Assembly (NCBI RefSeq): GCF_001570585.1
Contig: NZ_BBXF01000003.1
Location: 1,027,353-1,091,352, forward strand
Length of the DNA: 64,000 bases
Direction: 5' to 3'
Source of the DNA: Herbidospora daliensis
Lineage (GTDB): Bacteria > Actinomycetota > Actinomycetes > Streptosporangiales > Streptosporangiaceae
Shown: positions 1 through 64,000 of the stretch, piece by piece
How positions within the stretch are numbered: the stretch's first letter is position 1
Layout: every line of letters begins with the position of its first letter
Program-made: the position numbers and the translations under genes
Notes under the pieces: generated by a model
The model's input: only the letters and a program-made list of their open reading frames with translations
What the model was told of the DNA's origin: nothing
Databases searched by the model: none

Positions 1-1185
1 CAGCGCGGCCAGCAACGTGGACTTGCCTGTGCCGTTGGCCCCGGTGATGGCCACCCGGTCGGCCCAGCCGATCTCCAGATCGACGGGACCGAGTCTGAAG
101 GAGCCGCGGCGGGCCACCGCCCCGCGCAGGGTGGCGACGACCGCTCCGGCGCGGGGCGCGGCGGCGATCTCCATCCGCAGCTCCCACTCCTTGCGCGGTT
201 CCTCCGCCACCTCGAGTCGCTCGATCAGCCTTTCCGTCTGCCGGGCCTTGGCGGCCTGCTTCTCGGTCGTCTCGCCCCGGGCGTTCCGCCCGATCTTGTC
301 GTTGTCGCTCATCTTGCGGCGCGTGTTCCTGACGCCCTTTTCCATCCACGCACGCTGGGTACGGGCACGGAGCTCCAACTGGGCGCGGGTCTCGGCGTAC
401 TGTTCGTATTGCTGTCTGGCGTGCGTCCGCGCGACCTCGCGCTCGGCCAGGTAGGCCTGGTAGCCGCCGCCGTACAGCCGAACCTGCTGCTGGACCAGGT
501 CGAGTTCGAGCACGCTGGTGACGGTCCGGGCGAGGAACTCGCGGTCGTGACTGACCACCACCGTGCCCGGGCGCAGGCCGGTCACGAACTTCTCCAGCCG
601 GTCGAGCCCGTCGAGGTCGAGGTCGTTGGTCGGCTCGTCGAGCAGGAAGAGGTCGTAGCGGCTCAGCAGCAACGAGGCGAGTCCCGCCCGGGCCGCCTGT
701 CCTCCGGACAGCGAGGTCATCGGCTGGTCGAGGCCGATCGTGAGGCCCAGGTCGGCGGTCACCTGGGCGGCGCGCTCGTCGAGGTCGGCGCCACCCAGCG
801 AGAGCCAGCGTTCCAGGCCCGTGCTGTAGGCGTCCTCGGCGCCCGGCAGACCCTCCACCAGTGCCTGCGTGGCGGCGTCGAGGTCGTGTTGTGCCCGGGC
901 GACGCCGGTACGTCGGGCCAGGAACAGGCCGACGGTCTCGCCCGGCCTGCGCTCCGGCTCCTGGGGCAGATGGCCGACGACCGCCGTGGCCGGGGTGAGG
1001 CTGATGCCACCCTGCTCCGGCGTGTCGAGGCCGGCGAGCAGGCGCAGCAGCGTCGACTTGCCCGCGCCGTTGACCCCGACGAGCCCGATGACGTCACCAG
1101 GGGCGACCACGAAGTCGAGCCCCGAGAACAGGACCCGCTCCCCGTGCCCGGCCGCGAGATCCTTCACGACGATTGTTGCGCTCAT
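1..1185 (-). CDS. ABC-F family ATPase (3' end cut by window edge)
   Basis: Soluble tandem-ABC protein of the ABC-F (EttA/Uup/antibiotic-resistance) type, which acts on ribosomes and not in transport. Reading from an ATG at 1183-1185, the first ABC domain has Walker A GVNGAGKST, signature SLSGGQ and Walker B FLLDEPTNDLD. A charged linker rich in Arg, Lys and Glu follows, then the start of the second ABC domain with Walker A GANGTGKST just before the window ends. No membrane segments. About 395 codons are visible, so roughly the last 130-150 residues are missing. No frameshift seen. Family assignment is firm; whether it is a housekeeping factor or confers drug resistance cannot be told from this fragment. 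Confidence 0.93.
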   Translation of the reverse strand, partial: MSATIVVKDLAAGHGERVLFSGLDFVVAPGDVIGLVGVNGAGKSTLLRLLAGLDTPEQGGISLTPATAVVGHLPQEPERRPGETVGLFLARRTGVARAQHDLDAATQALVEGLPGAEDAYSTGLERWLSLGGADLDERAAQVTADLGLTIGLDQPMTSLSGGQAARAGLASLLLSRYDLFLLDEPTNDLDLDGLDRLEKFVTGLRPGTVVVSHDREFLARTVTSVLELDLVQQQVRLYGGGYQAYLAEREVARTHARQQYEQYAETRAQLELRARTQRAWMEKGVRNTRRKMSDNDKIGRNARGETTEKQAAKARQTERLIERLEVAEEPRKEWELRMEIAAAPRAGAVVATLRGAVARRGSFRLGPVDLEIGWADRVAITGANGTGKSTLLAAL

Positions 1186-1305
1186 GTCGTGAACGATGGT
1201 AGCCGCCATCTCGCGCGCCACCTATCGGTTACCACTGCGGTGACCGTCCTTGGCGGCGACTCCACTGACCAGCCCACCTCATCCAACCCCGACGACAACA
1301 CGATC

Positions 1306-1538
1306 GTGGAATGGTGGGTGCGGTACTGCCGCTGTGGAGCGAACGCTATCTCCGGCACGTCCTGAGCGAGTACGAACAGTTCTACGACCGGCACCGCGCC
1401 GACCAAGCCCTCGCCCAGGCGGCCCCACTGCTCCTCGTTTCGCATCCGAGAACTGAATCCAAGCAGAACGCGACCTTGACCAGCCGTCGGCGAGACCGAC
1501 TCGGCGGAATCCTCCAGGAGTACTCACATGCAGCATGA
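1306..1538 (+). pseudogene. Transposase C-terminal fragment (integrase-core IS remnant)
   Basis: The DNA from about 1306 to 1436 closely matches the 3' part of the decayed transposase at 4573-5482 (shared peptides YEQF, RHRA and QALAQAAPL), but with an internal deletion of about 35 bases between GGTGGGTGC and CTGTGG. It continues in frame into a tail reading RRRDRLGGILQEYSHAA, the usual C-terminal end of a second group of actinobacterial integrase-core transposases. The piece is therefore a chimera of two IS relics. No catalytic residues remain and it is not functional. Confidence 0.6.
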
Positions 1539-1653
1539 ACTCCACGGATGGAATCTTCGGCGGGCACAGTGTGGTGTGCGGAAACTCAGCTGCCGAGATT
1601 GACCTGGGGGTTCGTGGCTCGAGCATGATGAGGTCTCGGGCATCCTGCTGACG

Positions 1654-2676
1654 GTGTCGTGGTCCTCCCTCGAGCTCGTCCTTGGGCGTGTCTTTCAGTT
1701 CCTGGTCCTGCTGGTCGCGGTGACCGGGCCAAAGCAGCCGAGATCGTGGTGCTTCGTCATCAGATCGCCGTACTGCGCCGTCAGGTGAACCGTCCCGATC
1801 TTCAACCTGGAGATCGGGTCGTGCTCGCGGCCTTGTCGCGGCTGCTTCCCCGCGCGTCGTGGAATGTCTTCTTCGTCACCCCCGCGACCTTGCTGCGCTG
1901 GCATCGCGCCCTGGTGTCACGCCGGTGGACCTCGCCGTCCAAATGCCCGGGTCGTCCCTCCACGCGCGCGGACAGCCGGGAAGCGGTGTTGCGCCTGGTT
2001 CGGGAGAATCCCACGCGGGGTTACCAGCGCATCAGCAGCGAACTGGCCGGCGTCGGCCTTCGGGTACCGCCCAGCACCGTGCGCGACATCCTCAACAGAG
2101 CCGTCCTCAAAACGCAGGCCGAGGGCATCTGGGCGTGTGATCTGTTCCACGTCGACGCCGTGTATCTGAAGCGGCTCTACGTGCTGTTCTTCATCGAGCA
2201 CACCACCCGCGTGGTCCACGTTGCGGGCGTCACGGCGCATCCGACCGGAACCTGGTCGCTCAACAGCCCGCAACCTGGTCATGAACCTGGGAGAGCAGGC
2301 CGAGGACATCAGATTCCTCATTCGTGATCGGGACGCCAGGTTCACCGCTGTCTTTGACGAGTTGTTCACCTCATTCGGCGCCCGCATCATCAAAACACCG
2401 GTTCGCGCCCCGCAGGGCAACGCGATTGCCGAGCGTTGGGATGGCGCCGTTCGAAGGGAATGCACCGATCGGCTGCTGATCTACGGTGAAGGCCATCTCC
2501 GCAGAGTCCTGCAGGCATACGGACGGCATTACAACCGCACCGTCCTCATCGCGGACGAGGCCGTCGGCGGCCTCAACCACCACATGACCCGGTTCCGCCA
2601 AGCGATCTCGATCAGGTCCGCTTGCAACGCCGACAGGTACTCGACGGCCATCAACCAGTACCGGCGGGCTTCATAG
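1654..2676 (+). pseudogene. Integrase-core (rve/DDE) IS transposase, frameshifted
   Basis: Decayed IS transposase of the integrase-core type (IS3/IS481-like). Recognisable parts in order: N-terminal AEIVVLRHQIAVLRRQV, helix-turn-helix part TRGYQRISSELAGVGL, catalytic start WACDLFHVDAVYLKRLYVLF, then in another frame NLVMNLGEQAEDIRFLIRDR and RAPQGNAIAERWDG with the second Asp and the Glu region. The reading frame is lost near 1720 and again near 2255-2270, where two single G deletions would restore the family sequence WVAQQARNLVM. About a dozen residues between the HTH and the catalytic domain are missing, and the C-terminus after HYN is scrambled. Non-functional. Confidence 0.75.
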
Positions 2677-3287
2677 ACGGAGTGAATAACCGCCGTTCAG
2701 GGGCCATATCCGGGTGTTCGCACCCCACAAGGCACGCAGCAGGACTTCCCGGCGTTTGAACCGGTCCGCCACCTGTGCGAACGCCTCATCCAGAGCTGAA
2801 CGCAGACACCTGGCATCCAACTGTTCTGCCCTGGCCATCGCATGATCTTCAGATCCATCACAACTGGATGGTCACAGCGGTGGCCGTCGCCTTGGCTGAT
2901 ATCCACGTAGTGCTCGTACGCGCGTACGGACAAGCACAGCGAGCCAGTGACGGCTACCTCGTCAAGATCTCACTGCGGCTGCCTACTAGGCAGGGCTTTT
3001 GCCAAGCTGCGTTGGGTATTTTTTCGAACCGGACCACCGCCTGATCCGTGGCCGAAAATATGTTTCGGCATGGGCGAAAATTGGAGCCCTGGTACTCCCA
3101 ATTCGGGAGCGTCGAATTTCCTGATAGGCTCCAAAGGGATTATTTATACATTTATAATTGTTTTTGGGTTCTCCCGTAGGGCGCATCAGGCCTCAGGGCA
3201 ATGTGATCATCATCACATTGCTGAGGAATCCTGAATACTTGTAGAAGATCACCTGACAGTCGACTTAGTGCTTAACGGGGGCGCTTA
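2677..3287. other. Gene-free, AT-richer stretch
   Basis: No convincing coding region on either strand. The second half (about 3040-3180) is visibly AT-rich compared with the rest of the window, which suggests foreign DNA. It holds one strong inverted repeat at 3191-3226, listed separately. Short open frames here lack recognisable protein character. Confidence 0.5.
3191..3226. terminator. Bulged inverted repeat, terminator- or operator-like
   Basis: Inner arms caatgtga (3199-3206) and tcacattg (3213-3220) pair perfectly around a 6-base loop. Outer arms cctcag (3191-3196) and ctgagg (3221-3226) extend the stem to 14 pairs with a 2-base bulge. There is no T tract, so it may be a protein-binding palindrome or a structured RNA instead of a classical terminator. 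No gene immediately upstream is recognisable. Confidence 0.45.
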
Positions 3288-3464
3288 GTGAGAAAGTCGG
3301 GTAAAACCGCATTTTTATTGACGTTGGGTAGTTTATCCCACGAATATTCCGGGCGAATGGAGCTCTGGCACCACAAGAAGGCTGGCGGGAAACAGATCGC
3401 AGTGGTATTCGAAACAGGTGAGAAGTTCGGCACGTGGATGAGGTACGACGGAAGACGATACTAA
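3288..3464 (+). CDS. Small hypothetical protein (58 aa)
   Basis: Open frame from GTG at 3288 to TAA at 3462-3464. The second half reads like real protein: MELWHHKKAGGKQIAVVFE followed by GEKFGTWMRYDGRRY, basic and aromatic at the C-terminus. An internal ATG at 3357 could instead start a 35-aa product. No family recognised. Support comes from the perfect 11-bp hairpin 28 bases after the stop, placed where a terminator would be. It lies in IS-rich, AT-richer DNA, so it may be a mobile-element passenger or a relic. Weak evidence overall. Confidence 0.35.
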   Translation: MRKSGKTAFLLTLGSLSHEYSGRMELWHHKKAGGKQIAVVFETGEKFGTWMRYDGRRY

Positions 3465-3492
3465 GCTGAACAGCTGTCGATGATGCGATGTT

Positions 3493-3520
3493 CGCCATGC
3501 CGGAAGTCCCCGGCATGGCG
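3493..3520 (+). terminator. Perfect hairpin, probable terminator
   Basis: Arms cgccatgccgg (3493-3503) and ccggcatggcg (3510-3520) form a perfect 11-bp GC-rich stem with a 6-base loop. It lies 28 bases after the stop of the small frame at 3288-3464 and before the lipoprotein gene. No clear T run follows, as is common in actinobacteria. Confidence 0.55.
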
Positions 3521-3588
3521 GTCATTGCGTTCGCTCGCCGGCACGAACTATCTGCCCAGCACGGCCGTTCGATGAATGGTAGAAAACA

Positions 3589-4464
3589 ATGCTCTTACGA
3601 GTGCGGAACCTCGTCGCCGTTCCGCTCGTCGCTCTCATGGCCCTCGCGACCTCGTGCGTGGATGCCGACCGGGAGCTCACGCGCGATGAGTGGGCGGAGC
3701 TGTACTCGGCTTATGCAATCGCCCTTGCCGTTACTCATCCCGATTACGGATCGGGTCTTCTCACTGACTACAGCGAGCCGAAGAACATCCTTCCCACGGA
3801 CGCGCCGTCAGCTGTCTCCATCGACATGGCTGCGATTCCCGGTGGTCTAGGGCCGTCACTGACCACGGTGACCCTCACCCCGCGGAAAGAAGGAGACTAT
3901 GAACTTGCAGGAGTAGGCGAAACGGGCGCTACCGAGGTTTTTCGTGAGGGCTATCTGAAGGGAACCGGGCGACCCGACCAGGAGCGCCACAAGGTGGAGC
4001 GTTTCCTCGAAGGTCTCGACAAGGCGATATCGACATCGGGTCTGGACAGACGGAAATACGGCGTCGCCCTCATCGTGGAACTGGACAAGCCGTTGACGAG
4101 CCGCGAGATGGAGTCGGCGGAACTGGACTCCGTAGCCAGCAGGGTGCTGTTCCCGGCCATCGGACCGGCGAATCTTCCGATGTCCTGGTCACAGGACAAC
4201 TGCGGTGTCCTTCATACACCCGCCTGTGATGGATGGGATGAGGTCGAACAGTTCCGCGCCTGGTTGAAGAGCCTCCGCCCGGCACAGCGGCAAACACTGA
4301 CGGGGAGGGCGTTCGATCTTGGGGGAATGGAACAGACCGCCGCCAGTGGCCGGATATCAGGGCTGATGGTCGATTGGATAGTGCCCGGTGGTGCGCTGGA
4401 GATCGTCCGCAATCCGCATGTGCGTGCCGCCTACCTTGTTGGAGTGGTGCAGTTACTCCCCTGA
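3589..4464 (+). CDS. Putative lipoprotein of unknown function
   Basis: 291 aa. The N-terminus has a short basic start, a hydrophobic stretch (residues 8-20) and the lipobox-like ATSC ending at Cys23, so the mature protein should be lipid-anchored on the outer face of the membrane. The rest is hydrophilic with no transmembrane segment and only two later cysteines (NCGVLHTPAC), which could form a disulfide. I do not recognise the family. It stands alone between IS remnants, and its codon use is less GC-extreme than its chromosomal neighbours, suggesting arrival with the mobile DNA. ATG at 3589 gives the complete signal peptide; the ribosome-binding site before it is weak. Confidence 0.72.
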   Translation: MLLRVRNLVAVPLVALMALATSCVDADRELTRDEWAELYSAYAIALAVTHPDYGSGLLTDYSEPKNILPTDAPSAVSIDMAAIPGGLGPSLTTVTLTPRKEGDYELAGVGETGATEVFREGYLKGTGRPDQERHKVERFLEGLDKAISTSGLDRRKYGVALIVELDKPLTSREMESAELDSVASRVLFPAIGPANLPMSWSQDNCGVLHTPACDGWDEVEQFRAWLKSLRPAQRQTLTGRAFDLGGMEQTAASGRISGLMVDWIVPGGALEIVRNPHVRAAYLVGVVQLLP

Positions 4465-4572
4465 GGTCCGGACTGGGACATTGCGTCTGCCGATTATTCC
4501 ATCCGTCCAGGTCACGACCTTGCGGGCAGGCTTCGATTCCTGACGAGGATTAGTGCGGCAGGATGACTGGTC

Positions 4573-5482
4573 ATGCTTCTTCGCCTGGCCTACCAGGCCG
4601 TCACGAACATCTTCGCGGCGCTGCGGTTGCTGCCGGTGGGAGATCGGGATAAGGACATCGAGATCCTCGCTCTGCGTCACGAGGTCGCCGTTCTCGAACG
4701 GCGACTCGGCATCGGCGCTCGGGCGCGGTTTCGCGCCTGAGGACTGAGCGTTCCTTGCCGCTCTCCTGGTGCCGCTGCCCCGCGACGTGCTGCGCCGGCT
4801 GAGGCTCCTCGTCCGGCCGGATACCGTCGTGCGGTGGCACCGTGATCTGGTGAAGCGGCGTCATGCTCGTGCCTGCGTGCCGAAGCGGCGAGGACGCCCG
4901 CCAACCGTGCGCCCTTGTCTTCTGCTTAGTCCGGGGATTCTCAAGCAAGGAGGCATCGATCCGGCACCCGAGCGGTCGTCGACTACCTGGGCCGACTTCC
5001 TGAGCTCTCAAGCTGAGGCGCTACTGGCGTGTGACTTCATCGAGACCGTCACCCTCGACGGGCGGCGTCAGTACATCCTGACCGTCATCGACCACGCCAC
5101 CAGACGCGTCCGCCTCCTCGGCACCACCGCACACCCGACCGCGAATTGAGTCGCCCAAGCGGTCAAGAACCTGGTGATGGATCTGGATGACACCGGCTGC
5201 CGGGCCCGCTACCTGCTCCGCGACCGGGACGGCAAGTTCCCTGCGCTCATGGACGAGATCCTCGCCGAGGCTGGCATTCAGACCGTGCTCACGGGTATCC
5301 GGATGCCGCGAATGAACGCGATCATGGAACGGTGGGTGCAGTCCTGCCTCCACGAACTTCTCGACCGCTGCCTGCTGTGGAACGAACGCCATCTCCGGCA
5401 TGCCCTGCACGAGTACGAACAGTTCCACAACCGGCACCGCGCCCACCAAGCCCTTGCCCAGGCCGCACCGCTTCCATCGTGA
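4573..5482 (+). pseudogene. Integrase-core IS transposase, several inactivating changes
   Basis: Same broad family as the relic at 1654. ATG at 4573 opens MLLRLAYQAVTNIFAALRLL and KDIEILALRHEVAVLERRL, then a TGA at 4738-4740. In another frame, after a CGA-to-TGA change at 4745, come AFLAALLVPLPRDVLRR and VRPDTVVRWHRDLV. The helix-turn-helix part that should follow GRPPTV is deleted. The catalytic part continues with TTWADFLSSQAEALLACDF and is stopped by TGA at 5147-5149, where the family has Trp. It then resumes in the same frame as VAQAVKNLVMDLDDTG through RMNAIMERWVQ to the natural end at 5482. At least four lesions; dead. Confidence 0.8.
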
Positions 5483-5526
5483 CGGTGCTGGTCACGGGAG
5501 CGCAGGAACCGGGATTGAGGCCGAGA

Positions 5527-5596
5527 CGAGGCTCCCGGTAAGACAGCAGTCGACCAAGATCCGATGCCCCAACCGGGAGCCTCGTTGCTGTCTTAC
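5527..5596. repeat. Interleaved inverted repeats over the IS5 transposase start
   Basis: Two pairs of perfect inverted repeats are interleaved: A cgaggctcccggt (5527-5539) pairs with accgggagcctcg (5572-5584), and B gtaagacagca (5538-5548) pairs with tgctgtcttac (5586-5596). The order A-B-A'-B' is pseudoknot topology in RNA, and the transposase ATG at 5564 sits in the loop. It may be the left end of the IS, or a control structure for transposase expression. Confidence 0.5.
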
Positions 5597-6366
5597 AGTG
5601 CCGCGATTCCGCTGTCGAACGACGCCCTGGCCCGCCTGACTGATCTGATCCGCGCCCGCCGTGCGGAGCGCCGCTGCCGATGGCGGCGCCTGAGCGCCGG
5701 ACGTCAAGCCCTGCTGGTACTCGCCCACTTACGTAACGGCGACACCTACACCCGCCTGGCCTCGGGATTCTCCATCGGCACCACGACCGCTTGGCGCTAC
5801 GTCCAGGAGGCGGTCGACCTCCTGGCCGCCCTGGCCGACGATCTCCAGGCCGCCGTCACACGAGCCGGTCGACTGGCCTACGCCATCCTGGACGGCACCC
5901 TGATCCCCATCGACCGGCTCGCCGATCAAAAGTCCTACTACTCCGGGAAACACCGACGTCAGGACTGAACGTCCAGGTCCTCGCCGACCCCATCGGCCGG
6001 CTGGTCTGGGCCTCACCAGCCCTGCCCGGCGCCGTGCACGACCTGACCGCCGCCCGCACCACTGACCTCATCCACGCCCTGACCAGCGCTGGCATACCGA
6101 CCCTCGCCGACAAGGGCTACCAAGGCTCGGGCGGCACCATCCGCACCCCGTTCAAACGCCACCGGTATCGGCCGCGACTGTCCCCTGGACAGAAGGCCGT
6201 CAACCGCTCACACGCCCGCATCCGGGCCATGGGCGAACGCGCGGTCGCGACACTGAAGACCTGGAAAGTCCTGTCCAAACTCCGCTGCTGCCCGCACCGC
6301 GCCACCGCGATCGTGCAGGCAATCCTCACCCTTGACGCCGTCGAAACCGATCGCTACTCAGGATGA
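5564..6366 (+). pseudogene. IS5-family transposase, single-base frameshift
   Basis: DDE transposase in two overlapping frames. The first part (5564-5968) has the HTH region SAGRQALLVLAHLRNGDTYT, GTTTAWRYV and the first catalytic Asp in ILDGTLIPIDR. The second part (about 5958-6366) carries LPGAVHDLTAAR with the second Asp, DKGYQGSGG, and RAMGERAVATLKTWKVL with the Glu region. Joining them needs one extra base near 5956-5960, which restores KHRRHGLNVQ. That fits a one-base deletion. Programmed frameshifting is known in some IS5 subgroups, but no slippery run is visible here. The right end of the element must lie close to 6366-6373, where it interrupts the ApeA-like gene. Confidence 0.8.
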
Positions 6367-6371
6367 AAAAG

Positions 6372-6646
6372 GCTCAGTCTTCCAGCGTGTACGGCTTGCC
6401 GTCGGTCATGCCGTGGATACGCGGGTAGATGCCGTCACGATCGATGGACTCCCGGGCGTAGTCGATGGTGAGGATGCCGTCGCGCTCGGACCTCTCGCGG
6501 CCTTCGAACATGCCTCGGAAGATACCGATAAGCCGTAGTTCAACTCCGAAGTCAGGATCGAAGCGCAACGTCCCCGCGACCTGCCGCCCCGGATGTCCGG
6601 GAAGTCACCACTCGCCTACTGCCTCAAAGGCACGCCGAGACACCAT
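6372..6646 (-). pseudogene. 5' stump of an ApeA-type (HEPN) anti-phage gene
   Basis: From ATG at 6644-6646 the frame reads MVSRRAFEAVGEW, a TGA at 6605-6607 where the family has a second Trp, then LPGHPGRQVAGTLRFDP and, near the end, PRIHGMTDGKPYTLED. The pattern EVxGxWWLPG....V.GTL.FDP....IHG.TDG...TL is that of the ApeA N-terminal domain, found in proteins that carry a C-terminal HEPN ribonuclease domain and protect against phage. Only about the first 90 residues remain; the frame ends at the boundary with the IS5 element, which most likely cut the gene. Family call is from remembered motif pattern and needs a profile search. Confidence 0.55.
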
Positions 6647-6834
6647 CCGTGATCACCTTCCGCGTCTGGAGGCTCTTACCGTCGGGTCCCGCTCATAACG
6701 GGCACGAACTGACAGACATTCCTCGGCGTGCACAAAGGGCGCCAATTCGCATCGCGTTATCGAACGCGAGCCGGGACACCTGCTTAGCGGGTGGATCGTC
6801 CAAACCGTGTTTCCTTTACGGCTGACGGGGGTCG

Positions 6835-9800
6835 TTAGCGCGCACTATGGCGGGGGCCGTGGCCGGGAGGCGGGTCGAGTGGAGTCTGGTACGGCTTGCG
6901 CCCGTCCACGGCGTCCTGCATAGCGTCGTACATCTCCAGAATCAGCCGCTTGGTGCGATACTCGCCGTCGTATCTGGCCTCATCCTTGCGGCGAACAATT
7001 GGGAAGGCATCCATAATGTGGTCTACATCATCCCGTTCAACGCCATACAAATGCAAGAAGGCGGCGTCCAGTTCTGCTCGGAGCAGCTCCCGACGCGGCT
7101 CGTCCCACACGAAAGGTGCAGCGTTGTCACCTAGGTCTCGCGCGAATGATGCCATATCCCAACTCGTGAAAATGAGTTCAAGGATGCGACTAGAAATCCA
7201 TTCATACGCATCGTCAGCTGGGCCATCCCTCCAGGCTAGAGATTCAGAGAACCTACTAGGAGGAATTACCGGGAGTTGCTTCAGGAGTGTTTGGATGAGA
7301 TTAGCTCCACTCATCTTCTGCCTCGCTAAATAATCGAAGACGAATGAGCATAGATTGGCCAATAGGCAAGCTTGAGCAGGGACACTAAGCCTCGACACCA
7401 CAATTGGTGCACCATCCGCGATTCCAGAAAATGGAAGAACGGTGAATACCGCTACGCGCTGACTCGTTGTCACGCGAGCCATCTTTCTATAAGAGATAAT
7501 CCATTCTCGGTTGCTCGGCCAGCGTCGACTTGTCTCGGATCGTGGCACCCAATAGCGCGGCAATACGCCTCGGTCCGGATCAAGAGGCTGCATCAGTGGA
7601 TTAGTTGGAGCCTTTATAGAAAATCTCGCCTCGCGCGGAATTCCTTCGAATGTATTGAAGCGGTGATTAAAAATCTGAAAAAGCTTCGGTTCATACAGCG
7701 GGACGTATGCCACATCGCCTGCGCGATCCATAAAATTGGAACCTAGGAGCACATATCCATCCTCAATCAGTGATTCCCGATCCCGGAAGTGGCCACTGTC
7801 GTTGGACGAGTGATAAACGGTTCCGAAGCCCAACTCCCATGGATTAACCGATCCAGTCTCGCGGAATATGACTACAGAATTCCGATAAAGTTTCAGCGTG
7901 ACTTCTGCATCCCTGCGCGAAATGAACACTGGAATGGCGCTCGAGTTTGGGCTGACCTGAATAATTTCGTCTGGCGTGATCCGGAACCGACGATCCTCCA
8001 CAGCGAGCTGGCCCGGGTCATCTAGTAGGAAGCTGAGCTCGGCCAGCGTCGCTGGACTGCTCAATCCTGAAAGGGTCAGCAGGCAAAATCTTACAGGAGC
8101 CCCGACGGCAGGAAAGATCTTCCTCCTATTCTCAAAATCGAAGAGGGAGATAAGCTGTGCCGAATTTATTACGGCCTTGATGAATTCCTGAGTGGTTGCA
8201 TCTGTTGCGATACCTGTTGGCAGGATCACACCGATACGGCCGCAAGGGCTAAGGATTGATCTAGCGGTCTCAGCAAATATTGCATATGTATTAATATCGC
8301 CGCGGCCGGTCAGAGGAAAACGACCTGACGAACGCAGGAGGTGACTCTGTCCGTCAGCCTCGCGCTTGGATTCTAAAAACTGTTGATAAATCGCCCGGCC
8401 GAAATCAGTGTCAACCAGTCGCTTGATTAGCTTCTCGCGCGCTGCCTTATTTGGCGCGTTAGCAATTTCGTCATCGCGGGCCGCGAAGAACTCTTTCTCT
8501 AGGAGGGTTACCTTCTCCCAAGGCGGATTCCCAAGGACGCAGGTAAATCCACCTTTCCAGCCGGTTTCGGAGTTCTGATCTGCCGCCAATCCGCTAACGC
8601 GAAAAACCTCGGGAAATTCTAGATGCCAGTGGAAGAAGCGGTACTGCTCGGCAAGCGTGTCCAGCTCCTTACTTGTTGCATCGGGCAGCACACCACCGTC
8701 TTGCAAGTGGCGGATTGTGCTGGTCGTGATAGCGGTAGGAGCATCAGCGTGCTTACGCCAGACGAAGGCGGCACACCAGGCGTCAGCTGCACGACGGGCC
8801 CGGGTGAGGGCTTCGGAGGTGTCGAGCTCGCGGAAGCGGTGCTCCTGTTCCCGCACGTCCGCAACACGAGTAACCGGGATGGTGGCCAGCGTAAGAGCCT
8901 GCTCAGCCAGCTCCTTGTTCCCAACCCGCGTACCCACGTCGAACAGGGTGCCCTGGCTAGCGAGTTCCCGCCTGTTCTGTGCCTTCAAGGAGCTGACGAC
9001 CGTCTTGTCGTCACCCTCGATGGCTTTAAACGCGGTCTCCGGAACACCATTCGCCAGAAGGGCCGGCGTGGCGCCGAGGAGGGCGTTGCCAACTTTGATG
9101 TGGGCGTCGAGGAAGGCTAGCGGCTTGCCTGGTTCCACAGACTCGATCCAGAGGGAAACCTTGGCGAGTTCTGCGGCGAGAGGATTGAGATCAACTCCAT
9201 AGATGCACGTGCCGACGACCTTACGCATGGCCTCACGCACCGCCGATGGGACCGGCTCATCTTCGCCGGTGGCCAGGGCGGCGTATCGCTTGGCAATGCG
9301 GCGGGCTGCGGCGACCAAGAAATGGCCGGAGCCGCAGGCCGGGTCACAGACGGTGATTTTTAGAAGATCGTCGTGGTTGCCGGACTTGGCGTGTTCGTCG
9401 ATAACCGGGTCGAGCGCAGTGTCGAGCAGCGACTCTATGAGCGAGCTCGGCGTGTAGTACGACCCGGTGGTCTTCCGGTCGTTTCCGGAGACCTTGTCCC
9501 TCAGCTCGAAGCGGGGACCCATACCGTTGGACGTGGCATAAGGGACAAGTTCCAGGAGCGACTCGTAGATGCTGCCAAGTTCTTCGGCTCCCAGGTGCTG
9601 GAAGTCGACGTCGCGAGGGCGGCCATCCTTGTCTCGGACGGTGGACATCCTCCTGATAGCGGTCAGCAGCGCCTCGTTTGAGAGGTCACACCAGAGGAAC
9701 TGGTCAGGCTGCGGATCGTCGGTCAGTGTTTGGGCGGCGGCAGCCGTATGGAAGAAGAGGCCGCCGAGACCGGGCAGAGCGAGGGCAGACAGACCATCGT

Positions 9801-10872
9801 CCTCCCCTAGAGCAGCAATGACCTTGGCCGTGGTCTTCCAGAGGTCAGTGTGCCGGTCCCCGGAACGCTGGAGTGCGAGCCGGCGCAGGCGGCGGCTGGA
9901 GAAGTAGTCGGCGTAACGGTCCTTGGCTGCTTGTGGCGCCTTCGGGTCAAGCAGGGCGTTTCGGTCTTCGGCGACGAAAATGAATATGAGCTGGTAGGCG
10001 AGCCGGAGCAGCTCGTGGTGGAAGTCGCCCCTAACGAGCTTGCCGGATTCGAGCTGGTCACGGAGTTTGGGGTTGGCGACAAGGAAGCCCGTGCCGAGTG
10101 CTTCGAGGGCTTCCTTCACCCCGTTGCGCATCTGGTCCCGCGCCTTCATGCCGGTCTCGGCGGCGAAAGCGCGCCACTTCTCCAACCAGCAGTCGGCGCA
10201 GGTGGGCATCGAGTCGCCGTCCGGGAGCAACTCGAAGCGGGAGGCGTGCAGCAGCGTGTAGAGCAGCACGAAGTCCGAGTACAGCTCGCCGTCGAAGATG
10301 GCTTCGAGATCGAACTCGACGTACGCGGAGCCAACAAGCGCGGTGGAGTCGCGGAGGATGCGGAGCTGCCGACCGTTGGAGAGCACGCCCCACAGGTGGT
10401 CGTCGGAGAGGTTGAGGAACTCCTGCAACATCGACTGCGGAGCGCGCTTGGCGACTCCGGTGGCGCCCCGGTCGAGCGGAGTGTTCCACCCGATCAGGTG
10501 CATGGGCACGCTGTGCCAGAGGTGCGAGACGGCGAATTCCTTCTCCCCAACGCTGATGCTCCCACGGTTGAACGGGACGCGGCCAAAGCCGAATTCGTTC
10601 AGTAGGATGAGCAGCCAGCGGTCCCGGGTGATCGACGTGGCGGGGTCGCTCTCGGGAAGCATATCCACGCGCTCGCGGAAGGCGCGGTAGGCGCCGAGCA
10701 GGTACTCCCAACGGCGGCTGGCCGCATCGCCGAGGCGTTCGGCCGCCGCGAGGTGGTAGTCCTCAGATCGCATACCGGGGAGGTCCCGGTCCGCGGCGGC
10801 GATGCGGGAGAGCACATCCATCGGGATGAGACTGCCCTGAACCTCGACGGCGAGGTAGGCGGCGCTCCTCAT
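6835..10872 (-). CDS. Eco57I-type DNA methyltransferase, DISARM DrmMI-like
   Basis: 1345 aa. Expected to methylate adenine in host DNA using S-adenosylmethionine, so that its partner helicases spare self DNA. A long N-terminal region is followed by GSYYTPSSLIESLL, the SAM-binding motif DPACGSGH (about residues 508-515), YGVDLNPLAAELAKVSLW, and the catalytic NPPW (about 782-785) typical of N6-adenine methyltransferases. The remaining roughly 560 residues should contain target recognition. Size and motifs fit DrmMI of class 1 DISARM or a type IIG/BREX-PglX relative. ATG at 10870-10872 overlaps the upstream stop as ATGA. From about the NPPW motif to 7150 the DNA is much more AT-rich than the first half, pointing to a swapped recognition domain. 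Last gene of the operon. Confidence 0.85.
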   Translation of the reverse strand: MRSAAYLAVEVQGSLIPMDVLSRIAAADRDLPGMRSEDYHLAAAERLGDAASRRWEYLLGAYRAFRERVDMLPESDPATSITRDRWLLILLNEFGFGRVPFNRGSISVGEKEFAVSHLWHSVPMHLIGWNTPLDRGATGVAKRAPQSMLQEFLNLSDDHLWGVLSNGRQLRILRDSTALVGSAYVEFDLEAIFDGELYSDFVLLYTLLHASRFELLPDGDSMPTCADCWLEKWRAFAAETGMKARDQMRNGVKEALEALGTGFLVANPKLRDQLESGKLVRGDFHHELLRLAYQLIFIFVAEDRNALLDPKAPQAAKDRYADYFSSRRLRRLALQRSGDRHTDLWKTTAKVIAALGEDDGLSALALPGLGGLFFHTAAAAQTLTDDPQPDQFLWCDLSNEALLTAIRRMSTVRDKDGRPRDVDFQHLGAEELGSIYESLLELVPYATSNGMGPRFELRDKVSGNDRKTTGSYYTPSSLIESLLDTALDPVIDEHAKSGNHDDLLKITVCDPACGSGHFLVAAARRIAKRYAALATGEDEPVPSAVREAMRKVVGTCIYGVDLNPLAAELAKVSLWIESVEPGKPLAFLDAHIKVGNALLGATPALLANGVPETAFKAIEGDDKTVVSSLKAQNRRELASQGTLFDVGTRVGNKELAEQALTLATIPVTRVADVREQEHRFRELDTSEALTRARRAADAWCAAFVWRKHADAPTAITTSTIRHLQDGGVLPDATSKELDTLAEQYRFFHWHLEFPEVFRVSGLAADQNSETGWKGGFTCVLGNPPWEKVTLLEKEFFAARDDEIANAPNKAAREKLIKRLVDTDFGRAIYQQFLESKREADGQSHLLRSSGRFPLTGRGDINTYAIFAETARSILSPCGRIGVILPTGIATDATTQEFIKAVINSAQLISLFDFENRRKIFPAVGAPVRFCLLTLSGLSSPATLAELSFLLDDPGQLAVEDRRFRITPDEIIQVSPNSSAIPVFISRRDAEVTLKLYRNSVVIFRETGSVNPWELGFGTVYHSSNDSGHFRDRESLIEDGYVLLGSNFMDRAGDVAYVPLYEPKLFQIFNHRFNTFEGIPREARFSIKAPTNPLMQPLDPDRGVLPRYWVPRSETSRRWPSNREWIISYRKMARVTTSQRVAVFTVLPFSGIADGAPIVVSRLSVPAQACLLANLCSFVFDYLARQKMSGANLIQTLLKQLPVIPPSRFSESLAWRDGPADDAYEWISSRILELIFTSWDMASFARDLGDNAAPFVWDEPRRELLRAELDAAFLHLYGVERDDVDHIMDAFPIVRRKDEARYDGEYRTKRLILEMYDAMQDAVDGRKPYQTPLDPPPGHGPRHSAR

Positions 10873-13727
10873 CGGGCATCGCCAGCCGGGAGGTAGACGT
10901 ACACACCGAGCACGTCGGCGGGGTGGTTGGCGGTCACCTTCAGTCCTCTCGTGCCCGCACCGACGGCGCCGCGGACCCGTTGGTGGGATTCTGCGAGCTT
11001 TGTGGCGAGCGTGTCGCCGCGGGCGCCCAGCTCGGCGGCGAACTCCGGGGACAGTTCCCGGCGGATCTCGCCGGTCGTCTCGTCCACTGTCTCGGTGACG
11101 AGTTCAGTCATGGCCCGCTCGGCTGTGCGCCGGACCAGTTCGGGCAGCGTGTTGGCCGGTCTCGCAGTGAGCAGTTCGGTGACCTCGTCGTCGCTCAGCC
11201 ATTCCCGTCCATCGGTTCCGGCTCGGTAGCAGACGACCTGGGCGTCCTCGGCGACCAGAGTGCGGGGTCCAGTACGGCCGGGCAGGGTCACGTGGAAGCG
11301 GTAGCGAACGAGGAGCAGCGTGGTGCGTGCGCTGACGGAGTCCGTGCGGATCACTCCGCAACGGCGGGCCGGCCCTTCCGCGTCAAGTGCCGAGTCCAGG
11401 ACCGTCCGGGCCAGGTTGCGGACCATGGGGTCGGTGCGGACCAGCGCGTGCGTGCCCACCGGGGCGGGGATGTCCGGGTGGAAGTCCAGGTTCGCGGTCT
11501 TGCCGTTGGTGGTGAGGCCGAGTGCGTGGCGTACCGAGACCGGGAACTGGCGAGTGTCGGCGTGGAAGCCGTCGGTGCGGGGTTCGACGATCGCCCCGAA
11601 GCCGGATAGCGAGTCACGGGCGAAGCGGGAGACGTCTGCGGAGCTGCCGAGGGCCGCGCGGATCTCCGCGACCTCCCGCTGGACCTCGTCGAGCTTGACA
11701 CCGGAGTGGGCGTACTTGGTGAGAGCCTTGGACTCGCGGTCCGCGGCGCTTTCCCAGGCCCGGTGCATCTGATCGCGTGTCTTGGTCACTCCGAAGTCGA
11801 GGTCGAGCTGGTCCTGGTTCTCCTCATTCCGCAGCAGCAGGCCCTCGATCAGCGACTTCACAACGTCCTCACCACCGGTCGGGACGGGCACGGCGACACC
11901 GGTGCGGCGGGCGATAGTGCGGTGCTTGCGGATGAGCACGTCGAGCACGACTCCGTCGATGCCGTTGTCTAGGCCGTAGAGGGTGACCGCGCGCACCAGC
12001 GGGCGGCGCTGGCCGAACCGGTCGACGCGACCTTCGCGCTGCTCGTGCCGGGTCGGGTTCCACGCCAGGTCGTAGTGGATGACCGCCTGGAAGCTCTCCT
12101 GGAGGTTGACCCCCTCGGAAAGGCAGTCGGTCGCGACGAGGACATGCCTGCCGGGTTCCTCAGCGAGCTCCCTGATGACCTTCTGCCGTGCCTCCGGAGG
12201 AAGCTGCCCGGTGACGTGACGGACATGGGCCTTCTTGCCAAGCGCCTTGGCCAGGTGCTCGGCAACGTAGTGGGCGGTGGGGATGAAGCGGCAGAACACG
12301 ATCGGGTCGTAGCCGTCGGCGAGCAGCGCCTTGACCTCGTTGATCAGCGCGGCCAGCTTCGCGTCGTCCTGCGGTCCTTCGATCTTGAGGAATGCGCGGG
12401 CCAGGCGTCGCAGGCGTTCGGTGTCCGGCGATGCCGAGTCGTCCTCGGTCTCGGTGAGCGCGCCGGCAGCGGCGTCGAGGCCTTCAAGGGTCTCCCCATC
12501 GGTGAGGTCGAGGACGCTGCGGCCGAGCTCGTCGGCCTCGGTGTCGTTTTCGGCGGCGACGGTGACCGAACGGGTCTTCAGGGTTTCGGCGGCAGCCCGA
12601 GGGGATGAGGCCACCGAGCGCAGCATGGCCAGTGCCGACCACCACGAGACCCGCTGTCGCAGGCCCGTGCCGGGCTTGCGGACGGTCTCCCGGGCGTAGG
12701 CGAGTACCTGGCGGGCGAGCTTGCCATATTCGCCGGTGAGCGAGTATGAGACGTCGCGGACCTGGCGGTCCTGCGGGAAGGGCGTCTCCTCATCCAGGTA
12801 ACGGCGGATGTCGCGGCGACGGCGCTGGACGAAGTGGCGGGCAAGCGCCTCGCGGCCCTTGACGCTGTCGAGGTCGATGGTGGCGAGTGCCGGGTCGAGC
12901 AGCGCGATGAGGTCACGGAAGGCCTCCTCCTTGCCGCTGTGCGGGGTCGCGGTAACCAAGAGCAGGTGCCGGAGCGGGTCGGCGGCGAGCTCTTGCAGCA
13001 GCCGGTAACGGAGCTGACTTTGCTTGCTGGACGACCCCGCCGAGACGCAGGTGTGGGCCTCGTCCACGATGACCAGGTCGGGGCAGGTCCGGACGAACTG
13101 CTGATAACGCCTGTTGGCTTTGATGAAATCGGTCGAGACCACAGTGATCGGATGCCGGTCGAAGATGGACTCGTCCAGCCGGAGTTCGCGCTCCAGCCGG
13201 GTCGCGGTGGAGGCCAGCACCAGCGTCGCCTCAATGGCGAACTTGTCACGCAGCTCCGCCTGCCACTGCTCCGCCAGCGCAGGGGCACAGAGCACCGTCA
13301 GGCCGGACGCCTCGCCGCGTTCCAGCAGTTCCTTGGCGGTCAGGGCTGCTTCGACGGTCTTGCCGATGCCGACGTCGTCGCCGATGAGCAGCCTGACCGT
13401 TTCCATGCGTAAGGCGAGCAGCATTGGGACGAGCTGGTACTGGCGCGGCTCGACGGCGATGGAGGCCAGGGAACGGAACGGCCCGGCACTCGAGGTGAAA
13501 CCGATCCGCAGTGCCGTACGGAGCAAGCCCGCCGCGACGCTGTCGCCGACCTCGTCCGCCGTCGGTGGCGGGAAGGTGGCGGCTGTGACCTCATCTGCAA
13601 ACAGGCACGCCTCGAAGTCCGTGTCGCCGTTGAGTGGACGGACCATGAGAAAGTGATCGTCACTGCCAGGTTGAACGACCCATTCACGTCCTCGGGCAGC
13701 GACAAGAGACCCCGCAGTGTGGCTCAT
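10869..13727 (-). CDS. SNF2-type helicase/ATPase, DISARM DrmD-like
   Basis: 952 aa superfamily 2 ATPase. Motifs in order: [11 protein letters not shown] (Q-like region), Walker [10 protein letters not shown] (about residue 112), [13 protein letters not shown] (about 219), [10 protein letters not shown] (about 256), then in the second lobe [27 protein letters not shown] and [15 protein letters not shown] (about 565). This is the COG0553-like layout of the SNF2 helicase DrmD that accompanies DrmMI in class 1 DISARM. The start is ATG at 13725-13727, which overlaps the upstream TGA by ATGA and has GGGGAAG in front; an upstream in-frame start at 13784 would force a 61-base overlap and is less likely. 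A long C-terminal tail is unassigned. Confidence 0.85.
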
Positions 13728-16700
13728 CGGCTTCCCCTGCCAGCGCCGAAAACGCTCGGGTATCTGCGCACGATCTCGTCCCACTCCTCGTCATGTCTGA
13801 ATCGGATGACCAACCAGCCAAGGTCCATCAGCCGGTCTTCTGCCTGCATGTCGCGCTCGCTCACATCGGGGAAGTCGTGGTGCGGACCATCAACAAAGAT
13901 CGCGACGTTGCCGGCCTGCGTGCGATAGAAGAAGTCCGGTTTGGCCAGGGCACCCGCGACGATCTCCTGAGATCCGTCCGGCAGCCGGTAGTCGCGTTCC
14001 CTGAGGAAATCGACGAAGCTCCGCTCCAGCTGGCTGTCGGCGGAGTCCCGGAGAGCGCCGACGTGCTGCTCGGCGGTCCGGTGCCCGCTCGACGGCTCGG
14101 TATTTGATTGCGCGAGATCGCGGAGGATCTCGACGACGCTCTGCCGGTCGATCTGTTCGTGCCACCACTGGTTGGTGTAAGAGAGGAGGCAGTCATAGCA
14201 GCCGCGTTCGCAGCGCTCGCGAGCTCCGGGAGCGTGACCGCGGTCCTCGCCCGTCTCGGGGTCGATGTGGATGATGTCGAGTGCCCGGGCCGCGACCTTG
14301 CGAAGGGCATCGCGCTCATCGTGGAGTCTCCGGAGGACTCCGGCCCCACCCTCGGCACTCTCGATGAAAAGCATCCGGGCGCGTCCATGCGGGTCGTCCA
14401 GCGGCTCACTGCTGAGTTCGGCGTCCTCAAGCTGGAACTCCGCCTCAATGCCACGCTCCAGCGCATACCGCAGGGTGGTGGCGACGGAGTCATTGACTTG
14501 TTCGGCGAGCCGAATGACGCAGATGTTCTTCCGATCTTCCACAAAGGGGACGACCTTTGTGATCCGCTGCGCCTTCTCCATGGAGATCAGACCTGCGTCC
14601 TCCGGCGCCTGGTTGGCCGCGTCGGAGTCCTTTACCCACCGCCCCTTGATGGGATCCAGCCAGTAGCCGATGTCGTTGCGGTTCTTTCGTCCGCGGCGCC
14701 CTTGGTTGATGATGCGGACAGTCGCGGTGTCACCGTAGATCAGCTCGGCCAGCGGACCGTCCGTCCCCTGGATGGCCGCCTTGAGACGACCGGAACGACT
14801 CCCATGGGTGCTGAAGCGGTAGCTCGTCTTCAGGTCGAAGCCGGCCTTGCGCCGCTCCTCCTCGTCTGAGGAGATCCTCTGGCGGCGGATTGTGTGGACG
14901 GTTTGCAGGTGCATCAAGCCGGAGAGCGACCCACCCAGTTCAACCCCGCACTCCTCGCACTGCTCGGTGCCCGCTTCGCGGTCGTGCCAGTAGCCGCACT
15001 CCGCGCAGATCCGAGCCTCGCCGGTCGCGACCTCCCCCGGTTCCCCTGCGGGCACCTGGATCTTGGCAACCTCGTAGCGGCGGCCTTCGTGATAGATGAG
15101 GGCGCCCGGACCGAACTCGCCGATCGCGATGAACCGGGGGCGCTGGATGTAGCTGGCCTTCTTCCTTTCCCCCGGGATATAGGCGGCCAGCGGAAGCCGG
15201 GGGAACGAGTAACCGGGCAGGAAGCCCTCAGAGGCGAAATAGCGATAGGTGTAGAAGTCGCTGAACTGGCGGTCGGTGTCCTCGTTCTTCAGGAGCCGCA
15301 ACTGATTCTCCGCCTGGCGACGCCGCCCCTGGGCCTGATTTCGGGACTGGGGGGTCGCCGCATGGTCCAATACCCGGCGGTTCTGTTCAGCCTGCTCGGC
15401 GGTGGCCGCGCGGAACAGGTCTCGCCACCGATCGCAGGCGGCGTCGAATCCGGCGGCTGCATTGCGGATGGTGTGCTCAACCCACCCCTCGTACCACCAG
15501 GCGCTGTCGCCGAGGCGTTCCTTGGCCAGGAGATCGGCCACCATCTTCTTCGCCCGAGGCAGTGCTCGATGGAACGCCTGCTCGTCCTCTAACTGGAGCC
15601 GAAGGTTGTCGTGGATCGGCAGTTCGTCCACGAGGGAGACGTTGAGCACCTCGGGCATCCGCGAGTACAGCGAGGCTCTCGTCTCGGCGAGCCAGATGGC
15701 ATGCACGTGGGAGCGGACGAGGTCCTCATTGGTGAGGTCCAGCCGTGGCGGCTGAACGCGGCCGACAACCATCTGCTCGGAACGCCGGAAGTAGTACTGA
15801 TCGTGCGGGCTGCCGGTGGAGCAATAGGTGGTGATCAGCGCGGGCTGGCCGCTCCGTCCCGCACGGCCCGAACGCTGCGCGTAGTTGGCAGGAGTGGGAG
15901 GGACATTACGCATCGCGACGGAGTTGAGGGTGGCGATGTCGACGCCCAACTCCATCGTGGGCGAGCAGTACATCAGGGGCAACGTGCCGTCACGGAATCG
16001 TTTCTCGCGCTCCTGGCGTATGTCCGCCTGGACCTGAGCCGTGTGCTCGGCCGCGTGGATGCCGGCCAGGTTCCCCGCGACCGTGGCGTAGAGATCGCGA
16101 AAGAACTTGTTGACCCTGACACCCACCTCCGAGTCGACGGTCTTGCGCAGCGGATCGGAGGCTCCCTCCTTGCCACTGCCTGCCCGCCAGATCAGCTCGG
16201 AGGACTTGACCCGATAGCCTCGAGCGCCGTTTTGGGTCTGGTCCACCTGGACCAGCAGGCCATACTTCTCCATGACCCACAGCAACTGGGTGATGATCAG
16301 GTGTGCGTCGTCGACAGAGATCGCGTGCGGGAAATGAGGGAACGCCCCGGGGCGGCGCAAATAGCGTCCAAGCGCGGAGCGACCGGTGAAGTTGACCCGG
16401 TCCCGGCTCTCTCCCGGCCGCCCAGATTGAGCGAAGACGGTGGCTGCCCCGACTCGCCCATCGGGATCACTGAGCGCCCACACTCCGGTCAGGTGCTGCT
16501 CGGACTGCGTGAAGATCCGCTCGTACCCATCGAGGGTGAGTACGTCCACGTCGACTGCGAGTGCGCGGCGCATCTCGTCGAGCACGATGCGCGCCAGTGC
16601 GGCGCGGTGAACGGGTTCGTCGTTGCGCAGCGCCGGGTGTGTCTTCTCCCAAAACTCGGAGTCGGCGGCGATCTCGTCCAGGGCTATGTAATCGAATTTC

Positions 16701-18886
16701 AAGAGCCCGGTCTGCTCCAGGTTGGGCATGGTGATGCGCCAGCCCCGCGCCAGATCGACGTAGATCAAGTAGGAAAGGGCCCCGCGTAACGACTTGAGCA
16801 CATGCTCGCGCTGTCCGAACTTCACGTCAGGGTTCTGGGCGAAGCCGGCCAACGGCAGATCTAGCGCCTTGGCCACGCGCTGGGCCACGTCGTCGTGGTG
16901 CAGGCCGTCGTCTCCGGCTGTCGCGGCGGCCCGATAGACAGCGCCGCGCACCTGGGTCACCTGAACGAAGTCGTTGAGATGACCCGCCTGCAGGCTCGCA
17001 TCCTGCCGGTTGTCGACGAAGGTGAGCAGTTTGCGCGCCTTCTCGTCGAGGTTCCGCTGTTCGCGCAGGTTCCGGACGATGCTTGTACTGATGATCGACA
17101 TTGCCGAACTGCGGCCCTCACTGGCGAAGGTCGCCAGCTTGGCGAAGTCCTTGCCCCGAGCCTGCTCGTAGGAGACCCGGCAGCGTAGGCAGTACCGGAA
17201 CGGCTCACGGAAGTACCACGCCCGCTGTCCTTCGCCCGCGGGGCTCTCGCCGCCTCCCGGGCCGATCCAGACTTCGCGCGGTAGGTGGTCCCTGTGGGTC
17301 GCTCTGACCTGGCTGCCACCATCTGCGGCCAGCTCCAGCCACGAGTCGGGGAGCCTGCCAGCGGCGACAGGGTCGAAAGGCCAGGGGTGGTCAGAGCTGA
17401 CGTAAAGGTAGCCGTTGGCCGCCTCGCCACCGGCTACGTTGGCCTCCTGACGAGCAGCGTAACTGCCGTCTTTTCGCCGGGAGACCACCAGGTAGTCCTG
17501 GCCACACTCCCGGCAGAAGGCAAGCGGAAGAAGGATCTTCTCTCGGTGCCCGGGGACACTCACCTGGTATTGGCTGGTGATGTACCGCCCGTCCTCGGGA
17601 TCCAGGCTGACGTATGCGGTGTCCCCCTTGGAGAGGAACTGGTGCAGCCGGAACGCGAAAAGCGGCCGGGCGGTCTCCGGGTGCAGCGCCCTGGCCCCCT
17701 CCTGAAGGACCTCCTCGATCACCTCGGCGCATTCCTCCGCCGACCGTTCCGTTAGCTCGGCCAGAGTCTTGGCGGCCTCGGCGACCTTCGTGGGCTTCTG
17801 GCGAACCAGCCGCCCGCCACCCGGTTCTCTGGTCAGACCGAACTCTGACTCGACCCAGCTTGTCAGCGGATCCTGCGCCATGTCTCTGTAGGATCGATCG
17901 CTACCCGCATCAAACATTGACGCCTGCAGTTCGGCTTTGCCAGTTTTTCGGTCGGCAGTGGCACGAACGAGCGTCTCCCCGATCACCCGATCGGGAGTGA
18001 CATCGATGCCGAAGAGCCTTGTCGCCACTCCCGCGACGACATCCTGTGCCTCAGCAAAGGTGGGGGTACTGGCCATTGTGGCCGAGGTTCCGACGCACTG
18101 AAGATCTGGTGCCATGCACGCGTCGCGCAGCCGCCGAACGAGGAGACTGACATCGGCGCCTTGGCGGCCTCGGTAGGTGTGCAGCTCGTCGAGAACGAGG
18201 AATCGCAGGCCCTGTGCGGCACCGATTAGATCCCTGCGCTCAGCAGGCCGTGTCAGCAGATACTCAAGCATGACGTAGTTGGTGAGCAGGATATCTGGTT
18301 TGCGAGCAAGGATGCGGGCCCGCTGCTCCTCGCTCTCTTGCCCGGTGTAACGTTCGAAACTGACCAGATGGCTTTCTTTGGGCAATCCCCATTGTAGATA
18401 TCGGGTGAGCTCCTCCAATTGACTGTTAGCCAGCGCGTTCATCGGATAGACGACGATGGCTTTGACCCGCCCCGGGGCCGGATCGCGCAGGATCGAGTCA
18501 ACGATCGGCACCATATAGGCAAGGCTCTTGCCCGAGCCGGTCCCCGTCGTGAGCACATAGCTACGGCCATCTCGTGCCGCCTCGACGGCTTCCCTCTGAT
18601 GCTGATGGAGGTTGATCGTCCGTGTTCCAGGGTCGCTCACGTCGGATTTGGGGCGGAAGTACTGCTCACAGGCGGGATGAAGCACGCCTTGTGCGATTAG
18701 CTCTGTGATGGTGCCACCACTGGCGAAGCTGGGGTTGAGGGAGACCCACGGATGGGGCCAGCGAACTCGCGCCTCCCGTTCGTTCTTCAGGTACGCGGCG
18801 ATACGCGGGTCACGAACACTCACCAACGACGTCGTGAACTCGTCGTAGTCGGCGATGAGCCGCTCATGTACCTGGAAAACGTCCAT
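13724..18886 (-). CDS. Helicase-DUF1998 fusion with C-terminal DUF559/Vsr-like nuclease
   Basis: 1720 aa, first gene of the operon. N-terminal superfamily 2 helicase: TTGTGSGKS (residues 113-121), VVYPMNALA, DELH (233-236), GTSATMAS (266-273), and in the second lobe GVDIATLN and QRSGRAGR (about 1002-1009). A zinc ribbon, CAECG...CEECG, lies near residues 1292-1312. A DUF1998-type region follows with FIESAEGGAGVLRRL and CERGCYDCLLSY (about 1560). The last 110 residues look like a DUF559/Vsr PD-(D/E)xK nuclease: LERSFVDFL, AKPDFFYR, AIFVDGPHHDF, then LMDLGWLVIRFRHDEEW. DrmA (helicase) and DrmB (DUF1998) of DISARM are separate proteins; here both roles and a nuclease seem to share one chain. Domain calls are by motif; the nuclease is the least certain. 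Confidence 0.82.
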   Translation of the reverse strand: MDVFQVHERLIADYDEFTTSLVSVRDPRIAAYLKNEREARVRWPHPWVSLNPSFASGGTITELIAQGVLHPACEQYFRPKSDVSDPGTRTINLHQHQREAVEAARDGRSYVLTTGTGSGKSLAYMVPIVDSILRDPAPGRVKAIVVYPMNALANSQLEELTRYLQWGLPKESHLVSFERYTGQESEEQRARILARKPDILLTNYVMLEYLLTRPAERRDLIGAAQGLRFLVLDELHTYRGRQGADVSLLVRRLRDACMAPDLQCVGTSATMASTPTFAEAQDVVAGVATRLFGIDVTPDRVIGETLVRATADRKTGKAELQASMFDAGSDRSYRDMAQDPLTSWVESEFGLTREPGGGRLVRQKPTKVAEAAKTLAELTERSAEECAEVIEEVLQEGARALHPETARPLFAFRLHQFLSKGDTAYVSLDPEDGRYITSQYQVSVPGHREKILLPLAFCRECGQDYLVVSRRKDGSYAARQEANVAGGEAANGYLYVSSDHPWPFDPVAAGRLPDSWLELAADGGSQVRATHRDHLPREVWIGPGGGESPAGEGQRAWYFREPFRYCLRCRVSYEQARGKDFAKLATFASEGRSSAMSIISTSIVRNLREQRNLDEKARKLLTFVDNRQDASLQAGHLNDFVQVTQVRGAVYRAAATAGDDGLHHDDVAQRVAKALDLPLAGFAQNPDVKFGQREHVLKSLRGALSYLIYVDLARGWRITMPNLEQTGLLKFDYIALDEIAADSEFWEKTHPALRNDEPVHRAALARIVLDEMRRALAVDVDVLTLDGYERIFTQSEQHLTGVWALSDPDGRVGAATVFAQSGRPGESRDRVNFTGRSALGRYLRRPGAFPHFPHAISVDDAHLIITQLLWVMEKYGLLVQVDQTQNGARGYRVKSSELIWRAGSGKEGASDPLRKTVDSEVGVRVNKFFRDLYATVAGNLAGIHAAEHTAQVQADIRQEREKRFRDGTLPLMYCSPTMELGVDIATLNSVAMRNVPPTPANYAQRSGRAGRSGQPALITTYCSTGSPHDQYYFRRSEQMVVGRVQPPRLDLTNEDLVRSHVHAIWLAETRASLYSRMPEVLNVSLVDELPIHDNLRLQLEDEQAFHRALPRAKKMVADLLAKERLGDSAWWYEGWVEHTIRNAAAGFDAACDRWRDLFRAATAEQAEQNRRVLDHAATPQSRNQAQGRRRQAENQLRLLKNEDTDRQFSDFYTYRYFASEGFLPGYSFPRLPLAAYIPGERKKASYIQRPRFIAIGEFGPGALIYHEGRRYEVAKIQVPAGEPGEVATGEARICAECGYWHDREAGTEQCEECGVELGGSLSGLMHLQTVHTIRRQRISSDEEERRKAGFDLKTSYRFSTHGSRSGRLKAAIQGTDGPLAELIYGDTATVRIINQGRRGRKNRNDIGYWLDPIKGRWVKDSDAANQAPEDAGLISMEKAQRITKVVPFVEDRKNICVIRLAEQVNDSVATTLRYALERGIEAEFQLEDAELSSEPLDDPHGRARMLFIESAEGGAGVLRRLHDERDALRKVAARALDIIHIDPETGEDRGHAPGARERCERGCYDCLLSYTNQWWHEQIDRQSVVEILRDLAQSNTEPSSGHRTAEQHVGALRDSADSQLERSFVDFLRERDYRLPDGSQEIVAGALAKPDFFYRTQAGNVAIFVDGPHHDFPDVSERDMQAEDRLMDLGWLVIRFRHDEEWDEIVRRYPSVFGAGRGSR

Positions 18887-19377
18887 CCCCTATCCACCAC
18901 TACCTTCCAGAGAGTGTGACCTTAATTGCCGTTTTGGTAGGCATTAATGGCCACCTTTGTGTCGGCGACGATGATCCAGGCCGTAAAGGTAAACCAGCGG
19001 AGGCCATTGGGCCCGGCATGTAGGTAACGTTGGGATATCGGTACAGACTTAACGTTCTATGAAGAATCCTCACAGTCGACGGTCGCGGAAGTGTGAGGGA
19101 TGTGGCAGGCGATCCCTGCAAGAGGGGGCGGTATTGGTGCCCTTCTCGACACGCTGCACACAACAAGGTGCATCAATGGGCTGGCTACGACGTCGAGGCT
19201 GTCGTTAGCAAAGTCGTCTTCCTAGTAGTTCCACGGACTCATATCAGCGCCTCTGCTTGCGTCCGCTAACTTCCAGTTGTCTGCAACCAGCGTCTGCTAC
19301 CGGCCCTCGGCCAGAACCAAGGGACTGTTGTCGTTAGGCCGAACCGTTGTTCCTCCATTGAGAGGAAGGTGATGGCG
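18887..19377. other. Intergenic region upstream of the defence operon
   Basis: 491 bases between the helicase start and the degenerate integrase. No gene supported. It presumably holds the promoter of the minus-strand operon. A GGAAGG-like ribosome site (complement of ccttcc at 18903-18908) precedes the helicase ATG. An imperfect inverted repeat, cctcaca (19068-19074) and tgtgagg (19092-19098), is a possible operator. Confidence 0.45.
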
Positions 19378-20675
19378 ATGCGGAAGAGCCATCCGCTGGT
19401 CTACAAGCGATAAGGCTGCAAGGGGCGGAGAGGGAACTGCCCGAGACTGGGCGACCCGGGGCACGGGTCGTGGTACTTCGCAGTGCAGGTCCAAGGGCTA
19501 TCTGGCCGACGTGAGCGCGTCCAGCGGAGGTTACGCCAGCCGGGGCGAGGCCGCGCGAGCAGGTCGGATCCTAATCGCAGCCGAGCAGGAAAATTTCGAT
19601 CGGAGTGGGCTGCACGGTGGCGCAGGGGCTTCGGCACTGGCTGGCGTCTGACCAGGGCATCCGGCCGAGAACTCATCAGAGCTACGCGGACCATGTCCGC
19701 CTGCATCTGATCCCGGCGCTGGGGCGGATCAGGCTGTCGGAACTCTCCCAGCGCCATGTACAGCGGATGTTCATCGCGCTGGGCAACCGCCGAAACCGCT
19801 ATGGCAAGCCGTTGACGGCGGCATCGCTGGAGCGGATCCGCGCCACGCTACGGGTGTCGCTGAATGAGGCCGTACGGGAAGGGCTGATCGACGGCAATCC
19901 TGCCCGCAACCTGCGGCTGCGTGCTTCGCCGCGTCCACGGGCGTAAGTGTGGACCGACAGGCGGGTGGCGGTGTGGAAGGCCACTGGTGAGAGACCTGCG
20001 GTGGCAGTCTGGACGATCGCGCAGCTGGTGGCTTTCCTGGACGGGGTCCGCGATGATCGGCTGTTCCCTTTGTGGTGGCTGGCCGCACTCCGTGGGCTGC
20101 GTCGGGGCGAGCTGGCTGGCCTGCGTTGGATGGACCTCAGCCTGGAGACCGCCGAACTCGTTGTTGAACGGCAACTGGTGCAGGTCGACGGAAAATTGGT
20201 CGCCTCGCCACCCAAGAGCGCGGCCAGCCGGCGCACCGTCGCACTGGACAGGCAGACAGTCCGCCTCCTACGGCGTCATGAGCACGACCTACGAAGAGAG
20301 AGGTCCCGCCGCGGGGAGCCTTGGGATGATTCCGCCGGTGTCTTCATACGCCAGGACGGTCGTACGGTGGCGCCGGACTATCTGACCTACCGGTTCCTTA
20401 AGCTGGTAGAAGAGAGCGGGCTACCGCCGGTACGGTTGCACGACCTGCGACACGGAGCCGCCACGATGGTGCTAGCCGCGCATGTGGATCTGCCAGTGGT
20501 GCAGGGGCAGGTGGGGCATGCCAGCATCGTGCTGACCGCCGACACCTACACCTCGGTTCTGCCGGAGCTACACCATCGAGCGGCCGAGGCGACGGCGAGG
20601 CTGGTGATATCGGCAGCGCGGGGAACCGCCCGGAAGGTGCGGCGGGGCAAATGCGGCTGGATGACCCAGGTATGA
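19378..20675 (+). pseudogene. Tyrosine recombinase (integrase), inactivated
   Basis: Paralogue of the intact integrase at 35148-36431, in the same orientation and with the same downstream sequence. Starting at ATG 19378 it reads MRKSHPLVYKR, then TAA at 19411-19413 where the intact copy has Cys. Frameshifts follow near 19530-19610, then GIRPRTHQSYADHVRLHL, another stop (TAA at 19944-19946, Gln in the copy), and finally an intact catalytic half with ALRGLRRGELAGLRW, LHDLRHGAATMVLAAHV, GHASIVLTADTYTSV. The Arg, His-x-x-Arg, His and Tyr residues are present, but the arm/core-binding half is broken, so the element it served is probably immobile. The copies differ at many bases, so this is not a recent duplication. 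Confidence 0.85.
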
Positions 20676-20738
20676 CCCATCCGTTTCCCAGGCCATGATC
20701 GTGGGATCTTGGACCTGAGAGGATGTGCAGGTCATAGG

Positions 20739-20790
20739 TGGTGGGGCGCCAGGGATTCGAACCCTGAACCTACGGATTAAAAGTTCGCAG
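20739..20790 (-). repeat. tRNA-Lys 3'-end attachment-site copy 1
   Basis: Read on the minus strand this is CGAACTTTTAATCCG (anticodon arm, UUU), a perfect T arm around GGTTCGAAT, the 3' acceptor half and CCA. It is identical over 52 bases to 36495-36546 except for one base at 20785. No 5' half of a tRNA follows, as the sequence diverges after 20790. It sits 63 bases after the dead integrase, the usual place for attL/attR. Interpreted as an attachment-site scar. Confidence 0.75.
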
Positions 20791-21983
20791 CATTAATGCC
20801 GCCCAATGCCGCAGGCTGTCTATTTCTATTAGAGCGCCCGGATTCGCTGCTGTCAAAGTCCCCGCTGGTGGTGCGCAGTGCCGCCCCGTATCGCGTACCA
20901 ATGAGCAACCGCCGAGCAACTATGAATCACCGGTCGGCCTTTGCCGAATCACGGTGGGGTGATCTCATAACCTGGCCCTCACGCTCGCTCGCCCTGATGA
21001 GAAGGCGGAGCGGCATCGAGCACCGCGATTGGTGGCGTTGAGTAGTGAGCGGCCCATTGAGCAGGGGAATCCGGATCCCATCATCGATCAAGAGCGGATT
21101 GCGAGTTTGACTATCCGTCGGCGAGCCTGGCTCAGCGGAGTCCGTCATGAGTACTCATGTGCGGATTGATCTGCACGGATGGATTTTGCGCAGGCATAGT
21201 GTTGATGGTGACTCGCTTCAGCCGATCTCTCCGTCACGTGTATGGCCAGGTGAAGGTGTCCAGGGAGAGCGCGGAGGACCTTCGCACCCGGCTTCCGCGC
21301 TCTCCGTGCATCACTTGTCCGCAACAGTGAGGCGTTACGTGCTTTCAACGGTACATTCCGTCATGGTCGGGCACTGTTAGTGCAACACCGGGCAAGCAAG
21401 GTCCTTGTGGGCAAGTCTCGGCGTCGCGGGTTCATGTCCGCGATCTCTATGGCTCTGGACGGTGCATCGCAGATACCTACGGTTGGCCCGGGAGGGCATC
21501 CAGCCCGGGGCGGCCAGCAGTCTCGTTGCCACTGTTGTACGTGTTGCCATTGCCGTTGGGATGTCGCTCACCTCGCCGGTAGCTGAACCGGCGACGTTCG
21601 AGGATGAGTGGAGTCCGCACTCGAACTGGTCCCGAAAGCGCGCACCTCGAAGGGCACGTGCATGTGCCGGGAGCCGCCCCCGGGGGCGCGGCGGCCTTGG
21701 TAAGTGAGCGATTTCGGCCGCAATCGATGGGTGGGTTTGGCGTCATTTCAAGGGGTACGCCCCACTTGAACTGCCGCGGCCTGGATCACGGGCGACGCGG
21801 TCAAGTTGATCTCGCTCGGCCGGCCAACGCCCACGAGGGCGAGCGCTTTCGGCGGCGGCCTGTCGGTGTCATCGGCGTCGTCATCGGGATCACGGTGGTG
21901 GACCTGCTGAACCGGGCGCCGGTCAGCAGGCGACGGAGATCTACTCCCTGCTGGTTGTGCGAGGCATACGCGGAGGAGAACTC
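20791..21983. other. Left end of the second island, no intact gene
   Basis: About 1.2 kb without a supportable gene. A transposase C-terminal relic is at about 21033-21126 (listed separately). The remaining open frames, for example around 21600-21990, show no family pattern. The stretch must include the promoter for the SRPBCC-ADH pair that starts at 21984. Confidence 0.45.
21033..21126 (+). pseudogene. Transposase C-terminal remnant
   Basis: The frame ends ERIASLTIRRRAWLSGVRHE then YSCAD and TGA at 21124-21126. Both the DNA and the peptide match the tail at 1440-1538 (RRRDRLGGILQEYSHAA), the typical end of an integrase-core IS transposase. The similarity continues past the stop (cacggatgga). 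No other part of the gene is present. Confidence 0.5.
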
Positions 21984-22526
21984 ATGGAACTGACGGCCAC
22001 GACAACCATTCGCAGACCCGCGACCGAGGTCTACGCGTTCTGGCGCGACCTGGAGAACCTGCCGACGTTCATGGCGCATCTCCAGGAGGTCCGCGCCACG
22101 GGTGACCGTACGAGCCGGTGGGTCGCCGACGCGCCGTTCGGCAAGGACATCGCGTGGGACGCGGAGATCCTCGAGGAGAGGCCCGGCGAGAAGATCTCCT
22201 GGCGGTCGGCCGCCGACGCCGACGTGCCCAACGCCGGCACGGTCCGCTTCACGCCCGCCCCGGACGGAATCAGCACCGAGGTGCACATCGCGCTGGTGTA
22301 CGACATCCCGGGCGGCACGATCGGCAAGGCGGTCGCCAAGTACTTCGGCGAGGAACCCCACCAGCAGCTCGACGACGACCTGCGCCGGCTCAAGCAGGTC
22401 ATGGAGACCGGCGAGGTCGTCCGGTCCGACGGCGCGCCGTGGGGCAAGCGGGCCCGCGAGGAGTTCCCGCAGCGTCCGGCGCAACCGCTGTCGGACGCCG
22501 AACTCGCGAAGGGAGCAGGCCGATGA
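21984..22526 (+). CDS. SRPBCC-family (START-like) protein
   Basis: 180 aa, from ATG 21984 with a strong GGAGGAG seven bases upstream. It opens MELTATTTIRRPATEVYAFW, has LPTFMAHLQEV, and later ISWRSAADADVPNAGTV and a helix at YDIPGGTIGKAVAKYF. This is the helix-grip SRPBCC pattern (COG5637/polyketide cyclase-like group), a cavity fold that binds hydrophobic small molecules. Substrate unknown. No signal or membrane segment. Its TGA overlaps the ATG of the next gene (ATGA), so the two are translationally coupled and probably act together. An alternative start at 21957 is less likely given the ribosome site. Confidence 0.85.
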   Translation: MELTATTTIRRPATEVYAFWRDLENLPTFMAHLQEVRATGDRTSRWVADAPFGKDIAWDAEILEERPGEKISWRSAADADVPNAGTVRFTPAPDGISTEVHIALVYDIPGGTIGKAVAKYFGEEPHQQLDDDLRRLKQVMETGEVVRSDGAPWGKRAREEFPQRPAQPLSDAELAKGAGR

Positions 22527-23698
22527 GAGCCAACACCTGGGCGGGCCGCAACAAGGTCGAGGTCCGTGACGTGCCGGACCCGAGGATCCTGAACAAGCGC
22601 GACGCCGTCGTGCGGATCACCTCCACCGCGATCTGCGGTTCGGACCTGCACCTGGTCGACGGGTATGTGCCCACGATGCAGGACGGCGACGTCATGGGGC
22701 ACGAGTTCATGGGCGAGGTGGTCGAGGTCGGCCCCGATGTCGCTGCGGAGCGGCTGCGCGTCGGGGACCGGGTCGTCGTGCCCTTCCCGATCGCCTGCGG
22801 GGCGTGTAACGCGTGCGCCGCCGAGCTGTACTCCTGCTGCGAGAACACCAATCCCAACGCCGGGATCGCCGAGAAGATGTTCGGCCACCCGGTCGCCGGG
22901 ATCTTCGGCTACTCGCACCTGACCGGCGGCTTCGCGGGCGGCCAGGCGCAGTACGCGCGGGTGCCGTTCGCCGACGTCGGCCCGCTGAAGATCGAGTCGG
23001 ACCTGGCCGACGAGCAGGTGCTGTTCCTGTCCGACATCCTGCCCACCGGCTACATGGGCGCCGAGATGTGCGACATCCAGCCGAGCGACGTGGTGGCCGT
23101 GTGGGGGGCCGGCCCGGTCGGCCAGTTCGCCATGGACAGCGCCCGGGTCCTCGGCGCGGCCAAGGTCATCGCCATCGACAAGGAGCCCTACCGGCTGGAG
23201 ATGGCCGAGCGGGCGGGCCACATCCCGGTCAACTTCGAGGAGGTCGACGTCCGGTCCCGGCTGCTGGAGCTGACGGGCGGCCGGGGACCGGACAAGTGCA
23301 TCGACGCCGTCGGCCTGGAGGCCACTCACGGCAGCGCCCACATCGCCACCTACGACCGGGTCAAGCAGGCCGTGCGGGCCGAGAGCGACCGTCCGCACGT
23401 GCTGCGCCAGGCGATCATGTCGTGCCGTAGCGGCGGCGTGGTGTCGGTGATCGGCGTCTACGGCGGGCTGCTGGACAAGTTCCCGGCCGGGGCGTGGATG
23501 AACCGGTCGCTGACGTTGCGTACCGGGCAGTGCCACGTGCAGCGCTACATGAAGCCGTTGCTGGGGCGCATCGAGGGCGGGGAGCTGGATCCGACCCGGA
23601 TCATCACGCACACGCTGCCGCTTGAGGAGGCGGAGCGCGGCTTCGAGCTCTTCAAGAACAAGGAGGACCACTGCGAGAAGGTCGTCCTCAAACCCTGA
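22523..23698 (+). CDS. Zinc-dependent alcohol dehydrogenase (formaldehyde dehydrogenase-like)
   Basis: 391 aa medium-chain dehydrogenase. Catalytic zinc site ICGSDLH with a downstream GHEFMGEV; the structural zinc loop ACGACNACAAELYSCC has the expected cysteines. NAD-binding WGAGPVGQFAMDSA. An insertion after the zinc loop and the sequence TGGFAGGQAQYARVPFADV are typical of the glutathione-independent formaldehyde dehydrogenase-like subgroup. Likely oxidises an aldehyde or alcohol with NAD(P). ATG 22523 overlaps the SRPBCC stop by ATGA. It converges on a second dehydrogenase of the same broad group across a shared hairpin. Confidence 0.9.
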   Translation: MRANTWAGRNKVEVRDVPDPRILNKRDAVVRITSTAICGSDLHLVDGYVPTMQDGDVMGHEFMGEVVEVGPDVAAERLRVGDRVVVPFPIACGACNACAAELYSCCENTNPNAGIAEKMFGHPVAGIFGYSHLTGGFAGGQAQYARVPFADVGPLKIESDLADEQVLFLSDILPTGYMGAEMCDIQPSDVVAVWGAGPVGQFAMDSARVLGAAKVIAIDKEPYRLEMAERAGHIPVNFEEVDVRSRLLELTGGRGPDKCIDAVGLEATHGSAHIATYDRVKQAVRAESDRPHVLRQAIMSCRSGGVVSVIGVYGGLLDKFPAGAWMNRSLTLRTGQCHVQRYMKPLLGRIEGGELDPTRIITHTLPLEEAERGFELFKNKEDHCEKVVLKP

Positions 23699-23707
23699 GG
23701 GCGTCCG

Positions 23708-23739
23708 AGCGGCCGGTCCCCATTCGGGGGCCGGCCGCT
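23708..23739. terminator. Bidirectional hairpin terminator
   Basis: Arms agcggccgg (23708-23716) and ccggccgct (23731-23739) pair perfectly, with a further CCCC/GGGG pairing inside and an ATTC loop. It lies nine bases after one dehydrogenase stop and just before the stop of the convergent one, so it can serve both. Confidence 0.8.
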
Positions 23740-23745
23740 GTGGGC

Positions 23746-24897
23746 TCAGTTGAGCTGGTTGGGGTGGATGACGACCTTGGTCCAGCCGGGATCCCGCCGG
23801 TCGAAGTGCTCATAGCCACCCGGTACGTCGTCCAGGTTCAGCTCATGTGAGACGACCCAGGACGGCTTGGCCTTCCCCTCGTGGATGAGCCGGGAGAGCT
23901 TCCGGTTGTAGCTCTTCACATTGCACTGGCCGTTGCCGATCTTCTGGCCCTTGAACCAGAACATCCCGTAGTCGAAGGCGACCTCGCCCTGCTTGAAGAG
24001 ATCGTCCGGGCTGCCGGGGTCCGTCGGGATGAAGACGCCCACGACGCCGATGGTCCCGGTGAACTTGACCGATTTGACCAGGTCGTTGAGCGTCATGTTG
24101 GGGTGCTCGTTCCCCTGCGGGTCGTGCGCTTGGTAACCCACGCACTCGCAGCCCCGGTCGGCGCCCAGGCCGTCGGTGAGCTCCATGATCTGATCGACCG
24201 GTGACGCCTTGGAGTCGTCGATCGCGATCGCGCCGATCTCCTCGGCCTTGGCGAGCCGGTCGGGGTGGCGGTCGACGACCATCACCTTGCTCGCGCTCTT
24301 GATCGTGGCGGAGTAGGCCGCCATCAGACCGACGGGCCCCGCTCCGTAGACCACGACCGTGTCGCCCGCCTCCACCTGGGCGAGTTGGGTCGCGTGCCAG
24401 CCGGTCGGCCAGATGTCGGCGAGCATCACGTAGTCGTTCTGCTTCTCCTGTGCGTCCTCTGGCAGGACGAGGCAGTTGACGTCGCCGAACGGCACGCGCA
24501 ACAGCTCGGCCTGGCCGCCGCTGTAGGGGCCCATGTCCGCGAAACCGTAGGCCGCCCCGGCCATGCCCGGCTCGGGATTGGTGGTGAGGCAGTAGGCCGT
24601 CAGGCCCTTCTCGCAGTTCTCGCAGAAGCCGCACGAGATGTTGAACGGCATGCAGACCAGGTCGCCGACGCGGACGTGGTAGACGGCCGGTCCGGTCTCG
24701 ACCACTTCGCCGAGGTTCTCGTGGCCGAGGATCCGGCCTGTCTCGAAGTCGGTCCGGCCTTCGTACATGTGCAGGTCCGACCCGCAGATGTTGGTCGTGG
24801 TGATGCGTACCAGGACATCGGTGGGTTGCTCGATGCGCGCGTCGAGGACCTGCTCGACATCGACCTGTCGAGGTCCGTTGTATACGACTGCTCTCAT
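23746..24897 (-). CDS. Zinc-dependent alcohol dehydrogenase, last gene of the stress operon
   Basis: 383 aa medium-chain dehydrogenase from ATG 24895-24897 (GAGGAAAT ribosome site). Zinc site NICGSDLHMYEGRT and GHENLGEV; structural zinc cysteines in SCGFCENCEKGLTAYC; nucleotide binding VYGAGPVGLMAAYSA. Followed by DRHPDRLAKAEEIGA. Also of the formaldehyde dehydrogenase-like subgroup but clearly different from the convergent gene at 22523 (only the core motifs are shared). It follows the DUF1931 gene by 53 bases, so it is probably read with the chaperone operon. Likely role: removing reactive aldehydes during stress (inferred). Confidence 0.9.
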   Translation of the reverse strand: MRAVVYNGPRQVDVEQVLDARIEQPTDVLVRITTTNICGSDLHMYEGRTDFETGRILGHENLGEVVETGPAVYHVRVGDLVCMPFNISCGFCENCEKGLTAYCLTTNPEPGMAGAAYGFADMGPYSGGQAELLRVPFGDVNCLVLPEDAQEKQNDYVMLADIWPTGWHATQLAQVEAGDTVVVYGAGPVGLMAAYSATIKSASKVMVVDRHPDRLAKAEEIGAIAIDDSKASPVDQIMELTDGLGADRGCECVGYQAHDPQGNEHPNMTLNDLVKSVKFTGTIGVVGVFIPTDPGSPDDLFKQGEVAFDYGMFWFKGQKIGNGQCNVKSYNRKLSRLIHEGKAKPSWVVSHELNLDDVPGGYEHFDRRDPGWTKVVIHPNQLN

Positions 24898-24950
24898 GAT
24901 TTCCTCGCATGTGGTTGTGGTCGCTGGATCGCCTTGCCCGTGCGCCCCGG

Positions 24951-25400
24951 TCAGAGCAGCAGATTGAAGACGCTCATCGTGCGCTCCCACTGCTCGGTCG
25001 CGGGGTTCTTCACCTCCGGATCCACGATCTTGAAGGTCTGGGCCAGTGCCACCGACAGGCCGCCGACGATCTCCGGCAGGCGGTCGACGGTCTCCTCGCC
25101 GATCGACAGGTCCAGCGGAGGCAGCGTGGCGAGCTGCTCCAGGATCGGTTTCAGCTCGATGTCCTCGTCCAGGTTCCGGAACCGGTGGATGCTCTCCTGG
25201 AGGCCCTTGGTGACGGGCAGGTCGCTGGGTTCGATGACGTCGCGATGGTTCGCCTTGGCGTGGGCCTGGCCCATCACCAGCAGATCGTGGACCTTGTCGT
25301 TCACGAAGTCGCCGTAGCGCCGCAGGTCGTTCTTGTCGACGTCGACACCTGCGGCGCTGCGGAAGAACCGTTCGAATCTCGGCACCGCCATGAGAACCAT
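24951..25400 (-). CDS. DUF1931 protein (bacterial histone-fold family)
   Basis: 149 aa. PRFERFFRSAAGVDVDKNDL, then NDKVHDLLVMGQAHAKAN, EPSDLPVTKGLQESIH, and LPPLDLSIGEETVDRLPEIV. This is the DUF1931 pattern, a family whose known structure (from Aquifex) is a double histone fold. Each half shows the helix-strand-helix spacing, including the D-L-P element after the long helix. DNA binding is plausible but not shown for the family as a whole. Start is ATG at 25398-25400 with GGAG upstream; a second ATG at 25391 is possible. Situated between the TrxR-like gene (28 bases) and the dehydrogenase. Confidence 0.85.
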   Translation of the reverse strand: MVLMAVPRFERFFRSAAGVDVDKNDLRRYGDFVNDKVHDLLVMGQAHAKANHRDVIEPSDLPVTKGLQESIHRFRNLDEDIELKPILEQLATLPPLDLSIGEETVDRLPEIVGGLSVALAQTFKIVDPEVKNPATEQWERTMSVFNLLL

Positions 25401-25427
25401 GGAGGTCTCCTTCCTTCCGGCCCGGAG

Positions 25428-27098
25428 TCACTCCCCGGCCTGGAGGTAGTCGTGGATCAGCCGTACGGCCATGGCGCCTTCACCGACCGCCGCGGCCACC
25501 CGCTTGACCGACCCGCTCCGCACGTCCCCGGCCGCGAACACGCCCGCCCTGCTCGTCTCCAGCGGGAACGGCCGACCGGCGGAGTCGGGCGTGTCCTGCC
25601 TGCCGGACCGGGTGGCGTCCGCGCCCGTCAGGATGTAGCCCTGCGGGTCGAGCGCGATCTCGTCGGCCAGCCAGGTGGTGTACGGCTCCGCGCCGATGAA
25701 GATGAACATCGCGCGGGCCTCGATCGTGGAACGCTCGCCGGTGCGGTTGTCCTCGGCGCTGACCGCGGCGAGCTTGTCCTCTCCGATCAGCTCCCGGACC
25801 TCGGTGTTCAGCAGGATCTGGATCTGGGAGTGCCGTTCGATCTCGACGGCCAGGTAGCGGGACATGGTCCTGGACAGCGCGTCCTCCCGCACGAGCAGCC
25901 GGACACAGGCGGCGTGCCGGGCCAGGAACAGGGCGGCCTGACCGGCCGAGTTGCCTCCGCCTACGATGACGATCGGCTCCTGCTCGCACATCTGGGCTTC
26001 GACCATGGTCGCCGCGTAGTAGACGCTCGTGGTCTCGAACTTCTCCAGGTTCGGGACGTCGAGCCTCCGGTAGCGGACGCCGGTCGCGATGATCAGGGTG
26101 CGCGCGTGGATCGCGCCGCCCTCCCCGACGGTGACGATGTGATCACCCGCGTCCAGGTGCAGTTCGCATGCCTGTGCGGGGACCAGGAGCTGCGCGCCGA
26201 ACTTGTCGGCCTGGATCACCGCCCGCTCCGCCAGTTCGCCGCCGGAGAGCCCGGCCGGGAAGCCGAGGTAGTTCTCGATCCGGGAGGAGGTGCTCGCCTG
26301 ACCGCCCGTCGCGACGTTCTCCAGGGCCAGCGTCACGAGGCCCTCCGACGCTCCGTAGACCGCCGCCGCCAGGCCCGCCGGTCCGGCCCCGATGACGAGC
26401 AGGTCGCATCGGGTCTGCCGCACCTGTGGCGCCGGGAGCCCGATCGCCCTGGCCAGCTCCGTAGTGCTCGGGTTGCGGAGCACCGTCTCGCCGCGCAGGA
26501 TAACGACCGGGGTCTCCTCCGGGGTGACGCCCATGCTCCGCAGGAATCGCTCCGCCTCTTGATCCTTCTCGAGGTCGATCCACCGGTGCGGCAGCCGGTT
26601 GCGTGCCGCGAACTCCCGCAGCCGCCGGGAATCGGCGGAGAAGCAGGAGCCGATGATGCGGAATCCAGCGCCCAGTCCGATGAGCATCGTGCGGCGGATG
26701 AGGTAGGCGCGCAGGATCAGGTCGCCGAGTCCCGGATCCCCGGCGACCAGGCGGCGGAGCGCGTCCGCCGGGACGGCGAGGACCTCGCCGTCCTCGGCCA
26801 CCACGCCGGTGACGAAGCCCACCTGGCCGGTGAGTACGTTGAGCTCTCCCAGGAACCGGCCTGCCCCGTGGACGCCGATCACCCGTTCGTCGCCTCCGAA
26901 TCCCTCGACCGTCGCGACCTTGCCGGCCAGGACGGCGAAGAACTCGGCGCATGGAACACCCTCCGCGTACAGAACCTCGTCCCGGCGGACCCGGCGCCGC
27001 TCGCCGTGCGGGGCGAGCGCCTGGAACTGCGCGTCGCTCAGCCTCGGGTAGGCCCCCTGCGGGTCGGGCGTCTCTTGGATCTCAGGCGGCCAGCGCAT
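25428..27098 (-). CDS. cNMP-binding/thioredoxin reductase-like flavoprotein
   Basis: 556 aa from ATG 27096-27098; an upstream GTG at 27113 would add five residues. Domains in order: cyclic nucleotide-binding-like (EFFAVLAGKVATV, RFLGELNVLTG; residues about 20-140), a small region with CFSADSRRLREFAARNRLPH and PVVILRGETVLRNPS that resembles a thioredoxin/glutaredoxin-type fold, then an FAD/NAD(P) reductase (GAGPAGLAAAVYGASEG, GGQASTSSRIENYLGFP, GGGNSAGQAALFLAR, GVFAAGDV). Where thioredoxin reductases have the CATC redox pair, this one has YYAATMVEA, so it lacks the usual active-site disulfide. It overlaps the thioredoxin gene by 17 bases. It may pass electrons to that thioredoxin by another route, or reduce a different partner. 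Confidence 0.87.
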   Translation of the reverse strand: MRWPPEIQETPDPQGAYPRLSDAQFQALAPHGERRRVRRDEVLYAEGVPCAEFFAVLAGKVATVEGFGGDERVIGVHGAGRFLGELNVLTGQVGFVTGVVAEDGEVLAVPADALRRLVAGDPGLGDLILRAYLIRRTMLIGLGAGFRIIGSCFSADSRRLREFAARNRLPHRWIDLEKDQEAERFLRSMGVTPEETPVVILRGETVLRNPSTTELARAIGLPAPQVRQTRCDLLVIGAGPAGLAAAVYGASEGLVTLALENVATGGQASTSSRIENYLGFPAGLSGGELAERAVIQADKFGAQLLVPAQACELHLDAGDHIVTVGEGGAIHARTLIIATGVRYRRLDVPNLEKFETTSVYYAATMVEAQMCEQEPIVIVGGGNSAGQAALFLARHAACVRLLVREDALSRTMSRYLAVEIERHSQIQILLNTEVRELIGEDKLAAVSAEDNRTGERSTIEARAMFIFIGAEPYTTWLADEIALDPQGYILTGADATRSGRQDTPDSAGRPFPLETSRAGVFAAGDVRSGSVKRVAAAVGEGAMAVRLIHDYLQAGE

Positions 27099-27525
27099 GG
27101 TCCACCCACTCACGGAGGACGGGAGCCGGCGCCGCGCCCGATCGCCGGGTGACGACCCGGCCCTGATCGATCATGGCGAGCGTCGGGATGGCCCGTACGG
27201 TGAAGCGTTCCGAGAGCCGGGGCGCTTCGTCCACATTCACCTCCACCAGCTTCAGGCGGCCGGCACGTTCGGCCGCGATCTGTTCGAGCGCCGGGCTGAC
27301 CATGCGGCAGGGGCCGCACCAGGGTGCCCAGAAGTCGACGAGCACCGGGATCCGGGCCGCCTCGACGACCTCGCTGAAGTCGTCGTCACCGGCCTCGGTG
27401 ACCCAGGGAAGCGGCTGGTGGCATTGGCCGCACCGCGGGATCCCCGAATCGGCACGCGGCAGCCGGTTCCTCCGTCCGCAGGTGGAGCACGACACGACCC
27501 TCGCATCCTTGGTCGGTGACCGCAT
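27082..27525 (-). CDS. trxC: Thioredoxin 2-like protein with zinc finger
   Basis: 147 aa. The N-terminus carries two CxxC pairs (CSTCGRRN and RCGQCHQP), the zinc finger that marks TrxC/thioredoxin-2. The thioredoxin domain follows with FWAPWCGPCRMVSPALEQI and the cis-proline region RAIPTLAMIDQG. It should reduce protein disulfides in the cytoplasm; TrxC-type proteins are tied to oxidative stress in other bacteria. It lies two bases after clpB in the operon and overlaps the flavoprotein gene, so expression is coupled. The TrxC name rests on the zinc-finger architecture. Confidence 0.92.
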   Translation of the reverse strand: MRSPTKDARVVSCSTCGRRNRLPRADSGIPRCGQCHQPLPWVTEAGDDDFSEVVEAARIPVLVDFWAPWCGPCRMVSPALEQIAAERAGRLKLVEVNVDEAPRLSERFTVRAIPTLAMIDQGRVVTRRSGAAPAPVLREWVDHALAA

Positions 27526-27527
27526 GG

Positions 27528-31976
<4,449 letters not shown>

Positions 31977-31977
31977 G

Positions 31978-33876
31978 TCACTCCGGCTCTGTGAACTCGG
32001 CGTCGATCACGTCGTCGTCCGGCCCGCCCGCGCCGGGCTGCCCCGGCTGCGGCCCCGTCTGCTGCTCGGGCTGTCCCGGCTGAGCGCCGGCGCCCAGCGC
32101 GTGGAAGACCTGCTGGAGCTCTCCGGCCAGGATGCGCAGCCGATCGGCGGGCGCCTCCTCCTTGATGGCCTGGCGGGCTTCGGCGATCAACTGTTCCGCC
32201 CGGGCCTTCTCGTGCACCGGGACGGCGTCCCCGAGCTCGGACAGGCGCCGCTCCACCTGGTAGGCGATCGAGTCCAGCTCGTTGCGGGCGTCGACCGCCT
32301 CGCGGAGGGCGACGTCGTCGGCGCGGTGCCGCTCGGCGTCGGCGATCATCCGGTCGATCTCGCTGGTGTCCAGGTTGGCGCTCTCACTGATCGTGATGCG
32401 CTGCTCGGCTCCGGTGTCCTTGTCCTTGGCGGTCACGTTGAGGATGCCGTTCGCGTCGATGTCGAAGGTGACCTCGACCTGCGGCACCCCGCGCGGTGCA
32501 GGCCGGATGTTCTCCAGCCGGAACCGGCCGAGCACCCGGTTGTCGGCGGCGCGTTCCCGCTCGCCCTGAAGGATGACCACGTCGACGGCCGACTGGTTGT
32601 CCTCGGCGGTACTGAAGATCTCGGTCCGGCGGGCCGGGATCGTGGTGTTCCGTTCGATGACCTTCGTCATGAGACCGCCGAGCGTCTCCACTCCGAGCGA
32701 GAGCGGGGTGACGTCGAGCAGCACGACGTCCTTGACCTCGCCCCTGATGACCGCCGCCTGGACCGCCGCGCCGAGCGCCACGACCTCGTCGGGGTTGACC
32801 GTCATGTTGGGGTCCTTGCCCGTCATGCGGCGCACCGTCTGCTGCACCGCGGGCATGCGGGTGGACCCGCCGACCAGGATCACCTCGTCGAGGTCGGCCG
32901 AGGTCAGCTTGGCGTCGCCCATGGCCTGCTCGACCGGGCCCTTGACCCGCTCGATCAGGTCGCCGGTGATCTGCTCGAACGTGGACCGCATCAGCGTGGT
33001 GTTCAGGTGCTTGGGCCCATTCGCGTCCGCCGTGATGAACGGAAGGCTGATCTGGGTCTGGCTGACCGCCGACAGCTCCACCTTGGCCTTCTCCGCCGCC
33101 TCGAAGAGCCGCTGCAGGGCCTGCGGATCGGCGCGCAGGTCGATGCCGTCCTGACGCTGGAACTCGTCGGCCAGATGGTCAACGATCCGGCGGTCGAAGT
33201 CGTCGCCGCCCAGATGGGTGTCCCCAGCCGTGGAGCGGACCTCGACCACGCCATCGCCGATGTCGAGGATGCTGACGTCGAACGTCCCGCCGCCCAGGTC
33301 GAAGACGAGGACGGTCTCGCTGCCCTTCTTGTCCAGGCCGTAGGCCAGCGCCGCCGCGGTCGGCTCGTTGATGATGCGCAGGACCTCCACGCCGGCGATC
33401 TTCCCGGCGTCCTTGGTGGCCTGACGCTGGGCGTCGTTGAAGTAGGCGGGCACGGTGATGACGGCCTCGGTGACCTTCTCGCCCAGGAACTTCGCCGCGT
33501 CGGCGATCAGCTTTCTCAGCACGAACGCCGAGATCTCCTCGGGCGCGTACTGCCTGTCCCTGACCTTGAACCGTACGGCCCCGTCGGGACCCGCCGCGAC
33601 GTCGAACGAGACCGCCTTGGTCTCGTCGTGCACCTCGTCGAACCGCCGGCCCATGAACCGCTTGGCCGAATAGATCGTCCCCTTCGGATTCAGGATCGCC
33701 TGGCGGCGGGCCATCTGGCCGACCAGGACCTCACCCTGGTCGGTGAAACCCACCACCGACGGTGTGGTCCGCGACCCTTCGGCGTTCGGGATGACCGTTG
33801 GATGGCCGTCCTCGGTCGTCGCGATCACGGAGTTCGTCGTGCCCAGATCGATGCCCACTGCCCTCGCCATCGCCAT
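31978..33876 (-). CDS. dnaK: DnaK (Hsp70) chaperone
   Basis: 632 aa, usual length. Nucleotide-binding domain opens [19 protein letters not shown]; phosphate motifs [19 protein letters not shown] and [17 protein letters not shown] are intact, and [14 protein letters not shown] is present. The substrate domain begins [17 protein letters not shown] with [19 protein letters not shown], and the lid ends in a Gly/Pro/Gln-rich tail and [13 protein letters not shown], close to the usual EEVVDAE. First gene of the operon dnaK-grpE-cbpA-cbpM-clpB-trxC and beyond. ATG at 33874-33876. Confidence 0.97.
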
Positions 33877-34350
33877 GTCCCCTCACGGTTCCGCGTGGTC
33901 TGGCCCATCCCTGCCGGGTTTCGCTGATCTCGGCCGCAATGCGCCGTCGGACTTTCCCAGCCAGAAGGTCGGACGCGACTCCGCGACCCTCCGCACCGGC
34001 CTATCTGAATTTGTCGTGGGGGCGAATTGCGGATTCGCCGACATCTCTTGGTTCCCGGCGATGATCGCGGGCAACGACACGAACGCCCTGCGCTGAATGC
34101 GGTAGCCGATCGCCCCCCGAATCAGGCCCCTATCGCGGAGCCCAGGGTCCGCCACGGCCGAGGGCTGACGATCAGTAACACCAGGCTGATCAGCGGATCC
34201 ATACAGATACCGGTGCCTCCGTCACGCGCGATCCAGCCCCAAGATCAATCCACCGGTCTGAATCCCCATACCTTCACTCAAAGGGCGCGGAGGGCTTCCT
34301 GAAACCCCCAGATATCCATTTTTGGATCAAACTAGCAAGGGATGGTCGGC
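33877..34350. other. Upstream region of the dnaK operon
   Basis: 474 bases with no supported gene, expected to hold the operon promoter on the minus strand. I looked for the CIRCE and HAIR heat-shock operators and saw neither. A clean palindrome is present at 34021-34039 (separate entry). A T-rich loop, tccatttttgga, occurs near 34314-34325. Confidence 0.45.
34021..34039. promoter_or_regulatory. Palindrome upstream of dnaK, candidate operator
   Basis: Perfect inverted repeat ggcgaat (34021-34027), tgcgg, attcgcc (34033-34039), about 145 bases before the dnaK ATG. It does not match CIRCE or HAIR. It could bind an island-encoded or host regulator; purely a sequence observation. Confidence 0.35.
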
Positions 34351-34500
34351 TCAGCCTTCGTCAGCGTGGAGGCGGTGGCCAAGGCCCGCGAGCCGTCGTC
34401 TCGGCCGCGGGTGCAAGATCTGCAGCGAGGTGAAGTCGTCGCGGGTGAAGGTCGAGGAGGCGTGGCCGAGTGTCTCCTGAGCGATCTTCATCTGCATGGA
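34351..34500 (-). pseudogene. C-terminal fragment of another tyrosine integrase
   Basis: On the minus strand the frame reads MQMKIAQETLGHASSTFTRD then DFTSLQILHPR, ending at TGA (34351-34353). This matches the last catalytic segment of tyrosine recombinases (VQExLGHASSxxTxDxYTSV), with the His present and the catalytic Tyr replaced by Phe-Thr-Ser in a decayed context. Only about 50 codons remain. It is a third, unrelated integrase relic in the island. Confidence 0.55.
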
Positions 34501-35147
34501 TGACTCGGCGACATCAGCGATTCCCGGCGCGAGCTGATCGACTCCGGGGTGGAAGCCCGCAGGGGCCGACGCCGTCCGGCGTCATTTGGGCCGCCAGAAT
34601 TCCGAAGAAGTCTTCGCAGATGTCCTGAGCCGTCCGTGATGGCACCTGGCAGTTTGTGGCTACTGGTGAGCCCAGACTGGATGTTCGCAGCGCCTCGTGA
34701 CACCCCTGATCCCAGGGCCACGTCTTGATCACGTCGTTGTGAAGAGGGCGCTGTTTCTCCACAGCCCCACTCGGCTCCGTTGGTGTCAGCTAGAAGGCTC
34801 GATCGGTGGCGGCGTCATTGAGTGAGTGAAAGGCATTGGCGGCGAGGCTGAGACTGCGCTGGACGCTGTGATTGGCGTAGCCGGATGTGGCCCTTGTTTC
34901 CCTAGAACCCGGTAGCTAAGGAGTCCCCGTGTGGTCGGTGATGGCCGGCCCGACTGACCGGGGTGGTGCAGTCGACGCGGATTCGTGGATCGAGATCCAG
35001 GCCGAATGGCCGAGACGCTCTCCGGTTCATGCCATCTGCTGACAAGGGCCGCGCCGATCTCGGCCTCTTGAGGCGTTTCTTGCATGATCGATGCCGTCAC
35101 GATCGCCGGATTCACGTTTCTCCGTTTTAAGGAGGAGGGTGATAACG
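34501..35147. other. Gene-free stretch before the integrase
   Basis: 647 bases. Open frames on both strands lack family patterns. It ends with the strong ribosome site GGAGGAGGGT (35131-35140) of the integrase gene. Confidence 0.45.
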
Positions 35148-36431
35148 ATGGGTGAGAGTCATCCGGTGATCTACAAGAGGTGCGGTTGCACCGGGCGGAG
35201 CGGGTGTCCCAGGCTGGCCGAGGACGGGCATGGCTCGTGGTATTTCGCCGTGCAGGTTCAGGGCCTGTCGGGGCAGCGGGAGCGCATGCGGCGGGGTGGA
35301 TACGCCAGCGCAGGGGAAGCCGAACAAGCAGGGCTGCAGATGATCGCGTCTGAACACGGCGGGGGCATCGGGGCGGCATGCACCGTGGCGCAGTGGCTCC
35401 GCTACTGGCTGGCAACCGATCAGGGCATCCGGCCGAGGACACGTCAGGGGTACGCGGATCACGTCCGTTTGCACCTGCTCCCGGCGCTGGGGCGAATCAG
35501 GCTGGCGGAGCTGTCCTTCCGCGATGTGCGGCGGATGTTCATGGTGTTGGCCGGGCGCCGGAACCGGTACGGCAGGCCGTTGGCGGCGGCGTCGCTGGAA
35601 CGGATCCGTGCCACGTTGCGGGCGGCGCTGAACGAGGCCGTCCGGGAAGGGCTGATCGACGCCAATCCCGCTCGTGGGTTGCGGTTGCCTGCCGCGCCGC
35701 GTCCGAGGGCGCAGGTGTGGACCGATCGGCGGGTGGCGGTGTGGAGGGCGACCGGTGAGAGGCCGACTGTGGCGGTCTGGACGGTGCCGCAGCTGGTGGA
35801 CTTCTTGGACGGCGTCCGCGGTGATGCCTTGTTCCCGCTGTGGTGGCTGGCGGCGCTGCGTGGGCTTCGCCGGGGGGAACTCGCCGGCCTGCGCTGGGTG
35901 GATCTCAGCCTGGAGACCGCCGAACTCGCCGTGGTCCGGCAACTGGTGCAGGTCGGTGGAAGGCTGGTGTCTTTCCCGCCGAAGAGCCAGGCCAGTAGGC
36001 GTACGGTCGCGCTGGATCCGCAAACGGTCCGGCTACTGCGCCGCCACGAACGTGAGCAGCGAACTGAGGGAAGGTTCTGTGACGGCAGGGCGCAGGTCTT
36101 CACTCGGATGGACGGCAGCCCGGTGGCACCGGACTACCTGACTTACCGGTTCCGTAAGCTGGTTCGAGAGAGCGGGCTGCCACCGGTGCGGCTGCATGAC
36201 CTGCGGCACGGCGCCGTGACGATGGCGCTGGCCGCGCACGTGGATCTGCCGGTGGTCCAAGACCAGGTGGGGCACGCCAGCATCGTGCTGACCGCCGACA
36301 CCTACACCTCGGTGCTGCCGGAACTGCAACACGAGGCCGCCAGGGCAACGGCGCATCAGGTGATGTCAGCGGCCCGCAGAGCTGCCCGGAAGGTGCGCCG
36401 GGGGAGGTGCGGGTGGATGACCCAGGTATGA
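35148..36431 (+). CDS. Tyrosine recombinase (site-specific integrase)
   Basis: 427 aa from ATG 35148, eight bases after GGAGGAGGGT; an upstream frame start at 35091 is not needed. N-terminal arm-binding region with CGCTGRSGCPRL and GSWYFAVQVQGLSG, then a SAM-like core-binding domain (IRPRTRQGYADHVRLHLLPA). The catalytic domain has Arg in ALRGLRRGELAGLRW, Lys region in SQASRRTVALD, LHDLRHGAVTMALAAHV with H-x-x-R, GHASIVLTADTYTSVLPEL with the second His and nucleophilic Tyr. All key residues look intact. It lies directly before a tRNA-Lys 3' end, its probable target. No excisionase is recognisable nearby. Confidence 0.93.
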   Translation: MGESHPVIYKRCGCTGRSGCPRLAEDGHGSWYFAVQVQGLSGQRERMRRGGYASAGEAEQAGLQMIASEHGGGIGAACTVAQWLRYWLATDQGIRPRTRQGYADHVRLHLLPALGRIRLAELSFRDVRRMFMVLAGRRNRYGRPLAAASLERIRATLRAALNEAVREGLIDANPARGLRLPAAPRPRAQVWTDRRVAVWRATGERPTVAVWTVPQLVDFLDGVRGDALFPLWWLAALRGLRRGELAGLRWVDLSLETAELAVVRQLVQVGGRLVSFPPKSQASRRTVALDPQTVRLLRRHEREQRTEGRFCDGRAQVFTRMDGSPVAPDYLTYRFRKLVRESGLPPVRLHDLRHGAVTMALAAHVDLPVVQDQVGHASIVLTADTYTSVLPELQHEAARATAHQVMSAARRAARKVRRGRCGWMTQV

Positions 36432-36494
36432 CCCATCCGTGTCCCAGGCCATGATCGGGGGATCTTGGACCTGGGAGGACGCGCAGGTCAAGAG

Positions 36495-36546
36495 TGGTGG
36501 GGCGCCAGGGATTCGAACCCTGAACCTACGGATTAAAAGTCCGCAG
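36495..36546 (-). repeat. tRNA-Lys 3'-end attachment-site copy 2
   Basis: Same 52 bases as 20739-20790 with one mismatch (36541). It lies 63 bases after the intact integrase, as copy 1 does after the dead one. The two copies are direct repeats 15.7 kb apart and bound the putative second island. Confidence 0.75.
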
Positions 36547-36570
36547 GCCCCGCCGCTGTGGCGCAGCCCC
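36495..36570 (-). tRNA. tRNA-Lys(UUU)-like sequence, probably a pseudo-tRNA/att site
   Basis: Minus strand, 76 bases ending in CCA. The anticodon arm CGGACTTTTAATCCG (36529-36543, anticodon UUU), T arm (36506-36522) and 3' acceptor half GCGCCCC are perfect. The 5' half starts GGGGCTG, so the last two acceptor pairs fail; the D arm has no proper stem and position 8 is C instead of T. The length is right for a tRNA, but the 5' half looks rearranged. I read it as a pseudo-tRNA produced by integration; a diverged functional gene is less likely. Confidence 0.45.
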
Positions 36571-36615
36571 ACTGGTTAGGCTGCCATAGGTAGACCGACC
36601 AAAGGCGAGCAGACC

Positions 36616-37047
36616 TCACCCGTCCGCAGCCCAGCTCCACGTCTTCTTCAGCACCGCCGCCACCCGCGCGAACCGCACCGGATCCAACACCGCCCCTTCC
36701 CGCCGAATGTCGTCCTCGTCCATCTCGAAAACGCGGTCGAGCCGAAGGAAAGACGGGCGAGTATCGCCGCCCCACACCCCCAGCGGCAGCCAGTCCGGCG
36801 AGTCGTCCCCCTTGCTCGACAACATCATGCCGAGCAGCCGGCGCCCATGCCGGCCGACGACCAGCAGCGGGCGGTCCTTACCGCGAGACGGGTCCTCCTC
36901 GTACGGAACCCACGTCCAGACGACCTCGCCCGGGTCGGCCAGGCCGTCGAGGTCGGGCGAGTACTCCATCCGGGCCGCGCGGTCGATCCGGTGGACCTCG
37001 CGGACGGCGCCCCGCGACGGGCGCGGGTCAGCTCCATGATCACGCAC
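36616..37047 (-). CDS. PemK/MazF-family toxin-like protein
   Basis: 143 aa. PGEVVWTWVPYEEDPSRGKD then RPLLVVGRHGRRLLGMMLSS fits the PemK/MazF fold: the first strand with a D/E-P-G-E motif, the R-P-x-L-V-V strand and the following S-S-K segment. Members cut mRNA, usually paired with an antitoxin, although solitary actinobacterial relatives are common. No obvious short antitoxin gene is adjacent; the upstream gene encodes a 165-aa zinc-ribbon protein. GTG start at 37045-37047 lies inside a palindrome (37047-37063) that could mediate autoregulation. Confidence 0.72.
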   Translation of the reverse strand: MRDHGADPRPSRGAVREVHRIDRAARMEYSPDLDGLADPGEVVWTWVPYEEDPSRGKDRPLLVVGRHGRRLLGMMLSSKGDDSPDWLPLGVWGGDTRPSFLRLDRVFEMDEDDIRREGAVLDPVRFARVAAVLKKTWSWAADG

Positions 37048-37063
37048 GATAAGAACCTTATCG
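37047..37063. promoter_or_regulatory. Perfect palindrome at the toxin start
   Basis: cgataag (37047-37053), aac, cttatcg (37057-37063). It covers the start of the PemK/MazF-like gene and the TAA stop of the gene upstream. It could be an operator or a weak terminator; toxin genes of this type are usually autoregulated at such sites. Confidence 0.4.
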
Positions 37064-37555
37064 GACGGTCTTCACCCAGTATGGGTCGTCATAGAGGACC
37101 GCTCCCGAATCGTCCAGAAGCTGTTCGGGCGCGGAGATGAGCGCAACCTCGCCCTCCTGCTGCAACTGGAGCAGGACGTCGCGGACCCGCGGGCCGACCG
37201 GTAGTTTGCCCGGCGGCAGGTTGAGGCGTTCGCGTACCAGGTCGGCGAGCTCCGACAGGCGGAACGGGCGGCCGGGCAGCAGGGCCAGGACGACCCTGAC
37301 CGGGATGACGGTCTCGGCTTCGGCGTGCGCCAGTTCCCAGACGAGCTGCGGGCCGCGGCGGCCCGTTCCGCCGCAGGACAGGCAGCGGCGTCGCCAGCCG
37401 GGGAAGGGCTCTTCTTCTAGGGTGCCGAAGCAGGCCGTGCAGAGATTGGCCTCGGAGGCGTGGAGTTCGGCCGACATCTGGTCGGGCAGGTCGGCCCCGC
37501 AACTACACCCCAGGGGCGCGGTCGACATGACATGGCGGGATTTTTCCTGGTTCAT
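37058..37555 (-). CDS. Zinc-ribbon protein with wHTH-like C-terminus, unknown function
   Basis: 165 aa from ATG 37553-37555; a second possible start is ATG 37526-37528 (MSTAPLG). The N-terminal half has cysteine pairs CSCG, CTAC and RCLSCGGTG that would bind one or two zinc ions. The second half, PFRLSELADLVRERLNLPPG followed by RVRDVLLQLQQEGEVALIS, has the rhythm of a winged helix-turn-helix. No family recognised. It is 11 bases upstream of the PemK/MazF-like gene and divergent from the gene at 37636. A role in controlling that toxin is possible but only inferred from position. Confidence 0.65.
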   Translation of the reverse strand: MNQEKSRHVMSTAPLGCSCGADLPDQMSAELHASEANLCTACFGTLEEEPFPGWRRRCLSCGGTGRRGPQLVWELAHAEAETVIPVRVVLALLPGRPFRLSELADLVRERLNLPPGKLPVGPRVRDVLLQLQQEGEVALISAPEQLLDDSGAVLYDDPYWVKTVR

Positions 37556-37635
37556 CTCTTGGCACTGTAGCCACTCGCGGCGCGACACGGGCTCTCCCGG
37601 CCGGGTGATCAAGGTGCTGTGACACCATTCCACGT

Positions 37636-38727
37636 ATGCGAAAAACCGGATGGCTTGTCGCGGGGGCACTGGCCGCTGGAGTCGCGTGGAAGCTGCGCGA
37701 CGTCCCCGAGGCGATGGGCGCCCACCCCACCGGCGTGCGCGCCGACCGGGTCCGCCGTTCCCCGCAGTTCCGCGGCACCGCGTTCGCCAACTCGGCGCCC
37801 GCGGTCGTCACCCCGCGCGAGGAGAGTACCAAGATCCTCCGCGACCTCCTGTTCGGCCGCGAGCAGCGCCGCCCGCGCGGCGCGATCCCCGTGCTGACGC
37901 CCGCGTCCGAGCCCATCAGCGATCTGGACGTCGTCTGGTACGGCCACGCGACCGTGCTGGCCGAGATCGAGGGCCGCCGGGTCATGTTCGACCCGGTGTG
38001 GAGCGACCGGTGCTCGCCGGTGCCGTTCGCCGGCCCCCGCCGGAACCACGAGCCGCCGCTGCCGATCGACATGCTGCCCCGGCTCGACGTCATCGTGATC
38101 TCCCACGACCATTACGACCACCTCGACATGCGGACCGTCCAGGCCCTCACCGGCTTCCAGGACGCCCCCTTCGTCGTCCCCCTCGGCGTGGGCGCCCACC
38201 TGGAGCGGTGGGGGGTGCCCGAGTCGCGCATCGTCGAGCTCGACTGGAACGAGAGCGTCACCATCAGGGGCCTCACCCTCACCCTCACCGAGGCCCGCCA
38301 CTTCTCCGGCCGCACCTTCACCCGCAACACCACGTTGTGGGGCTCGTGGGTGGTGGCCGGCGAGCGCCGCAAGGTCTTCTACACCGGCGACTCCGGCTAC
38401 TTCGAGGGGTACGCCGAGATCGGCCGCCGCCACGGCCCGTTCGACGTGGCGCTGGTGCAGATCGGCGCCTACAGCGAGAGCTGGCCCGACATCCACATGA
38501 CGCCCGAGGAGGCGGTCCGCGCCCACCTCGACCTGAACGCCGGGCTGCTGGTTCCCGTCCACTGGTGCACGTTCACGCTGGCCTTCCACGCGTGGGGCGA
38601 GCCGGTCGACCGGTTGTGGCGGGAGGCGAAGGGCCGCGGCGTCCACCTGGCCGTGCCCCGGCCGGGCGAGCGGTTCGCCGTCGACGAGCCGCCGCTTGTG
38701 GACGGGTGGTGGCAGCAGATCGAATAG
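37636..38727 (+). CDS. MBL-fold metallohydrolase (NAPE-PLD/UlaG-like), membrane-anchored
   Basis: 363 aa. An N-terminal hydrophobic segment (GWLVAGALAAGVAWKL, residues 5-20) may anchor it. Metallo-beta-lactamase fold: VVWYGHATVLAEIEG, FDPVWSDR, then the metal motif SHDHYDHLD (HxHxDH), LTEARHFSG, FYTGDSGYFEG and VPVHWCTF. This order matches the N-acyl-phosphatidylethanolamine phospholipase D-like/RomA group. Substrate unknown. Starts 80 bases from the divergent zinc-ribbon gene. Confidence 0.85.
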   Translation: MRKTGWLVAGALAAGVAWKLRDVPEAMGAHPTGVRADRVRRSPQFRGTAFANSAPAVVTPREESTKILRDLLFGREQRRPRGAIPVLTPASEPISDLDVVWYGHATVLAEIEGRRVMFDPVWSDRCSPVPFAGPRRNHEPPLPIDMLPRLDVIVISHDHYDHLDMRTVQALTGFQDAPFVVPLGVGAHLERWGVPESRIVELDWNESVTIRGLTLTLTEARHFSGRTFTRNTTLWGSWVVAGERRKVFYTGDSGYFEGYAEIGRRHGPFDVALVQIGAYSESWPDIHMTPEEAVRAHLDLNAGLLVPVHWCTFTLAFHAWGEPVDRLWREAKGRGVHLAVPRPGERFAVDEPPLVDGWWQQIE

Positions 38728-38769
38728 GCTGTCGGCTTCCGTAATCGTGAAGACCGGGGGAGTAGCCAC

Positions 38770-39126
38770 GTGGCCGAGAAGGTCGTCCTGATCGATGATC
38801 TCGACGCGTCCGAAGGGGAAGACGTCTCGCGGCGGGAGTTCCGCCTGCTCGACAAGCTGTTCGCGATCGACCTGTCGGAGGCCAACAACGAACGCCTCGC
38901 CGAGGCCGTCGGCCTGATCGAGCTGGCGATCGAGAAGGGCCGTGAGGTCAAGCAGGCCGGGCGGGGCCGCAAGCCGGCCGAGCCGAGCAAGCTCCAGGGC
39001 TTCACCAACACCGACGTCCGCGACTGGGCCAGAGGGCAGGACCTGGAGGTGCCCGCGCGCGGGAAACTGCCCGACGACCTGATCGACGCCTTCATGGCGG
39101 CGCAGCGGGAGCCCGTGGAATCCTGA
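38770..39126 (+). CDS. Lsr2-like nucleoid protein
   Basis: 118 aa. The N-terminal part AEKVVLIDDLDASEGEDVSR and FAIDLSEANNERLAEAV resembles the Lsr2 dimerisation domain (V-x-x-x-DDLDG..E, Y-x-IDLS). The C-terminal part FTNTDVRDWARGQDLEVPAR-GK fits the Lsr2 DNA-binding domain (R-x-W-A-x-x-x-G-x-x-V-x-x-RGR), with ARGK in place of RGR. Lsr2 is the actinobacterial H-NS analogue that silences AT-rich foreign DNA. GTG start at 38770. It sits 2 kb outside the islands. Divergent paralogue or the main copy: cannot tell. Confidence 0.75.
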   Translation: MAEKVVLIDDLDASEGEDVSRREFRLLDKLFAIDLSEANNERLAEAVGLIELAIEKGREVKQAGRGRKPAEPSKLQGFTNTDVRDWARGQDLEVPARGKLPDDLIDAFMAAQREPVES

Positions 39127-39130
39127 TCGG

Positions 39131-39955
39131 GTGCGGATCGACCTCCACAGCCACAGCACCGCCTCCGACGGGACCGAACGCCCCGCCGAGGTGGTGCGGC
39201 GCGCCCGCGAGGCCGGTCTCGACGTGCTGGCCCTCACCGACCACGACGGGGTCGGCGGCCACGCCGAGGCCCTGGCGAACCTGCCCGACGGCCTGACCCT
39301 CGTGCCCGGCATGGAGTTGTCGTGCCGCCGCGACGGCATGAGCATCCACATGCTCGCCTACCTGTTCGACCCCGCCCACCCGGGCCTGGCCCGGGAGACG
39401 GCACTGATCCGCGAGGCCAGAGACGGCCGGGCCGCCGAGATGGTGGCCCGGCTGATCGAGCTGGGCGTCCCGATCACGCTGGATATGGTCGAGCGCATCG
39501 CGGGCGGCGGCGTCATCGGCCGCCCTCACGTCGCGCGGGCGATGGTGCAGGTCGGTGCGGTCGCCGACTTCGAAGAGGCCTTCTCGAACCGGTGGATCGG
39601 CTCGGGCGGCCGCGCCCACGTGGCGCGTTACGCCCTCGATCCGGTGCGCGCCGTCGAACTGACCCGCGCCGCCGGGGGCGTGGCGGTGCTGGCGCATCCG
39701 AGGTCGGCCAAACGCGGCCGGGTGGTGCCCGACGAGTGGATCGCCGAGATGGCCGCCGCCGGGCTGGCCGGCGTCGAGGTCGACCACCGCGACCACACCA
39801 CGACCGCGCGCGAGGAGCTGCGCGGCCTGGCCAAGGAACTCGGGCTGGTCGTGACGGGGTCGAGCGACGACCACGGGGAGCTGACCGGCCACCGCTTGGG
39901 CTGCGAGACCACCGCGCCCGAGGCCTACGAGGCGCTGCTCGACGCCCGGCCGTAG
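39131..39955 (+). CDS. PHP-domain phosphoesterase
   Basis: 274 aa. Metal-binding PHP signature: IDLHSHSTASDGT at residues 3-15, ALTDHDGVGGHAEAL, PGMELSC, later GRPHVARAMV, LAHPRSAKR and TGSSDDHG near the end. These are the ligand positions of the polymerase-and-histidinol-phosphatase superfamily; the size and order match the RNase AM/3',5'-nucleotide phosphatase (YciV) subgroup, which digests short RNA or pAp. GTG start at 39131, five bases after the Lsr2-like gene stop, so probably co-transcribed. Confidence 0.9.
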   Translation: MRIDLHSHSTASDGTERPAEVVRRAREAGLDVLALTDHDGVGGHAEALANLPDGLTLVPGMELSCRRDGMSIHMLAYLFDPAHPGLARETALIREARDGRAAEMVARLIELGVPITLDMVERIAGGGVIGRPHVARAMVQVGAVADFEEAFSNRWIGSGGRAHVARYALDPVRAVELTRAAGGVAVLAHPRSAKRGRVVPDEWIAEMAAAGLAGVEVDHRDHTTTAREELRGLAKELGLVVTGSSDDHGELTGHRLGCETTAPEAYEALLDARP

Positions 39956-40104
39956 TCCTTGAGCGTGATCGCGTTCGCGGCCGTGCGGATCGGCTCGGTG
40001 ACCCGCCTGATCATGCCTTCCCTGCCCGGCAGGTGGGGCATCAGCCGCAGCAGGAACATCTGGACGCGGATCCGCGCCGCCGGGGCGCGCTCCACGACGG
40101 TGAA
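39925..40104 (-). pseudogene. C-terminal remnant of an FAD-dependent monooxygenase-like protein
   Basis: The minus-strand frame reads AARIRVQMFLLRLMPHLPGR then VTEPIRTAANAITLKDYG before the TAG at 39925-39927. The pattern resembles the very end of class A FAD monooxygenases (AANAIxLPDY). Upstream the similarity stops near 40105, exactly where the divergent TetR fragment begins. Almost the entire enzyme is gone. It overlaps the PHP gene end by 31 bases. Weak family call. Confidence 0.4.
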
Positions 40105-40596
40105 GCGGCCGGCACCAGCCTCGCCGCCATCGGCTACCACTTCCGATCGACGAAGGCGCTGCTGAACGAGGCCCTCATCGAGGCGATGGAGGATTGGGGC
40201 AAGGAGATCGAGCGGGCCCTGACGACCGAGGCCCCGCCCGGCGCCACGCCGCTCCAGCGTTTCGAGGCGATCTGGACGCAGATCATCGAGTCCTACGTCC
40301 GGCTGCGGCCCCTGTGGGCCATCCAGTTCGAACTCGTCGCCCAGATGGACCGGCTGCCCGAGGTGCGCGAGGCGTTCGCGAACGCCAACCGGCAGGCCCG
40401 GCTGGGGCTGGCCGCGCTCTTCGAGAACCTCGACCCCGAGGCCGACGAACGCAGGGCGATGGCGGTGGGGGCGTTCTACCAGGCGCTGCTCGGCGGCCTG
40501 GCGACCCAGTGGCTGGTCGACCCCGACACCGCGCCCACGGCCCAGGACCTGGTCGAGGCCCTGCGCACGATCGCGGCCGGGCAGCACGCGCGGTGA
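40105..40596 (+). pseudogene. TetR-family regulator lacking its 5' end
   Basis: The frame begins inside the helix-turn-helix: AAGTSLAAIGYHFRSTKALL, the recognition helix and following segment of TetR proteins, then a normal ligand-binding domain (IWTQIIESYVRLRPLWAIQF, LVDPDTAPTAQDLVEALRTI). About the first 35 residues, including the start codon and first HTH helix, are absent. Together with the truncated monooxygenase on the other strand this marks a deletion of the shared promoter region. Unlikely to bind DNA. Confidence 0.65.
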
Positions 40597-40725
40597 TTGC
40601 CTCGCGCGGAGCCGGGTAGCGACCGGGGAACAGCACAACAGCCGCGCTGTGAGCACGTTCTGTTGTGACAGGGGTCCTCGTCGACAGGCCGGCCGCTGTT
40701 CTCAACCAGCCTCGAAGGCGGTCTC

Positions 40726-41523
40726 ATGATCACCCCTGACAACCGGCCGCTGGCCCTGGTGACCGGCGCGTCGAGCGGAATCGGCTACGAACTGGCCCGT
40801 CAGTTCGCCCAGAACGGCTTCGACCTGGTCGTGGCGGCGGAGGACGAACGCCTGCTCGAAGCGGCCCGCGCCCTGGAGGACCTGGGCGCCGCCGTCTCGG
40901 CGGTCCGCGCCGACCTGGCCCACTACGAAGGGGTCGAGGAGCTCCATCTGCGCGCCACGGCGTCCGGCCGCCCGCTCGACGCGGTCGCGATCAACGCGGG
41001 CGTCGGCGTCGGCGGCGACTTCGCCCGCGAGACCGACTTCGACGCGGAGCTCAAGCTGATCAAGCTCAACGTCGTGTCGTCCGTCCACCTGGCCAAGCGG
41101 GTGCTGCCCGCGATGGTCGAGAAAGGCCGCGGCCGGGTGCTGTTCACCTCGTCGATCGCGGGCACCATGCCGGGGCCCTTCCACGCGGTCTACGCCGCGT
41201 CCAAGGCGTTCCTCTACTCCTTCGCCGAGTCGATCCGCGAGGAGCTCAAGGACACCGGCGTCACCGTGACGGCGCTGCTGCCCGGCCCGACCGACACCGA
41301 CTTCTTCCGGCGGGCCGGGATGCAGGACACGAAGGTCGGCTCGGCCGACAAGGACGACCCGGCCGAGGTCGCCCGCCAGGGGTACGCGGCGCTGATGAGC
41401 GGCGACGACCACGTGGTCGCCGGTTCGAAGAAGAACCTGGCGCAGAACCTGGCCGGCAAGGTGCTGCCCGAGACGGCCAAGGCACGGCTCACCCGCCGGA
41501 TGACCGAACCCGGCGGCGATTAG
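40726..41523 (+). CDS. Short-chain dehydrogenase/reductase
   Basis: 265 aa. Rossmann signature VTGASSGIGYELARQ near the N-terminus, NAGVGVG, catalytic Ser in FTSSIAG and the YxxxK pair in YAASKAFLYSFAESI. NAD(P)-dependent oxidoreductase of the classical SDR type; the tail (ADKDDPAEVARQGYAALMSG) is common in actinobacterial SDRs of unknown substrate. Ends with a 4-base overlap with the convergent peptidase gene. Confidence 0.92.
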   Translation: MITPDNRPLALVTGASSGIGYELARQFAQNGFDLVVAAEDERLLEAARALEDLGAAVSAVRADLAHYEGVEELHLRATASGRPLDAVAINAGVGVGGDFARETDFDAELKLIKLNVVSSVHLAKRVLPAMVEKGRGRVLFTSSIAGTMPGPFHAVYAASKAFLYSFAESIREELKDTGVTVTALLPGPTDTDFFRRAGMQDTKVGSADKDDPAEVARQGYAALMSGDDHVVAGSKKNLAQNLAGKVLPETAKARLTRRMTEPGGD

Positions 41524-42854
41524 GCCGTCAGCTCCTCGCCCAGCAGGTGGACGAGGGTCTGCACCCCCTTGAGCAGCACGCCGACGTCGGCGCTCTCGTC
41601 GGCGTCGTGCCAGCGGTCCTCCGGCAGGCCGGTCCCGAAGAACACCACGGGGCTGTCCAGCCGGCGGGCCAGCAGGTCGGCAGGGGCGCCGCCGCCGTTG
41701 CGCATCCGCCCGGCGGGCCGCCCCCAGGCCCGGGACATCGCTCGTTCCAGCGCGGCGACCGCCGGGTGGCCGGGCGGGGTGACGTAGGGCTCGGAGAGGG
41801 TGTCGGCGAAGGTCAGGGTGTACTCGTAGCCGTCGGTGACCTGTTCGCTCACCCACTGCCGGATCTGCGCGGCGGCCTTGCCGGAGTTCTGGCCCTGGAC
41901 GATGTGGAAGACCAGCGAGGCCGACGCGGCCGACGGGATGACGCCCCGCGACGAGGTCACGCCGGTCCCGCCGAGCACCTGCTCGATCTCCACCGCCGGG
42001 CGGGTCCACAACCGTTCGGGCACGCTGCGGCCCTTCTCCCCGCCGATGAAGGAGGTCCGCGTACGGGCCAGCCAGTCGCCGGGGTCGAACGGGAAGAAGG
42101 CCAGTTCCGGCGGCGTCTCGGCGACGGCGTCGTAGAAGTCCGGCACGGTGATCCGGCCGTCGCCGTCGACGAGCCCGCCGAGCAGGCGGCACAGTTCGCG
42201 CAGCGGGTTGGGCGCGGCGCCGGAGGCCACCCCGGCGTGCACGTCGACCGCCGGGCCGCGGATCTCCAGCGTGAGGCCGACCAGGCCGCGCACCCCCGTG
42301 CACACCGCCGGCTGGCCGGCCGACCACAACAGGGTGTCGCTGAGTATCACCAGGTCGGCGGCCAGCCGGTCGCCGTGCTCCGCAAGCAGGCCGGTCAGAT
42401 GCGGCGAGCCGATCTCCTCCTCGCCCTCGACGAGGAGGGTCACGCCGACGGGCAGGTCGCCGGCGGCCAGCAGGGTGCGCAGCGCCCACAGGTGGCACAG
42501 CACCTGCCCCTTCGCGTCGGAGGCGCCCCTGCCGTAGACGCGGCCGCGGCGCACCACCGGGTCGAACGGCGGGGTCTCCCGCCAGTGGTCGGGCCGCACC
42601 TCCCGCACGTCGTGGTGCGAGTAGACCAGCACGGTGGGCGCGTCCGGGTGAGGGCGGGGCCAGCGGGCGTACACGGCGGTCCCGCCGCCGGTGGGCCACT
42701 CCTCGACCTCCGGGCAGCCCATCTCCTCCAGGTACGCCGCCAGCCAGCGGGCCGACCGGGCGACGTCCGGCGCGTGCCCGGCGACCGCCGAGACCGACGG
42801 GATCCGCACCCAGGCTTCGAGGTCGGCCAGGAACTCCCCGACCGGCGGCCTCAC
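41520..42854 (-). CDS. M20-family metallopeptidase (dipeptidase-like)
   Basis: 444 aa. Di-zinc site residues in VYSHHDVREVRP, YGRGASDAKGQ, LVEGEEEIGSP and ILSDTLLW, with a dimerisation (lid) domain around GPAVDVHAGVASG and a final GGGAPADLLARRL/FFGTGLPEDRWHDADE segment. This order fits the M20 dipeptidase/carnosinase-like group. Cytoplasmic; hydrolyses small peptides or N-acyl amino acids. Its ATG overlaps the stop of the MBL gene upstream (ATGA at 42851-42854), so they form one transcript. Confidence 0.92.
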   Translation of the reverse strand: MRPPVGEFLADLEAWVRIPSVSAVAGHAPDVARSARWLAAYLEEMGCPEVEEWPTGGGTAVYARWPRPHPDAPTVLVYSHHDVREVRPDHWRETPPFDPVVRRGRVYGRGASDAKGQVLCHLWALRTLLAAGDLPVGVTLLVEGEEEIGSPHLTGLLAEHGDRLAADLVILSDTLLWSAGQPAVCTGVRGLVGLTLEIRGPAVDVHAGVASGAAPNPLRELCRLLGGLVDGDGRITVPDFYDAVAETPPELAFFPFDPGDWLARTRTSFIGGEKGRSVPERLWTRPAVEIEQVLGGTGVTSSRGVIPSAASASLVFHIVQGQNSGKAAAQIRQWVSEQVTDGYEYTLTFADTLSEPYVTPPGHPAVAALERAMSRAWGRPAGRMRNGGGAPADLLARRLDSPVVFFGTGLPEDRWHDADESADVGVLLKGVQTLVHLLGEELTA

Positions 42855-43657
42855 GTCGTCTCCTGGAGCGAGAGGGCCTCCCCGCGCTCGACGTAGCGGA
42901 TCCGGTCGGCCAGGCCCGCCCGTTCCATGTGCCGGTGGAAGTCCTCGATGGGCGAGGTGAAGACGTCGTAGTCGTCGAAGTGCACCGGCATGACGGCGCG
43001 CGGATCGATCAGTTTGACCCAGCCCGCGCCCTGTTCCCCGTCCATGGTGACCAGCATCAGGCCCAGGATCTTGGTGCCGCCCAGGTGGACGATGGCCAGG
43101 TCGACGTCGGGGAACCGGGTGGTGATGCGTTCGAGACGGCGGTCGAGCAGGGTGTCCCCGCTGATGTGGACGCGCAGGTCGACCAGGCCGTCGGCGCCGG
43201 TGAACTCCAGCATGCCGCCCATGACGGGCGGCAGCAGGAACTGGGCCGCGCCGGGCGCGTGCCGGGCGGGCAGCGCCGTGATCGTGAGTGAACGGTCTCC
43301 TTTGTGCAGTTCGTGGCTCCGCCAGGCGGGCAGCCCGATGGCGTTGCCGTACCCCTGCCGGCGCAGCCGCCGGGCGGCGTGCTCGGTGGTCAGCACCGGC
43401 AGGTCGTGGTCGAGGCCGTCTCTGGCGGTCTTGTCCCAGTGGTCGTCGTGCAGGTGCGAGAGCACCACGGCGTCCAGCGGCGGCAGTTCCGAGACGTCGA
43501 GAGCGGGTTCCCTGAGCCGCCGCGTGGTCAGGCCGTACCCCAGATGCGCCCGCTGCCCCCGGTGCATGAAGTTGGGGTCGGTCAGCAGGGTGAAGCCGTT
43601 GTGGCGGATCACCGTGGTCGCGTTCCCGATGAACCGCACGCTGGACTCGCCGTTCAT
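42851..43657 (-). CDS. MBL-fold metallohydrolase (UlaG-like)
   Basis: 268 aa. FIGNATTVIRHNGFTLLTDP, metal motif LSHLHDDHWD (HxHxDH), TALPARHAPG, HISGDTLLD and MPVHFDDYDVF. Typical metal-dependent hydrolase of the UlaG/Zn-hydrolase type. The substrate is unknown; the tight coupling with the peptidase suggests a joint degradative role. ATG at 43655-43657. Confidence 0.9.
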   Translation of the reverse strand: MNGESSVRFIGNATTVIRHNGFTLLTDPNFMHRGQRAHLGYGLTTRRLREPALDVSELPPLDAVVLSHLHDDHWDKTARDGLDHDLPVLTTEHAARRLRRQGYGNAIGLPAWRSHELHKGDRSLTITALPARHAPGAAQFLLPPVMGGMLEFTGADGLVDLRVHISGDTLLDRRLERITTRFPDVDLAIVHLGGTKILGLMLVTMDGEQGAGWVKLIDPRAVMPVHFDDYDVFTSPIEDFHRHMERAGLADRIRYVERGEALSLQETT

Positions 43658-43670
43658 GGCGCCCCCTCCG

Positions 43671-44156
43671 TCACGCGGCCCGGTGGTGGGTCAGGGAGCT
43701 GGGCGCGTCGAGGTTGGCGCCGTCGTGCACGCCCACGCCGAGCCGGTCGACCAGCTCGCCGCCCAGCCAGCCGGTCACGCCGCCCAGCACCACCCCGGCG
43801 AAGCTCAGCACCAGAGCCCAGGCGCCGGGCGTCCAGTCGACCGCGCCGGCGCGCAGCAGCCAGCTGCCCGCGAAGAGCAGCAGCACCACCACGTTGCCGA
43901 TCCCGTGGTAGGCGCCGATGCGCCGGGCCCGGGTGCCCGCCGGGACGGCGAGCCAGTCGACCAGCCCGAAGACGCCCGCGATCACGCCGCCGACGACCCC
44001 GGCCGCGATGACGTAGGCGGCGGCCAGCGCGAAGCCGGCGCCGCCGGTGAACAGGCGGATGACGTCGAAGACCACCCCGGTGACGAGCAGGCCCAGCGGG
44101 AAGACGATGAGCACCTGGTGGATGGGATGGCCGAGGGCCTTGGCTCTGCTTTCCAT
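43671..44156 (-). CDS. DUF2231 membrane protein
   Basis: 161 aa with four probable transmembrane helices. Signature GHPIHQVLIVFPLGLLVTGV at residues 9-28, then AAGVVGGVIAGVFGLVDWLA, HGIGNVVVLLLFAGSWLL and FAGVVLGGVTGWLGGELV. DUF2231 proteins are heme- or redox-linked membrane proteins by association; function unproven. Lies 13 bases after the MBL gene direction-wise and just downstream of the ferritin-like gene. Confidence 0.88.
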   Translation of the reverse strand: MESRAKALGHPIHQVLIVFPLGLLVTGVVFDVIRLFTGGAGFALAAAYVIAAGVVGGVIAGVFGLVDWLAVPAGTRARRIGAYHGIGNVVVLLLFAGSWLLRAGAVDWTPGAWALVLSFAGVVLGGVTGWLGGELVDRLGVGVHDGANLDAPSSLTHHRAA

Positions 44157-44171
44157 GACACGCCCCTCTCG

Positions 44172-45383
44172 TCATCCGGCCGGGCGGTCCAGCCGGAGGC
44201 TCGGTACGGGATGCGGCCCCTCCGTCTCGAGCCGGTATTCGCGTCCGGACTTGCCGGCGTTCTCGGCGATCACCAGCTCCGAGGCCGGGCTCTCGCTACC
44301 CATGACGGCGTTCTGCATGGCCTCGAACCGCTCGTGCGCGTCCTGGACGTAACCCGTTCCGATCGTCGTGTAGTCGATCTGCGTGGCGGTGAGCTCGCGC
44401 AGGTAGCCCTTGTTGGGCTCGAAGGTCACCGGCGCGGGCAGTTCGGGGGCGAGCACCTGCTCCGGGTCGCGGCCGTCGTGCTCCCTGAACAGCTCGGCGG
44501 CCAGCCGCAGGTGTTCGAGCTCCATGTTCAGGTGGAGCTCCCAGATGGCCTTCACCTTCGGGTCGCTCTCGGTCTCCATGAACGAGTGGTAGAGGTAGCA
44601 CTCGTTGTACTCGTGGTGCAGCAGCATCTCCCACCAGGTCTCGCCCGGGTCGACCAGGGACTCGTAGTGGGTGACGTGCTCCTCCTCGATCATCCCGATC
44701 TCCTGGTAGAGCTAGCGGGCGATCGGCTCCATGTACGTCGGGCCGACGTTCATGTAGAAGTTCATCGTCTGCTGCTCGGCCGACATGATCGTGAGGGCGT
44801 GCAGCTTGGAGATCGGCGCGGTGGCGTCCTTGTCGTAGCTCTGCCGGACGTTGTCGATCGGATCGCGGTGGTGCAGGTACGTCGGCCGTCCGGGCATCAC
44901 CTCGGTCAGCCCGTCGACGATCTTCTCGGCGCGGCGGTGCTCGATCATCTCGTAGAGGTTGGCGTACCGGTAGAGGTGGTCGAAGTCCTCCAGGACGCCG
45001 AACTGGTAGGCCTGCTTGAGGTAGGGGTCGGGTTCCATCCGGGCGACCCACGCGGTGAGGTCGACGGCGACCTGCTCGTAGGCGATGGTCGTCTCCAGGA
45101 CCGAGGCGAGGCCGGGCAGCAGCCAGTTGACCGCCTTCTGCTGCTGGGCCTCGATGTAACGCACCCGGGCCAGGTGCTGTTTGAGCTCCAGGCTCGGGGC
45201 GTGGCGGGCCATCTGGTGACTGAAAAGGATCGCCTCGACCTCGATGCCGTTCAGCGTGATGATGCGGCAGCGGGTGTAGGGGTCGGAGTGCTCGGGGTCG
45301 ACGGGGGTCACGGCCAGCTCGCGCCAGGAGCGGAGTTGCCGGTCGAGCGGGATGCCGCGCTCACGCAGGGGATTGAACGTCAT
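44172..45383 (-). pseudogene. Ferritin-like protein gene split by one in-frame TAG
   Basis: 403 codons in a single frame, interrupted only by TAG at 44712-44714. The first part (45383 to the TAG, 223 aa) starts MTFNPLRERGIPLDRQLRSW and has helices such as SVLETTIAYEQVAVDLTAWV and YEMIEHRRAEKIVDG. After the stop the frame continues LYQEIGMIEEEHVTHYESLV and LHLNMELEHLRLAAELF, with the E-E-x-H and E-x-E-x-x-H type metal ligands of ferritin-like four-helix proteins. The natural residue at the stop is probably Glu (GAG to TAG). Either a recent nonsense mutation, a sequencing error or readthrough. A translation restart at 44693 could give the 173-aa second half. Coupled to the hemerythrin gene by ATGA. 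Confidence 0.75.
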
Positions 45384-45940
45384 CGGCCCTCTCCCATCGC
45401 CTTGCGGATGGCGTCGCGGGCCCGGTCCATGATCGCCACGGGCGGGCCCAGCAGCAGGTTCCTGGTCGCCGACTCGACGCCCGGATGCGGCCGGGTGGGG
45501 GCCATCTTCTCGGCGGCCTGGACGGCGGCGGTCATCTTGGCCAGCCGCGCCGGGTCGCCCTCACGGGTCAGGTGGGTGAACTCGTACCGCTCCTCGGCGC
45601 GGGCGTGGGCCAGCACCTCGACCCGCAGGATCTCCAGGTGCTTGGGGAAGTCGGGGTGGTCGCTGCCCATCTGGTCGAGGTCGGCGAGCAGCCGCTTGGC
45701 CTGGTTCTCCTCGCGGAGCCGGTCGTCGGCGATGCCGTCGCCGCCGTCCACGACCTGCCGGACGTAGGGGTGGACGAGTTCCTCCTCGGCCGTCTCGTGC
45801 ACGGCGAGCAGGCGGACGAGGCGGCGGAAGGCCTCTTCGCGGGCCGCGCCGTCGGTCGCCGTGACTTCGGTGAACAGATCGTTGATCTCCGCGTGCTGGC
45901 GGACGAGGAAGGCCACGACATCGGTCTGCTGAGCGTCCAT
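45380..45940 (-). CDS. Hemerythrin HHE-domain protein
   Basis: 186 aa. The N-terminal four-helix domain carries the di-iron ligands: VRQHAEINDLFTEV, LLAVHETAEEELVHPYV, then ADLDQMGSDHPDFPKHLEIL and VLAHARAEERYEF. HHE proteins bind oxygen, NO or iron. The C-terminus (ESATRNLLLGPPVAIMDRAR) is a linker plus amphipathic helix. First gene of a run with the ferritin-like and DUF2231 genes; it overlaps the ferritin-like start by four bases. Confidence 0.92.
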   Translation of the reverse strand: MDAQQTDVVAFLVRQHAEINDLFTEVTATDGAAREEAFRRLVRLLAVHETAEEELVHPYVRQVVDGGDGIADDRLREENQAKRLLADLDQMGSDHPDFPKHLEILRVEVLAHARAEERYEFTHLTREGDPARLAKMTAAVQAAEKMAPTRPHPGVESATRNLLLGPPVAIMDRARDAIRKAMGEGR

Positions 45941-46030
45941 GACGGAACACCTTCGATGATCAGCAGGGGTCGGCTGCGCCTTGGGGGAGCCGACGAGATG
46001 GCACGCTGTTCGGCCAGGTGGACTCCCTTA

Positions 46031-46046
46031 CCCCCGCTGCCGGGGG
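46031..46046 (-). terminator. Short hairpin after the decarboxylase gene
   Basis: cccccg (46031-46036), ctgc, cggggg (46041-46046), about 20 bases beyond the stop of the minus-strand decarboxylase gene. Short stem, no strong T run; plausible but weak terminator. Confidence 0.4.
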
Positions 46047-46066
46047 CTAACCACAGCCGTGCGCCG

Positions 46067-47515
46067 CTACTCCTTGACGACGCGGATCGTCTCCAGCGAG
46101 GAGTCCCACGCGTCCGGGATGACCATGCCCGACCGCAACCCGGTGGTCAGATACGCCAGCACGTCGCCGGTGAGCCGCTCGCCGGGCAGCGCGGCCGGGA
46201 TGCCCGGCGGGTAGGGCGTGAGCATCTCGGCGGAGATCCGCCCGGCGGCCCGGTCGGCGGGGACCGGCTCGGTCTCGGCGAAGAAGGCGTCGCGCGGCGC
46301 CATCACCTGGTCGAGGCGCAGGTCGCCGGGCACCCGCACCTGGGCGGCCGGCAGCTCGCCGGCGCGGTCGGCCAGGTCTCTCAGGGCGGCCAGCAGGGCC
46401 TCGGCCGACTTCTCGTCGTCGGCGTGGCTGAGCTGGGCGCTGATGCGGCGGTGGTCCGACAGGTGCATGTTGATCTGGTGGTGCTCCCGCAGCCAGTCGG
46501 CCATCGCGTAGCCCGAGGCGCCGGTCGCGGAGACGTCCACGACGACCTGGAGCGGGTCCATGTCGGCGATCATGCCGTCGTAGTCGGCGCGGCCGTACAC
46601 GTGGAAGCCGTCGAGGTCGTCGGCGGCCGCGCGCACGTGGTGGGCCAGCGCGAGGGTGCGGTCGTACGTCGCGCGGCCGTGCTCGACCATCTGCCGCCGC
46701 CAGCCGTCGAGCGCGGCGTAGATCAGCACCGACGAGCTCGTGGTGTTCAGCAGGTCGGAGCGGGCCTTGAGCAGGGCCGGGTCGATGCGGTCGCCCCGCA
46801 GGTGGAAGACCGAGCTCTGCTCCAGGGCCGATCCCATCTTGTGGACGGACGTCACGCACATGTCCGCGCCGGCGTCCATCGCCCAGGTGGGCAGGTCGGG
46901 ATGGAACGGCAGGTGGGCGCCCCAGGCCTCGTCCACCAGAAGCGGTCGTCCGTGCTCGTGGCAGACCCGGGTCAGCTCGGTCAGGTCGGCGCAGGTGCCG
47001 TAGGGCGTCGGGCTGACCACCAGGACGCCCTTGGCGTCGGGATGGGCCTTCAGGGCGGCGGCGAACGCCTCGACCGACGGCGGGTGGGCGAGCTGCCGCT
47101 CGTGGTCCCACGTCGGGTCGACCCAGACCGGGATCACCCCGGTCAGGACCAGGCCGGACCCGACCGACTTGTGCGCGTCCCGGCCGATGATCAGCTTCTC
47201 GCCCGGCCCGGCCGTCGCCATGATCGCCGTCTTGACCGACAACGAGCTGCCGCACGTGCTGAAGAACGCCTGGTCGGCGTCGACGGCGTCGGCCATCAGC
47301 TCCTCGGCCTCCTGGACGACGCCCCCAGACGCGCGCCGGTCGTCGAGCCCGGCCGTGGCCAGCACGTCCGACCGGAAGACGTCCAGGCCCATGACCTCGG
47401 CGACCCGGGGATCCACCCCCCGCCCCTGTTTGTGGCCGGGCGGGGTGAACGGGGTCTGCCCGCTCGCGTGGTAGGCGGCGAGGGCTTCCAGGATCGGTGC
47501 GCGTGAATGGTCCAC
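46067..47515 (-). CDS. Orn/Lys/Arg decarboxylase (PLP, fold I)
   Basis: 482 aa from GTG 47513-47515 (GGGAAGG upstream). FTPPGHKQGRGVDPRV near the start, STCGSSLSVKTAIMA, LLVDEAWGAHLPFHPDLPTW with the PLP Asp, and the PLP lysine in SVHKMGSALEQSS. A C-terminal domain ends with MLTPYPPGIPAALPGE. Size and motifs match the short bacterial Orn/Lys/Arg decarboxylases (SpeA/YaaO-like), making agmatine, cadaverine or putrescine. Which amino acid cannot be told. Stands alone between the hemerythrin group and the CtaG group; a longer in-frame extension upstream is unlikely to be coding. Confidence 0.92.
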   Translation of the reverse strand: MDHSRAPILEALAAYHASGQTPFTPPGHKQGRGVDPRVAEVMGLDVFRSDVLATAGLDDRRASGGVVQEAEELMADAVDADQAFFSTCGSSLSVKTAIMATAGPGEKLIIGRDAHKSVGSGLVLTGVIPVWVDPTWDHERQLAHPPSVEAFAAALKAHPDAKGVLVVSPTPYGTCADLTELTRVCHEHGRPLLVDEAWGAHLPFHPDLPTWAMDAGADMCVTSVHKMGSALEQSSVFHLRGDRIDPALLKARSDLLNTTSSSVLIYAALDGWRRQMVEHGRATYDRTLALAHHVRAAADDLDGFHVYGRADYDGMIADMDPLQVVVDVSATGASGYAMADWLREHHQINMHLSDHRRISAQLSHADDEKSAEALLAALRDLADRAGELPAAQVRVPGDLRLDQVMAPRDAFFAETEPVPADRAAGRISAEMLTPYPPGIPAALPGERLTGDVLAYLTTGLRSGMVIPDAWDSSLETIRVVKE

Positions 47516-47580
47516 GCCGGGGCCCTTCCCGGCAGGCCCGGGAACAGCCCCAACCGCCAGGTGATTTTCTTTGGCCCGCG

Positions 47581-47703
47581 TCAGCCGGGCCGGTCCACGC
47601 GCAGGCTCGGCACCGGGTGCGGCCCTTCGGTCTCCAGGCGGTACTCGCGCTCCGCATCGCCTCGAAGCGCTCGTGCGCCTCCTGGACGTAGCCGGTCCCG
47701 ATC
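47581..47703 (-). pseudogene. Remnant of a second ferritin-like gene, fused to the CtaG 3' end
   Basis: The minus strand reads IGTGYVQEAHERFEAM in one frame and, after a deletion, REYRLETEGPHPVPSLRVDR in the next. Both pieces match the C-terminal part of the ferritin-like protein at 44172 (IGTGYVQDAHERFEAM and REYRLETEGPHPVPSLRLDR). About 25 codons between them are lost. A paralogue has therefore been deleted here, leaving its tail as the end of the CtaG frame. Confidence 0.7.
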
Positions 47704-48486
47704 GATCCCTCGGCCGAACTTCGACCTCACATATCCCCACGAGACGGAACGGGACCGCGGTCGTGCCGGGCGCCAGGTGGTGACCAGGGCCAGGGCCAGG
47801 AGGAGTTCGGCGAGGTCGCCGCCGTAGTACATGATCTCGCCCGCGCCGCGCAGCTGGGCGATCGGCGCGTCCAAATGGACGAGGTAGCCGCCGTACATGA
47901 GCTGCGAGACGACGGCGTGGGCGGCGATGGCGACGCCCAGCACCACCAGCCGGGCCCGCACCCCCGGCCGCGCGGGAGCCGGATCGGGACCGGCCACAGC
48001 CCAGGCGAACAGCAGGCCCGACAGCAGGAAGTGGACGTGCACCACCGGATGGGCGCCGATGAGTGAGTACAGCGGGGTGAGGTAGAGCGCCGCCATGCCT
48101 CCGGTGCTCAGCACCAGGGCCGTGACCGGGTGGGCGGCGACGCGCACGAACGGGGTGCGCAGCGCGCCGGTCACCCGCCGGGCCGCGGCGGCGGGCAGCG
48201 CCCGCAGCAGCACCGTGACGGGTGCGCCCAGGACGAGCGCGATGGGGGCGTACATGCCGATGAGAAGGTGCTGGAGCATGTGGCCGCGCAGGTCGTGGTG
48301 GGCCGCCGAGGCCACCGCGGGCAGCAGCGCGACCACCAGGAGGAGGCAGCCGAGCACGAACGAGACGGCCCGGCCCCGGTCGGCCGGGCGCGCTCCGGTA
48401 CGTCCCCGGGCCCGCGTCAGCAGGAGCAGGTAGGCCGCCGCGGCCAGGAGGGGGATCGGCCAGGCGCCGATCGGGTGGTCGTGCAT
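47581..48486 (-). CDS. CtaG-like cytochrome c oxidase assembly protein, altered C-terminus
   Basis: 301 aa as read, with about seven transmembrane helices (for example IPLLAAAAYLLLLTRA, FVLGCLLLVVALLPAVAS, HPVTALVLSTGGMAALYLT). Histidines typical of the caa3-type CtaG family appear in SAAHHDLRGHMLQHLLIGM, AHPVVHVHFLLSG and DPAPARPG/HAVVSQ. It should help deliver copper to cytochrome oxidase. The last about 55 residues after VTTWRPARPR are encoded by the ferritin-like remnant read in a foreign frame, so the natural stop has been lost; the membrane part is intact. Starts at ATG 48484-48486, sharing TGATG with the DUF2243 stop. Confidence 0.8.
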   Translation of the reverse strand: MHDHPIGAWPIPLLAAAAYLLLLTRARGRTGARPADRGRAVSFVLGCLLLVVALLPAVASAAHHDLRGHMLQHLLIGMYAPIALVLGAPVTVLLRALPAAAARRVTGALRTPFVRVAAHPVTALVLSTGGMAALYLTPLYSLIGAHPVVHVHFLLSGLLFAWAVAGPDPAPARPGVRARLVVLGVAIAAHAVVSQLMYGGYLVHLDAPIAQLRGAGEIMYYGGDLAELLLALALVTTWRPARPRSRSVSWGYVRSKFGRGIDRDRLRPGGARALRGDAEREYRLETEGPHPVPSLRVDRPG

Positions 48487-48980
48487 CAGGCGGTCTCGGG
48501 GGCGAGCGCCCGGCCGCCGCGCTGCAGCAGGTAGCCGCCGGCCACCAGGGCCGCGCCGAGCAGCAGGAAAGCGAGGTCCCACCACACCTGGTAGGGGCCG
48601 CCGTGGACGTGGTGGATGCCCAGGACGTGGTGGTCGATCACGCCCTCGACCAGGTTGAACAGCCCCCACCCGACGAGCATCCAGCCCCACAGCACCCGGG
48701 AGGTCCAGACCCTGCGGCGGCCGTGGGCGACCCGGCCGTACAGGAGGGCGAGGCCCGTCAGCACCGCCAGCCAGCACACGGTGTGGAACAGCCCGTCCCA
48801 CAGGGTGTTCATCTCCAGCCCCGGGACGGTGAGGGGCGAGTAGTACCGCACCCCGATGTTGTCGGTGTCGGTGCTGCTCAGCATGTGGTGCCACTGCAGG
48901 ACCTGGTGCAGCAGGATGCCGTCGACGAACCCGCCGAGCCCCACCCCCAGGACGATCCCGGGCAACCTCAGGCTCACCAC
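48486..48980 (-). CDS. DUF2243 membrane protein
   Basis: 164 aa, four transmembrane helices. GIVLGVGLGGFVDGILLHQV followed by LQWHHMLSS is the DUF2243 signature, with further conserved DGLFHTVCW and NLVEGVIDHHVLGIHHVHGG. The many histidines in membrane positions suggest metal or heme binding. It is directly upstream of and coupled to the CtaG-like gene, so a role in cytochrome oxidase assembly is a fair inference. Confidence 0.88.
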   Translation of the reverse strand: MVSLRLPGIVLGVGLGGFVDGILLHQVLQWHHMLSSTDTDNIGVRYYSPLTVPGLEMNTLWDGLFHTVCWLAVLTGLALLYGRVAHGRRRVWTSRVLWGWMLVGWGLFNLVEGVIDHHVLGIHHVHGGPYQVWWDLAFLLLGAALVAGGYLLQRGGRALAPETA

Positions 48981-49072
48981 GGCCGCTCCCGCCTCTCCGT
49001 TACAAGATCACGTGCAGTCTGCCCCCGAGGGCGCGACCGTGAAACCTCCGGGCCGGCGGGAGCGGCTCCGGC

Positions 49073-49576
49073 TCAGAGGTGGTCCCTGGCCTGCTCCGCC
49101 GTGGTGTGGGCCGCCTCACCGGCCGTCTGCCGGACCTTCTCGGCGGCCTGCTGGGCCGTCTCCCTGGCCTCCTGGCCGAGCGTCTGGGCGCTGTCTTTCA
49201 CCTGGTCGACGACCGGCTGCACGTACTCGCCGACCTGGGCGGCGGCGCGTTTCTCCGCGCGGCTCTCGGGGATCAGCGCGGCGGCCAGCGCGCCGACGCC
49301 GAAGGCGACCAGCCCGGCGGCCAGCGGGTTGCCCCTGGTTCCGCGCATCGCCTGATGTGGTGTGTTCGCGATCGTGTCCTTCATGGTGCCGGCTGCGTGT
49401 CCGGTGGTGCCCATGACGCGCTCCTTGATGGTTCGGGTGGTGGTCCGGATGCCTTCGGTGCGCCGGCGCATGATCTGGCGGGGGCTCGTGTGCTCGCCGA
49501 TCCGGTCGACGTCCTGGGCGATCTCGGCGCGGGTCCGCTCGATGTCGCGTTTCAGCTCGTCCGGTCGCGCATCCAC
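49073..49576 (-). CDS. DUF3618 membrane-associated stress protein
   Basis: 167 aa from GTG 49574-49576. Starts DARPDELKRDIERTRAEIAQ, the DUF3618 motif, then a basic stretch, one transmembrane segment (NPLAAGLVAFGVGALAAALI) and a long Gln/Ala/Glu-rich amphipathic helix resembling LEA-like desiccation proteins (QTLGQEARETAQQAAEKVRQ). Last of a three-gene unit with overlapping ends (49552-49576). Function unknown; the family is usually near holin-like genes, as here. Confidence 0.82.
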   Translation of the reverse strand: MDARPDELKRDIERTRAEIAQDVDRIGEHTSPRQIMRRRTEGIRTTTRTIKERVMGTTGHAAGTMKDTIANTPHQAMRGTRGNPLAAGLVAFGVGALAAALIPESRAEKRAAAQVGEYVQPVVDQVKDSAQTLGQEARETAQQAAEKVRQTAGEAAHTTAEQARDHL

Positions 49577-49947
49577 TGGGCGTCCTCCTTCAGGGTCTGT
49601 ACGGTCTTCTCCGGCACGGGATTGATCTCCCGCGCCTGGCGGCGTGCTCGGGCGTACATTCCGGCGGCCGCGCCGCCCCACAGGACGGCGACGATGAAGG
49701 CGGCCCACCCGGCGTCGAGCACGGCGTCGAGCGCCCACACGACCGCCAGGCTCAGGAAGATCGCGGCCATCCATCCGGCCAGTCCCGCGCCGCCGAACAG
49801 GCCCGCCGCCTTGCCCGCCTTGGCGGCCTCGGCCCGGATCTCCGTCTTGGCCAGCTCGACCTCCTGCCGGAACAGGGTCGACAGGTCGCCGCCCAACTGC
49901 CCCACGAGCTCGCCGAGCGTGGGCTCCGGACGGGCGGGACCGCTCAT
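49552..49947 (-). CDS. Phage holin superfamily 6-like membrane protein
   Basis: 131 aa. TLGELVGQLGGDLSTLFRQE followed by VELAKTEIRAEAAKAGKAAG and two transmembrane helices (GAGLAGWMAAIFLSLAVVWA, GWAAFIVAVLWGGAAAGMYA). This is the Phage_holin_3_6 (DUF1469) pattern, a chromosomal family of actinobacteria and proteobacteria, not a real phage holin. ATG at 49945-49947 overlaps the upstream stop by ATGA. Confidence 0.85.
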   Translation of the reverse strand: MSGPARPEPTLGELVGQLGGDLSTLFRQEVELAKTEIRAEAAKAGKAAGLFGGAGLAGWMAAIFLSLAVVWALDAVLDAGWAAFIVAVLWGGAAAGMYARARRQAREINPVPEKTVQTLKEDAQWMRDRTS

Positions 49948-50552
49948 CGCGGGTCCTCGCCGGGCCGCGTGGGAGCGGGCGTGCCGTAATCGGTCGGATA
50001 GGACTGGCGGGGGGCGGGCGTCGTGTAGTCGGTCGGGTAGGTCGTGGCCGGGCCGGGTGCGACGGGTGCGGTTCCGGTCGGTCCTGAGCCGGTGGGCCCC
50101 CAGCCCGTCGAGTTCTCGGTGCCCGCCTTCGCGACGCGGCCGATCAGGAAGCCGGCCGCCAGGGCGCCGGCGAGGAAGAGGCCGGGGCGGCGGCGGGCGA
50201 AGTCCTGCAGGTCGCCCGTCGCGCCGGTCAGGCCGCGGTGCTGCAGGTAGTCGGCGGCCCGGTGGCCGGTGCCGGCGACCTGCTGGAGCATTCCGTGGAC
50301 GGGGCTGTCGGGCTTGCCGCTCTCGGTCATGCCGGACAGGTCGTCGGCCCACTGCCGCAGGTTCTGCGCGGCCCGGCGGGTCTGGGAATCGGCCTCGTCG
50401 CGGACCCGGCCGCGCAACTGGTGCGCGGCCTGGCCCGCCTGGGTCCTGATCTCGTCGCCGACCTGGCGGGCCTGCTCCTTCGCGGTCCGCGTGGTGTCCG
50501 CGGTGGCCTCTTTGGCGCGGTCGACGGTGCTGGGCGTGGTGTGGTCACTCAT
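49944..50552 (-). CDS. Hypothetical protein, LEA-like N-terminus and one membrane helix
   Basis: 202 aa. The N-terminal half is a charged Ala/Gln/Arg amphipathic helix (RAKEATADTTRTAKEQARQV) reminiscent of LEA-type and CsbD-like proteins. A glycine/alanine membrane helix (GLFLAGALAAGFLIGRVAKA) follows at about residue 125, then a Pro/Thr/Tyr-rich tail with near repeats (YPTDYTTPAP, YPTDYGTPAP). First gene of the holin-like/DUF3618 unit; coupled by ATGA. No named family. Confidence 0.8.
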   Translation of the reverse strand: MSDHTTPSTVDRAKEATADTTRTAKEQARQVGDEIRTQAGQAAHQLRGRVRDEADSQTRRAAQNLRQWADDLSGMTESGKPDSPVHGMLQQVAGTGHRAADYLQHRGLTGATGDLQDFARRRPGLFLAGALAAGFLIGRVAKAGTENSTGWGPTGSGPTGTAPVAPGPATTYPTDYTTPAPRQSYPTDYGTPAPTRPGEDPR

Positions 50553-50591
50553 GAGGGCTCCTGCCTCGTCGGTGGATTCATCGAGGGCGCC

Positions 50592-51044
50592 CTAGTCGCG
50601 GCGGCGCGAGCCTTCGCCGGGACGGGAGAGGACGACGCCGAGGGCGATCATGCCCAGGCCCAAGGCCAGGTGCAGCCAGTTGTCGGCGGTGTTGAGAGGG
50701 ACGAAGTTGGCGTCGCTCTCGTGCCCGACGAGGAGGCCGTACACCAGCAGGAGCAGGTAGACGACGCCGCCGCCGATGAGGAAGACCCGGGAGGCGGTCC
50801 AGGAGCGGTAGGCGGCGATGCCGGCCACGCCGAAGAGCAGATGCACGATGTTGTGCAAGATCGACACCTGGAAGACGCCGAGGAGCAGCGCTTCGGAGTG
50901 GTGCCCGGCGAACTCCATCGTGTCGTAGTTCGTGGTGATGCCCGGCACGAAGCCGAGCAGGCCCACCAGCAGGAAGACCACGCCGGTGATGAGCGCGGCG
51001 CGGCGCAGCGGTAAGTGGGTGCGGGGGGAAACCGAGGTGTTCAC
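50592..51044 (-). CDS. DUF4383 membrane protein
   Basis: 150 aa with four helices: LITGVVFLLVGLLGFVPGIT, HNIVHLLFGVAGIAAYRSW, RVFLIGGGVVYLLLLVYGLL and NWLHLALGLGMIALGVVLS. The pattern LxGxxFLLVGxLGFxPG and the H-N-x-x-H-L-x-F-G segment are those of DUF4383. Function unknown; common in stress-tolerant actinobacteria. Forty bases upstream of the LEA-like gene in the same direction. Confidence 0.88.
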   Translation of the reverse strand: MNTSVSPRTHLPLRRAALITGVVFLLVGLLGFVPGITTNYDTMEFAGHHSEALLLGVFQVSILHNIVHLLFGVAGIAAYRSWTASRVFLIGGGVVYLLLLVYGLLVGHESDANFVPLNTADNWLHLALGLGMIALGVVLSRPGEGSRRRD

Positions 51045-51261
51045 GAGTCCTCCTACGACGGAACGTCGATCGGACGGTCTCGACAGCGCGACTGATGTGC
51101 TGGTCCCCGTGCGCTACCCGGCGATATCGGCCTCAATCGTCATGGACGACACAACACCGACTCGCGGATCGGGTTGTGTCCGGCCGGTCATGCGTCTGGC
51201 CTGGCCGCGGAGGGGGTTCCGCGTTGTCCGCCAGGCCGGTTCACGGCTTCTCAGCTCCGGG

Positions 51262-51765
51262 TCACGCCGGGAAGTCCTTCGGGTTGACGCCGGTCGTGCG
51301 GGCGTTGCCGCCCTTGACGGGGTTGAGGGTGAGCGTCCAGACGGTCGACGAGGTCGCGGTCGTGGTGAACTTCAGGCGGCCGGTGAAGCGCTGGTAGGAG
51401 GCGCTCTTGGTGAACCTCCGCTTCGAGGTGCTGAAACGGTAGCCGGTGGTGAAGTAGACGACGTAGTTGCCGTCGTCGACCTGCTTGAAGCTCGCGGTCG
51501 ACTTCGCCCGGACGTACAGGCTGAAGGCTTTGGACTTGCCCCGGACCAGGGTGACGACCCCGTCCTTGGCGGTGCCGTTCTTGATCTTCAGGATGCCTTC
51601 TCCGCCGCTGATGCGGTTGTAGATGACCTTGCCGTTGCCCGGTCGCGCCGCGGCCTGGGAGACCGTGGCGGTCTCCTGGACGGAGGCGGCGGCGGGCGAG
51701 ACGACATATCCGGTCAGGAGAGCGGATGTCAGGATCGCTCCTGCGAGGGGACGTAATGAGAACAT
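51262..51765 (-). CDS. Secreted protein of unknown function
   Basis: 167 aa. Signal peptide MFSLRPLAGAILTSALLTGY followed by VVSPAAA, cleavage probably after Ala27. The mature part is basic, rich in Thr, Ser, Lys and beta-strand patterns (NGKVIYNRISGGEGILKIKN, YVVYFTTGYRFSTSKRRF), no cysteines. I do not recognise it. Stands alone. Confidence 0.72.
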   Translation of the reverse strand: MFSLRPLAGAILTSALLTGYVVSPAAASVQETATVSQAAARPGNGKVIYNRISGGEGILKIKNGTAKDGVVTLVRGKSKAFSLYVRAKSTASFKQVDDGNYVVYFTTGYRFSTSKRRFTKSASYQRFTGRLKFTTTATSSTVWTLTLNPVKGGNARTTGVNPKDFPA

Positions 51766-52024
51766 TTCGCCAGAATGGCGAAGTTCTGTCGGCCGCGCAA
51801 CGCGCTTAATGTCGGCCGATCCCGCGCTGGAAGCGGCCCGACTGCGCTGATCAGGACACGTGCGCCGGTTCTCGAAGCTCGGGCTCGCCGGGAAACGGGC
51901 ACGGGTAGGACATCCTCGGTGACGTGACCCGCGTCACCGAAAAAGGTCGGTCCGGCGGTGATCAACTGGCCGATGCGGGGGCAGTACCGGTCGACCCGAG
52001 AGGTTCCGTCCGGAGGAGTCTGAC

Positions 52025-52177
52025 ATGGCCCTGTTCGAGCTGATCTGCTACCTGATCGCGTTCGTCCTGTTCATCCTGGCCGCGCTCAACGTCGGCGCGC
52101 GCTTCAACCTGGTGGCGGCGGGGCTCGCGGCGGCCGTGCTGCCGACCCTGGTCGCCGCGTTCAACGGCCTGACCTGA
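52025..52177 (+). CDS. Small membrane protein (50 aa)
   Basis: ATG 52025 with GGAGGAG 13-7 bases upstream, stop TGA at 52175-52177. The product MALFELICYLIAFVLFILAA continues LNVGARFNLVAAGLAAAVLP with two hydrophobic helices separated by NVGARFN. Short proteins of this kind are frequent in actinobacteria and often unannotated. The strong ribosome site supports it. Function unknown. Confidence 0.65.
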   Translation: MALFELICYLIAFVLFILAALNVGARFNLVAAGLAAAVLPTLVAAFNGLT

Positions 52178-52195
52178 GCCGCTACGATCTTCGGC

Positions 52196-52687
52196 GTGCT
52201 TCGTCCCTGGTCTCTGGTCGCGCTGGTCGCCGCCGTGGTGCCGATCGTGGTGCTGGCCCACGGCGAGGGGAGCGGATCGGTCCCGGCCATGCCCGTCGGC
52301 ATGGCCGGCACCCTGTTCCCCGGCAGCGGCCATCGGGGCCTGCTCTATCCGGTGGACGTCTTCCTCGTCGGCGTCATGCTGCTCCTGGTGGCGGCGGCCC
52401 TGCTGGCCGCCTCCCGGACCCCGGCCCGCGTGGTCGGGGTCGGCTGCGGGCTGCTGGGGTCGTTCCATCTGGCGGAGCTCGTCGACGAACTGCCGTCGAC
52501 CCTGGCGATGATCGGGCTGCCCGCCGACGCGACCGCGGGCAGTCAGGCCGACGAGTACTTCGGCACCCGCCCCGACGGCGCCTACTGGGCGCTGGCCGTG
52601 CTCGCCTACGGGCTGATCGCGGTCGCGCTGCTGCGTCACCCCGGCAGGAACGAGAGCACGAAGCCGGCCGCCAGGTCGTGCCAGTAG
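52196..52687 (+). CDS. Membrane protein of unknown function
   Basis: 163 aa from GTG 52196. Four predicted helices, including RPWSLVALVAAVVPIVVLA at the start and VDVFLVGVMLLLVAAALLAA; a conserved-looking FHLAELVDELPSTLAMIGL segment and a final YWALAVLAYGLIAVALL. No family recognised. Nineteen bases after the small membrane protein, so likely one transcript. Its end overlaps the convergent hydrolase by 52 bases. Confidence 0.68.
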   Translation: MLRPWSLVALVAAVVPIVVLAHGEGSGSVPAMPVGMAGTLFPGSGHRGLLYPVDVFLVGVMLLLVAAALLAASRTPARVVGVGCGLLGSFHLAELVDELPSTLAMIGLPADATAGSQADEYFGTRPDGAYWALAVLAYGLIAVALLRHPGRNESTKPAARSCQ

Positions 52688-53262
52688 CGGGGGTTGCGCA
52701 GCATCGCGTGGTTCTCCCCGGGCACGTCCACCACCTCGACGGCGCGGGTCACCTCGCGGGCCCGGCCGGCGTAGTAGTGGGTGGCGCGGGGAGAGGTCAT
52801 GCGGTCGTCGGTTCCGTGGGCCAGCAGCAGCCGCCGGTCCCGGAGCTGCTCCACCGGTTCGCCCTTGGGCAACCACGGCGCCAGCGCCGCGACGCCCCGC
52901 ACGTTCGGGTGCCCGGCGGCGCGCAGCGCCGTGCGGCCGCCCATCGAGTGGCCGACCATGACCACCGGGACGTCGATCCCGTGCGCGAGCCGCACCTGCT
53001 CCAGCACCCGTTCGACGTCGGCGACGGGGGAGGCGGCCGGGCCGTTCCAGCCGCGCACCCGGTAACGCACCCGCCAGACGGCGACGCCGCGGCGCGCCCC
53101 GGCGTTCCGGATCGCCCAGGCGAACGGCAGCATGCGCAGGACGGCGAGCTGCCAGGCGTTCGTCGGGCCCGGCCCGACCTCCCGGCCGCCGTGCAGCACC
53201 AGCGTGACCAGTCGCGTCGCGCCCCGGGCGGGATGGATCGTCGTGTACGGCATGCTCTCCAT
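52636..53262 (-). CDS. Alpha/beta hydrolase
   Basis: 208 aa. Oxyanion region LVLHGGREVGPGP, nucleophile elbow VMVGHSMGGRTAL with Ser, acid region HGTDDRMTSP and catalytic His in PGENHAMLRN. Compact hydrolase of the dienelactone hydrolase/acyl-ester type. ATG at 53260-53262; a second ATG (MPYTT) nine bases downstream is possible. No signal peptide. Confidence 0.88.
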   Translation of the reverse strand: MESMPYTTIHPARGATRLVTLVLHGGREVGPGPTNAWQLAVLRMLPFAWAIRNAGARRGVAVWRVRYRVRGWNGPAASPVADVERVLEQVRLAHGIDVPVVMVGHSMGGRTALRAAGHPNVRGVAALAPWLPKGEPVEQLRDRRLLLAHGTDDRMTSPRATHYYAGRAREVTRAVEVVDVPGENHAMLRNPRYWHDLAAGFVLSFLPG

Positions 53263-53299
53263 GACATCTCATTCGGAGCGGTGGCCGGAACGGACGGGT

Positions 53300-54067
53300 C
53301 TAGACGAGGGTCAGCACCCGCGGGCCGTCGTCGGTGATCGCGACGGAGTGCTCGACGTGGACGGCCCGGCTGCCGTCGACCGTGTGCAGGGCCCAGCCGT
53401 CCTCGGCCGTCAGGTAGCGGTCCTTGCCGCCGGCCATGAACATCGGCTCCAGGGCCAGCGTCATGCCCGCCTTCAGCACCAGCCCCCGGCCGGGACGGCC
53501 CTCGTTGGCGACGTGCGGGTCCTCGTGCATGTGCCGGCCGATGCCGTGGCCGCCGAAGTCGCGCGGGATGCCGTAACCGGCGGCCCGGCCGACGGCGCCG
53601 ATCGCCGCGCCGATGTCGCCGAGCCGGTTCCCCGGGACGGCGGCGGCGATGGCCGCCTCCAGGGCCTTCTCCGCGGTGGCGACGAGCCGCTCGTCGGCCG
53701 GGTCGGCGGGCCCGACGATGACCGTGAACGCCGAGTCGGCCGCCCAGCCGTTCAGGTAGGCGCCACAGTCGATGCTGACGACGTCGCCCTCGCCGATCCG
53801 GTAGCGGTCGGGGATGCCGTGCACGATCACGTCGTTCACCGAGGCGCAGATCACGGCGGGGAAGGGGGTCGGCGCGAAGCGGGGCTGGTAGTGCAGGAAG
53901 GCGGGCTTGGCGCCGCTCTCCCTGATGACGGTCGCGGCGATCTCGTCGAGCTCGACGAGCCGCACGCCGGGCCTGATCGCCTCCCGCGCGGCCCGCAGCG
54001 CCCTGCCCACCACGAGGCCGACCTCGCGCATGGCGTCCAGTTCGGCGGCGGTCTTGATCTCAACCAT
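53300..54067 (-). CDS. map: Methionine aminopeptidase, type I
   Basis: 255 aa from ATG 54065-54067 with GGGAG upstream; a TTG seven codons earlier is less likely. Metal ligands are all present: SIDCGAYLNGWAADSA (two Asp), GGHGIGRHMHEDPHV (His), LALEPMF (Glu) and VHVEHSVAI (Glu). Removes the initiator Met from new proteins. Actinobacteria often have two or more map genes; this copy has no N-terminal SH3-binding extension. Divergent from the small XRE regulator. Confidence 0.95.
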   Translation of the reverse strand: MVEIKTAAELDAMREVGLVVGRALRAAREAIRPGVRLVELDEIAATVIRESGAKPAFLHYQPRFAPTPFPAVICASVNDVIVHGIPDRYRIGEGDVVSIDCGAYLNGWAADSAFTVIVGPADPADERLVATAEKALEAAIAAAVPGNRLGDIGAAIGAVGRAAGYGIPRDFGGHGIGRHMHEDPHVANEGRPGRGLVLKAGMTLALEPMFMAGGKDRYLTAEDGWALHTVDGSRAVHVEHSVAITDDGPRVLTLV

Positions 54068-54119
54068 GGTGTACTCCCGTGGATCCAATACTTATACCGG
54101 TATTGTTATCACGTGTTGC

Positions 54120-54125
54120 TATGAT
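54120..54125 (+). promoter_or_regulatory. Candidate -10 box for a leaderless XRE transcript
   Basis: TATGAT at 54120-54125 is close to the consensus TATAAT and lies eight bases before ATG 54133, which would make the mRNA leaderless. No -35 box at the usual distance is clear. Nearby, ataccggtat (54094-54103) is a palindrome that could bind the regulator itself. Confidence 0.35.
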
Positions 54126-54132
54126 CGCGTGC

Positions 54133-54387
54133 ATGGTCCGACCACCGCTCACCGAACTCGACCACGAACGCGGCAACCGCCTGGGCGCCCTCCTCCGCCA
54201 GGCCCGCGGCGACCGCAGCATGACCGACGTCGCCGCCGCCGCCGGCATCAGCCCCGAGACCCTCCGCAAGATCGAGACCGGCCGGGTCCCCACGCCGGCC
54301 TTCTTCACCATCGCCGCCCTCGCCGGCGCCCTGGGCATCTCCCTCGACGTCCTCGCCGAGATCACCACGGCGGAGCGCGCCGCCTGA
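54133..54387 (+). CDS. XRE-family (Cro/CI) transcriptional regulator
   Basis: 84 aa from ATG 54133 (ATG 54121 also in frame). A single helix-turn-helix domain: RLGALLRQARGDRSMTDVAA, AAGISPETLRKIETGRVPTP, FFTIAALAGALGISLDVL. No extra domain. Short XRE proteins like this usually repress their own operon. The TGA stop overlaps the presumed start of the HAD-type gene, so the two should be co-expressed. Confidence 0.85.
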   Translation: MVRPPLTELDHERGNRLGALLRQARGDRSMTDVAAAAGISPETLRKIETGRVPTPAFFTIAALAGALGISLDVLAEITTAERAA

Positions 54388-54881
54388 CGCCCGCCCGGCC
54401 CCTGATCCTGCTCGACGTCGACGGGGTGCTGAACCCGTTCCGGCGGCCGGGCCCGGAGTGGGGGCCGCACACGTGCACGTCGGCCGGGCAGCCCTACCTG
54501 CTGTGGCTGAACCCGGCCCACGGCCCGCGCCTGCTGGCGCTCGCCCACGAGACCGGCGCCGAACTGGTGTGGGCGACCACCTGGCAGCACGACGCCAACG
54601 TGAGCATCGGCCCGATCCTCGGGCTGCCGAAGTTGCCGGTCATCGAGGTCGACAAGGGACGGGGCGCCGAGGGGCCCGGGTGCTGCTGGAAGATCCCGGC
54701 CGTCGCCGACTACGTCGGCCGCCGCCCCTTCGTGTGGTTCGACGACGACCTCGGCCGGGCCGACCGGCTCTGGCTGGAGGCCCATCCGAACGTCGGCCGG
54801 TTCCGGCTGCTGCACGTCGGTTCGAGCCGGGGTATCCGTGACGCCCACTTCCGTCAGGCCCGTGCCTGGCTCACCTCCTGA
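54384..54881 (+). CDS. HAD-like hydrolase with probable CTG start
   Basis: About 165 aa. Motif I ILLDVDGVLNPFRR at the N-terminus, LVWATTWQHDAN, a conserved KLPVIEVDKGRG, KIPAVADYV and FVWFDDDLGRAD (motif IV Asp-Asp), matching a family of HAD-domain proteins common in actinobacteria. The frame has no ATG, GTG or TTG before the DVDG motif that would leave it complete; CTG at 54384-54386 overlaps the XRE stop (CTGA), mirroring the usual ATGA coupling. Start assignment is therefore tentative; family call is good. Confidence 0.75.
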   Translation: MTPARPLILLDVDGVLNPFRRPGPEWGPHTCTSAGQPYLLWLNPAHGPRLLALAHETGAELVWATTWQHDANVSIGPILGLPKLPVIEVDKGRGAEGPGCCWKIPAVADYVGRRPFVWFDDDLGRADRLWLEAHPNVGRFRLLHVGSSRGIRDAHFRQARAWLTS

Positions 54882-55028
54882 CGGAGTGGCCCGTCGTCGG
54901 AGTGGTCTTGGGTGTTTTCGCTGGTCACGACGGTTTTCGCGGGTCGGTTCGGCCGGGCTTCAAGTGCCTCGCAAGGTGATCCTCCGACGGTGGCGTTCAC
55001 GGCTGCCCATTCAGCAGGAGGATGCGCG

Positions 55029-55526
55029 ATGTCCGCGTACAAGAAGATCGCCGTCGGTGTGACCGCCCTCGCGGCGCTGGCGCTGGCCGCGCCCGCGCAG
55101 GCGGCCGACGAGGCCGGCAAGCTGACCGCCCGCCTCACGATCACCGAGCTCGGCAAGCACGGCAACGACTGCCGGGTGCTCACCGTCGGCAAGGTCGGGA
55201 TGACGCACGCCCAGGCGCAGTACCTGGTCGACAACGGCGCGACGGCGCGGGTGGAGATCTGGGGTGAGGACCCCGCCTACGACAACCGCATGTACAAGGG
55301 GCCGAAGGCGTCGCTCAGCGCGGTGTCGGACAAGAACGGCGGCGGGCTCTTCATCCTCTCCGACCTGACCCTGTTCTGCGCGAAGTACCTCGACGAGGAC
55401 GACGGGCCGCTGCTCGACATCGGCGACGAGATCTACACGAAGATCATCTTCGAGGCGCCCGGCTATCCCCGAATGACGAAACGGTCGAATACGGTCCACG
55501 GCTCCTACGGCCTGTTCGGCACCTGA
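55029..55526 (+). CDS. Secreted protein of unknown function
   Basis: 165 aa from ATG 55029, seven bases after AGGAGG; a longer upstream reading to 54912 is not needed. Signal peptide MSAYKKIAVGVTALAALALA followed by APAQA, cleaved before ADEAG. The mature part has TITELGKHGNDCRVLTVGKV, an acidic EIWGEDPAYDN and two cysteines that could form a disulfide. No family recognised; the fold may be a secreted beta-sandwich. Confidence 0.75.
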   Translation: MSAYKKIAVGVTALAALALAAPAQAADEAGKLTARLTITELGKHGNDCRVLTVGKVGMTHAQAQYLVDNGATARVEIWGEDPAYDNRMYKGPKASLSAVSDKNGGGLFILSDLTLFCAKYLDEDDGPLLDIGDEIYTKIIFEAPGYPRMTKRSNTVHGSYGLFGT

Positions 55527-55582
55527 CCCCCGAGGCCGGGTGGATCACCTCGGCCCAGATCGCCGATCCCGAGCAGCCTGGT

Positions 55583-55650
55583 CGGAAAGCCCGGCCCGAA
55601 AGCCCGGTCGGAAAGCCCAGCCGTAAAGCCCGGCCGTAAAGCCCGGCCGG
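55583..55650. repeat. Five tandem copies of a 13-bp unit
   Basis: The unit aaagcccggccgt (with single-base variants) starts at 55586, 55599, 55612, 55625 and 55638, exactly 13 bases apart, in the gap between the secreted protein gene and tex. GC-rich and self-complementary in part (ccggcc). Confidence 0.85.
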
Positions 55651-55691
55651 GCCGGCTCGGAATGGCCGAGCGGCCCGGCCTCAGCGGGGGG

Positions 55692-58025
<2,334 letters not shown>

Positions 58026-58039
58026 GATCTTCCTTCTCC

Positions 58040-59833
58040 CTAGGCTCCGGCCCATTCTGCCGGACCGGCGTGCCCGCCGAGCCTGGTCGGCCACAGCCGG
58101 GTGGTGCAGTCGTCCGAGGTGGTGGCCAGCAGGTGGCCGTCGGGATGGAAGGCGGCCCCGTTGACGGCCGAGGTGTGGCCGGTGCGGCAGGCCAGCTCCG
58201 CGCCGCTCGCGGTGTCCCAGATCCTGACGGTACGGTCGTCGCCCCCCGTCGCCAGCAGCTCGCCCGCGGCGTCGAAGGCGACGGCCCGCACGCCGGCGGT
58301 GTGGCCGGTCAGCTCTCGGGAGGCGCCGGTGCGCCGGTTCTCCAGCCTGACCGCGCCCCCCGGCAGGGCGGTCGCCACCAGGTGGCCGCACGCCGCCGAG
58401 GCCCCGACCACCAGGTCGTCGCCGGCGAAGACGACGCTGTCACCCGGCTGCTGGCTCAGCTGGCGGCCCATCACGGTGTCCCACTCCCGGACCGTGCCGT
58501 CGGCGCCCGCGGTCGCGATGACGTCGCCCGACGGATGGAAGGCGACCGAGGTCACCGGGCCGATGTGCCCGATCAGGGGCTCGCCGAAGGAGCGCCGGGT
58601 GTCGGGGTCCCAGAGCCGTACGGTGTGGTCGGCGCAGGAGGCCGCCAGCAGGTGGCCGCCCGGGTGGAAGGCCACCACCGGGCCGCCCGGCAGCGGGTCG
58701 CCGATCGGGTCGCGGGTCACCGGGTCCCAGAGCCGGACCGCCCGGTCGGCGGTGGCCAGCAGGTGCCCGCGCGGGTGGAAGGCCACCCCGTGGACGGGCG
58801 CGTCGTGGCCGGTCAGCCGGCGGGCGACGACCGCCGAGGTCATCCGGGTCTCCAGCTCGTCGACGCGGGCGCTCAGGCGGCGCACCAGGTCGTCGCGCTC
58901 TTCGAGGCGGCGGTGCAGGTCGTCGCGGACCCGCCGGGCCACCGCGTGGGTGTGCTGGAGGGTCACCAGCGAGCGGCGCAGCCGGGCCACCCGGTCGGCC
59001 GGCTCATCGTCGGGCAGGCCCTCGATCCGCCAGCGCCGGACCTCGCCCCGGTCGTCGACGGCGACCAGGAGCGAGCGGCCGAGGGCCACCGCCTGGACCG
59101 CCCCCGTATGGCCGGTCACCCGGGCGAGGGGGGCGGCGCCCAGGTCGTACAGGGAAATGGAGTCGTCCCAGTTCACGGCGGCCAGCACAGCGCCGCGGGC
59201 GGCCAGGCCGGACACCGGCTCGGGCGTGATCACCTCGTCGCCGACGCGGGCGAGGCGGTCGGCGCCGACGATCACCAGCCGCCCCGCGAGGAAGGCGACG
59301 CCCTCGCCGGGGACGGGGTCGCCGACCGGCTGGCCGGTGCCGGCGTCCCACAGGCGGACCGTGCCGTCCTTGGCGGCGGTGGCGAGCAGGTGCCCGGCGG
59401 GGTGGAAGGCCAGCTCGACGACCCGGCCGGTGTGCCCGGTCAGCGGGTCGCCGACCGGCATCCGGGTCACCGGGTCCCAGAGGCGGACCGTGTGGTCCCA
59501 GCCCGCGCTGGCCAGCAGGTGGCCGTCGGGGTGGAAGCCGACGGCGGTCACGAGGTCGTCGTGACCCTTCAGCTCCCCGGCCGGCACCCCGGACAGGTCC
59601 CACAGGCGGACCACGCCGTCGTCGCCCCCGGAGGCGAGCAGGTGGCCGTCGGGGTGGAAGGCGAGGGTCATCGTGTACGGGGACCCGCTCATCTCCACGC
59701 CCGTGGAGTAGCGGATCAGGCCCGTGTCGTCGGAGGTGGCGATCAGTTCGCCGCCGGGATGCAGGGCCACCCCGGCGACGGGGGCGGAATGGCCGGTCAG
59801 CGGTTCGCCGAAAGGCGTGACTCTAAGGCGCAT
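58040..59833 (-). CDS. WD40-repeat protein with central coiled coil
   Basis: 597 aa from ATG 59831-59833. About ten WD40 blades, each with a GH...FHPxGHLLAT...D.TVRLWD pattern (for example [40 protein letters not shown]). The blades form two groups separated by a helical, probably coiled-coil segment ([40 protein letters not shown]) near residues 300-345. Lacks the kinase or TIR domains often linked to bacterial WD40 proteins. Likely a protein-interaction scaffold; partner unknown. Fourteen bases from the tex start, possibly co-transcribed with it. Confidence 0.85.
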
Positions 59834-59862
59834 ATGACCGGCAGCATTCCAGATTGTCAGGG

Positions 59863-60789
59863 TTACGGCAGGAGAACGACCCGTCCCCGCAGTCCGCCCT
59901 CGGCCATCCGGATGTGCGCGGCGGCCGCCTCGGTGAGCGGATAGGTCGCGGCCACCCGGACCGTCACCTTGCCCGCGTCCACCAGCCCGGTGAGCGCCTC
60001 CAGCTGGTCGCGGGCCGAGTGGGCCCACATGACCTGCGACGTGATGCCGCGCCCCTCGCCGGGCACGCCGTCGATGACCACGGACACGAACCCGCCGCCG
60101 TCGCGCACGGCGTCGTGGGCGGCCTGCACCAGCTTCGCCGGGTCGACGGCCCCGTCGACGCCCTCGGGCAGCAGCTCGCGCACCTTCGCGACGTCGTCGA
60201 CGACGTACTGCGCGCCGAACGCCCGCAGGACCTCCTCGTCGGCGGCCCGCGCCAGCGCGACGACCGTGAGGCCGCGCAGCGCGGCCAGCTGCACCAGCAT
60301 GCCGCCGACGCTCCCGGCCGCGCCGGTGACCAGCAGGGTCGAGCCCTCCGGCAGATCGAGGATGTCGAGGCACTGCCACGCGGTCAGGCCCGGCAGCGGG
60401 AGGCCGGCGGCCCGCTCGGCGGGCCACTCGGCGGGCACGGGGGCGAGTTCGTCGACGCCGATGACCGCCTGGTCGGCGTACGGGCCGAAGTCGCGGCCGA
60501 AACCGCCCCAGGTCGAGGCGGCCATGACGCGGTCGCCGACCGCGACGCCGGTGACGTCGGGGCCGAGGGCCTCCACGATCCCGGCGACGTCGCAGCCCAT
60601 GCCGGTCTGCTCGCGGGCCGGGGCGCCGTGCAGGACCAGGCCGCCGCCGCGGATGAACAGGTCGACGGGGTTGACCGCCGCCGCCTCGACCCGGATGCGG
60701 ACCTGGCCGGGCCCCGGCTCGGGGGCCGGCGCCTCCACGGTCAGCAGGGCCTCCGGGCCCCCGTAGTTCCTGACGACCACCGCGCGCAT
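59863..60789 (-). CDS. NADP-dependent quinone oxidoreductase-like protein
   Basis: 308 aa medium-chain reductase without zinc. AVVVRNYGGPEALLTVEAPA at the start, AVNPVDLFIRGG, GCDVAGIVEALG, nucleotide site VTGAAGSVGGMLVQLAALRG. This is the QOR/zeta-crystallin group. Reduces quinones or enones with NADPH. An AT-rich stretch upstream (60824-60858) likely contains its promoter. Confidence 0.92.
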   Translation of the reverse strand: MRAVVVRNYGGPEALLTVEAPAPEPGPGQVRIRVEAAAVNPVDLFIRGGGLVLHGAPAREQTGMGCDVAGIVEALGPDVTGVAVGDRVMAASTWGGFGRDFGPYADQAVIGVDELAPVPAEWPAERAAGLPLPGLTAWQCLDILDLPEGSTLLVTGAAGSVGGMLVQLAALRGLTVVALARAADEEVLRAFGAQYVVDDVAKVRELLPEGVDGAVDPAKLVQAAHDAVRDGGGFVSVVIDGVPGEGRGITSQVMWAHSARDQLEALTGLVDAGKVTVRVAATYPLTEAAAAHIRMAEGGLRGRVVLLP

Positions 60790-60858
60790 TGGTTCTCCTC
60801 CGGTGAGGGGGTCCCGAGGCTGATGATCGTAATAGATATTTCAACCAATAATCAGACA

Positions 60859-60890
60859 AGGAACCCCGGGCGGAATCGCCCGGGGTTCCT
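60859..60890 (-). terminator. Perfect 14-bp hairpin, terminator of the chitinase gene
   Basis: aggaaccccgggcg (60859-60872), gaat, cgcccggggttcct (60877-60890). Perfect stem, four-base loop, ten bases after the chitinase stop and followed on the minus strand by a T-rich run (ttgtctgatt). Strong intrinsic terminator. Confidence 0.92.
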
Positions 60891-60899
60891 ATTCAGCGT

Positions 60900-63155
<2,256 letters not shown>

Positions 63156-63225
63156 CGAGCTACTCCACGTCCGGGGGGAAGGGGATGCGGCGGGACGCGC
63201 CGGGAACAGGTGGTTCCCGTCCAAC

Positions 63226-63250
63226 TAATAGGAAGCTTTCCTTTTAATTA
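63226..63250. promoter_or_regulatory. Palindromic operator-like element before the chitinase gene
   Basis: aggaa (63230-63234), gct, ttcct (63238-63242), within an AT-rich context (taatagg...ccttttaatta), 70-95 bases before the chitinase ATG. Similar AGGAAx(3)TTCCT palindromes recur, from memory, upstream of secreted glycosidases in several actinomycetes; not the DasR site. Confidence 0.4.
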
Positions 63251-63280
63251 GGGCGAACGTAACCCGCGTCACAGATCCCG

Positions 63281-63853
63281 TCAATGGGCGCGCAGGGAAC
63301 GCCAGATCGGGCCGGGCAGCGCGTCGGCGGCGGCGTCCAGGTCGAGGCCCGGCGCGCCCGCCAGCACCCGGCGCGTGGTCTCGGCCAGTGGCCCGATGAG
63401 CAGCATCTCGATCAGCGCCGGGGGCAGGTCGGCGATCTCCCCGGCCGCGACGCGCGGCGCGAACCAGGCGGTCAGGCGGGCCATCAGGGGCGCCTTGCGG
63501 GCCGCGACGGCGGCGGCGTGCGGCTCGACGAGGGGAGCGGCGTGGATGAACCGGGCCTTCGGGGCCGCGTCGCGGGCGAAGGCCAGATAGGCGCGCACGA
63601 TCGCACGCACCCCCTCCTCGGTGCCCTCCGCTTGTTCGGCCGCCTCGATGAGGCGGGTGAGCAGGTCGTCCATGCACTCGGAGTAGAGGGCGGCGGCCAG
63701 CCCGTCGAAGCTGCCGAAGTGGTGGTAGAGGCTGCCCACGCTGACGCCGCTGCGCGCGGTCACCGCGCGCAGGGTGAAGTCGCCGTCGGTGAACGCCGCC
63801 AGGGCGGTGCCGAGCAGTCTGCGGATCGTGGCCTCGCTGCGGGCCTGCCTCAC
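63281..63853 (-). CDS. TetR-family transcriptional regulator
   Basis: 190 aa from GTG 63851-63853, overlapping the upstream stop (GTGA). HTH: ARSEATIRRLLGTALAAFTD, FTLRAVTARSGVSVGSLYHH, FGSFDGLAAALYSECMDDLL. The rest is a variable ligand-binding domain with ARKAPLMARLTAWFAPRVAA. Coupled to the SDR gene upstream, which is the most likely target. Ligand unknown. Confidence 0.9.
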   Translation of the reverse strand: MRQARSEATIRRLLGTALAAFTDGDFTLRAVTARSGVSVGSLYHHFGSFDGLAAALYSECMDDLLTRLIEAAEQAEGTEEGVRAIVRAYLAFARDAAPKARFIHAAPLVEPHAAAVAARKAPLMARLTAWFAPRVAAGEIADLPPALIEMLLIGPLAETTRRVLAGAPGLDLDAAADALPGPIWRSLRAH

Positions 63854-64000
63854 GCGACCCCCGACAACGTCTCCGCCTGCTCCCACAACCGCAGGCCGAG
63901 GTCGCGGTCGACGGTCATCGGGATCTCCTTCAGCTCGTCGTAGTAGCGGCCGGTGGTGGACCGCGTGGTCAGCGCCACCACGGGGGCCGCGCCCTGCTCG
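63850..64000 (-). CDS. C-terminal end of a short-chain dehydrogenase-like protein (cut by window)
   Basis: Only the last 49 codons are in the window: PVVALTTRSTTGRYYDELKE then RDLGLRLWEQAETLSGVA and TGA at 63850-63852. The end TTGRYxDELxE...LWExxE is typical of SDR proteins of the oxidoreductase/retinol dehydrogenase-like group. No catalytic motif is visible, so the call is tentative. Confidence 0.6.
   Translation of the reverse strand, partial: EQGAAPVVALTTRSTTGRYYDELKEIPMTVDRDLGLRLWEQAETLSGVA

Follow-up and report, generated by a model that had tools for sequence, protein, structure and literature searches.

A predicted ARMADA type I operon of Herbidospora daliensis and the exchanged block of its methyltransferase

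The 8.52-Mb genome of Herbidospora daliensis carries, within a stretch of 64,000 nucleotides (C3:1027353-1091352; hereafter the window, to which positions refer unless another locus is named), a three-gene operon that by its sequence is a newly found member of an already described system, ARMADA type I. One block of the methyltransferase encoded by its third gene has a history that differs from that of the rest of the operon. We think it quite probable that the operon is an anti-phage system lodged on an immobilised tRNA-Lys element, in which the block would act as a target-recognition domain (TRD) and the two motor proteins would be recruited to the DNA.

All three genes lie on the minus strand. 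Gene 1 (13724..18886, 1720 aa) encodes a YprA-family helicase, assigned from its open reading frame, profiles, alignment and tree, in which DEAD and Helicase_C domains are joined to an MZB/DUF1998 domain and a C-terminal nuclease-like domain; gene 2 (10869..13727, 952 aa counted from ATG 13727) encodes a SNF2/RapA/BrxHII-like ATPase, recognized by its open reading frame and profiles (SNF2 and Helicase_C); and gene 3 (6835..10872, 1345 aa) encodes a PglX-like N6-adenine DNA methyltransferase, recognized by profiles (Eco57I/N6_Mtase) and motifs (DPACGSG at residue 510, NPPW at residue 782). The frame of the SNF2 gene is open from GTG 13784, and its in-frame ATG at 13727 yields an ATGA overlap with gene 1 (13724-13727); a second ATGA overlap (10869-10872) joins the SNF2 and methyltransferase genes. 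The first-pass annotation of this DNA had described three intact minus-strand genes with two such overlaps, coding for a helicase/DUF1998 fusion, a SNF2 ATPase and an Eco57I-type methyltransferase, and the reading frames, both overlaps and the Pfam domains of all three proteins agree with that description. The window trio bears the Walker A and B motifs, DPACGSG and NPPW, all of which are kept in relatives, in alignments of 60 helicase, 60 SNF2 and 56 methyltransferase rows (55 common to all three) from which L125-L127 and any protein shorter than 1650, 880 and 1250 aa, respectively, were omitted. Promoter-like and terminator-like sites in 6300-19400 number 1 and 6, against 1.8 and 7.1 expected.

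According to the preprint that names ARMADA (Bell et al., bioRxiv 2025; PMC12458937), type I consists of a YprA helicase, then a BrxHII-like helicase, then a PglX-like methylase, and is marked by a C-terminal Vsr-type nuclease, a single zinc-bearing OB-region insert and abundance in Actinomycetota. The operon had previously been filed as a compact DISARM-like defence system, namely a minimal class 1 DISARM with drmA and drmB fused and drmC replaced by a different nuclease. DISARM profiles do recognize its SNF2 protein (DrmD) and its methylase (DrmMI): in PADLOC the former scores 965 bits with DpdE, 261 with DrmD and 216 with BrxHI/BrxHII, and the latter 197 bits with DrmMI. Moreover, DrmAB is the sole significant PDB match of a structural model of the C-terminal part of the helicase. 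However, the helicase as a whole scores 327 bits with the DruE profile versus 49 bits with DrmA, and neither the trio proteins nor the 30 flanking ORFs that were scanned gave a PLD match, as expected of the nuclease DrmC. In a helicase tree of 37 rows, built by a quick search with long outgroup branches and without the preprint's labelled sequences among its rows, the window protein lies inside a 21-row clade of trio-locus helicases (SH-aLRT 100); ten DruE-type rows form a separate clade (support 100), beside which stands an E. coli plasmid protein (2113 aa, with an annotated ATP-dependent helicase encoded next after it; support 82), and one DrmA row, on a long branch, and the genome's own SftH-like helicase fall outside the 21-row clade. 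An earlier tree had the same 21-row clade but held a wrong-frame ORF (L137, with no PADLOC match at E<=1e-30), which was left out of this one. Proteins of the YprA family usually have helicase and DUF1998 fused, and it is DISARM that is peculiar in splitting them (PMC12458937).

A minimal DISARM born of a drmA and drmB merger is disfavoured by the profile scores and the tree, and we give the DISARM reading a very low probability. What stands of the first-pass annotation is a defence-type operon of three closely packed genes in mobile DNA, with helicase and DUF1998 fused and a nuclease-like C-terminal domain without a separate DrmC; its filing as a DISARM formed by merger does not. A match to a different described system, which it had itself named as telling against DISARM, was found, in ARMADA type I. 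DrmA profile searches at strict limits gave no match with PDLC02570 in 200 family genomes or with PDLC02569 in 246 phylum genomes, but control genomes were equally without match, so that this negative carries no weight. The NCBIfam matches displayed for the three proteins were all below their cut-offs, including RapA for the SNF2 protein and PglX for the methyltransferase. The solved chains nearest to the helicase by sequence are a 2108-aa DEAD/DEAH helicase (9tu7) and, next, YprA/MrfA (6znp).

Some individual domains of the helicase are consistent with type I. The RecA1 (DEAD) domain (18065..18604, minus strand; residues 95-274), placed by Pfam and motif positions, has Walker A at 116 and DELH at 233, and the MZB/DUF1998 zinc-binding domain (14186..14473, minus strand; residues 1472-1567) is found by Pfam in 54 of 54 aligned helicase rows. 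CxxC motifs at 458, 566, 1294 and 1310 are invariant in the 54 rows and agree with the zinc-binding CxxC pairs of ARMADA type I, which lie in its RecA2 insert with one more in the OB region; as folds, these inserts of the window helicase are putative. The C-terminal nuclease-like domain (13757..14059, minus strand; about residues 1610-1710) has PDFFY at 1650 and VDGPHH at 1665, and its weak Pfam matches to MTES_1575 and DUF559 lie below the cut-offs in the window protein; at E<=1, 41 of 54 rows match DUF559, 35 match MTES_1575 and 3 match Vsr. Foldseek returned no significant nuclease fold for the C-terminal model. An insert after RecA1 that is BrxA-like is a lineage mark of ARMADA type I (PMC12458937); the model of the insert at this place in the window helicase has a pLDDT of 84.5, and neither a PDB match at E<=0.001 in the structure search nor any match in the Pfam lists displayed points to BrxA.

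The trio is a conserved unit. All 66 loci examined were picked by their match to the window helicase. In 58 of the 61 with a full-length helicase (1650 aa or longer) the three genes follow in the same order and orientation, so that absence of the trio elsewhere, which the first-pass annotation had also held up as evidence against it, is not observed; in 50 of these 58 neither spacer exceeds 150 bp. The exceptions are a contig that ends inside the SNF2 gene (L124), a locus with the order SNF2-methylase-YprA (L125) and a 9.8-kb contig in which neither partner was found (L126). Matches to the window helicase at E<=1e-30 occur in 63 of 200 family genomes and 32 of 396 phylum genomes, counts that take in Druantia-type helicases and, in both cases, the window's own genome. 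The closest operon among the loci found belongs to Streptosporangium subroseum, of the same family and another genus, with a helicase 93% identical. ARMADA-type helicases (a selection among helicase matches, three of them partial) and DruE are present in 39 and 33 of the 200 family genomes, and their co-occurrence in 10, versus 6.4 expected, is not significant (Fisher p 0.096).

Outside these genomes, 319 plasmid records match the window helicase, with at least 80% of it covered at one place in 70, and 50,697 phage records yielded 3 weak matches. The plasmid trios extend to other phyla. Annotated trios in the same order are carried by plasmid MP1 of the well-studied Deinococcus radiodurans R1 (L151, 12001-23497; the methylase as two CDS, with a transposase adjoining), Nocardioides pNOCA01, Acinetobacter soli (helicase unannotated) and Kozakia; in Chroococcidiopsis and Planktothrix the SNF2-methylase pair comes first and YprA follows after other genes, and an order with SNF2-methylase first has been described for cyanobacteria (PMC12458937). 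In two distant actinobacterial genomes an extra 2.2-2.4 kb lies inside the trio (L106, about 9626-11998, with an 801-aa ORF; L107, about 6987-9140).

The operon stands among remnants of mobile DNA, and the integrases, insertion-sequence remnants and dead ApeA gene reported on first inspection were all recovered. The ApeA relic (6377..6631, minus strand), an N-terminal part with an in-frame stop, is 65% identical over 85 aa to the N-terminus of the intact ApeA of L009 (PF18862 + PF18739) and is cut short some 10 bases away from the ORF of a transposase relic (5564..6366, plus strand), whose HTH_Tnp_4 and DDE_Tnp_4 matches, above the Pfam cut-off, lie in two frames; a search for the ApeA HEPN domain found no match because only the N-terminal part of ApeA is left. 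Another transposase relic (1659-2676) has Pfam matches below the cut-off. A decayed tyrosine integrase attributed to the operon-bearing element (19342..20672, start approximate, plus strand) shares 79% identity over 359 aa with the intact tyrosine integrase of an inner neighbouring element (35091..36431, plus strand). Each integrase precedes one copy of an exact 47-bp repeat: the decayed one a copy of the tRNA-Lys 3' end that is a probable attachment site (20738..20784), and the intact one the copy (36494-36540) associated with the tRNA-Lys gene itself (gene 36495-36572, minus strand; with the repeat, 36494..36572). We read this arrangement as two elements, an outer one that carries the operon and has become immobile and, next to it, a younger inner one; a comparable layout has been described for E. 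coli islands (PMC12458937). No piece of the repeat of at least 12 bases elsewhere in the window marks a left end of the outer element, and the contig holds no third copy, by a search with a 21-base core and up to 2 mismatches. A single blastn of the flanking DNA gave no match among the matches listed, and of eight close relatives only L009 has flanking DNA (over 150 bp) in common with window positions 1-37000, at the ApeA relic; L009 has its intact ApeA at the corresponding place, followed by a McrB-like ORF.

Several neighbours deserve record in their own right. The inner element bounded by attachment sites (20738-36540) encodes, besides the intact integrase, ClpB (27528-30311), a MerR_2 regulator, GrpE, DnaK (31978-33876), a zinc alcohol dehydrogenase and a cNMP-binding FAD reductase; this content suggests a mobile island for protein quality control in an actinomycete. 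Of 62 loci examined, 19 have an ORF for a Ser/Thr protein kinase upstream of gene 1 and in the same orientation (identified by Pfam in one representative, L080:987-2066), and the main text of the ARMADA preprint makes no mention of a kinase (PMC12458937). Downstream of gene 3, 18 of 56 loci examined have a McrB-like AAA ORF (by Pfam in one representative, L005:22121-24178), which is absent from the window; an association with McrB was reported earlier for a DISARM-like cassette (PMC11090510). The conjugative plasmid pNOCA01 of Nocardioides sp. JS614 (L153, L152) carries drmA/drmB beside an ARMADA-type trio with McrBC. Thermus thermophilus pTthSNM3-3b (L154, 1-17252) has a variant array of brxL, helicase, NYN-domain protein, methylase, YprA-type helicase and 3'-5' exonuclease, adjoining type III-A CRISPR genes.

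The exchanged block of gene 3 (7123..8505, minus strand; about residues 790-1250) was located by identity, blastn and a clade test. Compared with its nearest relative, L005, the window trio is 93% identical in YprA, 96% in SNF2, 87% in methyltransferase residues 1-600, 39% in block residues 870-1200 and 86% in the tail; the corresponding values for L085 versus L087 are 93%, 93%, 98%, 46% and 83%. Per 100 residues, identity to L005 is 78-98% in the helicase and 91-99% in SNF2; by 75 residues, that of the methylase is 78-93% to residue 600, 53-65% in 601-900, 30-40% in 901-1200, 50% in 1201-1275 and 84% in the tail. Identity is already down at residue 601 (56-65%), so that the block edges are not sharp in the protein; in the DNA, blastn similarity to L005 extends from 18910 to 8482 and resumes from 7156, with none at 7157-8481. 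Helicase identity reaches 75% or more in 77 pairs; in 34 of these the block (870-1200) is at most 59% identical, the lowest value being 24%, and 12 of the 34 include the window or L009. In L089/L092, whose helicases are 97% identical, the drops fall mainly in three short sub-blocks, and exchange may therefore proceed by smaller units.

That the block is merely fast-evolving, with no exchange between lineages, is a very improbable explanation, even if two rows of the test group, the window and L009, are long-branched in the block tree. The test group, nine rows defined by helicase similarity, forms a clade in methyltransferase residues 1-600 (99.9), two YprA stretches (99.5, 99.7) and one SNF2 stretch (100), and this clade is rejected for the block (log-likelihood 154 lower, p-AU 1.3e-42). 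Equally divergent stretches keep it: mean pairwise identities are 41.0, 47.3 and 43.9% in the three clade-keeping YprA/SNF2 stretches versus 45.5% in the block. Furthermore, L004 and L091 present the reverse case, being closer in the block (70% identical) than in their helicases (55%). The tail (1210-1345) shows no clade, and the test of it there is undecided (p-AU 0.135). In the window methylase GC3 is 71-93% at residues 1-750 and 47-59% at 751-1275; 42 of 55 rows show a drop of more than 10 points, a trait of the group as a whole, and low GC3 alone is therefore no sign of recent import. The best plasmid match to window residues 870-1275 is in the alphaproteobacterial Kozakia trio (41%), roughly as close as relatives of the same family, which are 37-40% identical to the window in 870-1200 (L009 27%).

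By analogy we infer that the exchanged block is a TRD. It is placed after NPPW, as is the TRD of BrxX, in which a methyltransferase domain (MTD, 211-650) is followed by a TRD (651-837) that sets specificity, and is shifted in specificity by mutation, and by a CTD (838-1205) (PMC11842806). A phmmer search of the methyltransferase against PDB found the methylase core of a type I M protein and nothing else, so that the likeness to a TRD is one of position and not of homology. Judging from the sequences, target choice lies most likely in the methyltransferase, since the motors are constant while the block varies, and the motors would be blind to sequence. The methyltransferase would mark host DNA at a short site and would recognize the same site, unmethylated, in incoming DNA; on analogy with BREX, type I restriction-modification and DruE, the SNF2 and YprA motors would then be recruited and would act on DNA regardless of sequence, and the fused C-terminal nuclease of the YprA protein would cut. 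A new cassette would confer a new target, with the motors unchanged.

An unlikely though not far-fetched alternative is that the helicases of this ARMADA type I system sense DNA structure as DruE does, with an ancillary methylase whose block varies under phage inhibitors rather than as the setter of targets. DruE engages structures containing ssDNA and not a sequence (PMC13192584), and DNA mimics such as Ocr bind the TRD of BrxX (PMC11842806). Such pressure accords poorly with a block that is replaced whole, its changes not being scattered, and with the need for NPPW in ARMADA type II. In type II all four genes are needed, an NPPW mutant is unprotected and a SAM-motif mutant loses protection only in part (PMC12458937); type II, the tested type, has ArmD, which the window operon lacks.

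Restriction-modification systems are well known to exchange target-recognition domains. Cassette exchange within ARMADA is a result beyond the main text of the preprint, which makes no mention of it (PMC12458937), and no paper on it was found, supplements and closed journals lying outside the scope of that search. Naturally occurring pairs such as L085/L087, whose motors are nearly identical but whose cassettes differ, offer an experimental handle on the ARMADA mechanism. With the present assignment, a locus first called DISARM-like also passes to its proper family and stays out of counts of new minimal DISARM systems. The listed matches of the PADLOC version used were named DruE, DpdE/DrmD and DrmMI and none was named ARMADA; accordingly, surveys with that version may misname such loci.

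Among known systems, DISARM class 1 resembles the window operon in its DrmD-like SNF2 protein and DrmMI-like methylase, but differs in that helicase and DUF1998 are here unsplit, in one 1720-aa ORF, with a weak DrmA score and no PLD nuclease. Druantia supplies the closest profile to the helicase (DruE) and likewise unites helicase, DUF1998 and nuclease in one protein; unlike it, the window operon has SNF2 and methylase genes, a helicase clade of its own and no DruH-sized partner (about 1100 aa), the largest ORF listed in 18887-21800 being 242 aa, a judgement by ORF size rather than by profile. Nor does Pfam match a PLD domain, as borne by the DruE of Druantia type III, in the window helicase. 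BREX PglX/BrxX shares the succession of methylase domain and target-recognition region, the latter putative in the window protein; the BREX motors are of other families, and no PglZ- or BrxC-like gene is among the flanking ORFs scanned. ARMADA type II has the same three protein families, but in the order SNF2-methylase-YprA and with a fourth gene, ArmD (a GajB-like helicase), which was not found among the flanking ORFs scanned. With ARMADA type I there is no difference in gene content: a fused YprA-DUF1998 helicase with a putative C-terminal nuclease, a BrxHII/RapA-like helicase and a PglX-like methylase follow in the same order on one strand, without ArmD, in Actinomycetota, and on a mobile element at a tRNA gene, though the preprint describes such sites for E. 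coli type II islands (PMC12458937). On balance we lean slightly towards regarding ARMADA type I as a restriction machine reprogrammable by cassette, in which target choice would reside wholly in an exchangeable methylase block traded between lineages, and two sequence-blind motors and a fused nuclease would stay constant. If so, it would join type I restriction-modification, type IIL and BREX as a further architecture in which a single module redirects self-marking and attack together.
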